DNA of 64,000 nt, taken from assembly GCA_000720535.1 (NCBI GenBank), contig JOAZ01000014.1:1-64000 (forward strand). Reading direction: 5' to 3'. The translations under genes and the position numbers were made by a program. Every line of letters starts with the position of its first letter. Positions within the stretch are counted from its first letter, which is position 1. The stretch comes from Streptomyces halstedii (lineage in GTDB: Bacteria; Actinomycetota; Actinomycetes; Streptomycetales; Streptomycetaceae). Shown one piece after another: positions 1 through 64,000 of this stretch. The notes under the pieces are model-generated. The model was not told the DNA's origin. It worked only from the letters and a program-made list of their open reading frames with translations, and ran no database searches.

Positions 1-50
1 AGGCCTCCGTGCGGTGAAGAATTCGACACCTCCACCACACACGGAGGCCT
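1..50. other. Stem-loop at the window edge
   Basis: Positions 1-11 (AGGCCTCCGTG) are the exact reverse complement of 40-50, so an 11-bp stem with a 28-nt loop can form. No long T tract follows. The window begins here, so the upstream gene is unseen. It could be a terminator or an attenuator-type hairpin. Between 51 and 100 I see no convincing gene. Confidence 0.3.
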
Positions 51-100
51 TCGCCATGATCAAGCCCGATCGGCGTTAACAACGCTCGTGATCAATACAT

Positions 101-217
101 CTAGGGCGTGTTTCGAACGTAGCGCCGTCCGCCCAAAGGGCGGGGCCCGCGGCGTCCGGTGCGTGCGATCGCAAGGCGGAGGATCGCCCTCGTACTGGAC
201 GTACGTGGGCGACTCCG
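101..217. repeat. 117-bp dispersed repeat element, copy 1
   Basis: This block matches 33691-33807 in the same orientation with 6 mismatches over 117 bases. It begins with CTAGGGCGTG and contains the pairing arms GCCC-CGTAC / GTACG-GGGC near 188-212. It lies wholly inside the 3' end of the alpha/beta hydrolase gene and encodes that protein's last 38 residues and its TAG stop. No transposase is present, so it looks like a non-autonomous, REP/MITE-like intergenic repeat. I cannot name its family. Confidence 0.8.
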
Positions 218-1084
218 ACAACGCGGCGAGCGTGCCGGGAGGAGCGGCCGGGTGAGGAAGTCGGCCACCAGGGCCGCGACCTCGTCGGACCGCTCCAGCA
301 CAACCCAGTGGTCGGACTCGGGCAGGGTGAGGAAGCGGCTGCCCTCGATCGTGGCCGCGAACTCCCGTTGCCGCTCCGGTGAGGTGACCGTGTCGTGCTC
401 ACCCGCGAAGACCAGCGCCGGTACGCCCGACAGCCCGCCGGTGAACTCCGGACGGTCCCCCAGGGCCCGGTGCAGCGAGTCCACGGTGTGCGGGGAGTCG
501 CCGCGCAGGGCGTGCAGGAAGGAGCGCCGGACGTAGCGGCGGGCCAGCTCTCCACGGTGGACGGGGCGGTCGGGGTCCAGGCACATCAGGCCGTCGGCGG
601 CGAGCGCCGCGAACCCTTCCTGGTCGCCCTCGGCGAGGCGTTCGGCGGCCCGTCGCCAGTACGCGCGCTGCGCCTCCCCGATGTGGACGGGGACACCGCC
701 CAGGACCAGGCGGGCGACACGTGCGGGGGCGTGCCGGGCCCAGCCGAAGGCGATGGCCGCGCCGTAGGAGAAGCCGAAGAGGTTGATCCGGGGGGCGCCG
801 AGGTCGTCCACGATCGCGGTGACCGCGTCGCGCAGGACCCCGGCCGCGGGGCCGGGCGGCAGGGGGTCGGCGGTGCCCATGCCGGGCAGGTCGGCGGTGA
901 CCACGTCGGTCAGCGGGCCGAGGTGCTCGTCCATCTGCGGCCAGCCGTACATGCCTTGCAGGGCGCCGCCGAGGACGAGGACGGGTTCGGTCGCGGCGGG
1001 CTCGTTCCGGCCGTCGCGGGGCAGGACCCGGTAGCTGTACCGCACCCCGTGGACGGCCAGCGACCGGATGATCTCCTGGGTCAT
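101..1084 (-). CDS. Alpha/beta hydrolase of the ACP-ketosynthase operon
   Basis: A 327-residue alpha/beta-fold hydrolase. The nucleophile elbow GFSYGA lies near residue 105, an oxyanion-loop-like GGAL near 39, an acid-loop GEHDTVTSP near 228, and the catalytic His in SDHWVV near 258. It follows the ketosynthase on the same strand with an 18-bp gap, so it probably acts on an acyl-ACP or product of that pair, as a thioesterase or cyclase; that role is inferred. The last 38 residues are Arg/Pro-rich, come from the dispersed repeat at 101-217, and are unlikely to be part of the fold. Start ATG at 1084 with an upstream GAGG. Confidence 0.8.
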   Translation of the reverse strand: MTQEIIRSLAVHGVRYSYRVLPRDGRNEPAATEPVLVLGGALQGMYGWPQMDEHLGPLTDVVTADLPGMGTADPLPPGPAAGVLRDAVTAIVDDLGAPRINLFGFSYGAAIAFGWARHAPARVARLVLGGVPVHIGEAQRAYWRRAAERLAEGDQEGFAALAADGLMCLDPDRPVHRGELARRYVRRSFLHALRGDSPHTVDSLHRALGDRPEFTGGLSGVPALVFAGEHDTVTSPERQREFAATIEGSRFLTLPESDHWVVLERSDEVAALVADFLTRPLLPARSPRCRSRPRTSSTRAILRLAIARTGRRGPRPLGGRRYVRNTP

Positions 1085-1102
1085 GGTGCTTCTCGCCTCC
1101 CG

Positions 1103-2404
1103 TCAGGCCCTGGTGAGGACGAGCGCCGCGTTGTGCCCGCCGAAGCCCAGCGAGGTCTTCACGGCGCAGTCGAACCTGCCGCTCCGGGCCTCCTTGCTCA
1201 CCACGTCGACCGGGATCGCCGGGTCCGGGGCGTCCAGGTTGGCGGTCGGCGGGACCAGTTGGTGCTGGAGCGCGAGGACCGTCAGGGCGGCCTCGATGCC
1301 TCCGGCGGCGCCCAGGGTGTGCCCGGTCATCGCCTTGGTGGAGGTGACGAGAGGGTGCTCGCCCAGGACGCGGTGGAGCATGGTCGCCTCGATGAGGTCG
1401 TTGGCGACGGTCGAGGTGCCGTGGGCGTTGACGTGCCCGATGTCGTCGGGGCCGAGGTCCGCGTCGGCCAGGGCCGTGCGCAGCGCCCGTTCGACACCGA
1501 GTCCGTCGGGGTCGGGGGCGACGGCGGAGTGGGCGTCGCTGGAGGCGCCGTAGCCGGTGACGTGGGCGCGCACGGTGGCACCGCGTGCGCGGGCGTGCTC
1601 GGGGCGCTCCAGGACGAGGAGGCCCGCGCCCTCGCCGACGACGAAGCCGTCCCGGTGGGAGTCGAAGGGCCGGCAGGCGGCCGCGGGGTCGTCGCGTCGG
1701 GTGGAGACGGCCCGCATCTGGCACGCGCTGGCGATGAGGAGCCGGGAGCGGACCGATTCGGCGCCGCCGGCCACGACGATGTCGCAGGCGCCGGCGCGGA
1801 GCATCTGGTGGGCGGTGCCGATGGCGACGGTGCCGGAGGAGCAGGCGGTGGAGACGGCGAGGCTCGGGCCGTGCACCCCCAGGTCCATGGCGACGCTGCT
1901 GGCGGCGCCGTTGACGACGGTGAGCGGGGCGAGCTTCGGGGAGACGCGCCGGGCCCCGCGTTCGGTGAGGGTGGTGTGCTGCTCGTCGTAGAAGGGCAGG
2001 CCGCCGTGGGCGGAGCCGATGACGACGGCGACCCGGCCGCTGTCCCACACCGAGGGGTCGAGACCGGCGTCGGCGACGGCCTCCCGCGCCGCGATCACGG
2101 CGAGCTGCGAGAAGCGGTCCATGAGCCGCTGGGCGGCGACCCCCAGGACGGCCTTCGGGTCGGTGTCGGTGACGGTGTACATGAAGTCGCAGGGAAGCCC
2201 GGCGAGTTCGTCCACGAGGTGGACGGAGGGCGCGGTGGCGAGGTCGCTGACGCCGTGCCAGGCGGCGGCGGCTCCCGTACCGGCGGCGGTGACCAGGCCG
2301 ATGCCGGTGACGGCGGCGGCGAACGGTCCGGCTCCCCGGCGGGCGGCGACCGGCCCGGCCGCCCGGTCGGCGGAGCCGCGCGTGCGGGGCACCGGGGCCG
2401 TCAC
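1103..2404 (-). CDS. Beta-ketoacyl-ACP synthase (KAS II / FabF-type)
   Basis: A 433-residue condensing enzyme. The catalytic Cys is in STACSSG, and the two active-site His are in NAHGTST and STKAMTGHT, so the Cys-His-His triad of elongating ketosynthases is complete. The C-terminal GFGGHNAAL signature is present. The GTG start at 2404 overlaps the TGA of the ACP gene (GTGA), which implies translational coupling. No malonyl transferase, ketoreductase or dehydratase is seen next to it. It is therefore either a minimal polyketide/fatty-acyl module borrowing housekeeping enzymes or part of a locus beyond the window edge. Product unknown. Confidence 0.88.
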   Translation of the reverse strand: MTAPVPRTRGSADRAAGPVAARRGAGPFAAAVTGIGLVTAAGTGAAAAWHGVSDLATAPSVHLVDELAGLPCDFMYTVTDTDPKAVLGVAAQRLMDRFSQLAVIAAREAVADAGLDPSVWDSGRVAVVIGSAHGGLPFYDEQHTTLTERGARRVSPKLAPLTVVNGAASSVAMDLGVHGPSLAVSTACSSGTVAIGTAHQMLRAGACDIVVAGGAESVRSRLLIASACQMRAVSTRRDDPAAACRPFDSHRDGFVVGEGAGLLVLERPEHARARGATVRAHVTGYGASSDAHSAVAPDPDGLGVERALRTALADADLGPDDIGHVNAHGTSTVANDLIEATMLHRVLGEHPLVTSTKAMTGHTLGAAGGIEAALTVLALQHQLVPPTANLDAPDPAIPVDVVSKEARSGRFDCAVKTSLGFGGHNAALVLTRA

Positions 2405-2634
2405 GCGCCGGCCTTGCTGTGCACCGCGGCGACCAGATGGCCGAGGGTGTCGCGCGAGCTCAGGACGATGTCGTCCAGGTCGATGTCCAGCCGGTCCTCG
2501 ATGAGCAGCCTGAGCTCCTCCAGGGCGAGCGAGTCCAGGCTCAGCTGACGCAGCGGCACCTCGGGCCGGATGGCCGCGGGGTCCGTGCCGAACCTGCTGA
2601 CGAGCAAGGCGTTGATCTCTTCCGAGGTACTCAT
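2401..2634 (-). CDS. Acyl carrier protein
   Basis: A 77-residue acidic ACP. The phosphopantetheine attachment Ser is in LSLDSLALEEL (about residue 34), and the length is normal for a freestanding ACP. It is first in the ACP-ketosynthase-hydrolase operon. The ATG at 2634 is preceded by AGGAG at good spacing. A TATAAA -10 box lies on the minus strand at 2731-2726, about 90 bp upstream, without a clear -35. It probably carries the acyl chain extended by the adjoining KAS. Confidence 0.88.
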   Translation of the reverse strand: MSTSEEINALLVSRFGTDPAAIRPEVPLRQLSLDSLALEELRLLIEDRLDIDLDDIVLSSRDTLGHLVAAVHSKAGA

Positions 2635-2895
2635 GCGACGCTCCTGAGCTCTCGTACGCGGTGACGCCGGCCGCGTGGGGTGGGGGCGGGGGCCGTCGGG
2701 GGCGCCGGCTGCTCCGGAGGCACCCTTTATACGCCTTCACGGCCGGGTTTCCGTGCCGCGTTCCCCCGGGAGGAGGGGACCCCGACCAGGTGTGCGAATC
2801 CACGGCGACGCCGGGTGGGGGTGGGGGCTCGATTCCGGGCCGGGCCCGCCCCAACTCCGTTCGGGTGAAGTCGATTTGGACACGCCGAGACATCA

Positions 2896-2924
2896 TTGTC
2901 ATGCCCAAATCACACGGATAGCCT
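2896..2924 (+). promoter_or_regulatory. Putative promoter of the cell-wall amidase gene
   Basis: TTGTCA (2896-2901), a 17-nt spacer, and TAGCCT (2919-2924) resemble a HrdB-type promoter. A start near 2931 would give a leader of roughly 70 nt. This is the best candidate in the 365-bp divergent gap between the ACP and amidase genes; the rest of the gap shows no gene. Confidence 0.35.
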
Positions 2925-2999
2925 GCTCGGGCTCGACGGCCCTCGGCCCACCCCACCCGGTCCGGGGGCCTTCCCCTCCCCCACGAACCTGGAGCAGGT

Positions 3000-4556
3000 A
3001 TGCCCCGACCCCCCGCCGGCCACACCGCGAGACGCCCGGCCGCCCTGGCCGCCCTCACCGTCTCGGCCCTGGTCGCCACCGTCTCCCCCGCTCCCGCCGC
3101 CCCCGGCACCCCACCCGATCCGATGAACCGTGCGTTCACGCGGGCCGCCGCGGCCTACGGCGTACCGCGCGACCTGCTCGCCGCCGTCGGTTACGGCGAG
3201 ACCCACCTGGACGGGCACTCCGGCCGCCCCAGCCAGGCGGGCGGCTACGGGGTGATGCACCTGGTCAGCAACCCCGTGAACCACTCCCTGGAGAAGGCCG
3301 CCCAGCTGACCGGCGAGACACCGGCCGAACTGCGCCAGGACACCGAGGCCAACATCCTGGGCGGCGCCGCCGTCCTGCGCAGCCACGCCGACGCGCTCGG
3401 CCTGGACGGGGACGAGCGCGCCGACATCGACGCCTGGTACCCGGCCGTCGCCCGCTACAGCGGCGCCGAGGGCCCGGTCGCCGCGCTCTACGCGGACACC
3501 GTGTACACCTTCCTGGCCCAAGGGCTGCACACCACGGTGGCGGGCGGCGAGCGGATCGCCGTGACCTCGCGTCCGGTCGCCCCGGAGAAGGGGGCCCTGG
3601 CCTCGGCGGACGTCACCGCGCAGAGCACCGACTACCCTCCGGCCCTCTGGGTGCCGGCCGCCTCCGCCAACTACGCGACGGGCCGGTCGGCGACGGTCGA
3701 CAAGGTGGTCGTGCACGTCACGCAGGGCTCGTACGCGGGCACCATCAGCTGGTTCCAGAACGCCGCGTCGCAGGTCAGCTCCCACTACGTGGTCCGTTCC
3801 TCGGACGGCCAGATCACCCAGATGGTGCGTGACAAGGACACCGCCTACCACGCCAAGAGCGCCAACTCCTCGTCGCTGGGCATCGAGCACGAGGGGTTCG
3901 TCGACGACCCGTCGTGGTTCACCGACCCGATGTACCGCTCGTCCGCCGCCCTGACCGCCCATCTCTGTGACCACTACGGCATCCCCAAGGACCGGTCGCA
4001 CGTCATCGGGCACAGCGAGGCCCCGGGCAACGACCACACCGACCCGGGAGCCAACTGGAACTGGACCTACTACATGCAGCTCGTCGGCGGGGCCGCCGGC
4101 TCCGGCAGCGGGAGCGACGAGCTGAGCTTCGGGGCGTACGACACCCAGAAGACGGGTTCCGCGGGCGACCAGGTGAAGGCGCTCCAGCGGCTCCTGGACA
4201 ACCAGGGGTACGAGCCGGGGACCGTGGACGGCCTCTTCGGGCCCGCCACCAGGAGCGCGGTGCGGGCGTTCCAGACCGTGCGCGGACTCCCGGCCGACGG
4301 CACGGTCGGCGCGAGGACCTGGACGGCGCTGCTGTCGGCCGGGACCACCCCCGCGCTCTCCCAGGGCAGTTCGGGTGACGCGGTGAAGCGGCTCCAGCGG
4401 GCACTGACGGCCGCGCTCGGCTCGACGCTGGCGGTGGACGGGTCGTTCGGCCCGGCGACGGGCACGGCGGTGCGCGACTACCAGAGGGCCCGCGGGCTGA
4501 CCGTGGACGGGAGCGTGGGGACCGGCACCTGGACGGCCCTGCAGTCCGGCCGCTGA
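3000..4556 (+). CDS. Secreted N-acetylmuramoyl-L-alanine amidase with two peptidoglycan-binding domains
   Basis: A 518-residue exported wall hydrolase. Residues 1-35 form a signal peptide with an Ala-rich cleavage region. Residues about 40-180 resemble a lysozyme/transglycosylase-like fold (GYGETH, GGYGVMHLV). Residues about 220-360 are an Amidase_2 (T7-lysozyme-like) domain with its zinc-type His at VVHVT and GHSEAPGNDHTDPG. Two PG_binding_1 repeats follow (QVKALQRLLDNQGY, AVKRLQRALTAALG), each with the usual DGLFGPAT / DGSFGPAT signature. It should cleave the amide between MurNAc and the stem peptide outside the membrane. It is monocistronic. Start ATG at 3000 with GGAGCAGG upstream. Confidence 0.9.
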   Translation: MPRPPAGHTARRPAALAALTVSALVATVSPAPAAPGTPPDPMNRAFTRAAAAYGVPRDLLAAVGYGETHLDGHSGRPSQAGGYGVMHLVSNPVNHSLEKAAQLTGETPAELRQDTEANILGGAAVLRSHADALGLDGDERADIDAWYPAVARYSGAEGPVAALYADTVYTFLAQGLHTTVAGGERIAVTSRPVAPEKGALASADVTAQSTDYPPALWVPAASANYATGRSATVDKVVVHVTQGSYAGTISWFQNAASQVSSHYVVRSSDGQITQMVRDKDTAYHAKSANSSSLGIEHEGFVDDPSWFTDPMYRSSAALTAHLCDHYGIPKDRSHVIGHSEAPGNDHTDPGANWNWTYYMQLVGGAAGSGSGSDELSFGAYDTQKTGSAGDQVKALQRLLDNQGYEPGTVDGLFGPATRSAVRAFQTVRGLPADGTVGARTWTALLSAGTTPALSQGSSGDAVKRLQRALTAALGSTLAVDGSFGPATGTAVRDYQRARGLTVDGSVGTGTWTALQSGR

Positions 4557-4780
4557 CGCCTCGTCAGGTCCTCACGACCGGGCTCAGACCGACCACGCGG
4601 GCCTCGGCGTTCACCTTCCGGGACGCCCGGCCGCCGCCCCGGCGTAGGCGCCGGCCTGACCGCCCGTACGCTCCGGAGCGCACCGGCCGGGTGCGGGTAC
4701 GCCTTCCCCGGGGCATCGCCGCCGGACGATCCTGGGTCCCGCCGGCACACCGGCCGGCCGGATCCAGGGGGCGGTAGGGC

Positions 4781-4951
4781 ATGGCACGTACGCAGCCGAC
4801 ATGCGGGGCACCCACGCGGAAGGGCACCCGCTGCGCGCGGCTGGCCATGGTGGGGGCGTCCCGGTGCGACCGGCACCGGGGCGACTGGTCGACGTACACC
4901 GTGGAGCGGCGCAAGGCGCGGGAGCGCGCGGACAGGAGGCGCCACGGGTAG
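4781..4951 (+). CDS. Small Cys/His-rich protein (56 aa)
   Basis: A short ORF that reads as a real protein. It begins MARTQPTCGAPTRKGTRC, and Cys8, Cys18, Cys29 and His32 are spaced C-x9-C-x10-C-x2-H. This resembles the small CGAxTRKGxxC...RCxxH zinc-binding motif found in many short bacterial and phage proteins. A basic, helical Arg/Lys-rich tail follows. A GGGGGCGG stretch lies about 10 nt before the ATG. Function unknown; nucleic-acid binding would fit the composition. It is the only credible gene between 4557 and 5360. Confidence 0.5.
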   Translation: MARTQPTCGAPTRKGTRCARLAMVGASRCDRHRGDWSTYTVERRKARERADRRRHG

Positions 4952-5025
4952 CCGGGCGGCCAGGCGGCACGGGCGGCCGGCCGCGCCGGTCGGCCCAGGC
5001 GCCACGGGCGGCCAGGCGCCACGGG
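4938..5025. repeat. Short GC-rich repeats
   Basis: GGCGCCACGGG occurs at 4938, 4998 and 5015 within a nearly A/T-free stretch rich in GGCCGG and GGCGG. The first copy overlaps the 3' end of the small Cys/His ORF. This looks like slippage-prone low-complexity DNA. The longer ORFs readable here are composition artefacts. Confidence 0.5.
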
Positions 5026-5176
5026 CCGCGCCGGTAGCGACGGCGGTGCCCCTGGCCGGGGCGGCCGGCCGCCCCGGCCCGCCCGCACCCCGCCGGGGCG
5101 TCTTCCGGCCGTGTCGCGCGCGTCCGGAACGGGGCCGGGGCCGGGGCGTCACGTTTCGGTAACCTCCTGGAAACCC

Positions 5177-5206
5177 TTGACGTTTCTCGTCACGCGTTCC
5201 TAATCT
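5177..5206 (+). promoter_or_regulatory. Strong sigma-70-type promoter of the transporter-kinase operon
   Basis: TTGACG (5177-5182), an 18-nt spacer, and TAATCT (5201-5206) form one of the closest matches to the HrdB consensus in this window. Transcription would start near 5213 and give a leader of about 148 nt before the ATG at 5361. Just upstream, GTTTC (5154-5158) and GAAAC (5169-5173) make an interrupted inverted repeat that could be an operator. Confidence 0.6.
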
Positions 5207-5240
5207 CACTGCGTAGTCCCGCATTTCAGCAGTTCACGTG

Positions 5241-5317
5241 CTGCGGCGCTTTCCGCAGTGTTTTGACAGGCACAGACATAGACCACCTGTCGGTGGTTTC
5301 GTCATGCCTGTTTTTTT
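5241..5317 (+). terminator. Leader hairpins with T tract: candidate regulated terminator
   Basis: The leader holds two structures. CTGCGG (5241-5246) pairs with CCGCAG (5253-5258). Then ACAGGCA (5266-5272) pairs perfectly with TGCCTGT (5305-5311), enclosing GAC/GTC and an ACCACC-TGTC-GGTGGT inner hairpin (5282-5297), and runs directly into seven T (5311-5317). A stem followed by a T run is rare in DNA this GC-rich. It sits 44 bp before the first gene of an operon that encodes a GlpP-type antiterminator. The natural inference is conditional termination of the operon. Confidence 0.6.
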
Positions 5318-5360
5318 GTGCTCCCCGTGCCACCGATGGGTCCTCCTCGAAGGCGGATTC

Positions 5361-6818
5361 ATGGCACAACGTCCGAGCGTCAAAGGCGTCGCCGACGTCG
5401 TTGGGCTCATCGATGGGCTGGGTAAGATCACCGGCCGGGCGCAGGTCATCTGGTTCCTGGTATTCGGTGGACTGTTCCTCGACGCCTATTCGAACGCGGC
5501 GCTGAGCGCCGGTCTGGGACCGATGACGTCCCAGATGGAGCTCACCAGCACACAGGTGTCGGTCCTCACGGCCACCGCCCCGGCCCTGGCGATCCTCTTC
5601 AACCCGATAGGCGGCTGGCTCGCCACCCGGATCGGCCGGGTGCCGCCGCTGCTGCTCGCCAAGGCCTTCGCCATCGCGGGCGCCCTGATCGCCGCGTTCG
5701 CCGACGACTTCGGCGTCGTCTGGGTCGGCCGGGTGCTGGTCGGCGTCGCCTACGGCATCGACTTCGCCGTCGCCATGGCGCTGCTGGCCGAGTACACGCC
5801 CGCCAAGCTGGGCGGCCGGCTGAACCTGTGGCAGGCCGTCTGGTACGTCGCCACCACCAGCAACCTCGCGCTCGCCCTGCTCTTCTTCAACCTGGACGTC
5901 GGCGCGGACATCTGGCGCTGGTCGGTCGGTTCGGCGGCCGTCGTCGCGGTCCTGCTGCTGGTGGGCCAGTGGACGATGCTCAAGGAGAGTCCCACCTGGC
6001 TGGCCGGGAAGGGCCGGCTGGACGAGGCGGTCGCCAACCTGGACGCGATCTACGGGATCAAGGCCGTCGCCGGCCGGCCCGACGCCGCCACCCTGGCCGC
6101 CTCCGCCGCGCCCGCCATCGGGTTCCGTCACGCCGGGGTGCTGTTCAAGGGCGACTACCTGCCGCGCACGATCCTGTCCTCGGTGATCTCGCTCGGGCAG
6201 TCGATGCAGTACTTCGCGGTGGGCTGGTACCTCCCGCTGATCAGCCTGACGATCTTCGGCGAGAGCTTCGAGAAGGCCACCATCGGCTCGATGGTCTTCA
6301 ACGCCTTCGGTATCGCGGGCGGTCTGCTCTCCGCGTACTTCGGACGCCGCCTGGGGCTGCGGCTCAGCTCCGCGGCCGGATTCGCGGGGGTCTTCGTCGC
6401 GCTGCTCGCGATGGGCCTCACCTTCGAGAAGGTCCCGACCGCGGTGGCGTTCCTGCTGCCGGTGCTCTTCATCCTGTGCCACTCCACGGGGCCCGGCGCC
6501 AACGGCAAGTCCATCGCCGCGCTGTCGTACAGCAGTGACGTGCGCGCACTGGGCACCGGGGTCACCGGCATGGTGGGCAGCTTCGGCTCGGTCGCCGGGC
6601 TGTATCTGTTCCCGCAGATCAAGGACTCGCTGGGGCTCGCCGACACCTTCCTGGTGCTCTCCGTCGTCCCGCTGCTCGGCATGATCACCTGCCTGGCGAT
6701 CAAGTGGGATCCGATGAAGGCCGACAGGTCCCCCGACGAGGCCGCCGCCGACGCGCTCGCGTCCGCCGGCGCCCCCGGCGCACTGCCGGACACCGCGAAG
6801 GCCACGACCGCGCGCTGA
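5361..6818 (+). CDS. MFS transporter, sugar/polyol-porter type
   Basis: A 485-residue major facilitator with about 12 hydrophobic segments. After the second segment it carries GGWLATRIGR, the family loop motif, and VGRVLVGVAYGID, as in the sugar-porter branch. The central cytoplasmic loop contains the SPTWLAGKGRLDEA signature. It is first in the operon and presumably imports the compound handled by the downstream kinase and dehydrogenases. Start ATG at 5361 follows GAAGGCGG. An in-frame ATG at 5304 lies inside the leader hairpin and is less likely. The substrate cannot be read from sequence. Confidence 0.85.
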   Translation: MAQRPSVKGVADVVGLIDGLGKITGRAQVIWFLVFGGLFLDAYSNAALSAGLGPMTSQMELTSTQVSVLTATAPALAILFNPIGGWLATRIGRVPPLLLAKAFAIAGALIAAFADDFGVVWVGRVLVGVAYGIDFAVAMALLAEYTPAKLGGRLNLWQAVWYVATTSNLALALLFFNLDVGADIWRWSVGSAAVVAVLLLVGQWTMLKESPTWLAGKGRLDEAVANLDAIYGIKAVAGRPDAATLAASAAPAIGFRHAGVLFKGDYLPRTILSSVISLGQSMQYFAVGWYLPLISLTIFGESFEKATIGSMVFNAFGIAGGLLSAYFGRRLGLRLSSAAGFAGVFVALLAMGLTFEKVPTAVAFLLPVLFILCHSTGPGANGKSIAALSYSSDVRALGTGVTGMVGSFGSVAGLYLFPQIKDSLGLADTFLVLSVVPLLGMITCLAIKWDPMKADRSPDEAAADALASAGAPGALPDTAKATTAR

Positions 6819-6899
6819 CCGCTCCCGGGACCCGCGCCCCCGCACGATGGTCCCCCTCCCCCTCCGTACCGCTCGCTTGCTCGCGATGAAAGGGCCGCA

Positions 6900-8477
6900 A
6901 TGACGCAGACCTTCCCCGGCGCCGCCCCACGGCGCGGTGTGCTGGCCATCGACGAGGGCACCACGGGCACCCGGGCCGGTGTCGTCCTCGACTCCGGCGC
7001 CGCCCACGAGGTGTTCTACCGGCCGATCAAGGTCAGCCATCCGGACGACCTCTCCGTCGAGCAGGACCCGATGGAGATCTGGACCGCCACGCTGGACGTG
7101 GCGCGCCGGGCCGTCGGGCGGGCCCGGGAGGACGGCATCGCCGTCACCTCGGTCGCCCTGTCCACCCAGCGGGCCACCGCGATGCTCTGGGACCGGGTGA
7201 CCGGCCGGCCGCTGCTGCCCGCCGTGGTGTGGCAGGACCGGCGGTACGCCGCCGAGCTGACCGCGTACGAGACGGAGTGGGACGCCGTCCTGCTGGCCCG
7301 GCAGGGGCGGCCCGTGGGGGCCCGCGCCCCGTTCCTCTGGGCCGCCCGGCAGATCGCCACGCACCCGGAGGCCGCCGAGGCGCACCGGGCCGGGCGGCTG
7401 CTCTTCGGCACCGTGGACACCTGGCTGATCTGGCGGCTGACCGGCGGGGCGGTGCACGCCACCACCCCCACCAACGCCGCCTCCAGCGGCGGGTACCTGC
7501 TCACGGAGCACGCCTGGGACGAGGAGTGGATCGGCCGGCTCGGCCTCCCCCTCGACCTGCTGCCCGAACTGCGGTCCGACGACGCCGGGTTCGGTACGAC
7601 GGACCCGGCCGCCCTCGGCATCGCCGTCCCGCTGGCCGCCTCGATGGGCGACCAGCACGCGGCCCTGGTCGCGCTCGGCGGGCTCACCGCAGGGCAGGGC
7701 ATGGTCATGTACGGGACCGGCGCCTTCGTGGACGCCGCCACCGGCACCGTGCCCGCCCTGCCCCGGCCGGACATCTCCGGGGTGCTCGCCCAGCCCGGCC
7801 GGCGGCAGGGCGGCACCAGCCACTACAGCCTGGAGGCCTACACCTCCACGGCGGGTTCGGCGATGCGCTGGCTCTGCGACGACCTGGGCCTGTTCGCCTC
7901 GCCGAAGGAGCTCGGTGAGGAGGCGGGCCGGGTCCCCACCCGGCCGGGCCGCACCCCGCGTTTCGTGCCCTCGCTCGCGGGGGTACGGACGCCGGTCTGG
8001 CACCCGGAGTCCACCGCCGCCCTCACCGGGCTCACCCTCGCCACCACCCGCGCCGACCTGGCCCGCGCCGTCCTCGACGGGATCGCGCACTCCGTGTGCG
8101 ACCTGATCGACGGCATCGCGGACACCATGGGCGGACCGTTCACCCGGCTGCGGCTGGGCGGCGGGGTCTCCGGCAGCGACCCGCTCATGCAGATCCAGGC
8201 CGACCTGACCGGACTGGAGCTGGAGCGGGTCGCCGACTCGGCCACCGCGAGCCTGCGCGGCACCGCCTATCTGGCCGGGACCGCCCAGGGGCTGTGGTCC
8301 TCGCTCGACGAGGTCGTCGAGGCCCAGCCGCACGGCCGTGTCTTCCGCCCCTCCGTCTCCCGGGCCGAGCGCACCGCGCAACGCGCCGCCTGGCGGGACG
8401 TCCTCATCGCCCATCTGGGGGACCCGGAGCTGCGCCCGTACGGCGCGCCCGGCTCTCCGCCGCACACCCCCCACTGA
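6900..8477 (+). CDS. FGGY-family carbohydrate kinase, glycerol-kinase-like with altered pocket
   Basis: A 525-residue two-domain kinase close to glycerol kinase overall: DEGTTGTR at the N-terminal phosphate loop, GTVDTWLIWRLTGG, GDQHAAL with the catalytic-base Asp, and a late GGGVSGSD ATP-site loop. Two glycerol-contacting positions differ. E. coli GlpK has NQRETT (Arg83-Glu84) and a Tyr in YFSGTK; here they read TQRATA and a Pro/Gly-rich stretch without Tyr. The substrate is therefore probably a related polyol, not glycerol. Its product would feed the GlpD-like dehydrogenase that follows. Start ATG at 6900 with GAAAGGG upstream. Confidence 0.83.
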   Translation: MTQTFPGAAPRRGVLAIDEGTTGTRAGVVLDSGAAHEVFYRPIKVSHPDDLSVEQDPMEIWTATLDVARRAVGRAREDGIAVTSVALSTQRATAMLWDRVTGRPLLPAVVWQDRRYAAELTAYETEWDAVLLARQGRPVGARAPFLWAARQIATHPEAAEAHRAGRLLFGTVDTWLIWRLTGGAVHATTPTNAASSGGYLLTEHAWDEEWIGRLGLPLDLLPELRSDDAGFGTTDPAALGIAVPLAASMGDQHAALVALGGLTAGQGMVMYGTGAFVDAATGTVPALPRPDISGVLAQPGRRQGGTSHYSLEAYTSTAGSAMRWLCDDLGLFASPKELGEEAGRVPTRPGRTPRFVPSLAGVRTPVWHPESTAALTGLTLATTRADLARAVLDGIAHSVCDLIDGIADTMGGPFTRLRLGGGVSGSDPLMQIQADLTGLELERVADSATASLRGTAYLAGTAQGLWSSLDEVVEAQPHGRVFRPSVSRAERTAQRAAWRDVLIAHLGDPELRPYGAPGSPPHTPH

Positions 8478-8554
8478 CGGCGCCCTCACCGCCGCCCGGC
8501 GGCCGGCCACCCGACCACACGGCCGCCGCACCCGAAACACCAGGAGTTGATGTC

Positions 8555-10228
8555 GTGATCACCTTGCCCGCCCGGAAACCCCGGAGCAGCGCCGCGGCCA
8601 CCCGCCGCACCCCCTTGCTGCTGGACCGTCAGGCGCTCAAGCGCCGGCTGGCCGACGACACGTACGACGTGGTCGTCATCGGCGGCGGCATCACCGGTGC
8701 GTACGCCGTGCTGGACGCCGTCTCGCGCGGGCTGCGCGCGGCGCTGGTCGAGAAGGACGACTTCGCGTCCGGCACCTCGTCGAAGTCCTCGAAGATGGTG
8801 CACGGCGGTCTGCGCTACATCGAGCAGGGCAACGTCAACCTCGTACGCCACTCGCTGCTGGAGCGGCACCGCTTCCGCAAGAACGCCCCGCACCTGGTGC
8901 ACCGGCTGCCGTTCCTCTTCCCGGTCCTGGAGAAGGAGGGGGTCTTCGACGCCCGCCTCGCCAAGGGCTTCGAGGGCCTGCTGTGGACGTACGACCTGGT
9001 CGGCGGCTGGCGGATAGGCAAGCTGCACCAGCGGCTCACCGTCCCCGAGGTGCTCGCCCAGGCGCCGACCCTGCGCGCGGAGAACCTCAAGGGCGGGCTG
9101 GTGTACTTCGACGCCCGCACCGACGACGCGCGCCTGGTGCTGACCGTCGTGCGGACCGCCGCCGCGCTCGGCGCGACCGTGCTCAACGGGGCGAAGGCCG
9201 AGGGGCTGCTGACGCGGGCGGGCCGGGTGTCCGGAGCGCGGGTGTCGGTGGACGGCGACCTGATCGACATCCGGTCCCGGGCCGTCGTCAACGCGACCGG
9301 GGTGTGGACCGACGAGCTGGACGCGAAGGCCGACGAGGGCCACCGCCCGCAGGTCCGTCCCGCCAAGGGTGTGCACATCGTGGTGCCGTGGGAGAAGGTG
9401 CGGATCAACTGCACCGTCACCGTGCCGATCCCGGGCCGGGCCCGCCGCGCGACCTGCACCCGCTGGGGCGACCGTGTGGTGCTGGGCACCACGGACGAGG
9501 ACTACCAGGGTTCCCCGGACGACGTGCACTGCACCCGCCGGGAGATGGAGTTCCTGCTGGAGGGCGCCAACACCGCGTTCGAGGGCACGCTCACCGAGGA
9601 CGACGTGGTCGGCTCGATCGGCGGGCTGCGGCCGCTGGTCGGCGGCAAGGAGGGCGCGACCCTCGACATGCGCCGCGACCACCACATCACCATCGGCCGC
9701 ACCGGCATGGTGACGGTGACCGGCGGCAAGCTCACCACCAGCAGGCACATGGGCGAACTGGTCATCGACAAGGTGATGACCGTGCTCGGCCGCAAGGCGT
9801 CCAGCCGCACCGCGAAGCTCCCGCTGCTCGGCGGCGCGGGGTACGACGCGGAGGCCGTCGCCGCCTCGGGCGGCCTCGCCGCGCACCTGGGCGAGCGCTA
9901 CGGCACGGAGGCCCGGTTCGTCGGCGACCTGATCCAGGAGGACCCGTCGCTGGCCGAACCGGTCGTCGCCGGACTCCCCTACACCCGCGCGGAGGTCGTC
10001 TACGCGGTCCGCGCGGAGCTGGCCCGGTCGGTCGACGACGTCCTCTCCCGCCGGCTGCGCGCCCGCCTGTTCGCCCGGGACGCGTCCGCCGACGCGGCCG
10101 AGGCCGTCGGCGCGGTCCTCGGCCGCGAACTGAACCTCCCGGACGCCGAGGTGGAGCGCTCCGTCTCCGCGTACCTCGCCTCCGTCCGCCACGAAAAGTC
10201 CGTACTCCTCGAAAGGACAGCAGCATGA
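8555..10228 (+). CDS. GlpD-like FAD-dependent glycerol-3-phosphate dehydrogenase family protein
   Basis: A 557-residue flavoprotein of the GlpD/GlpA family. The dinucleotide-binding motif VVIGGGITGAYA is near residue 33. The family signature GTSSKSSKMVHGGLRYIEQGN follows, and GGKLTTSRHMG near residue 395 marks the second FAD contact. A C-terminal DAO_C helical domain is present. It should oxidise a polyol phosphate to the keto phosphate at the membrane. Start GTG at 8555 lies 8 nt after AGGAG; an ATG at 8550 stops at once. Its stop overlaps the next start (ATGA). The kinase upstream suggests its substrate is a non-glycerol polyol phosphate; this is inferred. Confidence 0.82.
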   Translation: MITLPARKPRSSAAATRRTPLLLDRQALKRRLADDTYDVVVIGGGITGAYAVLDAVSRGLRAALVEKDDFASGTSSKSSKMVHGGLRYIEQGNVNLVRHSLLERHRFRKNAPHLVHRLPFLFPVLEKEGVFDARLAKGFEGLLWTYDLVGGWRIGKLHQRLTVPEVLAQAPTLRAENLKGGLVYFDARTDDARLVLTVVRTAAALGATVLNGAKAEGLLTRAGRVSGARVSVDGDLIDIRSRAVVNATGVWTDELDAKADEGHRPQVRPAKGVHIVVPWEKVRINCTVTVPIPGRARRATCTRWGDRVVLGTTDEDYQGSPDDVHCTRREMEFLLEGANTAFEGTLTEDDVVGSIGGLRPLVGGKEGATLDMRRDHHITIGRTGMVTVTGGKLTTSRHMGELVIDKVMTVLGRKASSRTAKLPLLGGAGYDAEAVAASGGLAAHLGERYGTEARFVGDLIQEDPSLAEPVVAGLPYTRAEVVYAVRAELARSVDDVLSRRLRARLFARDASADAAEAVGAVLGRELNLPDAEVERSVSAYLASVRHEKSVLLERTAA

Positions 10229-11778
10229 TCAGCCGTCAGACCATCACCCACCCGTTCAACCGGGGCGACTACACGATCGGCGCCCCGAGTTTCGCCAAGT
10301 GGGCCCGGAACACGCCGGTCGGTGACGGCGAGGCCGCTCTCCAGAGCGATCCCGTCGAGGTCCCCGAAGCCGTCGTGGAGGCGCTGCGCGAGGCCGCGCA
10401 CGCCGTGCACACCACCCGTGAGGAGGTCGTCACCCGGACCCGCGACTGGTGGGCGGGCTCGATGATCGGCGAGACCGAGGGCCGCCCGGCGACCCCGGAC
10501 GCGGTGGTCGTGGAGGCGGTGGACGCCGACCAAGTCGCGGCCGTGCTGCGGATCTGCCACGCGGCCGGCGTCCCGGTCACCCCCTCCGCGGGCCGTTCCA
10601 ACGTGACCGGTGCGGCGCTCCCCGTCTTCGGCGGGGTGGTGCTGGACGTCTGCGGGCTGAACCGCATAACCGCCTTCGACGCCGAGTCGAACGTCGTCAG
10701 CGTCGAGGCCGGCATGTTCGGCGACCTGTTCGAGAAGCAGTTGCAGGAGGAGTACGGCGTCACCACGGGCCACTGGCCCTCGGCGTTCGCGGTCTCCACG
10801 GTCGGCGGCTGGATCGCCTGCCGCGGTGCCGGCCAGCTCTCCACCCGGTACGGGAAGATCGAGGACATGGTCGTCGGCGTGGACGTCGTCCACGCGGACG
10901 GCACCCGCGCCACCTACGGCGACTACGCCCGCGCCGCGGTCGGCCCGGACCTGCGCCAGCTGTTCGTGGGCTCCGAGGGCACCCTCGGCGTCATCGTCTC
11001 GGCGCGGCTGCGCGTGCACCCGCTGCCGACGTACGCCAAGGCGGTGGCCTTCGGCTTCGAGAGCTTCGCGGAGGGCCTGGACGCCTGCCGGAAGATCATG
11101 CGGCGGGGCGCGACCCCGGCCGTGCTGCGCCTGTACGACGCGCTGGAGTCGGGCACCCACTTCGGTCACCCCGGGACCAACCTGCTGCTGATCGCGGACG
11201 AGGGCGACCCGGCGATCGTGGACGCCTCGATCTCGGTGGCCACCGAGGTCTGCTCCGCGTACGGCCCCGAGCTGGACAGCGACGCGGTCTTCACCCGCTG
11301 GCTGGACGAGCGGATGCTCGTCGGCAAGTCGGCGGACGGCTTCACCCCGGGCCCGGGTTTCGTCGCGGACACCCTGGAGATGGCCGCGTCCTGGGCCGAC
11401 CTCCCGGTGATCTACGACGAGGTGGTCGCCGCGATCCAGTCCGTGGACGGGACGCTCGCCGCCTCCGCCCACCAGTCGCACGCCTACACCGACGGCGCCT
11501 GCGTCTACTTCTCGCTGCGCGGTGAGGTGGCGCCGGAGTCCCGCCGCGACTGGTACCGGGCGGTGTGGGACGCGGCCAACGCCGTGCTGATCAGGCACCG
11601 GGCGGCCCTCAGCCACCACCACGGCTGCGGTCTGCTGCGCGGCCCCTACCTGGAGGAATCCCTCGGGGCCGGGTTCGCGACGTTCGTCGCCGTCAAGGAC
11701 GCCCTGGACCCGGCCGGCATCCTCAACCCTGGCAAACTGGGACTCCCCAGCCGATTCGGTACGTCTCCGCTGAACTGA
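10225..11778 (+). CDS. FAD-linked oxidase, alkyl-dihydroxyacetone-phosphate synthase-like
   Basis: A 517-residue FAD_binding_4 / FAD-oxidase_C protein. The PCMH-type FAD domain carries VTPSAGRSNVTGA, STVGGWIACRGAGQ and GSEGTLGVI. The C-terminus has ALSHHHGCGLLR and ALDPAGILNPGKLG, matching the His-rich active-site block of the ether-lipid enzyme AGPS. Members either exchange the acyl of acyl-DHAP for an alkyl chain or oxidise 2-hydroxy acids. In this operon it could make or break an ether or hydroxy-acid bond on a DHAP-like intermediate. The start overlaps the previous stop, so the genes are translationally coupled. Confidence 0.8.
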   Translation: MISRQTITHPFNRGDYTIGAPSFAKWARNTPVGDGEAALQSDPVEVPEAVVEALREAAHAVHTTREEVVTRTRDWWAGSMIGETEGRPATPDAVVVEAVDADQVAAVLRICHAAGVPVTPSAGRSNVTGAALPVFGGVVLDVCGLNRITAFDAESNVVSVEAGMFGDLFEKQLQEEYGVTTGHWPSAFAVSTVGGWIACRGAGQLSTRYGKIEDMVVGVDVVHADGTRATYGDYARAAVGPDLRQLFVGSEGTLGVIVSARLRVHPLPTYAKAVAFGFESFAEGLDACRKIMRRGATPAVLRLYDALESGTHFGHPGTNLLLIADEGDPAIVDASISVATEVCSAYGPELDSDAVFTRWLDERMLVGKSADGFTPGPGFVADTLEMAASWADLPVIYDEVVAAIQSVDGTLAASAHQSHAYTDGACVYFSLRGEVAPESRRDWYRAVWDAANAVLIRHRAALSHHHGCGLLRGPYLEESLGAGFATFVAVKDALDPAGILNPGKLGLPSRFGTSPLN

Positions 11779-11818
11779 CCCAGCACCGGCCGCACCCCTT
11801 CACCAGGCAGGCTTCGCC

Positions 11819-12478
11819 ATGACCCACTCCCCGTCCCGGTTCGGCCGGCCGCTCGATCCCCGGCTGGCCTCGGCGTTCGCCGAGGTCCCGGTGATCGCGT
11901 CGGTCGTCGGTACGCAGCCGCTGCGGCAGTTCCTCACGGCTCCGGCCAGGGGATGCATCCTCGCGTCGTTCGCCGTGGGGCAACTGCCCCAGGTGGTCCC
12001 GGCGTTGGGACGGGCGGGCAAGCTCGTGTTCGTGAACGTCGACAGCAGCCCCGGTCTGGCACAGGACCGGGGCGCGCTGGAGTTCATCAAGAACATGGGC
12101 GCCCACGGGGTGGTCAGCACCCGGCTTTCGCTCATAGAGAAGGGCCGGCCCCTCGGCCTGCTCACGATGATGAAGGTGTTCGTCACCGACCGGTCCAACC
12201 TGCGCCGCTCCACGGACGCGATCTCGCGCGGCGCACCCGACCTGGTCGAGATCATGCCCGCGCCGATCGTCGGCCGGATGACCGCGCAGGCCCAGCGCGC
12301 GATGTCCCCGTCGGTCGCCGCGGGCTTCGTGGAGAGCGCCGCCGACGTGGCGCTGGCGCTGGCCCTCGGCTCGGCCGCGGCCGCCACCTCCGATCCCCGC
12401 CTGTGGCACCTGCGCCGGGACCAGCTGCCGCCGGTCCCGCCCTCCGCCCTCAACAGGCCCGCACCACCCCAGGAGTAG
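11819..12478 (+). CDS. GlpP-family glycerol-3-phosphate-responsive antiterminator
   Basis: A 219-residue protein of the GlpP family, a TIM-barrel-like regulator. In Bacillus, GlpP binds glycerol-3-phosphate and allows read-through of a leader terminator. The pattern is intact: PVIASVVG near the N-terminus, FVNVDSSPGLAQD, GVVSTRLSLIEKG, VFVTDRSNLRR and PDLVEIMPAPIVG. It lies fifth in the operon whose leader contains a terminator-like hairpin at 5266-5317. Autogenous control by the phosphorylated substrate is the obvious hypothesis. Start ATG at 11819. Confidence 0.8.
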   Translation: MTHSPSRFGRPLDPRLASAFAEVPVIASVVGTQPLRQFLTAPARGCILASFAVGQLPQVVPALGRAGKLVFVNVDSSPGLAQDRGALEFIKNMGAHGVVSTRLSLIEKGRPLGLLTMMKVFVTDRSNLRRSTDAISRGAPDLVEIMPAPIVGRMTAQAQRAMSPSVAAGFVESAADVALALALGSAAAATSDPRLWHLRRDQLPPVPPSALNRPAPPQE

Positions 12479-12483
12479 TCCCC

Positions 12484-12786
12484 GTGACGTACGTAGTCGT
12501 CGCCCGTTACCGCACCAGGCCCGGGGAGCAGGACACCGTCCTGCCCCTCCTCGACACCATGGCGGCCGCCTCCCGCCGGGAGCCGGGCAACCTCGCCTAC
12601 CGGGTCCACCAAGGTGCCGAGGACCCCCGGACCGTCCTCCTGTACGAGGAGTACGCCACCGAGGCGGACTTCACCGCGCACTGCGCCACCGAGCACTTCC
12701 GGGAGATCGTGCTCGGCCAGGTCGTCCCGCTGCTGGAGAGCCGCGACGTGCTGCGCTGCGCGCCGCGCGCGGAGGTGGGGGCGTGA
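12484..12786 (+). CDS. ABM-domain monooxygenase (antibiotic biosynthesis monooxygenase family)
   Basis: A 100-residue single ABM domain, a ferredoxin-like fold. It shows the usual YVVVARYRTRPG start and TVLLYEEYATEADFTAH middle. Members are cofactor-free oxygenases, haem-degrading enzymes or dehydratase-like proteins, so the reaction here is unknown. GTG start at 12484 with AGGAG 8 nt upstream inside the previous gene end. It overlaps the alcohol dehydrogenase start by 4 bp (GTGA), which ties both to the same operon. Confidence 0.75.
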   Translation: MTYVVVARYRTRPGEQDTVLPLLDTMAAASRREPGNLAYRVHQGAEDPRTVLLYEEYATEADFTAHCATEHFREIVLGQVVPLLESRDVLRCAPRAEVGA

Positions 12787-13919
12787 AGACGCGGGCCGCC
12801 GTGCTGCGCGGGACGTCCGTCTCCCGCCCGTACTCCGCGACCCGCCCCGTCGAGGTGGAGGAACTGTCCCTCGGGGCGCCGCGCGAGGGCGAGGTGCTGG
12901 TCCGGATAGCGGCGGCCTCCCTGTGCCACTCCGATCTCTCGGTGGTCAACGGCGACCGGGTCCGCCCGCTGCCGATGGCGCTGGGACACGAGGCGGTGGG
13001 CGTCGTCGAGGAGACCGGCCCGGGTGTCCGCCGGTTCGCTGCGGGTGACCATGTGGCCCTGGTCTTCGTGCCGAGCTGCGGCTTCTGCCGGGACTGCGCG
13101 GCGGGCAGGCCGGCGCTCTGCGAGCGCGCGGCCGCGGCGAACGGTTCGGGCGGGCTGCTGCACGGCCCCTCCCTCCTGACGGACGCCTCGGGCGCACCGG
13201 TCCACCATCAGCTGGGGGTGTCCGCGTTCTCCGAACACGCCGTCCTGGCCCAGGAGTCGCTGGTGCCGATACCGAAGGACGTGCCGTTCGCCGTCGCGTC
13301 GATGTTCGGCTGCGCGGTGCTCACGGGCGCGGGCGCGGTGATCAACACGGCGTCGGTGCGCCCCGGGGAGTCGGTCGTGGTGTACGGCCTGGGCGGTGTG
13401 GGCCTGTCGGCCGTCCTGGGCGCCCGTGCGGCCGGAGCGTACCCGGTCGTGGCGGTGGACCCGGTCCCGGAGAAGCGTGAACTGGCCCTGCGGCTGGGGG
13501 CGTCGCACGCGTTCACCCCCGAGGAGGCCGGGGCCGTCCGCGAACTGACCGGGGGCGGCGCCGGGGTGGCGGTGGAGGCGGTGGGCAGCCCGAAGGTGAT
13601 GGCCGACGCCCTGTCGGCGGTCGCCCGGGGCGGCCGGGTCGTCTCGGTGGGGCTGCCGGCCCCGGACCGGGTGCTGGAGGTCCCCGCCCTGGCCTTCGCG
13701 GGTGAGGGCAAGTCACTGATCGGCTCGTACATGGGTGACGCGGTGCCGCGCCGGGACATCCCGCGCTTCCTGGAACTGTGGCGGGCGGGCCTGATGCCGG
13801 TGGAGCTGATGCACACCGGCACGCTGCCGCTCGCGGACGTCAACACCGCGCTGGAGGAGCTGGCTTCGGGCCGGGCGATCCGTCAGGTGCTCGACACCTC
13901 GGTCCTGTCGGCGGCCTGA
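12783..13919 (+). CDS. Zinc-dependent alcohol dehydrogenase (class III-like MDR)
   Basis: A 378-residue medium-chain dehydrogenase. The catalytic zinc ligands are Cys in ASLCHSD and the GHE motif (LGHEAVG). A structural zinc lobe with four Cys is present (CGFCRDCAAGRPALC). The Rossmann motif GLGGVGLSAVLGA binds NAD(P). It is last in the seven-gene operon and probably oxidises or reduces an alcohol/aldehyde released by the upstream enzymes. GTG start at 12783 coupled to the ABM gene. Confidence 0.85.
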   Translation: MKTRAAVLRGTSVSRPYSATRPVEVEELSLGAPREGEVLVRIAAASLCHSDLSVVNGDRVRPLPMALGHEAVGVVEETGPGVRRFAAGDHVALVFVPSCGFCRDCAAGRPALCERAAAANGSGGLLHGPSLLTDASGAPVHHQLGVSAFSEHAVLAQESLVPIPKDVPFAVASMFGCAVLTGAGAVINTASVRPGESVVVYGLGGVGLSAVLGARAAGAYPVVAVDPVPEKRELALRLGASHAFTPEEAGAVRELTGGGAGVAVEAVGSPKVMADALSAVARGGRVVSVGLPAPDRVLEVPALAFAGEGKSLIGSYMGDAVPRRDIPRFLELWRAGLMPVELMHTGTLPLADVNTALEELASGRAIRQVLDTSVLSAA

Positions 13920-14010
13920 GCGGTCACCTCCGCCGGGGGCCCGGGGCGGGGCCGCCTTCCGTACGTCCCGGCCCGGCGGGGGCGGCGCGCCGCTCCCGTC
14001 CGGGCGTGCC

Positions 14011-14026
14011 CTGTGACATGTCACAG
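14011..14026. promoter_or_regulatory. Perfect palindrome CTGTGACATGTCACAG, copy 1
   Basis: A 16-bp perfect dyad containing TGTGACATG on both strands, the same core found at the hydroxyproline/collagenase promoters (36942, 41858, 44020). It could be a GntR-type operator. As RNA it could instead form a 6-bp stem with a CATG loop, but there is no T tract for termination. Confidence 0.5.
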
Positions 14027-14133
14027 GTCCTGGGTGGAGCCGCCTTCCGTACCGGCGCGGCGGGGCGGGGCGGGGCGGCCCGGCACTGCCCGGCCGGGAC
14101 CGCGCCGGCGCGCCGCGCCCACCCCGGCGTGCC

Positions 14134-14149
14134 CTGTGACATGTCACAG
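14134..14149. promoter_or_regulatory. Perfect palindrome CTGTGACATGTCACAG, copy 2
   Basis: Identical to 14011-14026, 123 bp downstream, and also preceded by GGCGTGCC. Paired operators at this spacing could allow looping, but the location between two 3' ends is unusual for an operator. The 14150-14238 remainder shows no feature. Confidence 0.5.
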
Positions 14150-14238
14150 CCCGGCCGAAGGGGAGCCGCCAGGGCCTCCGGCCGACGGGGCGAGGTGCCG
14201 TGGCCTGCGTCGTGGAGCCCCCCTCCCCCGGGGAGGGC

Positions 14239-15009
14239 TCACGGCACCGCGCCGGGGGCGGTCGCGGTTGTGCGGTCCGCGTCGTACGCCGCACGCCAGC
14301 TCTCCCAGATCCCCGTCAACTCCCGTTCCACAGCCGGGGCATGGGTGTCCAGCAGCCGGACCTGCGCGCCGGGTCCGGCCAGGTCCATGCGGGAGGGGTG
14401 GGGCGGTCCACCGGGGTCGGCGCCCAGGGCGGTGACGGCGCCGACGACCCGGTGCGGGCCCAGGATGCCGGGGAGTTCGCGTACGTCCGGGTCGGTGAGG
14501 TCCAGGTCCTCGACCAGCAGTTCCCGGCCGTCGTGGACCGCCCGGGTGGTGGCCCTCATCCGGCCGCCCCGTTCGCCGGAGCGGCCGAGGACCAGGGTGT
14601 CGCGCCACAGCATCCGGGCGCCGGGGGCCAGGGTGACGTCCATCGCGCGGGTCACGCTGGCACCCGAGGAGACCACGAACGGCCGTGACTCCCACGTCAG
14701 TTCGCCGCCCTCGGCGACCTCGACCTCGGCCCGCCACGCGGACGTGCCGCCCCGGTGGTCGTAGGCGACGAGTCCGGCCGGTTCCACGACGTGCAGCCGG
14801 GACCCCGGACCCACGGTGATCCGGATCCGCAGGTCGTCGCCCGCCAGGAGGCCCGCCGTGGTACCGACCAGGGCGATGTGGAGGCCGTCGGCGGCCGGCA
14901 GCAGGGGGCGCGGGGCGAGGAAGGTGCCGGGGGCCAGTTCGCCGGCCGCGTCCCGGCCCGAGGCGTCACGGTGGACCGTGACGACGGTCGGTACGTCGTG
15001 ACGGGTCAC
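14239..15009 (-). CDS. ureD: Urease accessory protein UreD
   Basis: A 256-residue UreD/UreH family scaffold, which recruits UreF and UreG to apo-urease for nickel insertion. Family features are the early LLPAADG-type strand and the [19 protein letters not shown]-like pattern (here [19 protein letters not shown]). [14 protein letters not shown] with its conserved GR-GE block follows. Last gene of the operon. GTG start at 15009 overlaps the ureG stop (GTGA). Confidence 0.85.
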
Positions 15010-15722
15010 GGGTGCGAGTGGCTGTGCGGCGCCATCGGCCCCGGGTCGGTGGGCACATGGCTTCCGGCGCGGTGCCGGGCGAGCACCGACCGTACCCAGT
15101 CGGCCAGTTCGGTGACGGAGGCCGGGTCGTGCTTGGACAGGGCGAGCACCGGCAGGCCGTTGCGCACCGCCTGGGCGTCCGCGACCATGCGCGCCACGTC
15201 GACCTCGACGTGCGGGGCGAGGTCCGTCTTGTTGATGACGAGGAGGTCGGCGCCGGTGATGCCGGGGCCGCCCTTGCGGGCCACGTCGCCGCCGCCCGCG
15301 ACGTCGATGCAGAAGATCTGCGCGTCGGCGAGCGCCGGGCTGAAGGTGGCCGTGAGGTTGTCGCCGCCGCTCTCCACGAGTACCAGGTCGAGCGGCCCGT
15401 ACGCCTCCTCCAGGTCCTCGACGGCGTCGAGGTTGGCGCTGACGTCGTCGCGGATGGCGGTGTGCGGGCAGGCTCCGGTCTCCACGGCGCGGATCCGCTC
15501 GGTGGGCAGGACCCCGGCGGAACGCAGGAAGCGGGCGTCCTCGTCGGTGTAGATGTCGTTGGTGACGACGGCCATGGACAGTTCGCCGGCCAGGATGCGG
15601 CAGAGCGTCGCCAGGATGGAGCTCTTGCCGGTGCCGACCGGCCCCGCGACACCGATGCGCAGGGCGCGGGGCTGGTTGAGGGGTGCGTGGAAGTGCTGGT
15701 TGGTGCTCTCGCTGTCAGGCAA
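15006..15722 (-). CDS. ureG: Urease accessory GTPase UreG
   Basis: A 238-residue SIMIBI GTPase that drives nickel delivery to urease. The P-loop [12 protein letters not shown] is near residue 25. The metal-binding Cys-Pro-His lies in [13 protein letters not shown], followed by [13 protein letters not shown] and the base motif NKTD. There is a short His-rich C-terminus (HSHSHP). No ATG or GTG is available at the right place; TTG at 15722, 8 nt after GGAG and overlapping the ureF end, is the best start. Confidence 0.9.
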
Positions 15723-16380
15723 GGAAGAGTCTCCGTTCGCTTCGTTCGTGGTCGAGTGCCCACTGCTCGGTGAGCGGGGCGGTGCGGGCGGGAATCCCGT
15801 CCGGGGTGCGGACCGCCAGGGCGGCGGCCACCGCGTCGGCGGCGTCCGGTTCGGCGGCCAGGATCCAGGCGACCGAGTCGAGCGGGTCGCCCGGCAGCAG
15901 CTTGAGGGCGGCGGAGGTGAGGGTCTGGAGCTCGTCGTAGACCACGGCGTACGCCAGTTCCTCCTCGCCCACCGACAGGGCCGCCCCCAGCGCGCCGAGC
16001 GCCACCGGGCGCAGCGGCCTGGGCTGTGCCGTCGCGAGGGCGCGGACGGCCGGGTGGTCGGGGGCGAGCCGCCGGGCGAGCCGGTGGACACCCCGGCCGA
16101 GTGTGGTGGAGGCCGCCCGCAGCGGGGCCGCCGGGGTGCGGGCTTCCAGGGCCCGCTGTACGGGGCCGTAGTCCACCGGGTCCTGTCCCCCGGCGCGCAG
16201 GGCCAGGACGGCGGTGGCGGCCTCGGTCACCGCGGTGGTGTGCAGCCGGGCGCGCAGCAGGGCGGGGATCCGGTCGCGGGTGAGGCCCGCCGCGACGGCC
16301 GGTTCGAGTCCGGCGCTGTAGGTGTACGCGCCGACCGGCAGCCGGCCGTCGGCGAACAGCAGCGGTGCGAGTGCGCCCAT
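15715..16380 (-). CDS. ureF: Urease accessory protein UreF
   Basis: A 221-residue all-helical UreF. It has the N-terminal [20 protein letters not shown] signature and a normal length. UreF acts with UreD and UreG in the nickel-loading complex. ATG at 16380 overlaps the ureC stop by one base (TGATG), so translation is coupled. Confidence 0.9.
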
Positions 16381-18083
16381 CAGAACATGCTGTACCGCTG
16401 GGCGAGCGGCAGTTCGGTGGCGGGGGCGGGTTCGACGAGTTCCCCGTCGATGTGGATGGCGAAGGTCTCCGGGTCCACGTCGATGGCGGGCAGGGCGGTG
16501 TTGTTCGGCAGGTCCGCCTTGGTGAGGTGGCGGGTGGGGCGTACGGCCACCAGCTCCCGTTCCAGGCCGAGGCGTTCGGCGAGGCCGTCCTCCAGGGCGG
16601 CCGGGGCGACGAAGCTGACGGACAGGTGCGGGGCGGCGCCGGCGGCGGCGGTGCGGCGCAGCAGGACGGGCTGGGTGGTGGGGATGGCGGCGTTGGCGTC
16701 ACCGAGGGGCGCGTGGACGACCATGCCGCCCTTGATGACCGCGGCGGGGCGGATCCCGAAGAACGCCGGGTCCCACAGCACCAGGTCGGCGAGCTTGCCG
16801 GGTTCGACGGAGCCGACGACGTGGTCGATGCCGTGGGCGACGGCCGGGCAGATCGTGTACTTGGCGACGTAGCGGCGGGCGCGTTCGTTGTCGGCGGGCT
16901 GGGTGGTGCCCCGGTCACCGAAGCGCTGCTTCATGACGTGGGCCACCTGCCAGGTGCGGCAGATGACCTCGCCGACGCGTCCCATCGCCTGGGCGTCGGA
17001 GGAGGTGATGGACAGGGCGCCGATGTCGTGCAGCACGTCCTCGGCGGCGATGGTGGTCGCCCGGATGCGGGACTCGGCGAAGGCCAGGTCCTCCGGCACA
17101 CGGGGGTTGAGGTGGTGGCAGACCATCAGCATGTCGAGGTGTTCGGCGACGGTGTTGACGGTGTGCGGGAGCGTCGGGTTGGTGGACGCCGGGAGGATGT
17201 GGGGGTGCGAGGCGACGGTGATGATGTCGGGGGCGTGGCCGCCGCCCGCGCCCTCGGCGTGGAAGACGTGGATGCCGCGGCCGCCGATCGCGGCGAGCGT
17301 CCCCTCCACGTAACCGGCCTCGTTGAGGCTGTCGGCGTGCAGGGCGACCTGGAGTCCGTAGGTGTCGGCGGCGCGCAGGGCCGCGTCGATGGCGGCGGGG
17401 GTGGCGCCCCAGTCCTCGTGGACCTTGTAGCCGCCGGCACCGCCGAGCGCGGCCTCGCGCAGCCCTTCCTCCCCGACGGTGGAGCCCTTGCCGAAGAGCA
17501 TGACGTTGAGCGGGACGCGGTCCAGGGACCGGTGCATCATCGCGAGGTTCCAGGCGCCCGGGGTGACCGTGGTGGCCTTGGACCCCTCGGAGGCGCCGGT
17601 GCCGCCGCCGATGACGGTGGTGGTGCCGGTGGCGAGCGCCTCGTGGAGGGTCTCCGGCATCAGGAAGTGGACGTGGGTGTCGACGGCCCCCGCGGTGAGG
17701 ATGCGGCCCTCACCGGAGACGACGTCGGTGCCGGGGCCGATGACGAGGTCCGGGTGGACCCCGTCGCTCATGTCCGGGTTGCCGGCGCGGCCCAGGGCGA
17801 CGACGCGTCCGGCGCGTACGCCCACGTCGGTCTTGACGACACCCCAGTGGTCGAGGACGACCACGTTGGTGACGACCAGGTCGAGGGCGCCCTCGGCGCC
17901 GGAGGTGGTGGCCTGGGCCATCGACTCGCGGATCGACTTGCCGCCGCCGAAGACGGCCTCGTCCCCGCCGAAGCAGCGGTCCTCCTCCACCTCGATCCAC
18001 AGGTCGGTGTCGGCGAGGCGGACGCGGTCGCCGGTGGTGGGGCCGTACAGCGCCGCGTAGGCGGCACGGGTGAGCTGCGCCAT
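16380..18083 (-). CDS. ureC: Urease alpha subunit (catalytic)
   Basis: A 567-residue catalytic subunit that hydrolyses urea to ammonia and carbamate. The nickel ligands are visible: VDTHVHF, the carbamylated Lys in [10 protein letters not shown], His in [10 protein letters not shown] and HAEGAGGGH, and Asp in SSDAQAMGR. The mobile-flap catalytic His is in MVCHHLNPR. Length and order are normal, with no damage. Cytoplasmic, in complex with UreA and UreB. Confidence 0.97.
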
Positions 18084-18496
18084 CAGTTCTCCTCCCCGGC
18101 CGTGGTGTCGGCGGATCCGGGTGCGGTCTCAGGGGTGTCGGACGCGGTCTCGGAGGGTCCGGACGCGGTCTCGGGGGCATCGGACGCGGTCTCGGGGGCG
18201 TGCTTCGTCCGCACCACGAGGCCGGGCACCTCCCGTCGGCCGCCCAGGGCCACGAGGGCGACGTCGGCGCCGACTCCCGGTTCGAAACGCAGGGACGTTC
18301 CGGAGGGAATATCGAGACGGAATCCCTCCGCGAGCGCACGGTCGAAGGAAAGGGCCGGATTCGCGTCGGGCATATGGAGGTGCGAGCCGACCTGAATGGG
18401 CCGGTCACCGTCATTCACCACGGTCGTATGCCTGATCTCGCGCCCCGCGTTGATCTCCAGAATTCCGGATCCGGTCCGGATCTCACCGGGGATCAC
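18083..18496 (-). CDS. ureB: Urease beta subunit with repetitive C-terminal tail
   Basis: The first ~100 residues are a standard UreB ([30 protein letters not shown]). The protein then continues with about 37 residues of an Ala-Pro-Glu-Thr-Ser tail built from PETAS/SETAS repeats, encoded by imperfect ~18-21-bp repeats at about 18100-18200. Usual UreB length is near 100-105 residues. The tail looks disordered and recently expanded. The start overlaps the ureA stop (ATGA). Confidence 0.92.
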
Positions 18497-18795
18497 GGGA
18501 TCGGGGAGGTGATCGTGACGAGCTTGCGCCCGTCGGGGAAGGTCGCTTCGACCTGCACGTCGTGGAGCATCTCCGGGACGCCTTCGAGCACGTCGGAGCG
18601 GGTGAGGACGGTACGGCCCGTGGTCATCAGCTCATGGACGGGGGCGCCTTCCCTGGCTCGTTCCAGAACCCAGCACGCGAGCAGGGCGACCGCCTCCGGG
18701 TAGTTGAGCAGAACCCCGCGCTCCCGCCGGTCACGGGCGATCATTCCGGCAACACTCAGCAGCAATTTCTCCGTGTCGGACGGAGTCAGAAACAT
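18493..18795 (-). CDS. ureA: Urease gamma subunit
   Basis: A complete 100-residue UreA ([20 protein letters not shown]..., [16 protein letters not shown]-like [12 protein letters not shown]). First gene of the urease operon ureA-B-C-F-G-D, with all six genes overlapping or nearly so. The ATG at 18795 is preceded by GGAGG on the minus strand. The longer in-frame upstream extension is not family-like and is rejected. Confidence 0.95.
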
Positions 18796-18853
18796 GGGAA
18801 ACCTCCATGGCGGCATTTCCCGGAATTCCCGGAAGCGCCCGAGCCACGCTCCT

Positions 18854-18883
18854 CTTATAAGCCTTCCGGGAGGCCCGTGGCAA
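18854..18883 (-). promoter_or_regulatory. Putative urease operon promoter
   Basis: On the minus strand, TTGCCA (18883-18878), an 18-nt spacer, and TATAAG (18859-18854). A start near 18847 gives a ~50-nt leader to ureA. Further upstream (18930-18980) is an A/T-richer patch with no gene and no operator I can name. Confidence 0.5.
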
Positions 18884-19100
18884 CTCGCCCCGCACCGCAA
18901 AAAGTCCCTTTCTGGGGTTATCGCCCGCCATATACGGGCAAACAGGACATATTTTGATCGTTCAAACGTATACGGCGAGGTGGTTCCGCTCCCCGCGCGG
19001 GAAGCGGAATCACCTCCACCGGCCCCTTCCGGAGGGTCAGTTCAGCCCGAGGCCCGAAGCCCGGTGAGCGCCCGCCCTGCCCCGCCGGGAGGCCCGTCGC

Positions 19101-20240
19101 TCAGGCCACCCGGGCCAGTGGGGTCGTGCCCTCGTGGTGGATCGGGGTGTGGGCGCCCCTCAGCGGCACACCGCTGCCGCCGCGCCGTCCGGCGACGATC
19201 TCGGCGACGATCGACAGGGCCGTCTCCTCGGGCGTACGGGCACCGAGGTCGAGGCCGATCGGCGAATGCAGGGCGGCCAGTTGGCGTTCGGTGACCCCCA
19301 CCTCACGCAGCCGCTCGTTCCGCTCCAGGTGGGTGCGGCGCGAGCCCATGGCCCCGACGTAGCCGACCGGAAGCCGCAGGGCCAGTTCCAGCAGCGGTAC
19401 GTCGAACTTGGCGTCGTGGGTGAGGACGCAGAGCACCGTGCGGGCGTCCACCTCGGTGGTGGCGAGATAGCGGTGCGGCCACTCGACGACCACCTCGTGG
19501 GCGTCCGGGAAGCGGGCCGGTGTGGCGAAGACGGGGCGGGCGTCGCAGACCGTGACGTGGTAGCCCAGGAACCGGCCGGCCCGCACCAGGGCGGCGGCGA
19601 AGTCGATGGCGCCGAAGACGATCATGCGGGGCGGCGGGACGCTCGATTCGACGAGCAGGGTGACGGGGCTGCCGCAGCGCGCTCCCTCGGCGCCGACGGT
19701 GACCTGGGCGGTGCGGCCCGCGTCCAGCAGGGCTCGGGCCTCGGCGGCCGCGGTGCGGTCCAGCTCCGGATGTCCGCCGAGCCCGCCCTCGTGACGGCCG
19801 TCCGGGTGGATCAGCAGGGGACGGCCCAGCAGGTCGTCCGGGCCCTCGGTGACCCGGACGACCGCCGCCGCCGTACCGCCCGAGGCGGCGGCGAACGCGG
19901 CGGCGTACACCGGGCGCGCGGGATCGTCCGCGCGCACCGGCGCGACCAGGATGTCGATGACGCCGCCGCAGGTCAGGCCCACCGCGAAGGCGTCGTCGTC
20001 GCTGTATCCGAAGCGCTCGCGGACGGGGGTGCCGTCCTGGAGCGCCTGCCGGCACAGCTCGTACACCGCGCCCTCCACACAGCCGCCGGAGACCGAGCCG
20101 ACCACCGTGCCCTCGCTGTCGACGGCGAGCGCGGCACCCGGCTGCCGGGGCGCGCTGCCGCCGACCGCCACGACCGTGGCCACGGCGAACGCGCGGCCCT
20201 GCCCGACCCACCGGTGGAGCTCTTCGGCGATGTCCAGCAT
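19101..20240 (-). CDS. xdhC: XdhC/CoxI-family molybdenum-cofactor insertion factor
   Basis: A 379-residue XdhC. The N-terminal domain carries the conserved GSAPRQPGA and SGGCVEGAV (conserved Cys). The C-terminal Rossmann-like domain has VFGAIDFAAALV, VCDARPVFATPARFPDA and YVGAMGSRRTH. The family binds sulfurated molybdenum cofactor and loads it into xanthine dehydrogenase. Last gene of the xanthine dehydrogenase operon, 39 bp after the permease. ATG at 20240 with GAAGGAG. Confidence 0.88.
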   Translation of the reverse strand: MLDIAEELHRWVGQGRAFAVATVVAVGGSAPRQPGAALAVDSEGTVVGSVSGGCVEGAVYELCRQALQDGTPVRERFGYSDDDAFAVGLTCGGVIDILVAPVRADDPARPVYAAAFAAASGGTAAAVVRVTEGPDDLLGRPLLIHPDGRHEGGLGGHPELDRTAAAEARALLDAGRTAQVTVGAEGARCGSPVTLLVESSVPPPRMIVFGAIDFAAALVRAGRFLGYHVTVCDARPVFATPARFPDAHEVVVEWPHRYLATTEVDARTVLCVLTHDAKFDVPLLELALRLPVGYVGAMGSRRTHLERNERLREVGVTERQLAALHSPIGLDLGARTPEETALSIVAEIVAGRRGGSGVPLRGAHTPIHHEGTTPLARVA

Positions 20241-20279
20241 GGCGTGTCTCCTTCTGGGGGAAGTGCGCGGGGACGGACG

Positions 20280-21737
20280 TCAGCTGACGCCGAGCCAGCT
20301 CTCGATGGGGTTCAGGGCGAAGTAGACGAGGAAGACGAACGTCAGCACCCACATGAAGGCACCGACGTCCCGGGCCCGGCCCTGGGCGGCCTTGATCGCG
20401 GCGTACGAGATGACGCCCGCGGCGACCCCGGTGGTGATGGTGTACGTGAAGGGCATCAGCACCACGGTGAGGAAGACCGGGACGGCGACGGAGCGGTCGC
20501 CCCAGTCCACGTGCCGGGCGTTCTGCATCATCATCGCGCCGATCACGACCAGGGCGGCGGAGGCCACCTCGGCCGGCACGATCGCGGTCAGCGGGGTGAA
20601 GAAGAGGCAGGCCGCGAAGAAGAGCCCGGTGACGACGGAGGCGAGCCCGGTGCGGGCGCCCTCCCCGACGCCGGTCGCCGACTCCACGAAGACGGTCTGG
20701 CCGGAGCCCCCGGCGACACCGCCGATCGCGCCGCCCGCGCCGTCGATGAACAGCGCCTTCGACAGGCCCGGCATCCGGCCCTTGTCGTCGGCGAGCTTCG
20801 CCTCCGTACCGACCCCGATGATGGTGGCCATCGCGTCGAAGAAGCCGGCCAGCACCAGGGTGAAGACGATCATGCCGACCGTCATCACCCCGACGTCGCC
20901 CCAGCCGCCGAACTCGACGTTCCCGAAGAGCGAGAAGTCGGGTGAGGAGACCGCGCCGCCGGTCAGCTCGGGCGGTCCGCTGCTCCAGGACTTGGGGTCG
21001 ATGTCCGCGACCGCGTTGAGGGTGATCGCGACCAGGGTGCCGGCGACGATGCCGATCAGGATCGCGCCGGGGACGTCGCGTGCCTGGAGCATGAAGATCA
21101 GCAGCAGGGTCACGGCGAAGATCAGGACGGGCCAGCCGGCGAGCTGTCCGCCGGGGCCGAGGGAGAGCGGGGTGGCCGTGCCCTGGTGGACGAAACCGGC
21201 CTTGTAGAGGCCGATGAGCGCGATGAACAGGCCGATGCCGATGGTGATGCCGTGCTTCAGGGCGAGCGGGATCGCGTTCATGATCAGCTCGCGCAGGCCG
21301 GTGACCACCAGCAGGCAGATCACCACGCCGTAGACCACGCACATGCCCATCGCCTGCGGCCAGGTCATGGCCGGGGCGACCTGCGAGGCGAGCACACCGG
21401 AGACGCTCAGTCCGGCGGCGAGCGCGAGGGGCACCTTGCCGACGAAGCCCATCAGCAGGGTGGTGGCGGCCGCGGCGAACGCGGTGGCGGTGATCAGCCC
21501 GGACTGCCCGAGCACCTGGTCGTGGACGTCCTTGCCGCCGAGGATCAGCGGGTTGAGCAGGAGGATGTACGCCATGGCCATGAAGGTCGTGACGCCACCG
21601 CGCACCTCACGCGCGACGGTCGATCCTCTCTCGGAGATGTGGAAGTACCGGTCGAGCCAGGACCGTCCGGCGGGGACGCGCGAGCCGGGGCCCGCGTCCT
21701 CCGGACTCGTCCTGGGTTCCACTGACTGCTGGGTCAT
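20280..21737 (-). CDS. NCS2-family purine permease (AzgA/PbuG-like)
   Basis: A 485-residue membrane transporter with 12-14 hydrophobic segments. It shows the AzgA-type start (ERGSTVAREVRGGVTTFMAM), GSGQTVFVESATGVGEGARTGLASVV and FFTPLTAIVPAEVASAALVVIGAMMM. The branch imports adenine, guanine, hypoxanthine or xanthine by proton symport. Its place between the xanthine dehydrogenase subunits and XdhC suggests hypoxanthine/xanthine uptake for catabolism. ATG at 21737 after GGGAGTAAGG. Confidence 0.88.
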   Translation of the reverse strand: MTQQSVEPRTSPEDAGPGSRVPAGRSWLDRYFHISERGSTVAREVRGGVTTFMAMAYILLLNPLILGGKDVHDQVLGQSGLITATAFAAAATTLLMGFVGKVPLALAAGLSVSGVLASQVAPAMTWPQAMGMCVVYGVVICLLVVTGLRELIMNAIPLALKHGITIGIGLFIALIGLYKAGFVHQGTATPLSLGPGGQLAGWPVLIFAVTLLLIFMLQARDVPGAILIGIVAGTLVAITLNAVADIDPKSWSSGPPELTGGAVSSPDFSLFGNVEFGGWGDVGVMTVGMIVFTLVLAGFFDAMATIIGVGTEAKLADDKGRMPGLSKALFIDGAGGAIGGVAGGSGQTVFVESATGVGEGARTGLASVVTGLFFAACLFFTPLTAIVPAEVASAALVVIGAMMMQNARHVDWGDRSVAVPVFLTVVLMPFTYTITTGVAAGVISYAAIKAAQGRARDVGAFMWVLTFVFLVYFALNPIESWLGVS

Positions 21738-21898
21738 GTTGCCTTACTCCCAAGGTTCACAGGGGCACCCGCGTGGAGCTGCGTGATTGCGGGATTTGGG
21801 ATGACTGCGAGGCGCACGACCCGGGGGACGGCCCGAGGCGAACTCTTCTTGCGGGGTGGGGCTGGTGCCCGGGCGGTACGCGTGTACCGCCCGGGAGT

Positions 21899-24322
21899 TC
21901 AGGTACCGGTGATGTGCTCGGGGCGCACCGGCGTCCGGTCGAGCTCCAGCCCGGTCGCGTTCCGGATCGCCGCGAGGACGGCCGGGGTGGACGACAGGGT
22001 CGGGGCCTCGCCGATGCCGCGCAACCCGTACGGGGCGTGGTCGTCGGCGAGTTCGAGCACGTCGACCGGGATGGTCGGCGTGTCGAGGATGGTGGGGATC
22101 AGGTAGTCCGTGAAGGAGGGGTTACGCACCTTGGCGGTCTTCGGGTCGACGATGATCTCCTCCATGACGGCGACCCCGAGCCCCTGGGTGGTACCGCCCT
22201 GGATCTGGCCCTGGACGGAGAGCGGGTTGAGTGCCTTGCCGACGTCCTGGGCGCACGCCAGCTCGATGACCTTGACCAGGCCGAGTTCGGTGTCGACCTC
22301 GACCACCGCCCGGTGCGCGGCGAAGGAGTACTGGACGTGGCCGTTGCCCTGTCCGGTGCGCAGGTCGAAGGGCTCGGTGGGCCGGTGGCGCCACTCCAGC
22401 TCGACGTCCACCGCCTGGTCCTCCAGCACCTCGGCGAGGGAGGCGAGGACCTCGCCGCCGTCGGTGACGACCTTGCCGTCCTCCAGGAGGAGTTCGGCGG
22501 TCGCCCAGGCCGGGTGGTAGGTGCCGAGCTTGCGGCGGCCGATGTCCAGGACCTTCTCGCGGACGGCCTCGCAGGAGTGCTTCACGGCGCCGCCGGTGAC
22601 GTAGGTCTGCCGGGAGGCCGAGGTGGATCCGGCCGAGCCGACCTGGGTGTCCGCGGGGTGGATGGTCACCTGGCTGACGCCCAGTTCGGTACGGGCGATC
22701 TGGGCGTGGACGGTGACGCCGCCCTGCCCGACCTCCGCCATCGCGGTGTGCACGGTGGCGACGGGTTCGCCGTTGATCACCTCCATGCGCACCCGGGCGG
22801 TGGAGTAGTCGTCGAAGCCCTCGGAGAAGCCGACGTTCTTCAGCCCGACGGCGTACCCGACGCCGCGCACCACGCCTTCGCCGTGCGTGGTGTTGGACAG
22901 GCCCCCGGGCAGCGCGCGTACGTCGACGGAGCTGCCCTCCGCGTCGGCCGAGAGCCACTGCCGCTCGGGCGGCAGCGGCCGGGCCTTGACGCGGCGCAGG
23001 AGTTCGGCGACCGGGGCCGGCGAGTCGACGCGCTGACCGGTGGGGAGCAGGGTGCCCTGTTCCATGGCGTTGAGCTGCCGCAGTTCGACCGGGTCCATGT
23101 CCAGGGCGGCGGCCAGCTTGTCCATCTGCGCCTCGTAGGCGAAGCACGCCTGGACCGCGCCGAAGCCGCGCATGGCGCCGCAGGGCGGGTTGTTGGAGTA
23201 GAGGGCGATGGCCTCGATGTCCACGTCCTCGACCACGTACGGTCCCACCGCGAGCGAGGAGGCGTTGCCGACGACGGCCGGGGAGGCGGAGGCGTAGGCC
23301 CCGCCGTCCAGGACGATCCGGCACTTCATGTGGGTGAGCTTGCCGTCCCTGGTGGCGCCGTGCTCGTAGTGGAGCCTGGCCGGGTGGCGGTGGACGTGGC
23401 CGAAGAAGGACTCGAAGCGGTTGTAGACCATCTTGACGGGCTTGCCGGTGCGCAGCGCCAGCAGGCAGGCGTGGATCTGCATCGACAGGTCCTCGCGGCC
23501 GCCGAAGGCACCGCCGACGCCGGAGAGCGTCATCCGGATCTTCTCCTCGGGCAGCCCCAGGACGGGGGCGATCTGCCGGAGGTCGGAGTGGAGCCACTGG
23601 GTGGCGACGTACAGCTCGATCCCGCCGTCCTCGGACGGTACGGCCAGACCCGACTCGGGGCCGAGGAAGGCCTGGTCCTGCATGCCGAAGATGTAGTCGC
23701 CGGTGACGATCACGTCGGCGCGTGCGGCGGCCGCGTCGGCGTCGCCGCGGACGACGGGCTGGCGGTGGACGATGTTGGGGTGCGGGACGTGCCCGATGTG
23801 GTGGTCGGTGCGGCCCTCGTGGACCAGGACCGCGTCGGGGGCGGTGGCCGAGGCCTCGTCGGTGATCAGCGGCAGCTCGGCGTAATCGATGACGATCTTC
23901 GCGGCGGCGCGGCGGGCGGTCTCGGGGTGGTCGGCGGCGACGAGCGCCACCGGTTCGCCGTGGTGGCGGACCTTGCCGTGGGCGAGGACGGGGGTGTCCT
24001 GGATCTCCAGCCCGTAGTTCTTCATCTCCGCGGGAAGGTCGTCGTAGGTCAGGACGGCGTACACGCCGGGGGTGGCCAGTGCCTCCCCGATGTCGATGGA
24101 GGTGATCTGCGCGTGCGCGACGGTGGAGCGGAGCGTGTGGCCCCACAGCATGTCCTCGTGCCACATGTCCGAGGAGTACGCGAACTCCCCGGTGACCTTG
24201 AGGGTGCCGTCGGGGCGCAGGGTGGACTCACCGATGCCGCCCCGGGTCTGCGAGCCCTGGGTGATCTTGGTGGGGGTGCCGGCCGGGACGGATCCGGTGC
24301 GCGGCTGGGGCGCGGTGCTCAT
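21899..24322 (-). CDS. Xanthine dehydrogenase, molybdopterin-binding subunit
   Basis: An 807-residue large subunit. It has the moco-contact loop GVGGAFGGRED (Glu matching the purine-binding Glu of bovine XDH), GAMRGFGAVQ with the substrate-orienting Arg, QGGVTVHAQ, and the catalytic Glu in LRGIGEAP near the C-terminus. These residues fit true xanthine/hypoxanthine oxidation better than the CO or aldehyde branches. ATG at 24322 overlaps the end of the 2Fe-2S gene. Forms a heterotrimer with the next two proteins. Confidence 0.92.
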   Translation of the reverse strand: MSTAPQPRTGSVPAGTPTKITQGSQTRGGIGESTLRPDGTLKVTGEFAYSSDMWHEDMLWGHTLRSTVAHAQITSIDIGEALATPGVYAVLTYDDLPAEMKNYGLEIQDTPVLAHGKVRHHGEPVALVAADHPETARRAAAKIVIDYAELPLITDEASATAPDAVLVHEGRTDHHIGHVPHPNIVHRQPVVRGDADAAAARADVIVTGDYIFGMQDQAFLGPESGLAVPSEDGGIELYVATQWLHSDLRQIAPVLGLPEEKIRMTLSGVGGAFGGREDLSMQIHACLLALRTGKPVKMVYNRFESFFGHVHRHPARLHYEHGATRDGKLTHMKCRIVLDGGAYASASPAVVGNASSLAVGPYVVEDVDIEAIALYSNNPPCGAMRGFGAVQACFAYEAQMDKLAAALDMDPVELRQLNAMEQGTLLPTGQRVDSPAPVAELLRRVKARPLPPERQWLSADAEGSSVDVRALPGGLSNTTHGEGVVRGVGYAVGLKNVGFSEGFDDYSTARVRMEVINGEPVATVHTAMAEVGQGGVTVHAQIARTELGVSQVTIHPADTQVGSAGSTSASRQTYVTGGAVKHSCEAVREKVLDIGRRKLGTYHPAWATAELLLEDGKVVTDGGEVLASLAEVLEDQAVDVELEWRHRPTEPFDLRTGQGNGHVQYSFAAHRAVVEVDTELGLVKVIELACAQDVGKALNPLSVQGQIQGGTTQGLGVAVMEEIIVDPKTAKVRNPSFTDYLIPTILDTPTIPVDVLELADDHAPYGLRGIGEAPTLSSTPAVLAAIRNATGLELDRTPVRPEHITGT

Positions 24323-24915
24323 CGGACCGCCTCTTCCTGACGGGCGGCCGCGAGACGGACCGCGTCGAGGATCTTCTCGTAACCGGTGCAGCGGCACAGG
24401 TTGCCGGAGAGCGCCTCGCGGATGTCCTGGTCGGACGGTGAGGGGCGGGTCTCCAGCAGTTCGTCGGCGGCGACCAGCAGACCGGGGGTGCAGAAACCGC
24501 ACTGCACGGCGCCCGCGTCGATGAACGCCTGCTGGATCGGGGAGAGTTCGGCCGAATCGGCGCTCCGCGCGCCGGTGGGCCCGGCCTGCCACCGCTGGGC
24601 GGCGTCGAGCGAGGTACCGCAGGTCCCGGCGGCGCAGCCGGTGCCGGGGTGGGCGTCCTCGCGGTGCCGGGCGTAGTCGGCGAGGCCCTCGACGGTGACG
24701 ACCTCGCGGCCTTCGGCCTGACCGGCGGCGACCAGGCAGGAGCAGACCGGCACTCCGTCCAGGCGGACCGTACAGGAACCGCATTCGCCCTGTTCACAGG
24801 CGTTCTTGGAGCCCGGCAGGCCCATCCGTTCGCGCAGGACGTAGAGGAGGGACTCGCCCTCCCAGACGTCGTCGGCCTCCTGCGGGCGGCCGTTGACCGT
24901 GATGGTGACGCGCAT
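24319..24915 (-). CDS. Xanthine dehydrogenase, 2Fe-2S subunit with an insertion
   Basis: A 198-residue small subunit. The plant-ferredoxin cluster is ENACEQGECGSC plus Cys in VPVCSCL. The helical cluster is QCGFCTPG and NLCRCTGYEKI. Typical subunits are about 155-165 residues. Here about 40 extra residues (about 80-122) separate the two domains, containing GTGCAAGTCGTS with two additional Cys. Whether the extra Cys bind metal is unknown. Confidence 0.92.
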   Translation of the reverse strand: MRVTITVNGRPQEADDVWEGESLLYVLRERMGLPGSKNACEQGECGSCTVRLDGVPVCSCLVAAGQAEGREVVTVEGLADYARHREDAHPGTGCAAGTCGTSLDAAQRWQAGPTGARSADSAELSPIQQAFIDAGAVQCGFCTPGLLVAADELLETRPSPSDQDIREALSGNLCRCTGYEKILDAVRLAAARQEEAVR

Positions 24916-24917
24916 GA

Positions 24918-25808
24918 TCAGGCAGCTCCTTCGAGGGTGCGGCGCGTGCCGCGGTACTGCTCCCAGGTCCAGCCCAGCGTGCGGCGGGCCATGATGCCGA
25001 CGGCGTGCCTGCGGTAGGCGGCGGTGCCCCGTACGTCGTCGATGGGGTTGCAGGCCCCGGCGACCAGCTGGGCGAACCGCTTGGCCACCGAGGGGGTGAT
25101 GATCCGGCCGTTCTCCCAGAACCCGCCCTCCTCCAGCGCGGCGTTCAGGAACTCCTCGGCCTCCTTCGCCCGGACCGGTGTGGGGGCCGCGGAGCCGATG
25201 CCGGTACGCACGGTGCGGGTCTCGGGGTGCAGGGCGATCCCGAAGGCGCACACGGCGATGACCATCGCGTTGCGGGTGCCGACCTTGGAGTACTGCTGCG
25301 GCCCGTCGGCCTTCTTGACGTGGACGGCCCGGATCAGCTCGTCCGGGGCGAGGGCGTTGCGCTTGACGCCGGTGTAGAAGGCGTCGACGGGGATCATCCG
25401 GGTGCCGCGCACGGAGACGGCCTCCACCTCGGCACCGGCCGCGAGCAGCGCCGGGTGGGCGTCCCCGGCGGGTGAGGCGGTACCCAGGTTGCCGCCGACG
25501 CCGCCGCGGTTGCGGATCTGCGGCGAGGCGACGGTGTGCGAGGCGAGCGCCAGTCCGGGCAGCTCCGCGCGCAGGTGCTCCATGATCGCGCTGTACGGTA
25601 CGGAGGCCCCGAGGCGTACGGTGTCCTGGCCCACCTCCCAGGCGGCCAGTTCGCCGACGCGGTTCAGGTCCAGCAGGTACTCGGGCCGCCGGTGGTCGAA
25701 GTTGATCTCGACCATCACGTCGGTGCCACCCGCGATGGGCACAGCGGTCGGGTGCGCGGCCTTCGCGGCGAGCGCCTCCTCCCAGCTGGCGGGGCGAAGG
25801 AAGTCCAT
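24918..25808 (-). CDS. Xanthine dehydrogenase, FAD-binding subunit
   Basis: A 296-residue FAD_binding_5/CO_deh_flav_C protein. FAD motifs are PIAGGTDVMVEIN and RNRGGVGGNLGTASPAGD. It passes electrons from the iron-sulfur clusters to the acceptor. First gene of the xanthine dehydrogenase operon. ATG at 25808 faces pucR across a 310-bp divergent gap. Confidence 0.92.
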   Translation of the reverse strand: MDFLRPASWEEALAAKAAHPTAVPIAGGTDVMVEINFDHRRPEYLLDLNRVGELAAWEVGQDTVRLGASVPYSAIMEHLRAELPGLALASHTVASPQIRNRGGVGGNLGTASPAGDAHPALLAAGAEVEAVSVRGTRMIPVDAFYTGVKRNALAPDELIRAVHVKKADGPQQYSKVGTRNAMVIAVCAFGIALHPETRTVRTGIGSAAPTPVRAKEAEEFLNAALEEGGFWENGRIITPSVAKRFAQLVAGACNPIDDVRGTAAYRRHAVGIMARRTLGWTWEQYRGTRRTLEGAA

Positions 25809-25947
25809 GGGCTCTCTTCTTCTCGATCGGGTCGTACGACGGGGCGGGGACGGCCGGCCCTGTGGTTCGTTCCATGGTGTGACGCGGTGTGTGACCCAGT
25901 ACACAAGCCGTGCTCGGCCCGGTGCAGTCACCGAAACCATGAAGCAA

Positions 25948-25976
25948 TTGGCTGGCCCGTGTCCGTGTCTTGTAGA
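25948..25976 (+). promoter_or_regulatory. Candidate pucR promoter in the divergent gap
   Basis: TTGGCT (25948-25953), a 17-nt spacer, and TGTAGA (25971-25976) read toward pucR. The minus-strand xanthine dehydrogenase promoter must lie between 25809 and about 25930, but I see no confident hexamers. The final ~80 bp before pucR is an unusual C-rich tract. Confidence 0.25.
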
Positions 25977-26118
25977 TTCGAACGAATGGCGGGTATCGGC
26001 AACCTCACGGCAATTCACAGGGAACGGCCGATGTCCCCGCCCCCTGTTCTCCCCTCCCCTGATCCCCTGCACCCCTTCCCCCCCTTCCCCCCTCGAAGAA
26101 GAACGGCGGCTATCGACG

Positions 26119-28125
26119 ATGCGGCTGCGCGCACTGCTGGACACCGACGCGCTGGGCCTGAGCCTGCTCGGCGGCGAGGCCGAGCTGGACCGCGCGGTCC
26201 GGGGCGTCATGACGACCGACCTGCGCGACCCCAGCCGCTACCTCTCCGGCGGCGAGCTGGTGCTCACGGGCCTGGCCTGGCGCCGGGACGCCGAGGACTC
26301 CGAGCCGTTCGTACGGATCCTGGCGGGTGCCGGGGTGGCGGGCCTGGCGGCGGGTGAGGCGGAGCTCGGCGCCGTGCCCGGCGACCTCGTCGAGGCCTGT
26401 GTGCGCCACCGGCTGCCCCTGTTCGCCGTGCACGAGAAGGTGGCGTTCGCCACGATCACCGAGCATGTGGTGCGCCAGGTCTCCGGCGAGCGGGCCGGTG
26501 ACCTCGCCGCGGTCGTGGACCGGCACCGCCGGCTGATGACGTCGGGCCCGGCGGGCGGCGGCCCCGAGGTGGTCCTGGACCTGCTCACCTCCGACCTGGA
26601 CCTGCGGGCCTGGGTGCTGTCCCCGACGGGCCGGCAGATCGCCGGGGCGGGCGAGCCGCTGGCCGCCCCGGTGGGCGCGGCCCTGGCCGGGAAACACCTC
26701 GCGGCGACCCGTACCGGACGGCGCGGCCCCCACCGGGCGGAGGCGGACGGCAGGACGTACTCGCTGTTCCCGATCTCCGGTGGACGGGACACGGTGGCCG
26801 GGGCGTCCCCGGACGTCCGCGCGTCGGTGCTCTCCGACTGGCTGCTGGCCGTGGAGGCCGACGCGGGCGAGTGGCCGCCGGCCCGGCTCGACCTGCTCCA
26901 GGGCGTCACCCAGCTGATCGCGGTGGAACGCGACCGCCGTGACGCCGCCCGCACGGTACGCCGCAGACTCGCCCAGGAGATCCTGGAACTGGTCCAGACG
27001 GGCGCCGCCCCGGCCGAGATATCGGCCCGGCTGCGGGTGGCCGCCCCGGTCCTGCTGCCGGGGCTCGGTACGGCTCCGCACTGGCAGGTCGTCGTGGCGC
27101 GGGTCGAATGGGCGTCCGAGGGCGCGGGGGCCGGGGCGGAGCTGGAGAGCGGCCGGGCGGCCCAGGCGCTGCTGGAGGAGATCCTGGTCGACCCGCTGGT
27201 GACGGGGCCGGACTCCGCGGACCGTATCGCCGTCGCGCACACGGGCGGCGAGGCGGTCGCGCTCGTCCCGCTGCCCTCTTCGGGGGCGGGGGCGGGGTCC
27301 GGTGCGGGTGCGGCCGCCGTCGCGGGGGCGGGGTCCGGTGCGGGTGTGGGTTCCACTGCGGGGTCGGGGTCCGGTTCCGCTTCCGGGTCCGGTCCCGGTT
27401 CCGGGAGACCCGCCGGACCGGCGTCCCGGGAGGCGTCGGCGACCGGACCGGCCGCTGTGGCACCTCAGAGCGGGCCGTCCGGCACCGGGGCCGATCCGAA
27501 GACCGCCTCCGGGTCCGGCACCAGATCCGGGTCCGCCTCCGGCCCCGGGTCCGTATCCGGGTCCAAGTCCGGTTCCGGTTCCGTACCGGGTTCCGTTTCC
27601 GGGTCCGAGGCCCCCGGTGCGCGGGACTCCGCGCTGCACGCCGACGCCCTTCTCTCCGCCGTCCGCGAACCGCTGTCCGCCGGACTGGCGGACGACGGCC
27701 GTCTGACACTGGGTGTCAGCGCCGCCGTGCACTCGGCGGAAGGGCTGCGCGGCGCCCTGGAGGAGGCGCGGCACGCCCGCCGGGTCGCGGCGGCCCGCCC
27801 CGGGCGGGTCTGCGCCGCCGGCCACCACGAACTGGCCTCCCACGTCCTGCTGCTGCCGTTCGTACCGGACGACGTGCGACGCGCCTTCACGGCCCGGCTC
27901 CTGGACCCGCTCCGCGACTACGACCGGCGCCACCGCGCGGAACTGATCGAGACCCTGGAGGCGTTCCTCGACTGCGACGGCTCCTGGACCCGCTGCGCGA
28001 GCCGGTTGCACCTGCACGTCAACACACTGCGCTACCGCGTCGGACGAATCGAGCAGTTGACGGGACGCGATCTTTCGCGGCTGGAGGACAAGCTCGACTT
28101 CTTCCTCGCCCTGCGTATGAGCTGA
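26119..28125 (+). CDS. PucR-family transcriptional regulator with a Gly/Ser-rich insert
   Basis: A 668-residue regulator. The N-terminal PucR domain (about 1-130, MRLRALLDTDALGLSLLGG) is followed by a GGDEF-like middle region. The C-terminal PucR HTH_30 domain holds TLEAFLDCDGSWTRCASRLH and VNTLRYRVGRIEQLTGRDLS. A Gly/Ser/Ala-rich low-complexity segment of roughly 120 residues (about 385-510), coded by GGGTCC/GGTTCC-like hexamers, interrupts the middle domain. Divergent from the xanthine dehydrogenase operon, as expected for a purine-catabolism activator. ATG at 26119; longer in-frame extensions are rejected. Confidence 0.88.
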   Translation: MRLRALLDTDALGLSLLGGEAELDRAVRGVMTTDLRDPSRYLSGGELVLTGLAWRRDAEDSEPFVRILAGAGVAGLAAGEAELGAVPGDLVEACVRHRLPLFAVHEKVAFATITEHVVRQVSGERAGDLAAVVDRHRRLMTSGPAGGGPEVVLDLLTSDLDLRAWVLSPTGRQIAGAGEPLAAPVGAALAGKHLAATRTGRRGPHRAEADGRTYSLFPISGGRDTVAGASPDVRASVLSDWLLAVEADAGEWPPARLDLLQGVTQLIAVERDRRDAARTVRRRLAQEILELVQTGAAPAEISARLRVAAPVLLPGLGTAPHWQVVVARVEWASEGAGAGAELESGRAAQALLEEILVDPLVTGPDSADRIAVAHTGGEAVALVPLPSSGAGAGSGAGAAAVAGAGSGAGVGSTAGSGSGSASGSGPGSGRPAGPASREASATGPAAVAPQSGPSGTGADPKTASGSGTRSGSASGPGSVSGSKSGSGSVPGSVSGSEAPGARDSALHADALLSAVREPLSAGLADDGRLTLGVSAAVHSAEGLRGALEEARHARRVAAARPGRVCAAGHHELASHVLLLPFVPDDVRRAFTARLLDPLRDYDRRHRAELIETLEAFLDCDGSWTRCASRLHLHVNTLRYRVGRIEQLTGRDLSRLEDKLDFFLALRMS

Positions 28126-28166
28126 TCTCACGGCCCTATCACGGCCATGCCGGGTCCAGGCCGATT

Positions 28167-28180
28167 GTGAAATCTTTCAC
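28167..28180. promoter_or_regulatory. Palindrome GTGAAATCTTTCAC
   Basis: A 14-bp dyad (GTGAAA-TC-TTTCAC) in the 295-bp gap between pucR and the helical-repeat gene. It is a possible operator. It is the only A/T-richer structure in the gap; the rest up to 28420 shows no gene. Confidence 0.35.
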
Positions 28181-28420
28181 CTGACATTGTTCCGACCCCT
28201 TGGCCCGGCGTGCCATTCCGTGCTGAGATGCGCGCAGACTCAGGCCGACCGGCAGCGGAGGACGGGAGAAGCCGCGGGGTCTGGCGTGTGCAGCCGCACG
28301 GCGGAGGACCGGGCCCCTTACGGTCTCCCCGCACCGCGGGTGCGCCTGCCGGGCCCGGCGCCGCCCCGTCCCCCCGCCGGCCGACCTCCACAGCTCGATG
28401 GCGCGCTCGGGGAGGGCAAT

Positions 28421-29221
28421 GTGGCGCATCCCGCCATGTCTGGTTCCGGAACGACAGCCGATGATGACGATCCGCCGCTCCAGACAGCGGTGTGGCGGCT
28501 GCGCTCCCGGGCCTGCTGGACCGACGCGGCCGCGCTCCTCGAACCCCACGCGTCCACCGATCCCGCGGCCGCCCTCCAGCGGACCTCGCTGCTCACCGAG
28601 CGGTGCCTGTACACCGGGACCGGGTGGACGGACGCCGAGGACGCGCTGCGCACGGCGGAGGCGCTCGCCCAGGACGACATCGAGCGCGGCGCGGCCGCCT
28701 GTGAGCGGGGCTACCTCGCCTACGCCTCCACCCAGCTGGGGGCACGCGACCGGGCCGACGAGGCGAGCGTGGCGCTGAGCAGGGCCGCGGCCCTGCTCCC
28801 ACCGGCCGCGCCGGGCCGCCCGCTGCTGGACTTCCGCCGCGGTCTGATCGCCCAGAACATCGCCGAGGCACCGCAGTCGGCGCGCGCCGCCTACCGCAGG
28901 GCGCACGCCGGCGCCACGGCCCGCGGAGACGCGTTACTGCTCTCGTTCACCTGGCGGCACCTGGCGTCGCTCGCCCTCGGCGAGGGCGAACTCGCCGAGG
29001 CGCGGCACGGCTTCGCGGAGTCACTGCGGATAAGGGAGGAGCTGGGCTACCTGGTGGGCACCGCCCCGGCCCTGATCTCGCTCGCCGACGCGGAGACCGG
29101 GCCCGAGGCGGCCCGGCTGCGCGCGGAGGCGGGCCGGCTGTTCCGGCTGCTGGGCGGGGTACCGACGTGGCTGGCCCCGCGTCTGGAACCGCCGGACCCG
29201 GAAACGGTGGAGGCCAACTGA
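28421..29221 (+). CDS. Helical-repeat (TPR-like) protein of unknown function, with a TTA codon
   Basis: About 266 residues, nearly all alpha-helical, with TPR-like Ala/Leu/Arg repeats (DAEDALRTAEALAQDD, ARHGFAESLRIREELGY). No catalytic motif and no signal peptide. An in-frame TTA at 28934-28936 makes it a candidate for control by the bldA leucyl-tRNA. GTG at 28421 follows GGAGGG closely; ATG at 28436 is an alternative start. Possible cytosolic scaffold; not recognised further. Confidence 0.6.
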   Translation: MAHPAMSGSGTTADDDDPPLQTAVWRLRSRACWTDAAALLEPHASTDPAAALQRTSLLTERCLYTGTGWTDAEDALRTAEALAQDDIERGAAACERGYLAYASTQLGARDRADEASVALSRAAALLPPAAPGRPLLDFRRGLIAQNIAEAPQSARAAYRRAHAGATARGDALLLSFTWRHLASLALGEGELAEARHGFAESLRIREELGYLVGTAPALISLADAETGPEAARLRAEAGRLFRLLGGVPTWLAPRLEPPDPETVEAN

Positions 29222-29424
29222 CCGAGGTTCCGACGACTCCCCGGGGGCACCACGCGCCGGGACGGACCGGGCCCCGCACCAGGGACTTCTCGCATCGAGG
29301 AACCGTCGGTAGCGGGGGACTCGGTCGCACCCAGGGACCGTCGTACCGGGACTCGGCCGTACGGGGGATCGTCGTACCGGGGCCTCGTCGCGCACCGGGC
29401 GGCGGTCCGCCAGGGCCCGGCCGG

Positions 29425-30240
29425 TCAGGTCTCCGCGCCGTCGAAGTGCCCGCGCACCAGGGACTGCGCCGCGGTCAGATCACGGGCGACGAGCGCGTCC
29501 AGGAGCGCCGTGTGCTCGCGGGCGTCGGCCAGCAGGTCCGCCCGCCGGCTCCCGTGGCCGCCCCCCAGGGGCCACTGGGAGCGGCGGTGGAGGTCGTCGG
29601 CGACGGCCACCAGCTGGTCGTTGCCGGAGAGGGCGAGCACCGCCCGGTGGAAGGCACGGTCACGTTCCGCGTAGGCGGCCGGGTCCCCGGTCGCGGCCGC
29701 CACGACGGTGGCCTCGGCCAGCGGGCGCAGCCGGCCCCAGTGCGCGGCCGGCACGGTGCGGGCGAGCCGCAGCATCACGGGGACCTCGATCAGGGCGCGT
29801 ACCTCGGCGAGTTCGGCGAGCTGGCGCGGGCCGCGTTCGCTGATCCGGAAGCCCCGGTTCGGCACGACCTCCACGGCGCCTTCGAGCGCGAGCTGCTGCA
29901 TCGCCTCGCGGACCGGTGTGGCGGAGACCCCGAAGCGGGTGCCGAGCGCCGGTGCGGAGTAGACCTCACCGGGGGTCAGCTCGCCACCGACCAGGGCCGC
30001 GCGCAGGGCGTCCAGGATCTGGCCGCGCACCGAGTGCCGCTGGACCGTCCGGGGCGCGGCCGGCTCGCCGTGGGTGTGCTCCCCGCGCGCCTGTTCGGGC
30101 ACCCGGGCGGTCACCGTCGCCTGAGCCGCCCCGGCCGCGTCCCCCGTGGGACGGGCGGCCGACGGCGCGTGGGGCGGGGCCCCCACGGACACGTACGGCG
30201 TCGGCGGCCGTACCTCCTCGCGCGCGCTGCCCTGGTCCAC
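29425..30240 (-). CDS. GntR-family (FCD) transcriptional regulator
   Basis: A 271-residue regulator. An unusual ~65-residue Pro/Ala-rich leader precedes the winged helix (RGQILDALRAALVGGELTPG, FGVSATPVREAMQQLALEGAVEV). The FCD effector domain has metal-binding-type His/Arg (RALIEVPVMLRLAR, ERDRAFHRAVLALSGN). A shorter start within the leader is possible. It is close in sequence style to the second FCD regulator at 38864-39634. Targets unknown; neighbours give no clear clue. Confidence 0.85.
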   Translation of the reverse strand: MDQGSAREEVRPPTPYVSVGAPPHAPSAARPTGDAAGAAQATVTARVPEQARGEHTHGEPAAPRTVQRHSVRGQILDALRAALVGGELTPGEVYSAPALGTRFGVSATPVREAMQQLALEGAVEVVPNRGFRISERGPRQLAELAEVRALIEVPVMLRLARTVPAAHWGRLRPLAEATVVAAATGDPAAYAERDRAFHRAVLALSGNDQLVAVADDLHRRSQWPLGGGHGSRRADLLADAREHTALLDALVARDLTAAQSLVRGHFDGAET

Positions 30241-30339
30241 CGGAATCCTCCTCGCACTGGCGGGCCCGGCTCGCGTGTCTCCGGCCCCTTGTGCACGATA
30301 GGCGGAGCAGACCTCAGTTCACATACCGATCGAGTCGGG

Positions 30340-30358
30340 TAAGGTAAGGCTTACCTGT
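30340..30358 (+). promoter_or_regulatory. Iron box (DmdR/IdeR-type operator)
   Basis: TAAGGTAAGGCTTACCTGT matches the actinobacterial iron-box consensus TTAGGTTAGGCTCACCTAA at 14 of 19 positions and is a near-palindrome. It ends 27 bp before the ATG of the FhuF-like gene, so repression by Fe(II)-loaded DmdR is likely. Confidence 0.8.
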
Positions 30359-30385
30359 AAATGATCGTGATTCGGTGGTCCCTGC

Positions 30386-31234
30386 ATGGCCGTCCCCGCT
30401 CTCCTCGCGACCTCCGCCCCGTCCCCCGTCGCGCCCGCCTACGCACGCCTGTCCGAGGTGTTCGCCGGGCTGCGCGCCGAGGTGCTCGCCGACGACGCGC
30501 CGGCCCCGTCCGGTGACGGCTGGATCCGCGTGGCCGACCTCGCCACCGGCGGCGCGGCCCTGGACGCCTTCCTGGCCCACGACGACGCGCAGGTGCTCCG
30601 GGACTACGGCATGCGGGCCCGCCCGGACGTGGTGGCCAGCTTCGGGCTGCACCGCTACGCCTGGCCGGCCTGTCTGCTGGTGACGGTCCCGTGGTTCCTG
30701 GACCGCCGGGTGCCGCGCGTTCCGGTGGAGCACGTCTCCTTCCACCGGGGACTGGGCCATCTGACGGTACGGGTACCCACGTTCGCCTGCCTTCCCGACG
30801 ACCCCGCGGCGGGGCTGCCCGGCGCCCGGGTCGTCGCCGACGAGGCGGCGCTGCGGGCCGAGGTCCTCGCCGCCGTGGCGGAGCACATCGAGCCGGTGCT
30901 CGACGGCTTCCGGCCGCGCATGCGCCGTGGCAAGCGGGCGCTGTGGGGCATGGCGACGGACGAGATCGTCGAGGGCCTCTGGTACATCGCCCATCTGCTC
31001 GGCGAGGAGAGCCGCGCGATGAGCGAGCTGGAGCTGCTGCTGCCCGGCACCACCAAGCCGTACGTGGGCACCGCGGGCTTCCGCGAGCTGACCGGCCCGA
31101 ACGGCGAGTCGCTCCCCACCCGGGACCGGGCGAGCTGCTGCCTGTTCTACACCCTGCGGCCCGAGGACACCTGTGTGACCTGCCCGCGCACCTGCGACGA
31201 CGAACGTGTCCGGAAGCTGACACCCGCCTCCTGA
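30386..31234 (+). CDS. FhuF-like (2Fe-2S) ferric-siderophore reductase
   Basis: A 282-residue protein ending in the FhuF-type cluster motif SCCLFYT...CVTCPRTC (four Cys). The motif ligates an atypical 2Fe-2S centre used to release iron from ferric siderophores in the cytosol. The iron box immediately upstream supports an iron-starvation role. Start ATG at 30386. No siderophore genes lie next to it. Confidence 0.85.
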   Translation: MAVPALLATSAPSPVAPAYARLSEVFAGLRAEVLADDAPAPSGDGWIRVADLATGGAALDAFLAHDDAQVLRDYGMRARPDVVASFGLHRYAWPACLLVTVPWFLDRRVPRVPVEHVSFHRGLGHLTVRVPTFACLPDDPAAGLPGARVVADEAALRAEVLAAVAEHIEPVLDGFRPRMRRGKRALWGMATDEIVEGLWYIAHLLGEESRAMSELELLLPGTTKPYVGTAGFRELTGPNGESLPTRDRASCCLFYTLRPEDTCVTCPRTCDDERVRKLTPAS

Positions 31235-31449
31235 AGCCCGCTTCGCGGCTCTTCCGGAATCATGCCGCTCATCCGGGCGACTCCATGTCGAACACAACTC
31301 ATTGACTCAGTCGGGTGTTCGAGAAGATTCCGCCCATCGGTGACGTCCTTCTCCCCGATGGCGTTCACTTGTCCCGAAAGCCCCTGAACGGGTTGGTCCT
31401 TCCGTCACGATGGCGCCGGAAACGCCCTACGTGACGCAAGGGACCGCGC

Positions 31450-32532
31450 ATGAGACTGACCGACATATCGCTTGACTGGCTGCTTCCGGGCGCCGTATTG
31501 CTCGTGGGGGTCATGGCGGCGGTGACGGTGGTCGCGCGCGGCAAGCGCGCCGCTGAGAAAGCCGCGGCCGACGACAGCTGGGAACGCAGCGAGGAGCGCC
31601 GCAGGCGAAAGGAGGCGCTGTACGCCACCGCCTCCTACGTCCTGCTGTTCTGCTGCGCCGCGGTAGCCGCCGCCCTCTCCTTCCACGGGCTCGTCGGCTT
31701 CGGCCGGCAAAACCTCAGCCTCTCCGGGGGCTGGGAGTACCTCGTACCGTTCGGGCTCGACGGCGCCGCCATGTTCTGCTCGGTCCTCGCGGTGCGCGAG
31801 GCCAGCCACGGTGACGCGGCGCTGGGATCCCGGCTGCTGGTCTGGACGTTCGCCGGTGCCGCCGCCTGGTTCAACTGGGTGCACGCCCCACGCGGCATGA
31901 CCCACGCGGGCGCGCCGCACTTCTTCGCGGGAATGTCGCTCTCGGCGGCGGTGCTCTTCGACCGCGCGCTGAAGCAGACCCGCCGGGCGGCCCTGCGTGA
32001 GCAGGGCCTCGTGCCCCGGCCGCTGCCCCAGATCCGGATCGTACGGTGGCTGCGTGCCCCCCGGGAGACCTTCGGCGCCTGGTCGCTGATGCTCCTGGAA
32101 GGGGTGCGCACCCTGGACGAGGCGGTCGACGAGGTACGCGAGGACCGCCGGGAGAGGGAGCAGGACCGGCACCGCCGAAGGGACCGGGCGAAGCTGGACC
32201 GGGCCCGCATCAAGGCCCTCAACCGGCAGAACCGGGCCTGGGGCCGCAGCGGGCGCGGCGGCCACCAGGTGGACGTCCAGGCCCTCGCGCCCGCGGGCGG
32301 CGGCCCACCGGCCGTCTCGGAGCCTGCCATAACAGAGCCGGGACAGCTGCCCCTGCGCCCCCGGCCATCCCTGCAAGCCGTGAACGGCTCGAACTCCAGG
32401 AGTACTTCGGCGCAGACCCCGAGCGGTGACCCCGTGACCGTCGATCTGACCGCGGAGGACGACACCCAGACGCTTCCCCGGCTCGACTCGCTGGAACAGA
32501 AGCTCAAGGATCTGGAGGAGCAGTTCGGCTGA
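31450..32532 (+). CDS. DUF2637 membrane protein
   Basis: 360 residues. There are four hydrophobic segments (about 9-28, 60-80, 95-118 and 130-170). A long charged, Arg-rich coiled region follows (residues about 215-265), then a disordered tail. The pattern matches DUF2637, a family common in Streptomyces chromosomes and conjugative plasmids (SpdB-like); function unproven. A TTGACT -35-like box at 31302-31307 with a weak AGATTC lies upstream. Confidence 0.75.
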   Translation: MRLTDISLDWLLPGAVLLVGVMAAVTVVARGKRAAEKAAADDSWERSEERRRRKEALYATASYVLLFCCAAVAAALSFHGLVGFGRQNLSLSGGWEYLVPFGLDGAAMFCSVLAVREASHGDAALGSRLLVWTFAGAAAWFNWVHAPRGMTHAGAPHFFAGMSLSAAVLFDRALKQTRRAALREQGLVPRPLPQIRIVRWLRAPRETFGAWSLMLLEGVRTLDEAVDEVREDRREREQDRHRRRDRAKLDRARIKALNRQNRAWGRSGRGGHQVDVQALAPAGGGPPAVSEPAITEPGQLPLRPRPSLQAVNGSNSRSTSAQTPSGDPVTVDLTAEDDTQTLPRLDSLEQKLKDLEEQFG

Positions 32533-32604
32533 GACCCCGTGCCTCGTCAGGGCTCGCCTCACGCCCCGTCAGGCCCCTGGCCGGACAGGCAATCCTCTGC
32601 CCCG

Positions 32605-33015
32605 TCAGGGCTTCGCACCCCTCAGCTCGAACCACACCACCTTGCCCAGTGCCTGCTTCGTGACTCCCCAGGAGTCCGCCAGGCTCTGTACGAGGAGCAG
32701 CCCCCGGCCGTGCGTACCGTCGTCGGCGTTCGGTACGTACGGTGCGGGCTGCTGTCCCGTCACGAAGTCGCGGACTTCTACGCGTAAGCGCCCGGGAGTC
32801 GAGGTCACGGTGATCGCCGCGCCGTTGCGGGTGTGGATCAGCGCGTTCGTCACCAGCTCGCTGAGCAGGAGTTCGGCGGTGTCGACCTCCCCGGGATCCG
32901 AGCGGTGGCGGAGGAACTCCCGCAGGGCGCCCCGCGCTTCGCCCACCGCCGGCAGATCGCTGTGTCCGAGTCTTCGGTGCAACAGCACCGGTCCGGTCTT
33001 CTGTCGCTGCGTCAT
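32605..33015 (-). CDS. RsbW-like ATP-binding protein (HATPase_c_2)
   Basis: A 136-residue GHKL ATPase resembling anti-sigma serine kinases. The N-box ELVTNALIHT and G-box-like DGTHGRGLLLVQSLADSWG are intact. Streptomyces carry dozens of such solo proteins, mostly of unknown partner. ATG at 33015 has GGGGGA at good spacing; earlier starts at 33030 and 33042 are less likely. The 240-bp gap to the ribonuclease gene shows no gene. Confidence 0.8.
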   Translation of the reverse strand: MTQRQKTGPVLLHRRLGHSDLPAVGEARGALREFLRHRSDPGEVDTAELLLSELVTNALIHTRNGAAITVTSTPGRLRVEVRDFVTGQQPAPYVPNADDGTHGRGLLLVQSLADSWGVTKQALGKVVWFELRGAKP

Positions 33016-33256
33016 GTCCCCCGCTCGCATGTCGGTGCACACTCCCGTCCTGGGTCGGTGACTCCGTCAGTTCTCGAACGACTTCACGGGATGCATGCCC
33101 CACAGGAGGACGGTCACGCGTGTCGTGCTGCCAACTGATGAACACGCGCGGGCGCAACCCCCCTCGCTCGAACGGGAGATGGCGGGCACTCCACGGTTGG
33201 CACCCAAAAAATTCACACGAGGCCGCGTTGACGCGGGGGTGTCTACGCGCGTCATC

Positions 33257-33694
33257 ATGGTGGGTATGCGCATCCCCCCACGGATCACCACGCTCGGCGG
33301 CGTCGCCGCCCTCCTGTCCGCCGTCTTCGTCGCCGGCCCCGTCGCCGCGACGGCGGCCACTTCCCCTTCCACCACCCCGGTGGCCGCCTCCGGCGTCCAC
33401 ATCAGCGCGGTCGGCAGCGTCTGCTACTCCGCTCTGCCGTCCCAGGCCCATGACACCCTCGACCTCATCGACGCGGGCGGCCCGTTCCCGTACGACCAGG
33501 ACGGCACCGTCTTCCAGAACCGCGAGGCCGTCCTGCCGAGCCGGTCGACGGGGTACTACCACGAGTACACGGTGGTCACCCCGGGCTCCGACACCCGTGG
33601 GGCCCGGCGGATCGTCACCGGCGAGGAAGTCCGGGAGGACTACTACACCGCGGACCACTACGCCTCCTTCGATCTGGTCGACCACGGCTGCTAG
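33257..33694 (+). CDS. Secreted guanyl-specific ribonuclease, RNase Sa type
   Basis: 145 residues: a signal peptide of about 35 followed by a mature domain nearly identical in layout to S. aureofaciens RNase Sa (VCYSALPSQAHDTLDLI, GPFPYDQDGTVFQNREAVLP, YYHEYTVVTPG, DTRGARRIVTGE, ADHYASF). The catalytic Glu (YHEYT), Arg pair and His (DHYA) and the two disulfide Cys (first VC, last GC) are present. It cleaves RNA after G outside the cell. The TAG stop is provided by the first bases of the dispersed repeat. Start 33257 or 33266. Confidence 0.92.
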   Translation: MVGMRIPPRITTLGGVAALLSAVFVAGPVAATAATSPSTTPVAASGVHISAVGSVCYSALPSQAHDTLDLIDAGGPFPYDQDGTVFQNREAVLPSRSTGYYHEYTVVTPGSDTRGARRIVTGEEVREDYYTADHYASFDLVDHGC

Positions 33695-33807
33695 GGCGTG
33701 TTTCGAAAGTAGCGCCGTCCGCCCGGAGGGCGGGGCCCGCGGCGTCCGGCGCGTGCGATCGCAAGGCGGAGGATCGCCCTCGTACTGGACGTACTCGGGC
33801 GACTCCG
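33691..33807. repeat. 117-bp dispersed repeat element, copy 2
   Basis: Same orientation and 111/117 identity with 101-217. It begins CTAGGGCGTG. The TAG within these bases is the stop codon of the ribonuclease gene. It fills most of the 153-bp gap between the ribonuclease and barstar genes. The same internal GTAC-centred hairpin is present but less paired here than in copy 1. Confidence 0.8.
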
Positions 33808-33835
33808 GACCGCCGTCCCCCTGTGAACCCCCTTG

Positions 33836-33841
33836 TAGGCT
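33836..33841 (+). promoter_or_regulatory. -10 box suggesting a leaderless barstar transcript
   Basis: TAGGCT ends 6 nt before the ATG at 33848, the usual spacing for transcription starting at the A of the start codon. There is no Shine-Dalgarno and no good -35. If right, the inhibitor has its own promoter immediately downstream of the repeat. Confidence 0.35.
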
Positions 33842-33847
33842 CGCCGT

Positions 33848-34237
33848 ATGACCGTGACCTATGTGATCGAGGGTTCCGAGGTCACCGGCCTGGAGCGTTT
33901 CTGGGATCTGATCGGCGAGGCGGTGAACGGCCCGGGGGGCTACTTCGGCCGTAACCTCGACGCCTTCGCCGACTGTCTGGGCGGCGGCTTCGGTACGCCG
34001 GCCGACGGCTCCTACGTCATCGAGTGGCGCGATCACGAGGCGTCGGCCCGTGCGCTGGGCCATGAGGAGACGGCCCGCCGGCTGGAGGGCCTCCTCGGCC
34101 GGGCGCACCCCACCAACCGGGCGCGTGTCGAACGGGAACTGGCCGAGGCCCGTGCCGGCCGGGGTCCCACCCTCTTCGACCAGTTGGCCGGGATCATCGA
34201 GGACCGGGCCGGCCCCGGGACGCTTCTCCTGAGGTGA
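33848..34237 (+). CDS. Barstar-family ribonuclease inhibitor
   Basis: 129 residues. The barstar core is visible: YVIEGSEVTGLERFWDLIGEA, then YFGRNLDAFADCLGGGFG with the conserved Asn-Leu-Asp-Ala, then SYVIEWRDHEAS. It is somewhat longer than barstar (about 90 aa) because of C-terminal helices. It lies directly downstream of the RNase Sa gene, so it is the likely intracellular inhibitor protecting the producer. Confidence 0.85.
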   Translation: MTVTYVIEGSEVTGLERFWDLIGEAVNGPGGYFGRNLDAFADCLGGGFGTPADGSYVIEWRDHEASARALGHEETARRLEGLLGRAHPTNRARVERELAEARAGRGPTLFDQLAGIIEDRAGPGTLLLR

Positions 34238-34246
34238 GGTGACGTG

Positions 34247-34279
34247 CGCCCGGCGCCGGTGGGATGCCGGCGCCGGGCG
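34247..34279. terminator. Bidirectional terminator between barstar and collagenase genes
   Basis: CGCCCGGCGCCGG (34247-34259) pairs perfectly with CCGGCGCCGGGCG (34267-34279): a 13-bp stem with a 7-nt loop, placed between convergent genes. There is no T tract, as is common in Streptomyces terminators. Confidence 0.65.
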
Positions 34280-34345
34280 TGTCAGGTGGGTCCCCGTACC
34301 CCGCGGTGCGCACCCCGGGGCCCGTGACGATCACCGCTCATCGGC

Positions 34346-36805
34346 TCAGTAGGAGGTGGAGACGCTCACTCCGTCGAAGCCCGCGGCCGCGTGGAGACTG
34401 ATGTAGTGCGCTCCGGCCTTGGGGTTGTCGATCCTCAGGGTGTGCGCGTTGCCGCTGCCGGTCGCCTTGCTGGTGTAGCCCGCCGTGGTGGCCCAGCCGT
34501 TGGCGCTGTAGTAGAGATCGGCGTCCCCCGTACCGCCCGACGAGGTGATGTCGAGGCGTGTGGTGCCCGCCGGGATGTAGAGGTACAGGTAGGCGTAGTT
34601 GCCCTTGGTGGCCTTGAGCCCGCTGCGCCCGCAGTTCTTCCCGAGCTCCCGGACGTCCGCGGCCGTGCACTCGTCGGCGGACGGTGTGGTGACCGTGCCG
34701 CAGTCACCGGCCGAGCAGGCGGTCAGCCATGTCGTCCAGTCGGCCTCGTAGCGGTTGCCGATGGTCGAGGTGAGCAGGGTCCTGGCGGCGTTCCAGTCAC
34801 CGGTGCGGTAGTGGCCGAGCAGCTTGTCGACGTCCGCCCGGTGGGACTGGAGCATGTATCTGACCGCCAGATAGCCCCAGTTGTAGACGCGGGTCTGGTC
34901 GGCGTTGTCGTAGGTGGTGTCGAACAGGGTCCTGAGGGTGTAGGTGTGCGCTCCGGCCTGGGCCAGGGCCGCGTCGTATGTGACATTGCGGTAGGAGTAG
35001 GACACGTACTCCGCGAAGCCCTCGATCCACCAGATGGTGGGGGTGCTGATGCCGGCGTCGAAGTCGCCGTACATGTTGAACCGGCCGTCGAGGTAGTGGG
35101 TGTACTCGTGGTTGAGGTTCCAGATCTGGAACTCCGGGCGGACCCACTCGGCCTCGTACGCGATGAAGCGGGGCTGGTTCCCGGCGACCGCGGGGTCGCC
35201 CTCCAGGTACATGCCGCCGTTGTTGGTGTCGATGCCGTAGATGGCTCCGGCGTACGTCTGGTAGTCGGTGCTGGAGTCGAACGCCACCACCTCGATGGTG
35301 CTGTTGTTGTCCTGGGCGACCGGGCCGTTGTCCTTGGCTATGCGGTGGAAGTAGGCGTCCTGCTCCCGCAGGCTGGTGCAGCTCGCCGCGAGTTCGGCGG
35401 CGGTCATCTGCTGGGCCTTGATGCGGATGCTGTCGCTACAGGTGTAGGAGACCGGGAGGACGGCGGCGCGGAGGCGTGCGGCGAGGTCGCAGGTGCCGTA
35501 GGCGGAGCAGTTGCCCTTGTCGTAGAAGTCGGCCATCTCGGCGAGGCCGACCCAGAGCGGTGCGGTGGGGCCGGTCATCGCGCTCCGGCCGAGCAGCTCG
35601 GTGACCAGCGGGCGCACCTTGGTCCGCAGGGAGGCTTCCTGGAGGAACCGGGCGAGTTCGCGGCCTGCGTTCGACGTCAGGTACGACTGGTCGGTCCCCA
35701 GCAGGCTCAGATGGCCCGCGGCGAAGGCGTGGAGGGAGGTCAGCAGGCTGGGATCGGCCTCGACCGCCTGGACGAACTCCGGGAGCTGGTGCCCGCGGAA
35801 TGTCACCGTGTACACGTTGTTCACCGCGTTGAGCATGTACCAGGAGCTGTTGTACGAGGAGTCGTAGGCGGCCAGCAGCCGCTTGACGACGTACAGGTAC
35901 CGGGCGTTCTGCTCGGAACTGTCGATGAGGATGACGGCCTCGGCCAGGGTCTCGCCGTTGGCGTCGGTCACGTCCGAGGAGCGCGGGGAGGCGAAGAAGG
36001 CGTCGAGCCCGCCCCGGACGGCGGTGCGCAGGGCGGTGCCGTAGGAGCCCACCGTCGCCGGGTCGTAGTACTGGACGTAGTACCCGGCCCGGAGGTAGAG
36101 GACGAGTTGCGGAAGTCCGGTGCTGCTGTCGCCGGGGTAGGCGGCCGAGCCGTCGCGCATGGCGTTGGCGACGGTGACCATCTGCGCCTCACGGAAGGCC
36201 TGGTAGCCGTCGCCGCCCTTCACCGAGAAGAGCGTGTTCACGCAGTCGGTGGTCGAGGACTTGATCTGCTGGACCAGGGCGCTGCCGGTGCGGCTGGTGA
36301 AGTCGGAGACCTTGCACGCCGGGGCGGCGGAACCGGTGGCGGTCTGCGCGGCGGTGGCCTTCGAGGTGGTGGACTTCGCCGTGGTCGCGGACTTCACGGC
36401 CGTGGACTCCGCGGCTGCCGCGGCCTTCATGGAGGGTGCGGGGTGGCGGGGCCGCCCGGCGTCCTGGGTGTCGTAGTCCCGGCGCAGCGCGTCCTTCGAC
36501 GCGGAGAGCGGGGCGCGTTTCGAGGGTTCGAGTGCCCCGGTGCCGACGTGGTCCGCGTCGAGGACCGGCGCGGTCGCGGGGCGGGCCCTGGGTCCGTCGG
36601 GGTCGTCCTCCCGTACGGAAGCCGCCTCGTGCGTGCCCTCGGTCGTCGCCGTACCGGCCAGGGGGGACCGCGCTTCGGCGGCCTGGCTCGGTGCGGTGAG
36701 CATTCCGGCGCCGAGGCACGCGGCCAGGAGCACGGTGGCCACACCGCCTATGCCGCGGATTCCCTTTTTCTCTCTTTGCCTCTGTCGGACCGTTCGGTTC
36801 TTCAC
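34346..36805 (-). CDS. Secreted M9 collagenase with C-terminal PPC domain
   Basis: 819 residues. A signal peptide (about 1-42) and a disordered pro-region precede the M9 activator/peptidase unit. The zinc motif is NHEYTHYLDGRFNMYGDF, and the third ligand Glu is in EGFAEYVSY. The last ~110 residues form a PPC-type beta domain (YLYLYIPAGTTRLDIT, GDADLYYSANGW), used for collagen binding in clostridial homologues. It should cut native collagen outside the cell. GTG at 36805 after GGGAGGCGG. Divergent from an Xaa-Pro peptidase over a region holding a TGTGACATG site. Confidence 0.92.
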   Translation of the reverse strand: MKNRTVRQRQREKKGIRGIGGVATVLLAACLGAGMLTAPSQAAEARSPLAGTATTEGTHEAASVREDDPDGPRARPATAPVLDADHVGTGALEPSKRAPLSASKDALRRDYDTQDAGRPRHPAPSMKAAAAAESTAVKSATTAKSTTSKATAAQTATGSAAPACKVSDFTSRTGSALVQQIKSSTTDCVNTLFSVKGGDGYQAFREAQMVTVANAMRDGSAAYPGDSSTGLPQLVLYLRAGYYVQYYDPATVGSYGTALRTAVRGGLDAFFASPRSSDVTDANGETLAEAVILIDSSEQNARYLYVVKRLLAAYDSSYNSSWYMLNAVNNVYTVTFRGHQLPEFVQAVEADPSLLTSLHAFAAGHLSLLGTDQSYLTSNAGRELARFLQEASLRTKVRPLVTELLGRSAMTGPTAPLWVGLAEMADFYDKGNCSAYGTCDLAARLRAAVLPVSYTCSDSIRIKAQQMTAAELAASCTSLREQDAYFHRIAKDNGPVAQDNNSTIEVVAFDSSTDYQTYAGAIYGIDTNNGGMYLEGDPAVAGNQPRFIAYEAEWVRPEFQIWNLNHEYTHYLDGRFNMYGDFDAGISTPTIWWIEGFAEYVSYSYRNVTYDAALAQAGAHTYTLRTLFDTTYDNADQTRVYNWGYLAVRYMLQSHRADVDKLLGHYRTGDWNAARTLLTSTIGNRYEADWTTWLTACSAGDCGTVTTPSADECTAADVRELGKNCGRSGLKATKGNYAYLYLYIPAGTTRLDITSSGGTGDADLYYSANGWATTAGYTSKATGSGNAHTLRIDNPKAGAHYISLHAAAGFDGVSVSTSY

Positions 36806-36936
36806 GTGCCGCCTCCCAGCGGAGTGGGGGCCACGCGACGCCGCGTGGCCGTGGGGGTGAGCACCGGGGAGAGACCGGACCAGGTCTGACTTCACTCACG
36901 TTGTGGCATGAGCACGACCTCGTCCCGGCGCGTCTG

Positions 36937-36955
36937 TACAATGGCACATGTCACA
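36937..36955. promoter_or_regulatory. -10 box and operator-like site in the collagenase/peptidase gap
   Basis: TACAAT (36937-36942) reads toward the peptidase gene and runs straight into TGGCACATGTCACA (36942-36955), whose other strand is TGTGACATGTGCCA. A regulator bound here would block the -10/start region. No matching -35 is obvious. The collagenase promoter on the other strand must lie in the same 303-bp gap (36806-37108). Confidence 0.55.
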
Positions 36956-37108
36956 TGTTCTTCGGAAGCCGCTGGACGTACATTCATCGCCGCGCCAACT
37001 TCCCGTCGTCGTCAGGCCGTTGCCGCCCTCGGGATCACCGGCCCGGTCGAGGCGTTCACCGGACCTCGTACCGCCGTGCCCCTACAGAGCCATGAGGAGT
37101 ACCGCCCC

Positions 37109-38575
37109 GTGTCCCGTACCTTCACCTCGTCGCGCACCAGCAGCCACGATCTACCGTCGTCACCCGCCTTGAACGCCTTCATGAGTACGGCGTGGACGCC
37201 CACTCCGCTGCCCGCCGACGCCCGTGTGCCCAGCCACGACCTGACGCCCGCGCGCCGGGCCCGGGTGGCCGCGCGCTTCCCTGGGGAGCGCCTGATCATC
37301 CCGGCGGGCGCCCTCGCCGTCCGGTCCAACGACACCGATCACCGCTTCCGGCCCCACACGGCGTACGCGTGGCTCACCGGGCTCACCGGCGAGGAGCAGG
37401 CCGGCCATGTCCTGGTCCTGGAACCCGACGGCGACGCGCGGCACGAGGCGGTGCTCCATCTGCGCCCCCGGTCACCGCGTACCGGCGAGGAGTTCTACCG
37501 CGACCGCAGGTACGGGGAGTTCTGGGTGGGCCGCAGACCGGAGCTGGAGGAGGCGGCCCGGATGACCGGGATACGCTGCGCGCCCCTGGACGCCTGGGAG
37601 AAGCTGCTGACGGGCCCTCAGCCGCCCACCCGGGTCCTCGACGGTGTGGACCCGGCGGTCGACGAGGCCCTGCGCGGTCGCCGGGCGAGCCCTGCCGCAC
37701 GGCGGGTACCGGCTCAGCTCGCGAGCGTGCTCTCCGAGCTCCGACTCGTCAAAGACCCCTGGGAACAGAGCGAGTTGCAGCGTGCGGTCGACGCGACGAC
37801 AGCCGGGTTCGAGGACGTCGTGCGCACCCTGCCCCGTGCGCTGGAACACGCCCGGGGCGAACGGTGGGTGGAGGGCGTGTTCAACCTGCGCGCCCGGCTC
37901 GAAGGCAACGGGCCCGGGTACCACACCATCGCGGCCGGCGGGGCGAACGCCTGCGTCCTCCACTGGATCCGCAACGACGCGTCCCTGGAGAACGGGCAGT
38001 TGCTGTTGCTGGACGCGGGCGTGGAGATGGATTCCCTCTACACGGCCGACATCACGCGCACGCTCCCGGTGTCCGGGCGCTTCACGCCGGTGCAGCGCGG
38101 TGTCTACGATCTGGTGCTGGCCGCCCAGGACGCGGGGATGGCCGCTCTGCGCCCCGGCGCCCGCTTCCGCGACTTCCATCTGGCCGCCATGCGGGTGCTG
38201 GCCGAGGGGCTGCACGAGTGGGGTGTGCTGCGGATGTCCGCCGATGAGGCGCTCGCGTCGGACAACGGCTTCTACCGCAGGTACACGCTCTGCGGCAGTG
38301 GGCACATGCTCGGCATGGACCTCCACGACTGCGCGGAGTCGCGGAGGGAGGCCTATCCGGACGGGCTGCTGGAGGAGGGGCAGGTGCTGACCGTGGAACC
38401 GGGGCTCTACCTCCAGCCCGACGACGAGACGTTGCCCCGGGCGCTGCGCGGGATCGGCGTCCGGATCGAGGACGATCTGGTGATCACCGCGGACGGTGCC
38501 CGGCTCATGTCCTCCGCGTTGCCGCGCACGGCGGACGGTGTCGAGGAGTGGATGGCCTCACTGCTGGACGCCTGA
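37109..38575 (+). CDS. M24B Xaa-Pro aminopeptidase (aminopeptidase P)
   Basis: 488 residues. An N-terminal AMP_N domain (about 45-190) precedes the pita-bread M24 fold. The dinuclear metal ligands are visible: LLDAGVEMDSLYTADITRT (two Asp), GSGHMLGMDLHD (His), LTVEPGLYL (Glu) and GVRIEDDLVIT (Glu). It removes N-terminal residues before proline. That is the step needed to finish Pro/Hyp-rich collagen peptides. GTG at 37109 with GAGGAG 9 nt upstream. Inferred to work with the divergent collagenase. Confidence 0.88.
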   Translation: MSRTFTSSRTSSHDLPSSPALNAFMSTAWTPTPLPADARVPSHDLTPARRARVAARFPGERLIIPAGALAVRSNDTDHRFRPHTAYAWLTGLTGEEQAGHVLVLEPDGDARHEAVLHLRPRSPRTGEEFYRDRRYGEFWVGRRPELEEAARMTGIRCAPLDAWEKLLTGPQPPTRVLDGVDPAVDEALRGRRASPAARRVPAQLASVLSELRLVKDPWEQSELQRAVDATTAGFEDVVRTLPRALEHARGERWVEGVFNLRARLEGNGPGYHTIAAGGANACVLHWIRNDASLENGQLLLLDAGVEMDSLYTADITRTLPVSGRFTPVQRGVYDLVLAAQDAGMAALRPGARFRDFHLAAMRVLAEGLHEWGVLRMSADEALASDNGFYRRYTLCGSGHMLGMDLHDCAESRREAYPDGLLEEGQVLTVEPGLYLQPDDETLPRALRGIGVRIEDDLVITADGARLMSSALPRTADGVEEWMASLLDA

Positions 38576-38581
38576 TTCCCG

Positions 38582-38614
38582 CCGTTCCCCGCGGGCACGG
38601 CCCGCGGGGAACGG
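38582..38614 (+). terminator. Terminator after the Xaa-Pro aminopeptidase gene
   Basis: CCGTTCCCCGCGGG (38582-38595) and CCCGCGGGGAACGG (38601-38614) form a perfect 14-bp stem with a CACGG loop, 6 bp after the stop codon. The following ~250 bp (38615-38863) is low-complexity GGGG/TGACCGGG-rich DNA with no gene. Confidence 0.75.
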
Positions 38615-38863
38615 GGGTGCGGGAACAGGGTGTGGGAGGGGACGGGTGTGCGGGGACGGGCGCTCGGGCAGCCCAGGCGCGTGGTTCGGGGAGTCCGGTC
38701 AGGGCCTGGCCCGTTCAGGCCGAGTGGCCCACCATGACCGGGTGGACCGCTGTGACCGGGTGGCGGTGTGACCGGGGGGGACCGGCCGGGCAGGCCAGAC
38801 GGTTGTCGCCGGCCCGGCCGGGTCCGGTCGGTTGTGGCCGGCCCGGTGGGCTCAGACCGCTGC

Positions 38864-39634
38864 TCAGGCCTTCGGCTGGGGCGGCAGGTACGCGCGCCTC
38901 ACCCGTGGACCGTCCGCCTCCGCCCCCGGGACATCTCCCTCCGTGGACTGCCCGACGGCGTCCCCGGTGGGGTCGCCGTCGGCCCAGAGGGACCGGACAT
39001 GTGACATATGAGCCAGCATGCAGACCTCGGCGCGCCGGGCGTCCCCGGCCACCATGAGGTCGAGGAGCTGAACGTGCTCCTCCGCCGACGTGACCAACTG
39101 CCCTGTTTCGGCGAGCCGGTTGAGCCCGAAGAGCCGCGAGCGCTTCCGCAGGTTGGCGACCTCCTCGACCAGGCGCCGGTTGCCCCCCAGAGCGAGCAGC
39201 TCCAGATGGAAGCGGCGGTCGGCCTCCAGGTAGCCGAGGATGTCGTGTTCGCGTGCGGCGTCGACGATCGCCGAGGCCAGCGGCCGGAGCGCCTCCAGCT
39301 CCCTGGTCTTGCCCATGCCGGCGATACGGCCGACCGTCGGGACCTCGATCATGGCCCGCAGCTCGGTGAAGTCGTCGAGGTCCTGCTCGGTCAACTCGGT
39401 GATCCGGAAACCCTTGTTGCGGACGGCTTCCACCAGTCCTTCACGGGCCAGGTCGAGCATGGCCTCGCGCACCGGGGTGGCGGACACACCGAACTCGGAG
39501 GCCAGTGCCGGGGCCGAGTAGATCAGTCCCGGACGGAGTTCACCGGCGATCAGAGCGGCCCTGAGCGCGTTCGCGACCTGGTCACGCAGATGCTCTTGCG
39601 CCGAGATCACGTTGAGCGACGTCAGGCGGGCCAT
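38864..39634 (-). CDS. GntR-family (FCD) regulator of the hydroxyproline/collagen locus
   Basis: 256 residues. Winged helix (RDQVANALRAALIAGELRPG, FGVSATPVREAMLDLAREGLVEA) plus an FCD domain (RAMIEVPTVGRIA, EADRRFHLELLALGGN, SAEEHVQLLDLM). A ~25-residue disordered tail follows. It precedes, and is co-oriented with, the hydroxyproline genes. ATG at 39634 with GGAGGA. A partial TGTGACATG match overlaps its own promoter, so autorepression is likely. Ligand probably hydroxyproline or a catabolite (inferred). Confidence 0.87.
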   Translation of the reverse strand: MARLTSLNVISAQEHLRDQVANALRAALIAGELRPGLIYSAPALASEFGVSATPVREAMLDLAREGLVEAVRNKGFRITELTEQDLDDFTELRAMIEVPTVGRIAGMGKTRELEALRPLASAIVDAAREHDILGYLEADRRFHLELLALGGNRRLVEEVANLRKRSRLFGLNRLAETGQLVTSAEEHVQLLDLMVAGDARRAEVCMLAHMSHVRSLWADGDPTGDAVGQSTEGDVPGAEADGPRVRRAYLPPQPKA

Positions 39635-39664
39635 GTCTGTTCCTCCAGCACCGTGCGGAACCCC

Positions 39665-39679
39665 AGAATACAATGTCAC
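39665..39679 (-). promoter_or_regulatory. Regulator promoter with half operator
   Basis: On the minus strand GTGACAT (39679-39673) is followed within two bases by the -10-like TATTCT (39670-39665). The first seven of the nine-base TGTGACATG core, minus its first T, are therefore placed over the promoter. The -35 is weak. Confidence 0.4.
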
Positions 39680-39732
39680 GTTTCCGTTGAGATCCGCCGA
39701 CGCCGGTCGCGTCCCCGCCGGTCGCCTTCACC

Positions 39733-40734
39733 TCACAGGAGGAACCCTTCGGGGAAGGGGTCCGTAGGGGCCAGGAAGTACTGGGCGGTTCCGGTGATCC
39801 ACGCCCGCCCGGTCACGGTGGGGACGACCGCGGGCAGACCCCCGACGGTCGTCTCCCTCACAAGCCGGCCCGTGAAGGAGGTACCGATGAACGACTCGTT
39901 GACGAAGTCGGTGTGCAGGGGCAGGTGTCCTCGGGCGTGCAGTTGCGCCATGCGCGCGGAGGTACCCGTACCGCACGGGGAGCGGTCGAACCAGCCCGGG
40001 TGGATGGCCATGGCGTGCCGGGAGCGCTCGTGGTCGGACCCCGGGGCGATCAGCTGTACGTGTTTGAGGCCGTTGATGCCCGGGTCCTCGGGGTGGACGG
40101 GCCGGTCCGCCGCGTTGACCGCGTCCATGACGGCGAGCCCGGCGGCGAGGATGTCGTCCTTACGGGACCGGTCGAAGGGCAGCCCGAGTTCGGCCAGCGG
40201 CACCATCGCGTAGAAGTTCCCGCCGTAGGCGAGGTCGTAGCGCACGGTTCCGTGGCCGGGGATCTCGACGGTGCGGTCGAGGGCGACGCTGAACGACGGC
40301 ACGTTGGTGAGGGTCACGGCGACGGCACAGCCGTCCTCCACCCGCACCTCGGCGGTCACCAGTCCGGCCGCGGTGTCCAGCCGTACGGTGGTGACCGGTT
40401 CGGTGACCTCCACCATCCCGGTCTCCACGAGCACGGTGGCCACCCCGATGGTGCCGTGCCCGCACATGGGCAGAGACCCGGACACCTCGATGAAGAGCAC
40501 GCCGTAGTCGGCGTCGGGCCGGGTGGGCGGCTGGAGGATCGCACCGCTCATCGCGGCGTGCCCGCGCGGTTCGTACATCAGCAGCGTGCGTACGGAGTCC
40601 CGGTGTTCGAGGAAGTACGCCCGCCGCTCGGCCATGGTGGACCCCGGCAGGGTGCCGACGCCCCCGGTGACCACGCGGGTGGGCATGCCGGCGGTGTGCG
40701 AGTCGACGGCGTGGAATATGTGACGGGTCTGCAA
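39733..40734 (-). CDS. 4-hydroxyproline 2-epimerase (proline racemase family)
   Basis: 333 residues of the proline racemase fold. Both catalytic Cys are present: SLPMCGHGTIG and DRSPCGTGTSARMA. This fits an epimerase/racemase and not trans-3-hydroxyproline dehydratase, which lacks one Cys. It converts trans-4-hydroxy-L-proline to cis-4-hydroxy-D-proline, the first catabolic step. The only reasonable start is TTG at 40734, after GGGGGAG. The gene context (dehydrogenase, deaminase) supports the hydroxyproline role. Confidence 0.9.
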   Translation of the reverse strand: MQTRHIFHAVDSHTAGMPTRVVTGGVGTLPGSTMAERRAYFLEHRDSVRTLLMYEPRGHAAMSGAILQPPTRPDADYGVLFIEVSGSLPMCGHGTIGVATVLVETGMVEVTEPVTTVRLDTAAGLVTAEVRVEDGCAVAVTLTNVPSFSVALDRTVEIPGHGTVRYDLAYGGNFYAMVPLAELGLPFDRSRKDDILAAGLAVMDAVNAADRPVHPEDPGINGLKHVQLIAPGSDHERSRHAMAIHPGWFDRSPCGTGTSARMAQLHARGHLPLHTDFVNESFIGTSFTGRLVRETTVGGLPAVVPTVTGRAWITGTAQYFLAPTDPFPEGFLL

Positions 40735-40909
40735 GGCTCCCCCTGGTGGTCACGGTCACGGCGTGGATGGGTGGAAATCGTCGTCTGCCGGGGTTGTCCC
40801 GGCCGCGGGCCCGGCCCTTGCCCGGCCGTACCCGCGGGTGCCCGCCCGGAACTCCGGAACCGCTCCGCTCGGCGGCTCCGGGGTTCCGGGCTTCGAACCC
40901 CCGAGGGGA

Positions 40910-41818
40910 TCAGGCAAGGCCCTCCGCGAGCAGTTTCTCGGTCGTGGCGCGTACGGCGGAGTGGTCCGGGGCGGACAGCGGGAGCCGGGGCGGGCGCGTG
41001 GGGCCGCCGCGCCGTCCGGCCACGTCCATGGACGCCTTGATGGCCTGGACGAACTCCGTCTTGGAGTCCCAGCGCAGCAGCGGGTGCAGTCGGCGGTACA
41101 GGGGCAGCGCCGCTGCCATGTCACCGGTGACAGCGGCCCGGTACAGCTCGACACAGGACGCCGGCAGGATGTTGGGGCAGCCGGCGATCCAGCCGACGGC
41201 ACCGGCGAGGGCGAGTTCGAGCAGGACGTCGTCGGCCCCGACCAGGATGTCGAGTCCGGGGGCCGTCTCGGCCATCTCGTACGCCCTGCGCACGTCACCG
41301 CTGAACTCCTTGACGGCCACGACGGCGCCGGCCTGGTGGAGGTCGGCGAGCAGCGAGGGTGCGAGGTCGATCTTGGTGTCGTAGGGGTTGTTGTAGGCGA
41401 CGATCGGGATACCGACCTCGGCGACGGCCGCGTAGTGGGCGCGGACGGCTTCCTCGTCGCAGCGGTAGGCGTTGGGCGGAAGCAGCAGGACGGAGCCCGC
41501 TCCGGCCTCGGCGGCCTGTTCGGCCCACCGGCGTGACTCCGCGCTGCCGTAGGCGGAGACGCCCGGCATGACTCGGCTGCCGTCGCCCGCGGCCTCCACC
41601 GCGACCCGGACCACCCGCTCCCGCTCGTCGTCCGTCAGCGTCTGGTACTCCCCCAGCGAGCCGTTGGGCACCACACCGTCGCAGCCCGCCGCGACGAGTT
41701 GCCGCACGTGCTCGGCGAACGCGTCGAAGTCGATGGAGTCGTCGTCCCGCAGAGGCAACGGGGTGGCCACCATGACTCCGCGCCAGGGGTGGCGGCGGGT
41801 GTGTGCGAACTTCTGCAT
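40910..41818 (-). CDS. DapA-family lyase, probable 1-pyrroline-4-hydroxy-2-carboxylate deaminase
   Basis: 302 residues, a DHDPS-type TIM barrel. The Schiff-base Lys is in VVAVKEFSGD and the catalytic Tyr in VAYNNPYD. GSLGEYQTL replaces the usual GTTGE loop, as in members acting on other keto acids. Between the epimerase and dehydrogenase genes, the natural assignment is the deaminase giving alpha-ketoglutarate semialdehyde. The dehydrogenase for that semialdehyde is not in this window. ATG at 41818 with GAGGAG. Confidence 0.83.
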   Translation of the reverse strand: MQKFAHTRRHPWRGVMVATPLPLRDDDSIDFDAFAEHVRQLVAAGCDGVVPNGSLGEYQTLTDDERERVVRVAVEAAGDGSRVMPGVSAYGSAESRRWAEQAAEAGAGSVLLLPPNAYRCDEEAVRAHYAAVAEVGIPIVAYNNPYDTKIDLAPSLLADLHQAGAVVAVKEFSGDVRRAYEMAETAPGLDILVGADDVLLELALAGAVGWIAGCPNILPASCVELYRAAVTGDMAAALPLYRRLHPLLRWDSKTEFVQAIKASMDVAGRRGGPTRPPRLPLSAPDHSAVRATTEKLLAEGLA

Positions 41819-41857
41819 CTGAACTCCTCGAAAGGTAGGAGAGAAGGGAGAGAGGGA

Positions 41858-41871
41858 TGTGACATGGCACA
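41858..41871. promoter_or_regulatory. Operator-like site TGTGACATGGCACA upstream of the deaminase gene
   Basis: A 14-bp near-palindrome, identical to the site at 44020-44033, lying 40-53 bp upstream of the deaminase start. It sits in the only sizeable gap (41819-42067) inside the hydroxyproline gene set, which suggests a second promoter here. The rest of the gap is low-complexity and has no gene. Confidence 0.6.
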
Positions 41872-42067
41872 GATGGCTCGGGGTGGCGGAGGGCGGGAAC
41901 CGGGAGGCAGACGCACGGATCGGGCGCCCGGTCAGCGGCCGGTCGATGCCCGGTCGGCGGCCGGTTTCCGGTGGCCCGCCGGATCAGGAAAACCGGCTCA
42001 TGGACCTCGGTCGATGAAGGCCGACTCATGCCCATCGGCCCGTGGGCGACGGCTCACGGGCGAAGGC

Positions 42068-43615
42068 TCATGGCAGCCGGTTCCCACCGTTCCCGCCCGG
42101 CTCGGCGGCTCCGGGTGTCTCTGAAGCCCCAGCTACCTCCTCCGGGTCGGCGGTGGTGTCCTCACCGGCCAGTGCGGACAGGAGCACCGGGCAGGCCGGC
42201 ATGCGCCGGTCGGGCGTGGGCGCCCGTGCCCCGTCACTGTCGGAGCGGGCCAGTTCATGGACGGCGAATCCGCAGGTGCGTCCCTGGCACCAGCCCATCC
42301 CGGCCCGGGTGAAGAGCTTGACGGTACGGGCGTCCGAGGCGCCGAGCTCCGTGACCGCCGTCCTGATCCGGCCCGCGGTGACCTCCTCGCAGCGGCACAC
42401 CTCGGTGTCGTCGTCGGCCCAGTCCCGCCATCCGGGGCCGGGCCGGTGCACCGCGCCCATCAGCTCGGCGAAGGCCCGTTGCGCGCGCCGGGCCCGGAGG
42501 AGGGACCGGACACGGCCGGCCGTCTCCCGCAGGGGACCACCCCGCACCTCGGCAGCCACCGCGTGGGCGGCCAGCTCCCCCTCGACCAGAGCGAGTCCGA
42601 CGCCTCCGATACCGCCTGGTTCGCCCGCCGCCCAGACTCCGCCGACGCTGGTCCGCAGCCGTTCGTCCAGCCGCAGCGCCGGTGAGCCGTCGGCCCGGAC
42701 CGTGGTGTCGCAGCCGATCTCGACGGCGAGTTCGAGCTGAGGTGTCAGTCCGTGCCCCACGGCGAGCGCGTCGCACACCAGGGTGCGCCCCGAACCGGGT
42801 ACGGGACGCCAGTCGCGGTCCACACGGCTCACGGTCACCGCCTCGACCCGGTCGGCGCCGTGCACCGCGGTGACCGCGCTGTGTGACATGACACGGACTC
42901 CGGCGCGGGCCAGGGCCGCACCGTGACGGAGCCCCTCCGTCAACTTAGCCGGGTTGGCGGCCAGTACACGGGGCGCACGGGCGTACCCGCCGTAGCCCGC
43001 GGCCTCCACCAGGGCCGGAACCCGCGCGCCCGCCTGGACGAGTGACACGGCCACGGCCTGTAGGAGCGGCCCGCTGCCCGCCACCACGACACGTCGTCCC
43101 GGCAGCACGAGTCCGGACTTGAGCATGGCCTGCGCCCCCGCCGCGCCCACCACACCAGGGATCGTCCACCCGGGGAAGGGCAGTTGGCGCTCGTACGCCC
43201 CCGTCGCCAGGAGTATCCGCCGGGTCAGGACCATGGGCCCGCCCTCGCCGGCTTGACCGGTCACGGTGTGCAGGGCCCAGTCGTCGCCGGTACGGGCGGC
43301 CGTCCACACATGGTGTCCGGACAGGTAGCGGACACGGCCGGTCGCGCGGTGGGCGGTGAGCCGGGTGAGGAGGTCGTCGAACCCACGCTGCCCGCGCGGG
43401 GCCGCCCCCGGCCGGACGGCGGCAAGCTCCTCGGGCGGGCTCCGGAAGTACTGCCCGCCAGGTGCGGCGGCCGCGTCCACCACGGTCACGTCGAGCCCGT
43501 GGTCCGCCGCGGTCACCGCCGCGGCCAGTCCCGCCGGGCCTGCCCCCACCACGGCGAGGCCGGTGGCGGCCCGGCCGCCGGCCGGTGCGCGGGCCTCACT
43601 CCTGGAGCCAGGCAC
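42068..43615 (-). CDS. D-hydroxyproline dehydrogenase, FAD/2Fe-2S subunit (HcnB-like)
   Basis: 515 residues. FAD motif VVGAGPAGLAAAVTAADHG, an AAPGGQYFRS loop, a second nucleotide motif VVVAGSGPLLQAVA, and a C-terminal BFD-like cluster domain with CRCEEVT and GWCQGRTCG. This is the alpha-type subunit of heteromeric amine dehydrogenases (hydrogen cyanide synthase HcnB, D-hydroxyproline dehydrogenase). GTG at 43615 lies 20 bp inside the preceding gene. Confidence 0.87.
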   Translation of the reverse strand: MPGSRSEARAPAGGRAATGLAVVGAGPAGLAAAVTAADHGLDVTVVDAAAAPGGQYFRSPPEELAAVRPGAAPRGQRGFDDLLTRLTAHRATGRVRYLSGHHVWTAARTGDDWALHTVTGQAGEGGPMVLTRRILLATGAYERQLPFPGWTIPGVVGAAGAQAMLKSGLVLPGRRVVVAGSGPLLQAVAVSLVQAGARVPALVEAAGYGGYARAPRVLAANPAKLTEGLRHGAALARAGVRVMSHSAVTAVHGADRVEAVTVSRVDRDWRPVPGSGRTLVCDALAVGHGLTPQLELAVEIGCDTTVRADGSPALRLDERLRTSVGGVWAAGEPGGIGGVGLALVEGELAAHAVAAEVRGGPLRETAGRVRSLLRARRAQRAFAELMGAVHRPGPGWRDWADDDTEVCRCEEVTAGRIRTAVTELGASDARTVKLFTRAGMGWCQGRTCGFAVHELARSDSDGARAPTPDRRMPACPVLLSALAGEDTTADPEEVAGASETPGAAEPGGNGGNRLP

Positions 43616-44027
43616 GGCCGTTCCCTTCCTGGGTGGTCACGGTGTCGCCCGGCCGGGCCGGCACCAGACAAGCGCGGTTGTTGGGGGCGCCGTTGACGGA
43701 GGCCAGGCAGTCGTAGCAGCTGCCTATCCCGCAGAACGCCCCGCGTGGACGGCCGTTCAGCCGGGTGGTGCGCCAGCTCAGGACGCCGGCCGCCCACAGG
43801 GCCGCCGCGATGCTCTGTCCCGGCAGGGCACGGACCGGCAGCCCGTCGAAGCTGAACTCGAACCCCGCCCCGGAGTCGGCTGGCCCGGCGGCCCCGGCGG
43901 CCCCGGCAGACCCGGCCGACCCAGCCGAACCGCCCGGCCGGCCCGCCCCGGGGGCCGAACCGCCGGACCCCGCGGTGGTGCGTACGCGGATACGTATCAA
44001 GAGGCCCACTCCTCCGTCATGTGACAT
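43596..44027 (-). CDS. D-hydroxyproline dehydrogenase, small 2Fe-2S subunit (HcnA-like)
   Basis: 143 residues. A Gly/Ala/Ser/Pro low-complexity linker (about 18-50) precedes a Fer2_4 domain with cluster motif FCGIGSCYDCLASVNG...RAC. It passes electrons between the two flavin subunits. The ATG at 44027 lies within an operator-like site and 31 bp inside the end of the preceding oxidase gene, so translation is coupled. The linker is unusual for this family. Confidence 0.87.
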   Translation of the reverse strand: MSHDGGVGLLIRIRVRTTAGSGGSAPGAGRPGGSAGSAGSAGAAGAAGPADSGAGFEFSFDGLPVRALPGQSIAAALWAAGVLSWRTTRLNGRPRGAFCGIGSCYDCLASVNGAPNNRACLVPARPGDTVTTQEGNGRAWLQE

Positions 44028-45187
44028 GGCACAAGGGGGTCGAAACGGTCCGGCGCGAACGGCGCCAGATCAAGCGCGGGCTTCTCCCCGCTGATCACGG
44101 AGGCGATCAGGCTCCCCGTGGCGAGTGCCAGCCCGATGCCCGCTCCCTCGTGACCGCAGGCGTGGAAGAGGCCCGGCATCCGGCCGTCCGGACCGATCGC
44201 GGGGAGGTGGTCGGGCAGATAGGGGCGGAACCCGTGATAGGTGCGGAGCACGCGCACGTCCGCGAGTACGGGGAAGAGCGCCGAGGCCTGTGCGGCCAGC
44301 CGGGCCACCACCGGCACGGACAGCGTCCGCTCGAACCCGACCCGCTCACGGCTGGCCCCGATGAGCACGGGCCCGGCGGGCGTGCCCTCCACGACCGGTG
44401 AGGTCTGGAGCGCCGCCGAGCCGCTCGCCACGTCCGCCATGTACTCCGCCGCGTAGACCTTGTGCCGGATCAGCGGGGGCAGGGGTTCGGTGACCAGGAC
44501 GAATCCTCTGCGGGGCTGCACCGGCAACTGAACCCCGGCCAGGGCCGCCACGCGACCGCCCCAGGTGCCCGCCGCGTTGACGACCACGGCGGCGGCCAGT
44601 TCGCGTCGCGACGTCCGCACCCCGCGAACACCGCCGCCCCCCGGCTCCCCGTATATCTCCAGCACCTCTTCGCCGGGGAGGAAGAGCGCGCCCGCGCGAC
44701 GGGCCGCGTGCAGCAACCGGGCCGCCGCGAGGGCCGGTTGCACCTGACAGTCCTGCGGGTACAGGATCCCGCCGGCGAGGCCGGGCGCCAGGTGGGGCTC
44801 GACATCGCGCAGCCGGTCGGGTGTGACGTGGTACGCCTCGACACCCGAGGCGCGCTGCTCTTCGGCCGACGCGGACAGCGCGCCCAGCGACGCGTCCCCC
44901 GCCGCCACGACGAGGCCGCCCTTGGGGTCGAACTCGATGTCCTCCGGCAGCTCCTCCGCCAGCTCACGCCAGAGGGAGAGGGAGAGCAGAGCCAGGTCCA
45001 GTTCGGGGCCGGGGGCCTTGTCGGACACCAGCAGGTTCCCCTCCCCCGCTCCGGTGGTCCCCCCGGCGACCGGCCCCCGGTCGACGACGGCCACCGACAG
45101 TCCGGACCGGGAGGCGTAGTAGGCACACGCGGCCCCCACCACCCCGGCCCCGACGACAACGACATCCACAGGCTGTCTGATGGGCAC
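43997..45187 (-). CDS. D-hydroxyproline dehydrogenase, DAO-type catalytic subunit (HcnC-like)
   Basis: 396 residues of the D-amino-acid oxidase/glycine oxidase family. FAD motif VVVGAGVVGAACAYYASRSG at the N-terminus, a GGTTGAGEGN loop, and the C-terminal RTYHGFRPYLPDHLPAIGP and CGHEGAGIGLALATG substrate/flavin loops. It likely oxidises cis-4-hydroxy-D-proline to the pyrroline. First gene of the operon. GTG at 45187 lies 6 nt after a CATATT -10, so the transcript appears leaderless. Confidence 0.87.
   Translation of the reverse strand: MPIRQPVDVVVVGAGVVGAACAYYASRSGLSVAVVDRGPVAGGTTGAGEGNLLVSDKAPGPELDLALLSLSLWRELAEELPEDIEFDPKGGLVVAAGDASLGALSASAEEQRASGVEAYHVTPDRLRDVEPHLAPGLAGGILYPQDCQVQPALAAARLLHAARRAGALFLPGEEVLEIYGEPGGGGVRGVRTSRRELAAAVVVNAAGTWGGRVAALAGVQLPVQPRRGFVLVTEPLPPLIRHKVYAAEYMADVASGSAALQTSPVVEGTPAGPVLIGASRERVGFERTLSVPVVARLAAQASALFPVLADVRVLRTYHGFRPYLPDHLPAIGPDGRMPGLFHACGHEGAGIGLALATGSLIASVISGEKPALDLAPFAPDRFDPLVPCHMTEEWAS
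44020..44033. promoter_or_regulatory. Operator-like site TGTGACATGGCACA at a gene junction
   Basis: Exact copy of the 41858-41871 site. It covers the start codon of the 2Fe-2S subunit and the last codons of the DAO-type subunit. It might be an internal roadblock operator, or simply the codons HM and MSH read in this context. Identity over 14 bp with a promoter-proximal site favours the former. Confidence 0.45.
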
Positions 45188-45193
45188 GGCAGT

Positions 45194-45222
45194 AATATGT
45201 CACATTGCTCTGGGGGTGCCAA
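45194..45222 (-). promoter_or_regulatory. Promoter of the hydroxyproline dehydrogenase operon, with overlapping operator
   Basis: On the minus strand TTGGCA (45222-45217), a 17-nt spacer, and CATATT (45199-45194). Six nt later comes the GTG start at 45187, so the message is probably leaderless. TGTGACATA (45204-45196), one base off the shared TGTGACATG core, overlaps the -10. A further GTGACATGA lies at 45236-45244. This is a textbook layout for repression. Confidence 0.6.
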
Positions 45223-45350
45223 GGGTGCGGACCAGGTGACATGACGCCCGCCCGCCGCCCACCTGACTGACCGTCATTTCACTGTCCACACACCCGAGAA
45301 CCCCGCCGACTCCCTCCCCGCACATCCCGGCGGGCCCAGCTCCGACCCCC

Positions 45351-45453
45351 CGGAGCCGGAGCACGCCCCCGACCCTCGGAGCCGGGGCACGCCCCCGACC
45401 CAGAGGCCAGGGGGCAACTGGCCGACCTCAGAGGCCGCGGCACACAACCGGCC
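45351..45453. repeat. Imperfect ~25-bp tandem repeats
   Basis: CGGAGCCGGAGCACGCCCCC plus GACCCT at 45351 is repeated at 45377 with one change, then decays through AGAGGCC/GGGGCA variants to the end of the PoxB-like gene. It lies in the gap downstream of that gene. No gene is seen in 45245-45453. Confidence 0.55.
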
Positions 45454-47196
45454 TCAAGGCCGGGGCACGTTACGGAGGTTGGAGCGGGCCATCTGCAACA
45501 TCCGCCCGACTCCCCCGTCCAGCACGATCTTGCTGGCGGAGAGCGCGAACCCGGTGACCATGTCGGCGCTGATCTTCGGCGGAATGGAGAGCGCGTTCGG
45601 GTCGGTGACCACGTCCACCAACGCGGGCCCCTTGTGCTTGAAGGCGTCCTTCAGCGCGCCCTCCAACTGCTTGGGCTTCTCGACGCGCACGCCGTACGCA
45701 CCGGCGGCCCGCGCGATCGCCGCGAAGTCGGGGTTCTTGTTGGTCGTACCGAACGACGGCAGTCCGGCGACGAGCATCTCCAGTTCGACCATGCCGAGTG
45801 AGGAGTTGTTGAACAGGACGACCTTCACGGGCAGGTCGTACTGGACGAGGGTGAGGAAGTCGCCCATCAGCATGCTGAACCCGCCGTCGCCGGACATCGA
45901 CACGACCTGCCGATTCGGGTCGACGAACTGGGCGCCGATCGCCTGCGGAAGCGCGTTGGCCATCGAGCCGTGGCTGAACGAACCGATCACCCGGCGCTTG
46001 CCGTTGGGCGTGAGGTAGCGGGCGGCCCACACATTGCACATACCGGTGTCGACCGTGAACACCGCGTCGTCGTCGGCGAGTTCGTCCAGCACCGACGCCA
46101 CGTACTCCGGGTGGATCGGCACGTGCTTCTCGACCTTGCGGGTGTAGGCCTTGACCACACCCTCCAGCGCGTCGGCGTGCTTCTTCAGCATCCGGTCGAG
46201 GAACTTGCGGTTCTCCTTGATCCTCACCTGGGGTGTCAGGCACCGCAGCGTCTCGCGGACGTCCCCCCACACCGCCAGGTCGAGCTTGGACCTGCGGCCC
46301 AGGTGCTCCGGGCGCACATCGACCTGCACGATCTTCACATCGGTCGGGAGGAAGGCGTTGTACGGGAAGTCGGTGCCCAGCAGGATGAGCAGGTCGCACT
46401 CGTTGGTCGCCTCGTAGGCGGCTCCGTAGCCGAGCAGCCCGCTCATCCCGACGTCGAACGGGTTGTCGTACTGGATCCACTCCTTGCCGCGCAGCGCGTG
46501 CCCGACCGGGGCCTTCACCCGCTCCGCGAACTCCATCACCTCGGCGTGCGCGCCGGCGGTGCCGCTGCCGCAGAACAGGGTCACCCGTTCGGCCTCGTCC
46601 ACCATGCGGCGGAGCTTGTCGATCTCCTCGTCACCGGGCCGTACGGACGGCCGCGAGGTCACCAGCGCGTGCTCGACGGACTTCTCCGGAGCGGGCTGGG
46701 AGGCGATGTCACCGGGCATCGCGACAACACTGACGCCGCCCTGGCCGATCGCGTGCTGGATGGCCGTCTGGAGCAGTCGCGGCATCTGCTGCGGGTTGGA
46801 GATCATCTCGTTGTAGTGGCTGCACTCCTGGAAGAGCAGTTCGGGGTGCGTCGCCTGGAAGTAGGCGAGCCCGATCTCGCTCGACGGGATGTGTGAGGCG
46901 AGGGCGAGCACCGGGGCCATCGAGCGGTGGGCGTCGTAGAGACCGTTGATGAGGTGCAGGTTGCCGGGGCCGCAGGACCCGGCGCAGACGGCCAGATTCC
47001 CGGTGATCTGGGCTTCGGCCCCGGCGGCGAACGCGGCGGTCTCCTCGTGGCGGACCTGGATCCACTCCATGGCCGGGTTACGCCGAACGGCGTCCACCAC
47101 GGGGTTGAGACTGTCGCCGACGACGCCGTACATCCGCTTGACGCCCGCCCGCGCGAGGATGTCGACGAACTGCTCCGAGACGTTCTGCTTGGCCAT
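45454..47196 (-). CDS. Thiamine-diphosphate enzyme, pyruvate dehydrogenase (quinone)/PoxB type
   Basis: 580 residues, three-domain TPP fold. The catalytic Glu is in RHEETAAFAAG, the FAD-domain-like centre in AYEATNECDLLILLGTDFPY, and the TPP-binding motif in GDGGFSMLMGDFLTL...NNSSLGM. PoxB enzymes decarboxylate pyruvate to acetate and reduce menaquinone at the membrane. Acetolactate synthase is less likely because RHEETAAFAAGAEAQITG is the PoxB form. ATG at 47196. Convergent neighbour of nothing; it stands alone. Confidence 0.88.
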   Translation of the reverse strand: MAKQNVSEQFVDILARAGVKRMYGVVGDSLNPVVDAVRRNPAMEWIQVRHEETAAFAAGAEAQITGNLAVCAGSCGPGNLHLINGLYDAHRSMAPVLALASHIPSSEIGLAYFQATHPELLFQECSHYNEMISNPQQMPRLLQTAIQHAIGQGGVSVVAMPGDIASQPAPEKSVEHALVTSRPSVRPGDEEIDKLRRMVDEAERVTLFCGSGTAGAHAEVMEFAERVKAPVGHALRGKEWIQYDNPFDVGMSGLLGYGAAYEATNECDLLILLGTDFPYNAFLPTDVKIVQVDVRPEHLGRRSKLDLAVWGDVRETLRCLTPQVRIKENRKFLDRMLKKHADALEGVVKAYTRKVEKHVPIHPEYVASVLDELADDDAVFTVDTGMCNVWAARYLTPNGKRRVIGSFSHGSMANALPQAIGAQFVDPNRQVVSMSGDGGFSMLMGDFLTLVQYDLPVKVVLFNNSSLGMVELEMLVAGLPSFGTTNKNPDFAAIARAAGAYGVRVEKPKQLEGALKDAFKHKGPALVDVVTDPNALSIPPKISADMVTGFALSASKIVLDGGVGRMLQMARSNLRNVPRP

Positions 47197-47318
47197 GGGT
47201 GCGCACCCTTTCTGCTCTGCTCCGTACACATGCGGCTGTCCCGGCACCGGAGCCCGAAACGTCGGGCCGAGGGCCCGCCGGGCGGACTCCGGTGTCCATC
47301 AACCCATGGTGTGCGCGG

Positions 47319-49706
47319 TTACGCCTCCCAGACCGCGGCGGCCGTACGGTCGTCGGCGTAGCCCTTGACCCGTAGCTGGACGTCCGCGAGATAGGCGGGC
47401 AGCCCCGGCGGGTCACCGGCCGTCCAGCGGCGGGCCAGCTCCTCGGCGAGGTCCGGGGCGCCGCGCACCGGTTCGGCCAGTCCGTTGCCGCAGAGGAGCA
47501 GGGTGTCCCCGGGCCTGGCCACCGAGGCGCGGAAGCGGAACGGCTCGGCGGGTGGCGGCGCGGCCGGGCCCCCGGCGTACGGCGGCGGGGCCGTGGTGAT
47601 CTGGAGGTCCATCGTCAACCGGTCGCCCCCCGGACCTTCTTCGGGCCGGGACGGGTCGGCCGGGGCGGGAACGAACGGTTCGAGGTCCTGCCAGGCTCCG
47701 TCGCGCAGGCGGAACAGCCCTCCGGGGCCCACGCCGAAGAAGACCCGCGTGCGGCAGGCCGGATCCGCGGACAGCAGCAGGCAGCGGAGCCCTGCGGTGT
47801 ACGCGGACGGCTCCAGGCCGAGTTCGGCGGCACGGGCGCGCAGCTTCCCGTACGTACGGTCGGTGAGCCGGTGCAGCCCCGATTTCAGGTCGCCCCTGCG
47901 GCCGGCCCTTATGTCGTCGGCGAGGCGGGTGTGGCTGCGGGCGACGGCACCGCCGATCCACCGGCAGGCGTCGGCCGCGGCCAGGTGGGCGTGCTCGGTG
48001 GCCCGCGCGCCGCAGGCCACCGCGACCAGGACGAGCGCGCCGTCCCCCGTACCGAAGCGCGCGGTGAGCAGGGCGTCTCGGCGCGGCTCGCCACGGAAGC
48101 GCGCCGAGTCCCCGCGTACGGACGTGGCCCGCAGGGTCCAGGTGCCGTACCGGGCGCCGTCGAGCACGGTGTCCGGTACGAGTCCGTCGAGGTCGTCGGC
48201 ACCGGACGCGGGCAGCGTGACGGGCTCGGGCTCATAGGTGGGCGGCCGGTCCCCGAGATGCTCCACGAGCGGGCGCGGCGCGTGCCGGTCCGCGTCCGAC
48301 AGCGGCACGGACGAGGCCTCGGACGGCGGCGCGGACATCTCGGTCGAGGGCTGGGGCGCCAGCGGCACGGCGAAGGTCAGGGGCGCCGGCTCCTGGACGC
48401 CGGGGGCTTCCCACGGCGGGCGCACGGCGATGATCTGTGGCCGCGTCCTCGGCGACGACGCGGTCTCGGCCTTCCGTGACGTGGTACGCGGATCGGGTAC
48501 GGGCGGTGGAGGCGGCGGCTCCGGTACGGAGGCGACCTCCGGTGCGGAGGGGGCCTCCGGCCGGAGGGGCCGAGCAGGCTGAGCGGGGGCGGGCGGCGGC
48601 AGGGGTCCGTCACCCCGGGATGCCGCCTTCGGTGTGGGGCGCGGGGGCGGCCCGCCGGACGGCTCGGGCGTCGGGTCCCAGGCGGACCCGGCGGCGGGCA
48701 GCACCGGGGCACCGGACGAGGCCGCTCCGAACCCCGTCCCCCGCTCCGACGCGCCGCCGTCCGACACCGCCGTCTCTGCCGCCCATGACGCCCGTGACGC
48801 CTCCGGAGGGCCCGGCTCGGGCGGCGGGGCCGATCCGGACCATGCGGCCGGGGCGGACGGCGAGGCTCCGTAGCCCGTCCCGGGCTCAGGGGGCGGCTCC
48901 GGCGCCGTAGCGGCCGGTCGTGCCTGGTCGGCCGCCGACCGGCCGGGGGCCTCCCCCTGGACCGACGACCGCGGGTCCCGGCCACTTGGCGGGGCACCCG
49001 GAACGACCCGTTCCACCTCATCGGCCGGAACAGGCGGCTCCGGCGCGGGCGACCCCGGCGCGGGCATCACCGGCGCAGGGGGCTGCGGCTCGGGCATCAC
49101 CGGCGCGGGCGTCACCGACGGCATACGCGACTCCGGCTCGGGCGTCACCGGCTCGGGCGTCACCGACGTACGCGACCCCGGCGCGTCAGCCGCCGGAAGG
49201 CGGGGTTCCGGTACGTGCACGCCCCTGACCGGATGGTCCAGCGGGCCGGAGTCCCGAACCGCTTCGGGGCCGGGGACCACGCCCTGCTCCGCACTCGGCC
49301 CCGGACTCGAACCAGTGCCGTCCCCCAGGGGCTCGCCCCGCCCCGGTCCTCGTCCCGGACCCTCGCCCCGGTCCCGGCCCGGCCTCCGGCCGGATTCACC
49401 GTCGCCGTCCGGTACCGAATTCTCGCCCGGGACGGAGCCCCTGTCCGGGACGGACCCCGCCTCCGGGACCCGCCCCCGGCCCGGGGGCGGGGAGCCCTGT
49501 ACGGCTCCCTCACCCGGGGCAGAGTCCCCGTCACCGGCCGGTGCCCCGCCCGCCCCGCCCACCGCGTCCGACGCGGAGTCGAAGCGGTCGTCGAGACTGT
49601 CGGGCGCGCTGCTCGGGCCCGTGTCCGGCGTGGCCTCGTCGTACAGCCGACGCCACCAGTCGTCCTCATGGGCGGCGGGCTTCTCCCCCTGCTGGCTCAT
49701 GCCCAT
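47319..49706 (-). CDS. PP2C-like protein with a very long disordered N-terminus
   Basis: 795 residues. Roughly residues 1-530 are Pro/Gly/Ser/Glu-rich and disordered, with short repeats (VTPEPVTPEPES, APVMPEPQPPAPVMPAP). The last ~260 resemble a PP2C-type phosphatase domain (TSVRGDSARFRGEPRRDALLTARFG, LVLVAVACG, LCGNGLAEPV). Several of the usual metal-binding Asp positions are not obvious, so it could be a sensor or a degenerate phosphatase. ATG at 49706. The much longer reading frame extending to 51992 is rejected. Confidence 0.7.
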   Translation of the reverse strand: MGMSQQGEKPAAHEDDWWRRLYDEATPDTGPSSAPDSLDDRFDSASDAVGGAGGAPAGDGDSAPGEGAVQGSPPPGRGRVPEAGSVPDRGSVPGENSVPDGDGESGRRPGRDRGEGPGRGPGRGEPLGDGTGSSPGPSAEQGVVPGPEAVRDSGPLDHPVRGVHVPEPRLPAADAPGSRTSVTPEPVTPEPESRMPSVTPAPVMPEPQPPAPVMPAPGSPAPEPPVPADEVERVVPGAPPSGRDPRSSVQGEAPGRSAADQARPAATAPEPPPEPGTGYGASPSAPAAWSGSAPPPEPGPPEASRASWAAETAVSDGGASERGTGFGAASSGAPVLPAAGSAWDPTPEPSGGPPPRPTPKAASRGDGPLPPPAPAQPARPLRPEAPSAPEVASVPEPPPPPPVPDPRTTSRKAETASSPRTRPQIIAVRPPWEAPGVQEPAPLTFAVPLAPQPSTEMSAPPSEASSVPLSDADRHAPRPLVEHLGDRPPTYEPEPVTLPASGADDLDGLVPDTVLDGARYGTWTLRATSVRGDSARFRGEPRRDALLTARFGTGDGALVLVAVACGARATEHAHLAAADACRWIGGAVARSHTRLADDIRAGRRGDLKSGLHRLTDRTYGKLRARAAELGLEPSAYTAGLRCLLLSADPACRTRVFFGVGPGGLFRLRDGAWQDLEPFVPAPADPSRPEEGPGGDRLTMDLQITTAPPPYAGGPAAPPPAEPFRFRASVARPGDTLLLCGNGLAEPVRGAPDLAEELARRWTAGDPPGLPAYLADVQLRVKGYADDRTAAAVWEA

Positions 49707-50015
49707 AGTGTCCACCGCGCCGGGCGTACGGAAACGGGTCATCCGCGAAACGCGCCCGGAATTGACACGTCGGCAGGAGCCTGCCGGGCGTCCACACCCC
49801 CCACGGGAAGGACGACCGGCCGGCCCCCGCAGCCCGCCTGCGGGCCGGTTCCGAACGGTTCCGGCCACGGTGCCGCGGTGGCGCCACCCTGGCAGAAGGT
49901 CAGGTCGGACGGGGCATGATGGGCCCGGCGGGTTTACGCCGTGGCTGCTTTCCGCCACCGCGGCCCGCCGCACGGGCGCAGCGGTGCGCGACCACCACCT
50001 GGGGAGGGCCGGAAG
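49707..50015. other. Divergent gap without a gene
   Basis: 309 bp between the PP2C-like gene and the LuxR-type regulator. It contains a perfect TTGACA near 49759 but no matching -10, and a CCCGCAG / CTGCGGG hairpin near 49835. Nothing codes here. Confidence 0.4.
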
Positions 50016-51002
50016 ATGCTGGCAGCGATAGGTCTCGACGTGAGGCAGGAGGCGGCCTACCGGGCGCTCGTCACGGTGGGGGCGGCGGAAGTCACCGATC
50101 TCGCGCGTCGGCTCGCGCTGCCCGAGGCGGACACGGAACGCGCCCTGCGCGGGCTGGAACAGCAGGGGCTCGCCGCACAGTCCTCCGCGCGGGCCGGACG
50201 CTGGGTGGCCGCGCCGCCCGGGGTCGCGCTGGGGGCCCTGCTGACCCAGCGGCGGCACGAACTGGAGCGGGCCGAGCTGGCGTCCGTGCTGCTGGCCGAG
50301 GAGTACCGGGCCGAGGCGGACGAACCCGCCGCGCACGACCTGGTGGAGGTGGTGACCGGGGCGAGCGCGGTGGCACACCGCTTCCATCAGCTGCAACTGG
50401 GCGCCACCTCGGAGGTGTGTGCCCTGGTCACGGGGAAACCGGTCGCGGTCACCGGGATGGAGAACGGTTCGGAGGAGCGGGTGGCGATGCGCGGGGTGTC
50501 CTACCGCGTGGTCGTGGAGCGCGATGTGCTGTCGCTGCCGTCCGGGATCGACGAGCTGTCCGCCGCGCTGGGACGGGACGAGCAGTGCCGGGTGGTCGAC
50601 CGGGTGCCGACGAAGCTGGTGGTGGCCGACGCGTCGCTGGCGATGGTGCCGCTGACCGGCCGGGCCGTGGAGCCCGCCGCGCTGGTCGTCCACGCGAGCG
50701 GGCTGCTGGAGTCGCTGATGGGGCTCTTCGAGGCGGTGTGGCGGGACGCGATGCCGTTGCGGCTGGGCGAGGGCGGCGTACGGGAGGAGAGCGGACCGGG
50801 GCCGGACGCCACCGATCTGGAGATCCTGTCCCTGTTGCTGGCGGGTCTGACGGACGCGAGCGTGGCGAAGCAGTTGGAACTGGGCCTGCGGACGGTGCAG
50901 CGGCGGGTCAAGGGGCTCATGGAGCTGACGGGTGTCTCCACCCGGTTGCAGCTGGGGTGGCACGCGTACGAGCGGGGCTGGGTGGCCCGCGCACCGCGCT
51001 GA
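50016..51002 (+). CDS. TrmB/LuxR-type helix-turn-helix regulator
   Basis: 328 residues. An N-terminal TrmB-like winged helix (LDVRQEAAYRALVTVGAAEVTDLARRL) is followed by a middle sensory region. The C-terminal LuxR-type HTH reads DLEILSLLLAGLTDASVAKQLELGLRTVQRRVKGLMELTG in pattern. Streptomyces have many such orphan regulators. ATG at 50016 preceded by GGGGAGG. Signal and targets unknown. Confidence 0.82.
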   Translation: MLAAIGLDVRQEAAYRALVTVGAAEVTDLARRLALPEADTERALRGLEQQGLAAQSSARAGRWVAAPPGVALGALLTQRRHELERAELASVLLAEEYRAEADEPAAHDLVEVVTGASAVAHRFHQLQLGATSEVCALVTGKPVAVTGMENGSEERVAMRGVSYRVVVERDVLSLPSGIDELSAALGRDEQCRVVDRVPTKLVVADASLAMVPLTGRAVEPAALVVHASGLLESLMGLFEAVWRDAMPLRLGEGGVREESGPGPDATDLEILSLLLAGLTDASVAKQLELGLRTVQRRVKGLMELTGVSTRLQLGWHAYERGWVARAPR

Positions 51003-51218
51003 ACAGACCGCGCGCCTGCCGAGACGACCGAGACGACCCCGCTGGGCGCCTCGACCGACGCGACGCCCCCGCTGAGCGCGCCCGACCGCCGTGACGGCCC
51101 GCTCGGTGCGAGGCCGTGACACCTCGGCCCCGCACCCCCCTCGGCTCCGCACCACGGGTCCGCCCACGGCGGGCCCCGCTGACAGGCGGGACCGGGCGGG
51201 CTCCGGCACGCTGGTCGA

Positions 51219-51701
51219 ATGAGTGTGTGGCAGCTCGTCGCCGTCGGCGCGGTGATGCTGCTCGGCCTGGTCGGGGTGCTGGTGCCGGGCGTCCCCGGAC
51301 AGGCCATCGTGTGGGCCGCGGTGCTGTGGTGGGCGCTGACGGACCCGACCCCGGTCGCCTGGGGCGTCCTGATCGGGACGACCGGCCTGCTCCTGTTGAA
51401 CCAGGCGCTCAAGGCGCTGCTCCCCCCGCGCCGCCGGAAGCGGACCGGGGTGCCGCGCGGCACCCTGATGCTCGCCGGTCTCGCGGGCATCGCCGGATTC
51501 TTCGTGGTCCCGGTGATCGGCGGTGTGCTGGGGTACGTCGGTGCGCTGTACGGGGCCGAACGGACACGCCTGGGCGGCCACGGCGCGGGCCGCACCTCCG
51601 TCAGAACGGTGATGCGGGCGGCCGGCTACTCGGTGCTCGTGGAGCTCTACTGCTGCCTGCTGCCGGTGGGCGTCTGGCTGGGCGCCCTGATCTGGGCCTG
51701 A
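51219..51701 (+). CDS. DUF456 membrane protein
   Basis: 160 residues with four or five hydrophobic segments and the DUF456 pattern LVGVLVPGVPGQAIVWAAVLWW near the N-terminus, plus GGVLGYVGALYGAERTR. Function unknown; found widely in actinobacteria. ATG at 51219. The 216-bp gap upstream (51003-51218) has no gene. Confidence 0.75.
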   Translation: MSVWQLVAVGAVMLLGLVGVLVPGVPGQAIVWAAVLWWALTDPTPVAWGVLIGTTGLLLLNQALKALLPPRRRKRTGVPRGTLMLAGLAGIAGFFVVPVIGGVLGYVGALYGAERTRLGGHGAGRTSVRTVMRAAGYSVLVELYCCLLPVGVWLGALIWA

Positions 51702-51864
51702 GCGGCGGGCGGAACCACGACCCCCGGCGCAGCGGCCACCACCGGCACAGGGCCACCACCGCACAAGGCGACCACCACACAGAGCGCCCACCGGCACAGG
51801 GCGCTCACCGGCGCGGGACGCCCGCCCGATGTGCGCGCCCACGCCTCCGTGTGACGCTGGTCCC

Positions 51865-52242
51865 ATGACCGAATTCAGCGAGGCCGAGCGCGCGTACCTC
51901 GGCTCCCAGCGGCTCGGCAGGCTGGCCACCGTGGACCGGCGGGGGCAACCGCAGGCCAACCCGGTCGGCTTCTTCCCGCAGCCGGACGGCACGATCCTGG
52001 TCGGCGGCTACACCCTCGGGAAGACGAAGAAGTGGCGCAACCTCCAGGCCAACCCCAAGGTGGCCCTGGTCGTCGACGACATCGTCAGTCTGCGGCCGTG
52101 GGCGGTGCGGGGCGTCGACATCCGGGGCGAAGCCGAACTCCTCATCGGGCCGCACGACCTCGGCGCGCACTTCAGCGACGAGCTGATCCGGATCCACCCG
52201 AAGAAGATCCACAGCTGGGGTCTGGAGGAGGAGCGGCCCTGA
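51865..52242 (+). CDS. PPOX-class F420-dependent oxidoreductase
   Basis: 125 residues, a split beta-barrel flavin/F420-binding protein (LGRLATVDRRGQPQANPVGF, KWRNLQANPKVALVVDD, VRGVDIRGEAEL). Members reduce diverse substrates with F420H2; the substrate is unknown. Its last 71 bp overlap the 3' end of the convergent Ada-AlkA gene. Confidence 0.82.
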   Translation: MTEFSEAERAYLGSQRLGRLATVDRRGQPQANPVGFFPQPDGTILVGGYTLGKTKKWRNLQANPKVALVVDDIVSLRPWAVRGVDIRGEAELLIGPHDLGAHFSDELIRIHPKKIHSWGLEEERP

Positions 52243-53608
52243 TCCGTCCCCCTCGGTCCAGCGGCCGCAGATGCCGTACGGCGTACGAACGCCACGGGCG
52301 CAGGTGCTCCGTCCCCGGCATCCCCCACGGATCGACGTCCGGGTCGCCCAGGCCGCGCATCCGGATCAGCGCCGCGGTCACCGCGCCGGTCCCGGGCAAC
52401 CGCCGCAGGGCGTCTTCCGCCTCGTCCCGCTCGGCGCCGGCGTCCAGCGGCACCGTACCGTCCGCCAGGGCCCCGGCCAGCTCCCGGAGCGCGGGGTCAT
52501 CGGCGCCGTCGGCCAGCGCGTCCGGCTCCGGGAAGAGGTGGGTGAGCCCGCCGCAGGGCACGTCCAGGGCCTTGCCGAACCGCTCCACCAGCGCTCCGGC
52601 GCCCGCCGTGCCCACCAGGGCGCGCACCGCGAACTCCTGCGGGTCTGCGGTCCCCGGCGAGCGCAGCCCCGGCCGGGCGGCGACGAGCGGGGCCAGCCGC
52701 GGATCGGCGCCCAGGGCCTCGTCCACGGCGTACGGGTCGGCGTCCAGGTCGAAGAGACGGCGCAGCCGCCGCACGGCGGTCGTCAGGTCGCGCAGGTCGG
52801 TGAGCTGGATCCGGGCCTCCAGCCACGGCCCGGCGGACGCCTCGTCGACGGCCGCGACGCCCGTCCCGTACGGCAGCCGCAGGGTGCGCCGGTAGGTACG
52901 GGAGCCGGGCGCGCCACCGACCTCCTCGACCAGCGGCACCGCCTCGGCCGCCAGCAGGTCGAACACCTCCCGCGCCGCGTACGGACCCCGGTGGGCCAGC
53001 CGCAGCGGGACACCCGCCCCGCGCCCCGCCGACGTGCCCGCGCCCCGTCCCGTCCCGGTCTCGGTGCGCAGCGCGCTGGGGGTACGGGCGTAGATCCGCC
53101 GGATCGTGTCGTTGAACTGGCGCACGCTCGCGAAGCCCGACGCGAACGCGATCTCCGTGACCGGCAGACCGGTGGTCTGGAGCAGGACGCGTGCGGTGTG
53201 GGCGCGCTGGGCGCGGGCCAGCGCGACCGGGCCCGCGCCCACTTCGGCGGTGAGCTGGCGCTGCACCTGGCGGGTGCTGTAGCCGAGCCGGCCGGCGAGG
53301 CCGGGGACGCCCTCCCGGTCCACCACCCCGTCGCCGATCATCCGCATGGCCCGTCCCACGACGTCGGCGCGGACGTCCCACTCGGCGGAGCCGGGCACGG
53401 CGTCCGGGCGGCAGCGCCGGCACGCACGGAAACCGTGGCGCTGCGCCGCCGCGGCGGTCGGGTAGAACCGCACGTTCTCCCGCTTGGGGGTGACGGCGGG
53501 GCAGCTCGGCCGGCAGTAGATGCCGGTGGTCGCCACGGCGAAGAAGAACACTCCGTCGAAGCGCGCGTCGCGGCTGCTCACCGCCTCGTACCTGGTCCGT
53601 TCGTCCAT
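52172..53608 (-). CDS. Ada-AlkA fusion: DNA-3-methyladenine glycosylase with Ada metal-binding and AraC domains
   Basis: 478 residues. The Ada zinc domain has four Cys (GIYCRPSC...ACRRC), a methyl-phosphotriester sensor. An AraC HTH follows (GRLGYSTRQVQRQLTAEVG, ASGFASVRQFNDTIRRIYARTPSALR). Last is an AlkA N-domain and HhH glycosylase (LRRLPGTGAVTAALIRMRGLGDPDVDP). Compared with E. coli AlkA, the stretch between GDPDV and RPWRSYA is about 15 residues shorter and lacks the PDD-type loop carrying the catalytic Asp. Glycosylase activity is therefore doubtful. ATG at 53608. Confidence 0.85.
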   Translation of the reverse strand: MDERTRYEAVSSRDARFDGVFFFAVATTGIYCRPSCPAVTPKRENVRFYPTAAAAQRHGFRACRRCRPDAVPGSAEWDVRADVVGRAMRMIGDGVVDREGVPGLAGRLGYSTRQVQRQLTAEVGAGPVALARAQRAHTARVLLQTTGLPVTEIAFASGFASVRQFNDTIRRIYARTPSALRTETGTGRGAGTSAGRGAGVPLRLAHRGPYAAREVFDLLAAEAVPLVEEVGGAPGSRTYRRTLRLPYGTGVAAVDEASAGPWLEARIQLTDLRDLTTAVRRLRRLFDLDADPYAVDEALGADPRLAPLVAARPGLRSPGTADPQEFAVRALVGTAGAGALVERFGKALDVPCGGLTHLFPEPDALADGADDPALRELAGALADGTVPLDAGAERDEAEDALRRLPGTGAVTAALIRMRGLGDPDVDPWGMPGTEHLRPWRSYAVRHLRPLDRGGRIRAAPPPDPSCGSSSGGSGSARR

Positions 53609-53684
53609 CACACCGTCCAGTGTGCGCCCCCGCCGGGGCGCCGCACTCGCGGTTTTCGGACGTCGCGCCCGGCCCGCGCGCCCG

Positions 53685-54839
53685 CTACCGGAAGCGGCCC
53701 CGCTTGGCGTCCATGGCGGCCTTGCCCTCCGCGCCGCGGCGCTTCCACTCGCGCCGTGCCTCGCCGCGCAGCCGGGCGTCCGTCTTGGCGGCGATCCGGC
53801 GGTTCTCGCGGAGCAGCTTGCGGTAGCTGTCCAGCCGCCGGACGTGCAGGGTGCCGTCCTCGACGGCGCGCAGCACCGCGCAGCCCGGCTCGCCGTCGTG
53901 GGCGCAGTCGTGGAAGCGGCACTCCCGGGCCAGCCCCTCGATCTCGGAGAAGACCTGCCCGACGCCTGCCCCCGCGTCGAAGAGGCCGACCCCCCGCAGC
54001 CCCGGGGTGTCGATGAGGATGCCGCCGCCCGGCAGCACGAGGAGGTTGCGTGTGGTGGTGGTGTGCCGGCCCTTGCCGTCCACATCGCGGGCCGCCTGTA
54101 CGTCCATCACCTCCTCGCCGAGCAGGGTGTTGGCGAGGGTGGACTTCCCGGCGCCGGAGGTCCCCAGCAGCACGCTGGTGCCGTCGGCGACGACGGCGCG
54201 GAACACGTCGACGCCCTCGCCGGTGGCGGAACTGACGGGCAGCACCGGCACGCCGGGGGCGCCGCGCTCGACGTCCTGGACCAGTTGGGTCAGCGTGGTG
54301 GCGTCCGGGACGAGGTCGGCCTTGGTGAGCAGGACGACCGGCCGTACCTCGTGCCGCGGGGCGCCCGTACCGTCGTGGAGCAGCGCGGCTCCGGCGGTGC
54401 TGGACATGGCCAGCGCGAGGAAGCGTTCCAGCCGGCCGAGGTCGAGTTCGAGGGCGAGCGAGACACAGACGACGACATGGTCGACGTTGGTGGCGAGGAC
54501 CTGGCCCTCGGAACGCTGCGAGGACGTGGAGCGTACGAAGGCGGTACGCCGGGGCAGCAGGGTGCGCACGAAGCGCGGGTCGCCGCCGGGGTCGACGGCC
54601 ACCCAGTCGCCGGTGCAGACGATCCGCATGGGGTCGCGGGGCACCACGAACGCGGTGTCCGCCTGGACGGTGCCGTCCGGGGTGACCACGTCACACCGGC
54701 CGCGGTCCACCCGCACCACCCGTCCTGGCAGGAGTCCCCGCTCGGCGTGCGGGGCGAAGGCGGCGGCCCAGTCCGCGTCCCAGCCGTACGGGACCAGCGG
54801 GTGGGACGGGGAGGAGAGGCGGGAAGGGAGGAAAGACAA
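53685..54839 (-). CDS. rsgA: Ribosome small-subunit-dependent GTPase A
   Basis: 384 residues. Circularly permuted GTPase: G4 LLTKADL precedes G1 GTSGAGKSTLANTL and G3 DTPGLRG. The zinc-binding RsgA C-domain follows with CRFHDCAHDGEPGCAV. It acts in late 30S assembly. The C-terminus is Lys/Arg-rich. The only workable start is TTG at 54839. A 23-codon ORF with a strong ribosome site lies just upstream. Confidence 0.9.
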   Translation of the reverse strand: MSFLPSRLSSPSHPLVPYGWDADWAAAFAPHAERGLLPGRVVRVDRGRCDVVTPDGTVQADTAFVVPRDPMRIVCTGDWVAVDPGGDPRFVRTLLPRRTAFVRSTSSQRSEGQVLATNVDHVVVCVSLALELDLGRLERFLALAMSSTAGAALLHDGTGAPRHEVRPVVLLTKADLVPDATTLTQLVQDVERGAPGVPVLPVSSATGEGVDVFRAVVADGTSVLLGTSGAGKSTLANTLLGEEVMDVQAARDVDGKGRHTTTTRNLLVLPGGGILIDTPGLRGVGLFDAGAGVGQVFSEIEGLARECRFHDCAHDGEPGCAVLRAVEDGTLHVRRLDSYRKLLRENRRIAAKTDARLRGEARREWKRRGAEGKAAMDAKRGRFR

Positions 54840-54904
54840 GGGATACCCTTTTCACAAGGGTGGCCCCGGCAGCGCGCGTTCTCGTGCGCGGAAGAAGGTT
54901 CGGG

Positions 54905-54976
54905 TCAGCCGGCGGCCACAGGGGTGGGAACGATGTTCTTCGGGTCGTGGGCAGCGCCCATCGCGACGACAGACAT
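54905..54976 (-). CDS. 23-residue ORF with a perfect Shine-Dalgarno, upstream of rsgA
   Basis: ATG at 54976, TGA at 54905, beginning MSVVAMGAAHDPKN and ending PTPVAAG. AGGAGG (54993-54988) followed by TGAGG precedes the ATG, the best ribosome site in this part of the window. It ends 65 bp before the TTG start of rsgA. It could be a leader peptide affecting rsgA, a free small protein, or a modified-peptide precursor. No helper genes are adjacent. Confidence 0.45.
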   Translation of the reverse strand: MSVVAMGAAHDPKNIVPTPVAAG

Positions 54977-55216
54977 CAATGTCCTCACCTCCTGATTCCT
55001 GGCACTCGACACATCTCGGCGGCTCCGGTCCGCTTCTGCGGCTTCCAGCCGCCTCGGCCGACTCCGCACACCCTAGCGGGAAGCCCTCCGTCGGCGTCAA
55101 CGGGTTTTGCCGTCACCCTCCCCTGACCCACGGTTCACCGGAGATTCCGGCAGATCTCCCTCGATCAGGTGATACGAGTGCGGGACGGGCGGTTCCGGAC
55201 CATTAGGGTGCCGGAC

Positions 55217-55717
55217 ATGACCACACCCCAGACCGCCACCGGCACGTTCACACAAGCCCAGTTGGGCACCCAGATCCTCCTCGGCTGGAGCGGCGAGCAC
55301 CCGTCCGGGGACCGCGATGTCGCCTTCCTGCTCACCTACTCGCTCGGCGACGGGCAGGACGGCCCGGAGGCCGGGGAGAGGGCCATGCGTACGGCCCTCG
55401 AACGCAGTGGGCTGCGGGTGGGCGGCGAGACGCTGGACGCCTCGGAGTCGCCGAACCTTCCGGTGAAGCTCCTCGTGCAGGCGGGCCAGGCGGTTCTGAC
55501 GCTGCCTCACTTCACCGCCCAGTACACGGTGCCGCGTGAATGGCTGGCCGCCGCACGGGCCGAGGGCACCGTGCACGGGATGTTCGCGACCCGTCCGTGG
55601 CCCGCGGCCGTCCCGGGGCAGCCGGTCAGCGAGGAGTCGCTGCGGTCCTTCGTCTGCGATCCCGAGGTCGTCGGGACGTCGGCCCACTGCCTCCTGCCGG
55701 TCCGCAGCCTGGGCTGA
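55217..55717 (+). CDS. DUF5949-like protein of unknown function
   Basis: 166 residues with a mixed alpha/beta composition (ILLGWSGEHPSGDRDVAFLLTYSLGDG; LPHFTAQYTVPREWLAAARAEGTVHGMF). I recall this pattern from DUF5949, a Streptomyces-specific family, but cannot verify it. TAGGGT (55204-55209) lies 7 nt before the ATG, suggesting a leaderless transcript. Confidence 0.6.
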   Translation: MTTPQTATGTFTQAQLGTQILLGWSGEHPSGDRDVAFLLTYSLGDGQDGPEAGERAMRTALERSGLRVGGETLDASESPNLPVKLLVQAGQAVLTLPHFTAQYTVPREWLAAARAEGTVHGMFATRPWPAAVPGQPVSEESLRSFVCDPEVVGTSAHCLLPVRSLG

Positions 55718-55736
55718 CCCGCCCGGCCCCGCACAC

Positions 55737-55780
55737 ACGACGATGCCCACCACCCCCCGTGGAGTGGTGGGCATCGTCGT
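55737..55780. terminator. Bidirectional terminator
   Basis: A perfect 17-bp stem: ACGACGATGCCCACCAC (55737-55753) with its reverse complement at 55764-55780, and a 10-nt loop. It separates the convergent DUF5949-like and first rodlin genes. Confidence 0.85.
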
Positions 55781-55836
55781 GACGGTGCCGTACCGGGGAA
55801 TGCGGCCGGCCGAGGCCGGCCGCACCCCGCCGTGCG

Positions 55837-56244
55837 TCAGTTGTTGGCGATGCCGTTGCCCGAGAGCACCGGGATGTCGTCCAGGATGTGCGACAGCGGC
55901 TCGTCACCCTTGGCCTGGGTGGAGTTGTCGGCGCACTGCTGGTTCTGCGGGTTCGCCAGGACGTTGACGTCCTGGACCGTGATCGGCACGAGGCCGATCA
56001 GCGAACCGGCGTTGACCTTCGCCGGGACACCGAGGCAGAGCTTGTTCAGCGAGCCCTGGACCAGGCTGAGCTGCGGGCTCTGGTCGCCCTTGGTCACGGA
56101 GTTGCCGGAACCCGTCGAGGCACCGTTGCCGTTCACGACGGTCGTCCCGTGGTCGTTGCCGATCGCCATGGCCGCGGGGGCGGCAGCGGCGGAGGCGCCG
56201 ATCAGGGACACGGCCACGGCCGCGCCGGCCATCATCTTCTTCAT
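55837..56244 (-). CDS. Rodlin, copy 1
   Basis: 135 residues. Signal peptide (about 1-27, ending APAAMA) then the rodlin core: [50 protein letters not shown] and [24 protein letters not shown]. Rodlins organise chaplin fibrils into the rodlet layer of aerial hyphae and spores. One of three paralogues here. A CCGTTCGAG motif lies ~80 bp upstream (56329-56321). Confidence 0.93.
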
Positions 56245-56372
56245 TACGCTTCACCTTTCCACGCGTCCCTTGTGGGACGGACTGATAACCGCGGTCGGAG
56301 GCCGAGGTTCTGCTCCACCACTCGAACGGATTCGATGGGGTGAGAGGTAGACGTTCCGCCGCAGAAGCGGAT

Positions 56373-56558
56373 TTACGTCCTGCGGGCCGCCGGGACGAAG
56401 ACCCGCACGCTCCCGGGCGCCACCGCCGCTTCCCGCTCGGCGGCACTCCTGCCCGCCTCCCGCCACTCGGCCAGCAGCCGGTCGTAGATCGGGGTCGGCG
56501 TGGAGTGGTCGGGCGTTCCGTCGTGGCCGCGCCGGGGCTGACTGTCGTACTGGTCCAT
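56373..56558 (-). CDS. Small conserved-looking protein (61 aa)
   Basis: Begins MDQYDSQPRRGHDG and contains STPTPIYDRLLAEWREAGR, a pattern I recognise from small Streptomyces proteins of unknown function. No signal peptide and no Cys. It sits between rodlins 1 and 2 on the same strand, 128 bp upstream of rodlin 1. Codon positions show normal GC bias, unlike the shadows around it. Confidence 0.6.
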   Translation of the reverse strand: MDQYDSQPRRGHDGTPDHSTPTPIYDRLLAEWREAGRSAAEREAAVAPGSVRVFVPAARRT

Positions 56559-56808
56559 GAGGTGGCACTACCCGACCGAGCGGGAGTTGCCGACCGCACG
56601 TGCGGCAATCGGACCAATGTCCGCACGATCGGGTTACCCGACCGGCGAGAAGACGCACACGAAGGGGCGCGGCGGGGCCGGTCCACCGGCTCGGCGGGCC
56701 GGCCCCGGTCGCTCCGCGCACAGGTGGCGGTCCGGTCCGCCGGTGGCGCCCACTGGGAACTGGACGGGTCCCGGGGCGTCACCGGCGGGGAGCCGGAACC
56801 GCCCGCTG

Positions 56809-57219
56809 TCAGTTGTTGCCCGCGCCGTTGGCCGACAGGATCGGGATGTCGTTCAGGATGTGCGACAGAGCCTCGTCACCCTTCGCCTGGGTGGAGTTCT
56901 CGGTGCACTGCTGGTTCTGCGGCGAGGACAGGACGTTGATGTCCTGGACCGAGATCGGCACGAGACCGATGAGCGAACCGAGGTTGGCCTTGGCGGGCAG
57001 CGCGATGCAGGGCTTGTTGAACGAGCCCTGGATCAGACCGATCTGGGGGCTCATGTCGCCCGAGGTGCTGCTGTTGCCGTAGTACTGCACGGCACCGTTG
57101 CCGTTGACCGCGGTGGTCCCCATGTCGTTGCCCGTGGCCATGGCCGCGGGGGCCGCGACGGCGGAGACGCCTGCGACGGAGGCGGCCATGGCCGCCGACG
57201 CCAGAACCTTCTTGATCAT
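56809..57219 (-). CDS. Rodlin, copy 2
   Basis: 136 residues, same layout as copy 1: signal peptide to APAAMA, then GNDMGTTAVNGNGAV, SPQIGLIQGSFNKPC, GLVPISVQDINVL, SPQNQQC and the GDEALSHILNDIPILSANG end. It is the most diverged of the three in the middle (QYYGNSSTSGDM). CCGTTCGAG lies at 57316-57308, about 90 bp upstream. Confidence 0.93.
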   Translation of the reverse strand: MIKKVLASAAMAASVAGVSAVAAPAAMATGNDMGTTAVNGNGAVQYYGNSSTSGDMSPQIGLIQGSFNKPCIALPAKANLGSLIGLVPISVQDINVLSSPQNQQCTENSTQAKGDEALSHILNDIPILSANGAGNN

Positions 57220-57406
57220 GAACTAGCCCTTCTGGATTGCCTGTTGCCCACCGCTGCGGAGCATGCCGAACACATTCCTCACGGATGGACGCGGTTGTGC
57301 CACTTCACTCGAACGGTGCTGTGTTCTCCGGCCGACCAGGGAACGCGTCGGACCGGGCACCGGAGAAAATGCGCTGAATGGAGAGAACTTTCGCGGTACG
57401 GACCGG

Positions 57407-57694
57407 TCAGCCACCGACCGGCAGACCGCCGAGCAGCGGGGCGGCCTCGGCCGCCACACCGGTCGCCTGGTCCGCCAGCCTCGCCACGGTGCCGTCCTCG
57501 TGGACCTTCCGGGTCGCACCGCCCACCGTGTCCACCACCGGGTCGAAGACCTGCGGAGTGCTGGCCATCAGATGGTTCACGCCGGTGGTGAGACTGAGCG
57601 TGGGAGAGGTCGCGGGAGCAGCGAAGGCGGGTGCGGCCGTCCCGAGTGCGACCACGGAGCCGGCGACGAACGCGGCGGTCTTCGCGTACTTCAC
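57407..57694 (-). CDS. Small secreted protein of the rodlin/chaplin locus, unknown family
   Basis: 95 residues: signal peptide VKYAKTAAFVAGSVVALG ending near AFA, then a ~65-residue mature part (GVNHLMASTPQVFDPVVDTVGG, LADQATGVAAEAAPLLGGLPVGG) with no Cys and no chaplin motif. The signal resembles that of the neighbouring chaplin (MKYTKVAAVAAG). Its promoter shares GTTTC-N16-CGTT with that chaplin. GTG at 57694 with AAGGGA. Probably a co-regulated envelope protein. Confidence 0.7.
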   Translation of the reverse strand: MKYAKTAAFVAGSVVALGTAAPAFAAPATSPTLSLTTGVNHLMASTPQVFDPVVDTVGGATRKVHEDGTVARLADQATGVAAEAAPLLGGLPVGG

Positions 57695-57793
57695 TTTCGG
57701 ATTCCCTTCTTGCAGCGGCATGGTTTCCGGTCGCGTTCCCGCGCCGCACAAGCCTTCTGAGCCTGTGACGTCCACCGCTTTCACCAGGCATAA

Positions 57794-57818
57794 CGATTCA
57801 CGGGGGCACCGGAAACTG
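57794..57818 (-). promoter_or_regulatory. ECF-type promoter of the small secreted protein gene
   Basis: GTTTC (57818-57814), 16 nt, CGTT (57797-57794) on the minus strand, ~100 bp upstream of the GTG. The same arrangement and flanking bases (AGTTTC ... AATCGTTA) occur before the short chaplin. It resembles promoters read by ECF sigma factors; BldN is known to control chaplins and rodlins. Confidence 0.5.
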
Positions 57819-57897
57819 TGCGACGCGGTATTTTTTCGACGGAATTCGGCGCACTCCCGTGCGAACGGGGCGAAGGAGGTCTCCGGACCACACGGGC

Positions 57898-57929
57898 AGG
57901 CCCCGGACCGCGCGAGCGGTCCGGGGCCT
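57898..57929. terminator. Terminator after the short chaplin gene
   Basis: AGGCCCCGGACCGC (57898-57911), loop GCGA, and the exact complement at 57916-57929: a 14-bp perfect stem, 36 bp past the chaplin stop. Confidence 0.8.
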
Positions 57930-57964
57930 CGCATGACGAGCGACCGGCGGGGCCGGTGAGCCGG

Positions 57965-58198
57965 TCAGGCGTTGATGCAGGTGTTCCCGAAGGCCGGGTT
58001 CAGCAGACCGATGACGTTGATGCTGTTGCCGCAGACGTTCACCGGGATGTGGATCGGAACCTGCACGACGTTGCCGGACAGCACGCCCGGGGAGTGGGCC
58101 GCGACGGCCTCGGCACCCGAGTCGGCCATGGCCGGCGCGGCCACGCCCAGCGCCATGAGGGTTCCGGCGGCGACTGCGGCAACCTTGGTGTACTTCAC
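57965..58198 (-). CDS. Short chaplin
   Basis: 77 residues: signal peptide (about 1-25, ending PAMA) and one chaplin domain (SPGVLSGNVVQVPIHIPVNV, CGNSINVIGLLNPAFGNTC) with its two Cys. Short chaplins are secreted and self-assemble into amyloid fibrils that coat aerial structures and lower water surface tension. No sorting signal. ATG at 58198 with a GAAAGGGA region upstream. Confidence 0.95.
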   Translation of the reverse strand: MKYTKVAAVAAGTLMALGVAAPAMADSGAEAVAAHSPGVLSGNVVQVPIHIPVNVCGNSINVIGLLNPAFGNTCINA

Positions 58199-58299
58199 TT
58201 TCGTCCCTTTCTGCTGCGGAGTCCTGAGCGGTCACGTCTTTCGTGCCGCACGAGCGCGCTGTCGTGAAATGCGCTCGTGACTCCGGAGCTGTAATCCGT

Positions 58300-58324
58300 A
58301 ACGATTGACGGGCGGCGGCGAAAC
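58300..58324 (-). promoter_or_regulatory. ECF-type promoter of the short chaplin gene
   Basis: GTTTC (58324-58320), 16 nt, CGTT (58303-58300), about 100 bp before the ATG. It matches the 57794-57818 site in hexamers, spacer length and the AAT before CGTT. Confidence 0.5.
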
Positions 58325-58422
58325 TCTATGGGGGAGGTTTCCCGGAAGTCCGCCCGAATGACACAGGCCCGGACCGCACGATGGAGGAGTGTCGGCGGCC
58401 CGGACCGGTCGTGGTGGCCGGA

Positions 58423-58824
58423 TCAGCGGTTGCCGGCACCGTTGCCCGAGAGCACCGGGATGTCGTCCAGGATGTGCGACAGCGGCTCGTCGCCCTTGGC
58501 CTGGGTGGAGTTGTCGGTGCACTGCTGGTTCTGCGGGTTCGACAGGACGTTGACGTCCTGGACCGTGATCGGGACGAGCCCGATGAGCGAACCGACGTTG
58601 GCCTTGAGCGGCAGACCGACACAGGGCTTGTTGAGCGAGCCCTGGACGAGGCTGAGCTGGGGGCTCATGTCGCCCTTGGTCGCGGAGTTGCCGTACTCCG
58701 ACTCGGCACCGTTGCCGTTGACGACGGTGGTGCCCATGTCGTCACCGATGGCCATGGCGCTCGTCGCCGAGAGACCGAGGACGGAGGCGGCGACGGCGCC
58801 CGTTGCCAGAACCTTCTTGATCAC
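58423..58824 (-). CDS. Rodlin, copy 3
   Basis: 133 residues: signal peptide to [54 protein letters not shown] and [19 protein letters not shown]. Its C-terminal half is nearly identical to copy 1, pointing to recent duplication or conversion. Upstream CCGTTCGGCGAG at 58885-58874 resembles the motif of the other two copies. Confidence 0.93.
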
Positions 58825-58988
58825 GATTAACCCTTCTCGTACCGAGTGCCCCGTGGCGGAGCGTCCTGATCAACTCGCCGAACGGCTTTTGGTTCCCCCC
58901 GTTCACCCGAATGCCGCATCGCGTCCCGGCGCGCGAACGGATGTGCGTGACCCTTTCGGGTGATTACAAAATTTCCACCGTTCTCCAA

Positions 58989-59014
58989 GTTTCCCCCGTA
59001 ACCACCTCGTCGTT
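58989..59014 (+). promoter_or_regulatory. Putative ECF-type promoter of the long chaplin gene
   Basis: GTTTC (58989-58993), 17 nt, CGTT (59011-59014), about 80 bp before the ATG at 59095. One base longer in spacer than the other two chaplin-locus sites, so less certain. Confidence 0.4.
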
Positions 59015-59094
59015 AGGAGTGCGTCCGCGTATATGGAATGGCTACGTTCCATCCGGGTCACCGCCCGCGCGAATTTCCCGAAGAAGGGCAAGTA

Positions 59095-59820
59095 ATGCGA
59101 CAGGTTCTGAATAAAAGCATGATCGTCATGGCGGCGGCGTCGGGCATCCTGACCGCCGCCGGGGGCTACGCGCACGCCGACGCCTCGGCCGACGGCATCG
59201 CCGCGGGCTCGCCGGGCGTCGGGTCGGGCAACGCCGTGCAGGTCCCGGTCCACGTCCCGGTCAACCTCTGCGGGAACACCGTGGACGTGATCGCTCTGCT
59301 GAACCCCGCCTTCGGCAACACCTGCGCGAACGTCGACTCGGGCGACGACCACCACGGGCAGGGCGGCTCCGGCGCGAACGCCGAGGCCGAGGCCGTCGGC
59401 TCGCCCGGGGTCATCTCCGGCAACGCCGTCCAGGCGCCGATCGACGTCCCGGTGAACGCCTGCGGCAACTCCGTGGACGTCGTCGGCCTGCTGAACCCGG
59501 TCTTCGGCAACACCTGCGTCAACGACAGCGGTCCCACGCACCACCACCCGCCGGTCCAGCCCCCGGTCGAGGAGCCGCCGGCCGAGCAGCCCCCGACGGT
59601 CGTCCCGCCGACCGAGGAGCCGCCGGCCGAGCAGCCGCCGGTGAAGGAGACTCCGGTTCAGGAGCCGCCGGCCCACACCCCGAACACCCCGAACACCCCG
59701 GACACCCAGCTCGCCGAGACCGGCGCCGGTGACATCGGCATCGCCGCCGGTGCGAGCGCCGCGCTGCTGCTGGGCGGGGCGGTGCTGATGCGCCGCACCC
59801 GTGTCACGCGCGGCCGGTAG
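59095..59820 (+). CDS. Long chaplin with sortase signal
   Basis: 241 residues: signal peptide, two chaplin domains (about 35-78 and 97-142, each SPGV...CGN..DV..LLNP.FGNTC), and a Pro/Glu/Gln spacer with EEPPAEQPP repeats. A C-terminal LAETG sorting motif (about 206) precedes a hydrophobic segment and Arg tail. Sortase anchors it to peptidoglycan and so tethers the chaplin layer (ChpA-C type). Divergent from rodlin 3. Confidence 0.95.
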   Translation: MRQVLNKSMIVMAAASGILTAAGGYAHADASADGIAAGSPGVGSGNAVQVPVHVPVNLCGNTVDVIALLNPAFGNTCANVDSGDDHHGQGGSGANAEAEAVGSPGVISGNAVQAPIDVPVNACGNSVDVVGLLNPVFGNTCVNDSGPTHHHPPVQPPVEEPPAEQPPTVVPPTEEPPAEQPPVKETPVQEPPAHTPNTPNTPDTQLAETGAGDIGIAAGASAALLLGGAVLMRRTRVTRGR

Positions 59821-59835
59821 CACCCGCTCCGGGTA

Positions 59836-59888
59836 CACATACGAGGGCCCCCGGCGGTGACCGACACCGCCAGGGGCCCTCGTGTGTG
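59836..59888. terminator. Bidirectional terminator
   Basis: A long near-perfect stem: 59836-59859 (CACATACGAGGGCCCC..GGCGGTG) with 59865-59888, and a 5-nt loop. It lies between the convergent long chaplin and DapA-family genes. Confidence 0.85.
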
Positions 59889-59894
59889 TCCTTC

Positions 59895-60830
59895 TTACAC
59901 GCGGGAGAGTCCCGCGCGGTCCAGGTACGCGGCGATCTTCACCGTCTCCGCGGCGTCCAGCCGGCGCATCGGCGGGCTCATCACGTTGGTCGCGATGACG
60001 CCCCGCAGCATCAGAGCCGTCTTGAACGCGCCCAGCCCTGCCGCCGTGGCCGAGGAGGTGCCCGGCGCGGCGGCCGTGACGATCTCGAACAGCCCGACGA
60101 GCCGGTCCTGTTCGGCCGTGGCGGCGGCCCAGTCACCGCGCACGGCGGCCTCGTGCAGCCGTACATAGCCGTGCGGGTCCACATTGCCCAGGCCGGGGAC
60201 GGAACCGTCGGCGCCGCCCAGCATCATCGCGTCGACGACGAGTTCGTGGCCGGTCAGGACGGAGAAGCCCGGCAGGTCCCGCGCCGCGATGGCCAGCCGG
60301 CGGAAGGAACCGTCGTCCCCGCTGGAGTCCTTGACCCCCGCGAGCACGCCGTCCGCGGCGAGCGGCAGCAGGAGTTCCGGGTCCAGCTTGGTGTGGACGC
60401 AGACCGGCACGTCGTACGCGAGGAGCGGCAGGTCCACGGCCGCGGCGATGTCCCGGAAGTGTCGGTCGATCTCGGTGGCGTGGGTGCGCGTGTAGAAGGG
60501 GGCGGTGGCCACGACCGCGTCGGCGCCCAGGGCGGCCGCGGCGCGGGCCCGCTCGACGGCCCGGTTGGTGGTGGTCTCGATGGCTCCGACCAGGACCGGC
60601 ACCTGGCCCGCCGCCGCCGAGGTGATCACCTTGATGACCTCGTCCTGCTGGCCGGGCGTCAGGTAGGCGGTCTCGCCGGAGCTGCCGAGGGCGAAGAGGC
60701 CGCTGACACCGCCGTCGAGGAGATGGCCGACGACCCGCTCCAGGGAGGCCCGGTCGAGCTCGCCGTCCGCGGTGAGCGGGGTGACGACGGGCGGGATCAC
60801 TCCGGAGTAGGTGGTGGTGGGGGCGGTCAT
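59895..60830 (-). CDS. DapA-family aldolase/lyase of an ABC-transport operon
   Basis: 311 residues, DHDPS/N-acetylneuraminate-lyase barrel: GSSGETAYL at the phosphate-like loop, catalytic Tyr in LLAYDVPV, Schiff-base Lys in LAGVKDSSGDD. Co-transcribed with an oligopeptide-type ABC importer, so it probably cleaves an imported keto acid (a sialic-acid-like or sugar-acid substrate is possible). It is not the lysine-pathway enzyme by context. ATG at 60830 with AAGGAG. Confidence 0.82.
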   Translation of the reverse strand: MTAPTTTYSGVIPPVVTPLTADGELDRASLERVVGHLLDGGVSGLFALGSSGETAYLTPGQQDEVIKVITSAAAGQVPVLVGAIETTTNRAVERARAAAALGADAVVATAPFYTRTHATEIDRHFRDIAAAVDLPLLAYDVPVCVHTKLDPELLLPLAADGVLAGVKDSSGDDGSFRRLAIAARDLPGFSVLTGHELVVDAMMLGGADGSVPGLGNVDPHGYVRLHEAAVRGDWAAATAEQDRLVGLFEIVTAAAPGTSSATAAGLGAFKTALMLRGVIATNVMSPPMRRLDAAETVKIAAYLDRAGLSRV

Positions 60831-61834
60831 GCGGTGCTCCTTGCGGGCGGTACGGGGGTCCCGTCCCCGGCGGGGGACGCGGAGGTCTGGGGGTGGACGC
60901 AGTGCCAGCGGTGTCCGCCGGGCCCGGTGGTCTCCACGGGGAAGGCCGTGGAGCACTCCGCGTCGGCCTTCCAGCAGCGGGTGCTGAACGGGCAGCCGGG
61001 CGGCGGGTTGGTGGCGGAGGGCACCGGGCCGGTGAGCACGATGCGCTGGGTCGCCTCCAGCAGGCTGGGGGTCGCGGAGAGCAGTGCCTCGGTGTACGGG
61101 TGGCTGGGCTCACCGGCGACGTCGTCCGCCCGGCCCTCCTCGACGACGCGGCCGAGGTAGAGGACGGCGATGCGGTCGGCGAGGTAGCGCACGGTCTGGA
61201 TGTCGTGCGAGATGAACACCATGCCGAGGCCGAGGCGTTCGCGCAGGTCCACGAGGAGGTTGAGCACCTGGGCGCGTACGGAGACGTCGAGCGCGGAGGT
61301 CGGTTCGTCGGCGACGATCAGTTCCGGTTCGAGGGCCAGGGCGCGGGCGATGGCGACGCGCTGGCGCTGTCCGCCGGAGAGCTGTCCGGGCAGGGCGGCG
61401 AGGGTGTGGCCGGGCAGGCCGACCAGGTCGAGCAGTTCCTCGACGCGGGCCTCGCGCGCCTCCCGGGTGCCGCGCCGGTGGACGTCGAGCGGGTCGCGCA
61501 GGATCTGGCGGACCGTGAGGCGCGGGTTGAGGGCGGTGGAGGGGTCCTGGAAGACCACGCCGACGGCCGAGCCGAAGTCGTTGCGCCGTTCGGCGCCCGT
61601 CATCTCCCACAGGTCGCGGCCGTGGAAGAGGACCTGGCCCTCGGTGGGCTTCTGGAGTCCGGTCAGGACGCGGGCGAGGGTGGACTTGCCGCAGCCGGAC
61701 TCCCCCACCAGGCCCACGATCTCGCCGCGCTTGACCTCCAGGGTGGCGTCGGTGAGCGCGTGGACGGCGTCGCGGCTGAAGAGGCCTCCGCTGCGTGCCT
61801 TGTGGCGTACGTGGACGCCGTCGAGCCTGATCAC
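60827..61834 (-). CDS. ABC transporter ATP-binding protein, OppF/DppF type
   Basis: 335 residues. Walker A GESGCGKST, signature LSGGQRQRVAIARAL, Walker B ELIVADEPTSALD, plus the C-terminal Cys-rich oligopeptide/dipeptide domain (GCPFSTRCWKADAEC...HWHCVHP pattern). It pairs with the ATPase half of the next protein. GTG start at 61834 overlaps the previous stop (GTGA). Confidence 0.9.
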   Translation of the reverse strand: MIRLDGVHVRHKARSGGLFSRDAVHALTDATLEVKRGEIVGLVGESGCGKSTLARVLTGLQKPTEGQVLFHGRDLWEMTGAERRNDFGSAVGVVFQDPSTALNPRLTVRQILRDPLDVHRRGTREAREARVEELLDLVGLPGHTLAALPGQLSGGQRQRVAIARALALEPELIVADEPTSALDVSVRAQVLNLLVDLRERLGLGMVFISHDIQTVRYLADRIAVLYLGRVVEEGRADDVAGEPSHPYTEALLSATPSLLEATQRIVLTGPVPSATNPPPGCPFSTRCWKADAECSTAFPVETTGPGGHRWHCVHPQTSASPAGDGTPVPPARSTA

Positions 61835-63795
61835 AGGGCGCTCCCTTCCAGCTGTGCGGCGGCTTCGGCCGGGTGGTGGCAGGCGAAGCCGTGGTCCTTC
61901 GTGGTGCCGCGCCCGGTGAGTGCCGGTGTCGTGGTGCGGCAGAGTTCGGTCGCGGCGCCGCAGCGGCCGGCGAAGCGGCATCCCTCGCCGAAGCCCTGGG
62001 GGGCCGGGACGACGCCGCGGATCTGGTGGAGCCGCTCGGCGCCGGCCTCCAGGGAGACGACGGAGCCGAGGAGGCCGCGGCTGTAGTGGTGGGCGGGGTC
62101 GGTGAGGACGGACCGGGTGTCACCGACCTCGGCGAGCCGGCCCGCGTACATGACCGCGACCCGGTGCGAGAGGTCGCCGACCAGGGCGAGGTCGTGCGAG
62201 ACCAGGACCATGGCGAAGCCGAGTTCGTCCCGGAGCCGGATGAGGAGTTCGACGACCTGGGCCTGGACGGTGACGTCGAGGGCGGTGGTCGGTTCGTCCG
62301 CGATCAGCAGGCGGGGGCTGCGGGACAGGGCCATGGCGATGAGGACGCGCTGGCGTTGTCCGCCGGAGAGCTCGTGCGGGTAGCTGCGCAGGGTGCGTTC
62401 GGGCGAGAGGCCGACGAGTTCGAGGAGTTCGGCGGGGGTCTTGGTGCCGCCGCGCGAGGTCAGCTGCCTGAGCTGGGTGCCGACGAGTACGGAGGGGTTG
62501 AGGGAGGAGAGCGCGTCCTGGTAGACCATCGCGATCTCGGGGCCCATCAGGGCGCGGCGTTCCTTGGGCGGGAGCGTCAGCAGGTCCCGGCCGCGGTAGA
62601 GGATCTCGCCGCTGACCTCGGCGTTGCGGGCGAGGAGGCCCATGACGGCGAGGCTGGTGATGGACTTGCCGCAGCCGGACTCGCCGACCAGGCCGAGGGT
62701 CTCGCCCTCGTGGACGGTGAAGTTCAGCTTGTCGACGACGGGGATGTCGCCGTAGCGGTCGGGGAAGCGGATCGCCAGGTCGCGTACGACGAGGAGTGGG
62801 TCGGCGTCCTCGGGTACCGGGGTGATGGTGGGCCCGGTGGCGTGGATGTGCCGGGCGAGCTTGGCGAGGGCGGCGTCGATGTCGGCGGTGGAGGAGGCCT
62901 CGACGGGGTCCGGTGCCGTGGCGGCGGGGGCGGTGGCGCGGCCGCTCCTGGGCGCGGCGGAGGCGTCGGTGAGGCCTTCGGAGAGGATGTTGAGCGCCAG
63001 GACGGTGATCAGGAGGGCCAGGCCGGGGAAGAAGGTGGCCCACCAGCCGCCGGCCAGGAGGATCTGCCGTCCGTAGGCGAGGACGCTGCCCCAGCTGGGG
63101 TCGGGGTCCTGCACGCCGGCTCCGATGAAGGAGAGGCTGGCCTCGAAGATGATGGCTTCGGCGACCATGACGGTGGCGAACACCATGACGGGGGCCATGC
63201 AGTTGACGGCGACGTGGCGGAGCACGATGTAGCCGCGCCGGGCCCCGATGACCTTCTCGGCGGCGACGTAGTCCTCTCCGTACTGGGCGAGGACGTTGGC
63301 GCGTACGACGCGGGCCAGGGAGGGGGTGTAGACGAAGGCGATGGTGAAGATGATGACGGGGATGCTGGTGCCGAAGACGGCAACCAGGACGGCCGCGAGG
63401 GCGATCGGCGGGAACGACATCACGACGTCGAGGGTGCGCATGACCGATTCGTCGCCGAGCTTGCGCGAGGTGGCGGCGAGCGAGCCGAGCACGGCCCCGG
63501 CGACCAGGGCGACGGCGGTGGCGCCGAGCCCGATGATCAGGGAGTAGCGCGATCCGTGGACCACGCGGGCGAAGACGTCGCGGCCCGCGCGGTCGGTGCC
63601 GAACCAGTGGTCGCCGCTGGGTGCTTGGACCGGGGTGCCCGTGGTGAGCGGGTCCTGGGTGAGCAGCGGGGCGAGTACGGCGCCGAGGAGGACGACGATC
63701 AGGACGCCGAGGGCGACGCGTGAGGTGACCGGGAGGGCGCGGAAGGCGATGCCCGGTCGGGAGAGCTTCTTGGCCAGTCGGCCCGTGGCGAACAT
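61831..63795 (-). CDS. Fused ABC permease/ATP-binding protein (OppC-OppD type)
   Basis: 654 residues. Residues about 1-290 are an OppC-like permease (six hydrophobic segments; FGTDRAGRDVFARVVHGSR, and the EAA loop YVAAEKVIGARRGYIVLRH). A ~60-residue linker leads to an OppD-like ATPase (GESGCGKSI, LSGGQRQRVLIAMAL, LLIADEPTTALD, Cys-rich tail). Fusion of one permease with one ATPase occurs in some actinobacterial peptide/nickel importers. Both halves look intact. Confidence 0.92.
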   Translation of the reverse strand: MFATGRLAKKLSRPGIAFRALPVTSRVALGVLIVVLLGAVLAPLLTQDPLTTGTPVQAPSGDHWFGTDRAGRDVFARVVHGSRYSLIIGLGATAVALVAGAVLGSLAATSRKLGDESVMRTLDVVMSFPPIALAAVLVAVFGTSIPVIIFTIAFVYTPSLARVVRANVLAQYGEDYVAAEKVIGARRGYIVLRHVAVNCMAPVMVFATVMVAEAIIFEASLSFIGAGVQDPDPSWGSVLAYGRQILLAGGWWATFFPGLALLITVLALNILSEGLTDASAAPRSGRATAPAATAPDPVEASSTADIDAALAKLARHIHATGPTITPVPEDADPLLVVRDLAIRFPDRYGDIPVVDKLNFTVHEGETLGLVGESGCGKSITSLAVMGLLARNAEVSGEILYRGRDLLTLPPKERRALMGPEIAMVYQDALSSLNPSVLVGTQLRQLTSRGGTKTPAELLELVGLSPERTLRSYPHELSGGQRQRVLIAMALSRSPRLLIADEPTTALDVTVQAQVVELLIRLRDELGFAMVLVSHDLALVGDLSHRVAVMYAGRLAEVGDTRSVLTDPAHHYSRGLLGSVVSLEAGAERLHQIRGVVPAPQGFGEGCRFAGRCGAATELCRTTTPALTGRGTTKDHGFACHHPAEAAAQLEGSAL

Positions 63796-63796
63796 G

Positions 63797-64000
63797 TCAC
63801 ACCGTCCTGATGCGCGGGTTGACCAGCAGGTAGAGCAGGTCGACGATGACGTTGACCACCAGGAAGGCGATGGCGATGGTCAGTACGGTGCCCTGCACCA
63901 GGGCGACGTCGCCGCCGGTGACACCTTCGAGGATGAGTTTGCCCATGCCGGGGAGGTCGAAGATCGCCTCGATGACGACGGCGCCGCTGAGCAGGTAGCC
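63797..64000 (-). CDS. ABC transporter permease, OppB type (partial, C-terminus)
   Basis: The last 67 residues are readable on the minus strand: the EAIFDLPGMGKL motif typical of the OppB C-terminal region, a final membrane segment (TIAIAFLVVNVIVDLLYLLV), and NPRIRTV before TGA. The 5' part lies beyond the window. The stop is 1 bp from the fused permease/ATPase start. A solute-binding protein is expected further upstream. Confidence 0.85.
   Translation of the reverse strand, partial: GYLLSGAVVIEAIFDLPGMGKLILEGVTGGDVALVQGTVLTIAIAFLVVNVIVDLLYLLVNPRIRTV

Follow-up and report, generated by a model that had tools for sequence, protein, structure and literature searches.

A conserved leader element with competing hairpins ahead of glpP-containing operons in Streptomyces halstedii and other bacteria

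The closest described counterpart of the locus considered here is found in Bacillus subtilis, where GlpP disrupts terminators in leader RNAs and controls glpD, glpFK and glpT by antitermination (PMC9604022). The accessible text of a paper on Streptomyces describes the glycerol genes under the repressor GylR and mentions GlpP for B. subtilis only (PMC9732521), and a study of Thermotoga regulons left the GlpP regulon out of its comparative genomics, according to the portion available (PMC3750489). Among the titles and abstract beginnings of the open-access literature, we found no description of a GlpP leader from either Actinobacteria or Proteobacteria.

In this study we analysed a 64,000-nucleotide stretch of Streptomyces halstedii DNA (contig JOAZ01000014.1, positions 1 to 64,000; hereafter the window), in which an operon with its own glpP gene is preceded by a hairpin-bearing leader. 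We consider it probable, at roughly 0.8, that the leader works as a conditional terminator under the control of the GlpP of the same operon. A sequence-only reading had proposed such an autogenous switch as new for Streptomyces. The proposal gains support from conservation of the leader in 97 of 97 cases, from its co-occurrence with one type of glpP and from a competing hairpin, but the arrangement is not specific to Streptomyces.

The operon lies on the forward strand and comprises, in order, genes for an MFS transporter (5361..6818, ATG at 5361; PF00083, E 1.2e-32), an FGGY kinase resembling glycerol kinase (6900..8477), a GlpD-like dehydrogenase (8552..10228, start codon chosen), a FAD-linked oxidase (10225..11778, start codon chosen; PF01565 and PF02913), GlpP, the presumed antiterminator (11819..12478), an ABM-domain protein (12472..12783, frame as scanned; PF03992, E 2.9e-21) and a zinc alcohol dehydrogenase (12783..13919). 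The kinase and the dehydrogenase score below the curated GlpK and GlpD cut-offs, and the substrate may therefore be a polyol other than glycerol. The fifth gene had been called GlpP-like from the letters alone, and it does match PF04309 (E 9.9e-40; 136 bits against a cut-off of 27) over profile positions 1-173 of 173, which places its product in the GlpP family. A profile built from its relatives matches 3kts (E 1.6e-29) and 1vkf; the protein itself belongs to a diverged subgroup, with FVTDRS where 3kts has FMIDSS. Further downstream, positions 17641-17931 match the Rfam family 5_ureB_sRNA just above its cut-off (40.6 against 40 bits), and Pfam gave no match in the frame of that hit.

PF04309 scores above its cut-off in 25 of 392 Streptomyces genomes; at class level, 4 of 394 genomes have such a match, one of them the genome of the window. 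The proteins fall into two subgroups that differ in score (one at about 135-142, the other at about 193-200 bits), context and identity. Type I, which includes the window protein, occurs in 20 of the 25 genomes and type II in six, one genome (G214) having both. The window gene order recurs in 20 of 22 further type-I loci; in two of these 20, L047 and L052, the alcohol dehydrogenase was not found. The contig ends within locus L045. A locus from another family, L063, has the same genes at lower identity. A tblastn search of plasmids matched 35 records, and four of the best five were examined: an Arthrobacter plasmid carries the operon including the alcohol dehydrogenase, and two Cupriavidus plasmids and one Burkholderia plasmid carry the five genes from transporter to GlpP (MFS-FGGY-GlpD-FADox-GlpP). 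The FGGY and FAD-oxidase matches of the Arthrobacter plasmid (L072, 5207-6680 and 8424-9945) each consist of two overlapping pieces, which suggests frameshifts, and the MFS match of the Burkholderia arboris plasmid (L074, 2584-3887) falls into two parts with about 1.1 kb of other sequence between them. When genome contigs were scanned with an alignment of GlpP proteins, 161 relatives came up; the best 80 were kept, and 73 of these loci have the complete five-gene set. Operon and leader element together extend to Arthrobacter, Nocardia, Saccharopolyspora, Burkholderiales, Ochrobactrum/Brucella and Tardiphaga, and the regulator gene lies within an operon of conserved gene order at the orthologous loci. 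Three of four Herbaspirillum loci (L140, L151, L155) have the kinase and GlpP without GlpD and the FAD oxidase, L140 and L151 also having the MFS gene, and all three keep the leader element.

The leader comparison covers 97 sequences, 85 of them distinct: the window, 21 fetched operons and 75 of the 80 contig loci. In all 97, an element reading CAGR-n-AGA-n-AGAC-n-CTGY, or close to it, lies between the promoter region and the first gene, so the hairpin first noticed in the window is conserved upstream of homologous operons. The other five contig loci had no MFS anchor and yielded no leader; three of these (L104, L143, L144) begin inside the operon, L155 has the element (54 bits), and none was found in L082, whose operon is truncated. 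The element is also present in four plasmid loci outside the 97 (L072, L073, L074, L076).

A putative promoter, TTGACG-18-TAATCT, occupies 5177..5206 (TTGACG 5177-5182, TAATCT 5201-5206), and TTGAC with a TAA-type -10 recurs in the orthologous leaders. Both hexamers and the 18-base spacer are as first reported, but the term near-consensus was generous, since TAATCT agrees with TATAAT at three of six positions. A sigma-70 scanner returned no promoter within window positions 1-18000 and so missed this one. Ending two bases before the -35 hexamer is an exact GTCAC-n6-GTAAC-n6-GAAAC (5148..5174), with one match in the window against 0.01 expected, which fits the GlnR box consensus (PMC10704036). 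GTNAC-n6-GAAAC occurs in 15 of the 21 Streptomyces-type leaders of the first set, the window counted, and its recurrence suggests that the operon is under nitrogen control. Downstream of the promoter there is a small hairpin, CTGCGG..CCGCAG (5241..5258), which shows two-sided changes (CTACGG/CCGTAG, CTACGCC/GGCGTAG) among L044, L062 and L064; no counterpart was seen in the L063 leader.

Between promoter and first gene stands a terminator-like hairpin, S1 (5266..5311). Its composite stem is as the sequence-only reading had it: ACAGGCA (5266-5272) and TGCCTGT (5305-5311) enclose ACCACC (5282-5287) and GGTGGT (5292-5297), and the stem runs into seven T (5311..5317), the first of which is part of it. 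The T tract had been judged exceptional, and it is the only run of at least seven T or A in the window, where base frequency at 72.7% GC would give about 0.14 such runs over the two strands together. The short gap from the tract to the ATG at 5361 stands too, with 43 bases instead of the 44 originally counted. The region 5230-5365 folds with a z of -3.56, better than every one of 200 shuffles. A simple terminator scanner did not list S1. A local hairpin around CTGY forms in 96 leaders and L080, in Actinomycetota and Pseudomonadota alike. Its tail has at least four T in eight bases in 17 of 21 hairpins from Actinomycetota versus 8 of 26 from Pseudomonadota, and at least five in 10 of 21 versus 4 of 26, a measure that comes out too low where the fold extends into the tract, as in L063 and L080. 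Given these uneven tails, the RNA may control transcription in some lineages but translation in others. In the window, S1 probably keeps the operon off until GlpP opens the hairpin.

A second predicted hairpin, S2, would provide the means for such opening. Its 5' strand, the A arm GACAGG (5265..5270), pairs with CCTGTC (5286..5291), in a run of seven that includes one flanking T-G pair, around the loop CACAGACATAGACCA (5271..5285) with AGA..AGAC. Our first model of the leader had no S2 and was replaced once the complementarity of CAGR and YCTGY was seen. The A arm pairs with YCTGY in different forms, namely GACAGG/CCTGTC in the window, GCAGAT/ATCTGT in Cupriavidus and GCAGA/TCTGC in Ochrobactrum. 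Among 47 non-redundant leaders, 46 have an S2 run of at least five pairs (mean 6.2 versus 4.7 in shuffles), in a search whose range fell short of the true A arm in L140 and L151; the enclosed stretch is mostly 14-15 bases (13-17) and carries AGA..AGAC. All 46 aligned leaders, which come from two phyla, share the second AGA, the CTG and one G in the A arm without exception. Within CCTGTC, CC belongs to the S1 stem, TGTC forms the S1 loop and all six bases take part in a third pairing described below. Because S2 takes up the S1 loop, part of the S1 stem and, in Streptomyces, the outer 5' strand of S1, the two hairpins are mutually exclusive. As predicted from its strands, S2 has the anatomy of an antiterminator, and its AGA..AGACC loop is the likely site of GlpP.

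The third pairing, S3, joins CTGY and the 3' arm of S1 (strand R, ACCTGTCGGTGG, 5285..5296) to a strand D (CCACCGATGGGT, 5330..5341) ahead of the Shine-Dalgarno region (AAGGCGGA, 5350..5357). S2 and S3 compete for CTGY, and would thus act in sequence or as alternatives. The longest R:D run is at least seven in 94 of the 97 leaders and five in three from Saccharopolyspora, with a mean of 9.3 versus 5.2 in shuffled leaders searched identically; the hand-placed anchor of L080 is one base off in these run statistics and right in the count of pairs over 47 leaders given below. Taken singly, the run has p < 0.05 in 71 of the 85 distinct leaders (0.005 in the window) and is not significant in 14. When R was searched for in the leaders of other classes, runs between phyla were mostly 4-7 with a maximum of 9, against about 8-12 within a class (5 in Saccharopolyspora).

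RNAalifold returned only four pairs on the cross-phylum alignment (A2, from which L085 was left out), two of them with changes on both sides, probably because S1 to S3 compete and MAFFT shifts the register of R between phyla; following this poor yield, R and D were compared by script, without gaps. Depending on the position, 42 to 47 of the 47 non-redundant leaders have a pair at R-1 to R+7, with two-sided changes: TA and CG at R-1, TA, TG and CG at R+3, AT, CG, TG and GT at R+4, AT, GC and GT at R+5, and five pair types at R+7. The paired fraction is 0.803, compared with maxima of 0.743 in 500 between-species swaps of D, a control that favours the observed value since each D was picked as the best for its own R, and 0.495 when the strands were slid. 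A double change is found within a single genus, Herbaspirillum (CTGCAAG/CTTGCAG in L155, CTGTAAG/CTTACAG in L140). The covariation that had been suggested as a check on the leader is thus present, as compensatory changes between R and D across taxa.

The strand that pairs with the Shine-Dalgarno and start region shares bases with D, and in the predicted fold of the window the ribosome site lies inside this hairpin, S4. By complementarity alone S4 is weak (p < 0.05 in 14 of 47 leaders, median 0.11). In the window the fold with S1 and S4 is predicted at -46.6 kcal/mol; forcing S2 gives -31.4 and forcing S3 gives -29.1, a difference of 15 to 18 kcal/mol, which implies that an on state would need protein or kinetics. 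Across 46 leaders with a recognisable Shine-Dalgarno sequence, forcing S3 raises the mean probability that it is unpaired from 0.20 to 0.55, with an increase in 44, and blocking D gives 0.57 versus 0.19 when a control stretch is blocked. For the window itself, the same probability goes from 0.20 to only 0.24 with S3 forced, since a local UCC/GGA hairpin remains in place; most Streptomyces leaders likewise keep a low value. By these predictions, the effect on translation would be strong in Proteobacteria and Arthrobacter but weak in the window. The conserved downstream strand, which can mask the ribosome site, suggests that translation is controlled too, at least in lineages other than this one.

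Type-II GlpP, 28-32% identical to the window protein, has a leader of its own. In five genomes and in S. clavuligerus, an AGTTACT-AGAGACCAGAGAAC-AGTRAC hairpin downstream of glpP overlaps a terminator with five to seven T (L066, L067, L069, L070, L071, L075; diverged in L068). The 24-base motif, with up to three mismatches allowed, occurs in 5 of the 392 genomes, all of type II and all exact, and in the sixth type-II genome (G021) both sides of the stem differ (AGTTGCT/AGCAAC), so that 6 of 6 have an antiterminator/terminator leader. As in the window, the alternative structure is incompatible with the terminator. Both GlpP subgroups therefore face an AGA-rich loop of 14-15 bases on a stem that excludes a terminator, which is the best indirect evidence that this loop is what GlpP would read. 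By eye, AGA-rich strands and terminator-like hairpins were also noticed downstream of glpP on Planococcus (L157, 6503) and Paenibacillus (L160, about 6700) plasmids, and no such element was recognised at the Enterococcus, Peptoclostridium and Vescimonas plasmid loci.

From these strands we infer the following order of events. Without active GlpP, the nascent RNA would fold as S1 and transcription would stop at the T tract; in any RNA that read through, D would fold onto the ribosome site (S4). GlpP, presumably with a phosphorylated polyol from the pathway as its ligand, would hold S2 through the AGA..AGACC loop, and since S2 and S1 cannot coexist, transcription would continue into the operon and more GlpP would be made. 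The freed R strand would then pair with D as S3, which would block refolding of S1 and draw D off the ribosome site, opening it where the local fold allows. Because S1 with S4 is the best fold, off would be the default and GlpP would have to act while the RNA is being made. With glpP as the fifth gene, induction would feed itself, as positive feedback.

The main alternative is that GlpP is chiefly a translational activator: S1 would be no working terminator, GlpP would occupy the 5' arm so that the loop and the 3' arm pair with D and free the ribosome site, and termination in actinobacteria would be secondary. Fewer than four T in eight follow 18 of 26 proteobacterial hairpins, in which the R:D pairing is nevertheless kept, and the gain in Shine-Dalgarno accessibility with S3 forced speaks for the same reading, as does the position of D, 16-30 bases before the start codon in 90 of 97 leaders as assigned by tblastn, an assignment that is wrong or doubtful in some (e.g. 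L098). For the window, this reading must contend with a T7 tract that is unique at 72.7% GC and with an S3 that barely frees the ribosome site, and the second Streptomyces GlpP system has terminators with five to seven T. We therefore regard it as possible but doubtful, and prefer the conditional terminator.

How closely the element and the regulator go together bears on the remaining alternatives. A model of the element (R1), trained on 46 leaders, nine of them from genomes among the 392, gave one match per genome in 21 of the 392 Streptomyces genomes, which are all 20 with type-I glpP and one other (G243). The matches in the nine training genomes arise by construction, and the informative part is the 371 genomes without a match, under filters whose strictness can lose weak ones. 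The three scans of 392 genomes, for PF04309, for R1 and for the 24-base motif, are taken to concern one set, as their genome identifiers agree. G243 has an operon relic on the reverse strand (L168), with promoter, leader and a broken MFS fragment; within the 14 kb examined, no other operon gene was seen. A GlpP search of G243 gave no convincing match (best E 0.2). No second R1 match was found in the window's own genome up to E 10, so the operon seems to be the only target there. A riboswitch or other metabolite-sensing RNA acting without GlpP, with GlpP regulating something else, would also account for a highly conserved RNA with alternative structures. It is nonetheless very improbable, because element and type-I glpP occur together, even at the Herbaspirillum loci without GlpD and the FAD oxidase, and because no Rfam 15 family matches the leader at gathering score or relaxed (5100-5400, up to E 5), nor any of seven related loci at gathering score. 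A plain constitutive attenuator hairpin, or an element that acts on mRNA stability, is the least probable reading of all, as it would have no need of competing pairings with compensatory changes, even if a title cited in PMC9604022 has GlpP and the B. subtilis glpD leader affecting mRNA stability as well.

If the conditional-terminator reading is right, GlpP antitermination, known from B. subtilis, would extend into Actinomycetota and Pseudomonadota, and an RNA family absent from Rfam would be added. A broader version seems to us about evenly balanced: a widespread GlpP-controlled switch that uses shared strands for transcription and translation, with an output shifted by lineage, and a diverged GlpP whose ligand may be some polyol phosphate different from glycerol-3-phosphate. 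The leaders would also offer a natural series, along which one RNA may pass from acting on transcription to acting on translation. Two testable questions follow: (i) which RNA feature GlpP reads, the AGA-rich loop of about 14-15 bases being predicted for two subfamilies; and (ii) whether, by way of a downstream strand, an antiterminator can permit translation as well. The leader also suggests a compact inducible switch for use in Streptomyces.

Antiterminators of the ANTAR and LicT/SacY types involve proteins and RNA motifs not known to be related to those of the GlpP system. They share with the window leader a protein-stabilised RNA hairpin that is exclusive with a terminator (PMC3369931). 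The type-II GlpP leader of the S. clavuligerus plasmid NZ_CP065235 is nearer, having an antiterminator-like AGTTACT/AGTAACT stem with a 14-base AGA-rich loop that overlaps a terminator; it differs in serving the other GlpP subgroup and in lying downstream of glpP ahead of other genes, and a non-systematic look noticed no D strand in it. With the B. subtilis system the window has in common the protein family, a leader terminator just downstream of the promoter and genes for polyol-phosphate metabolism (PMC9604022). Unlike that system, the window has a diverged GlpP subgroup with hosts in Actinomycetota and Pseudomonadota, a D strand that reaches the ribosome site, a difference drawn from the published description of the B. 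subtilis leader, and a glpP gene that is the fifth of the very operon it would control.
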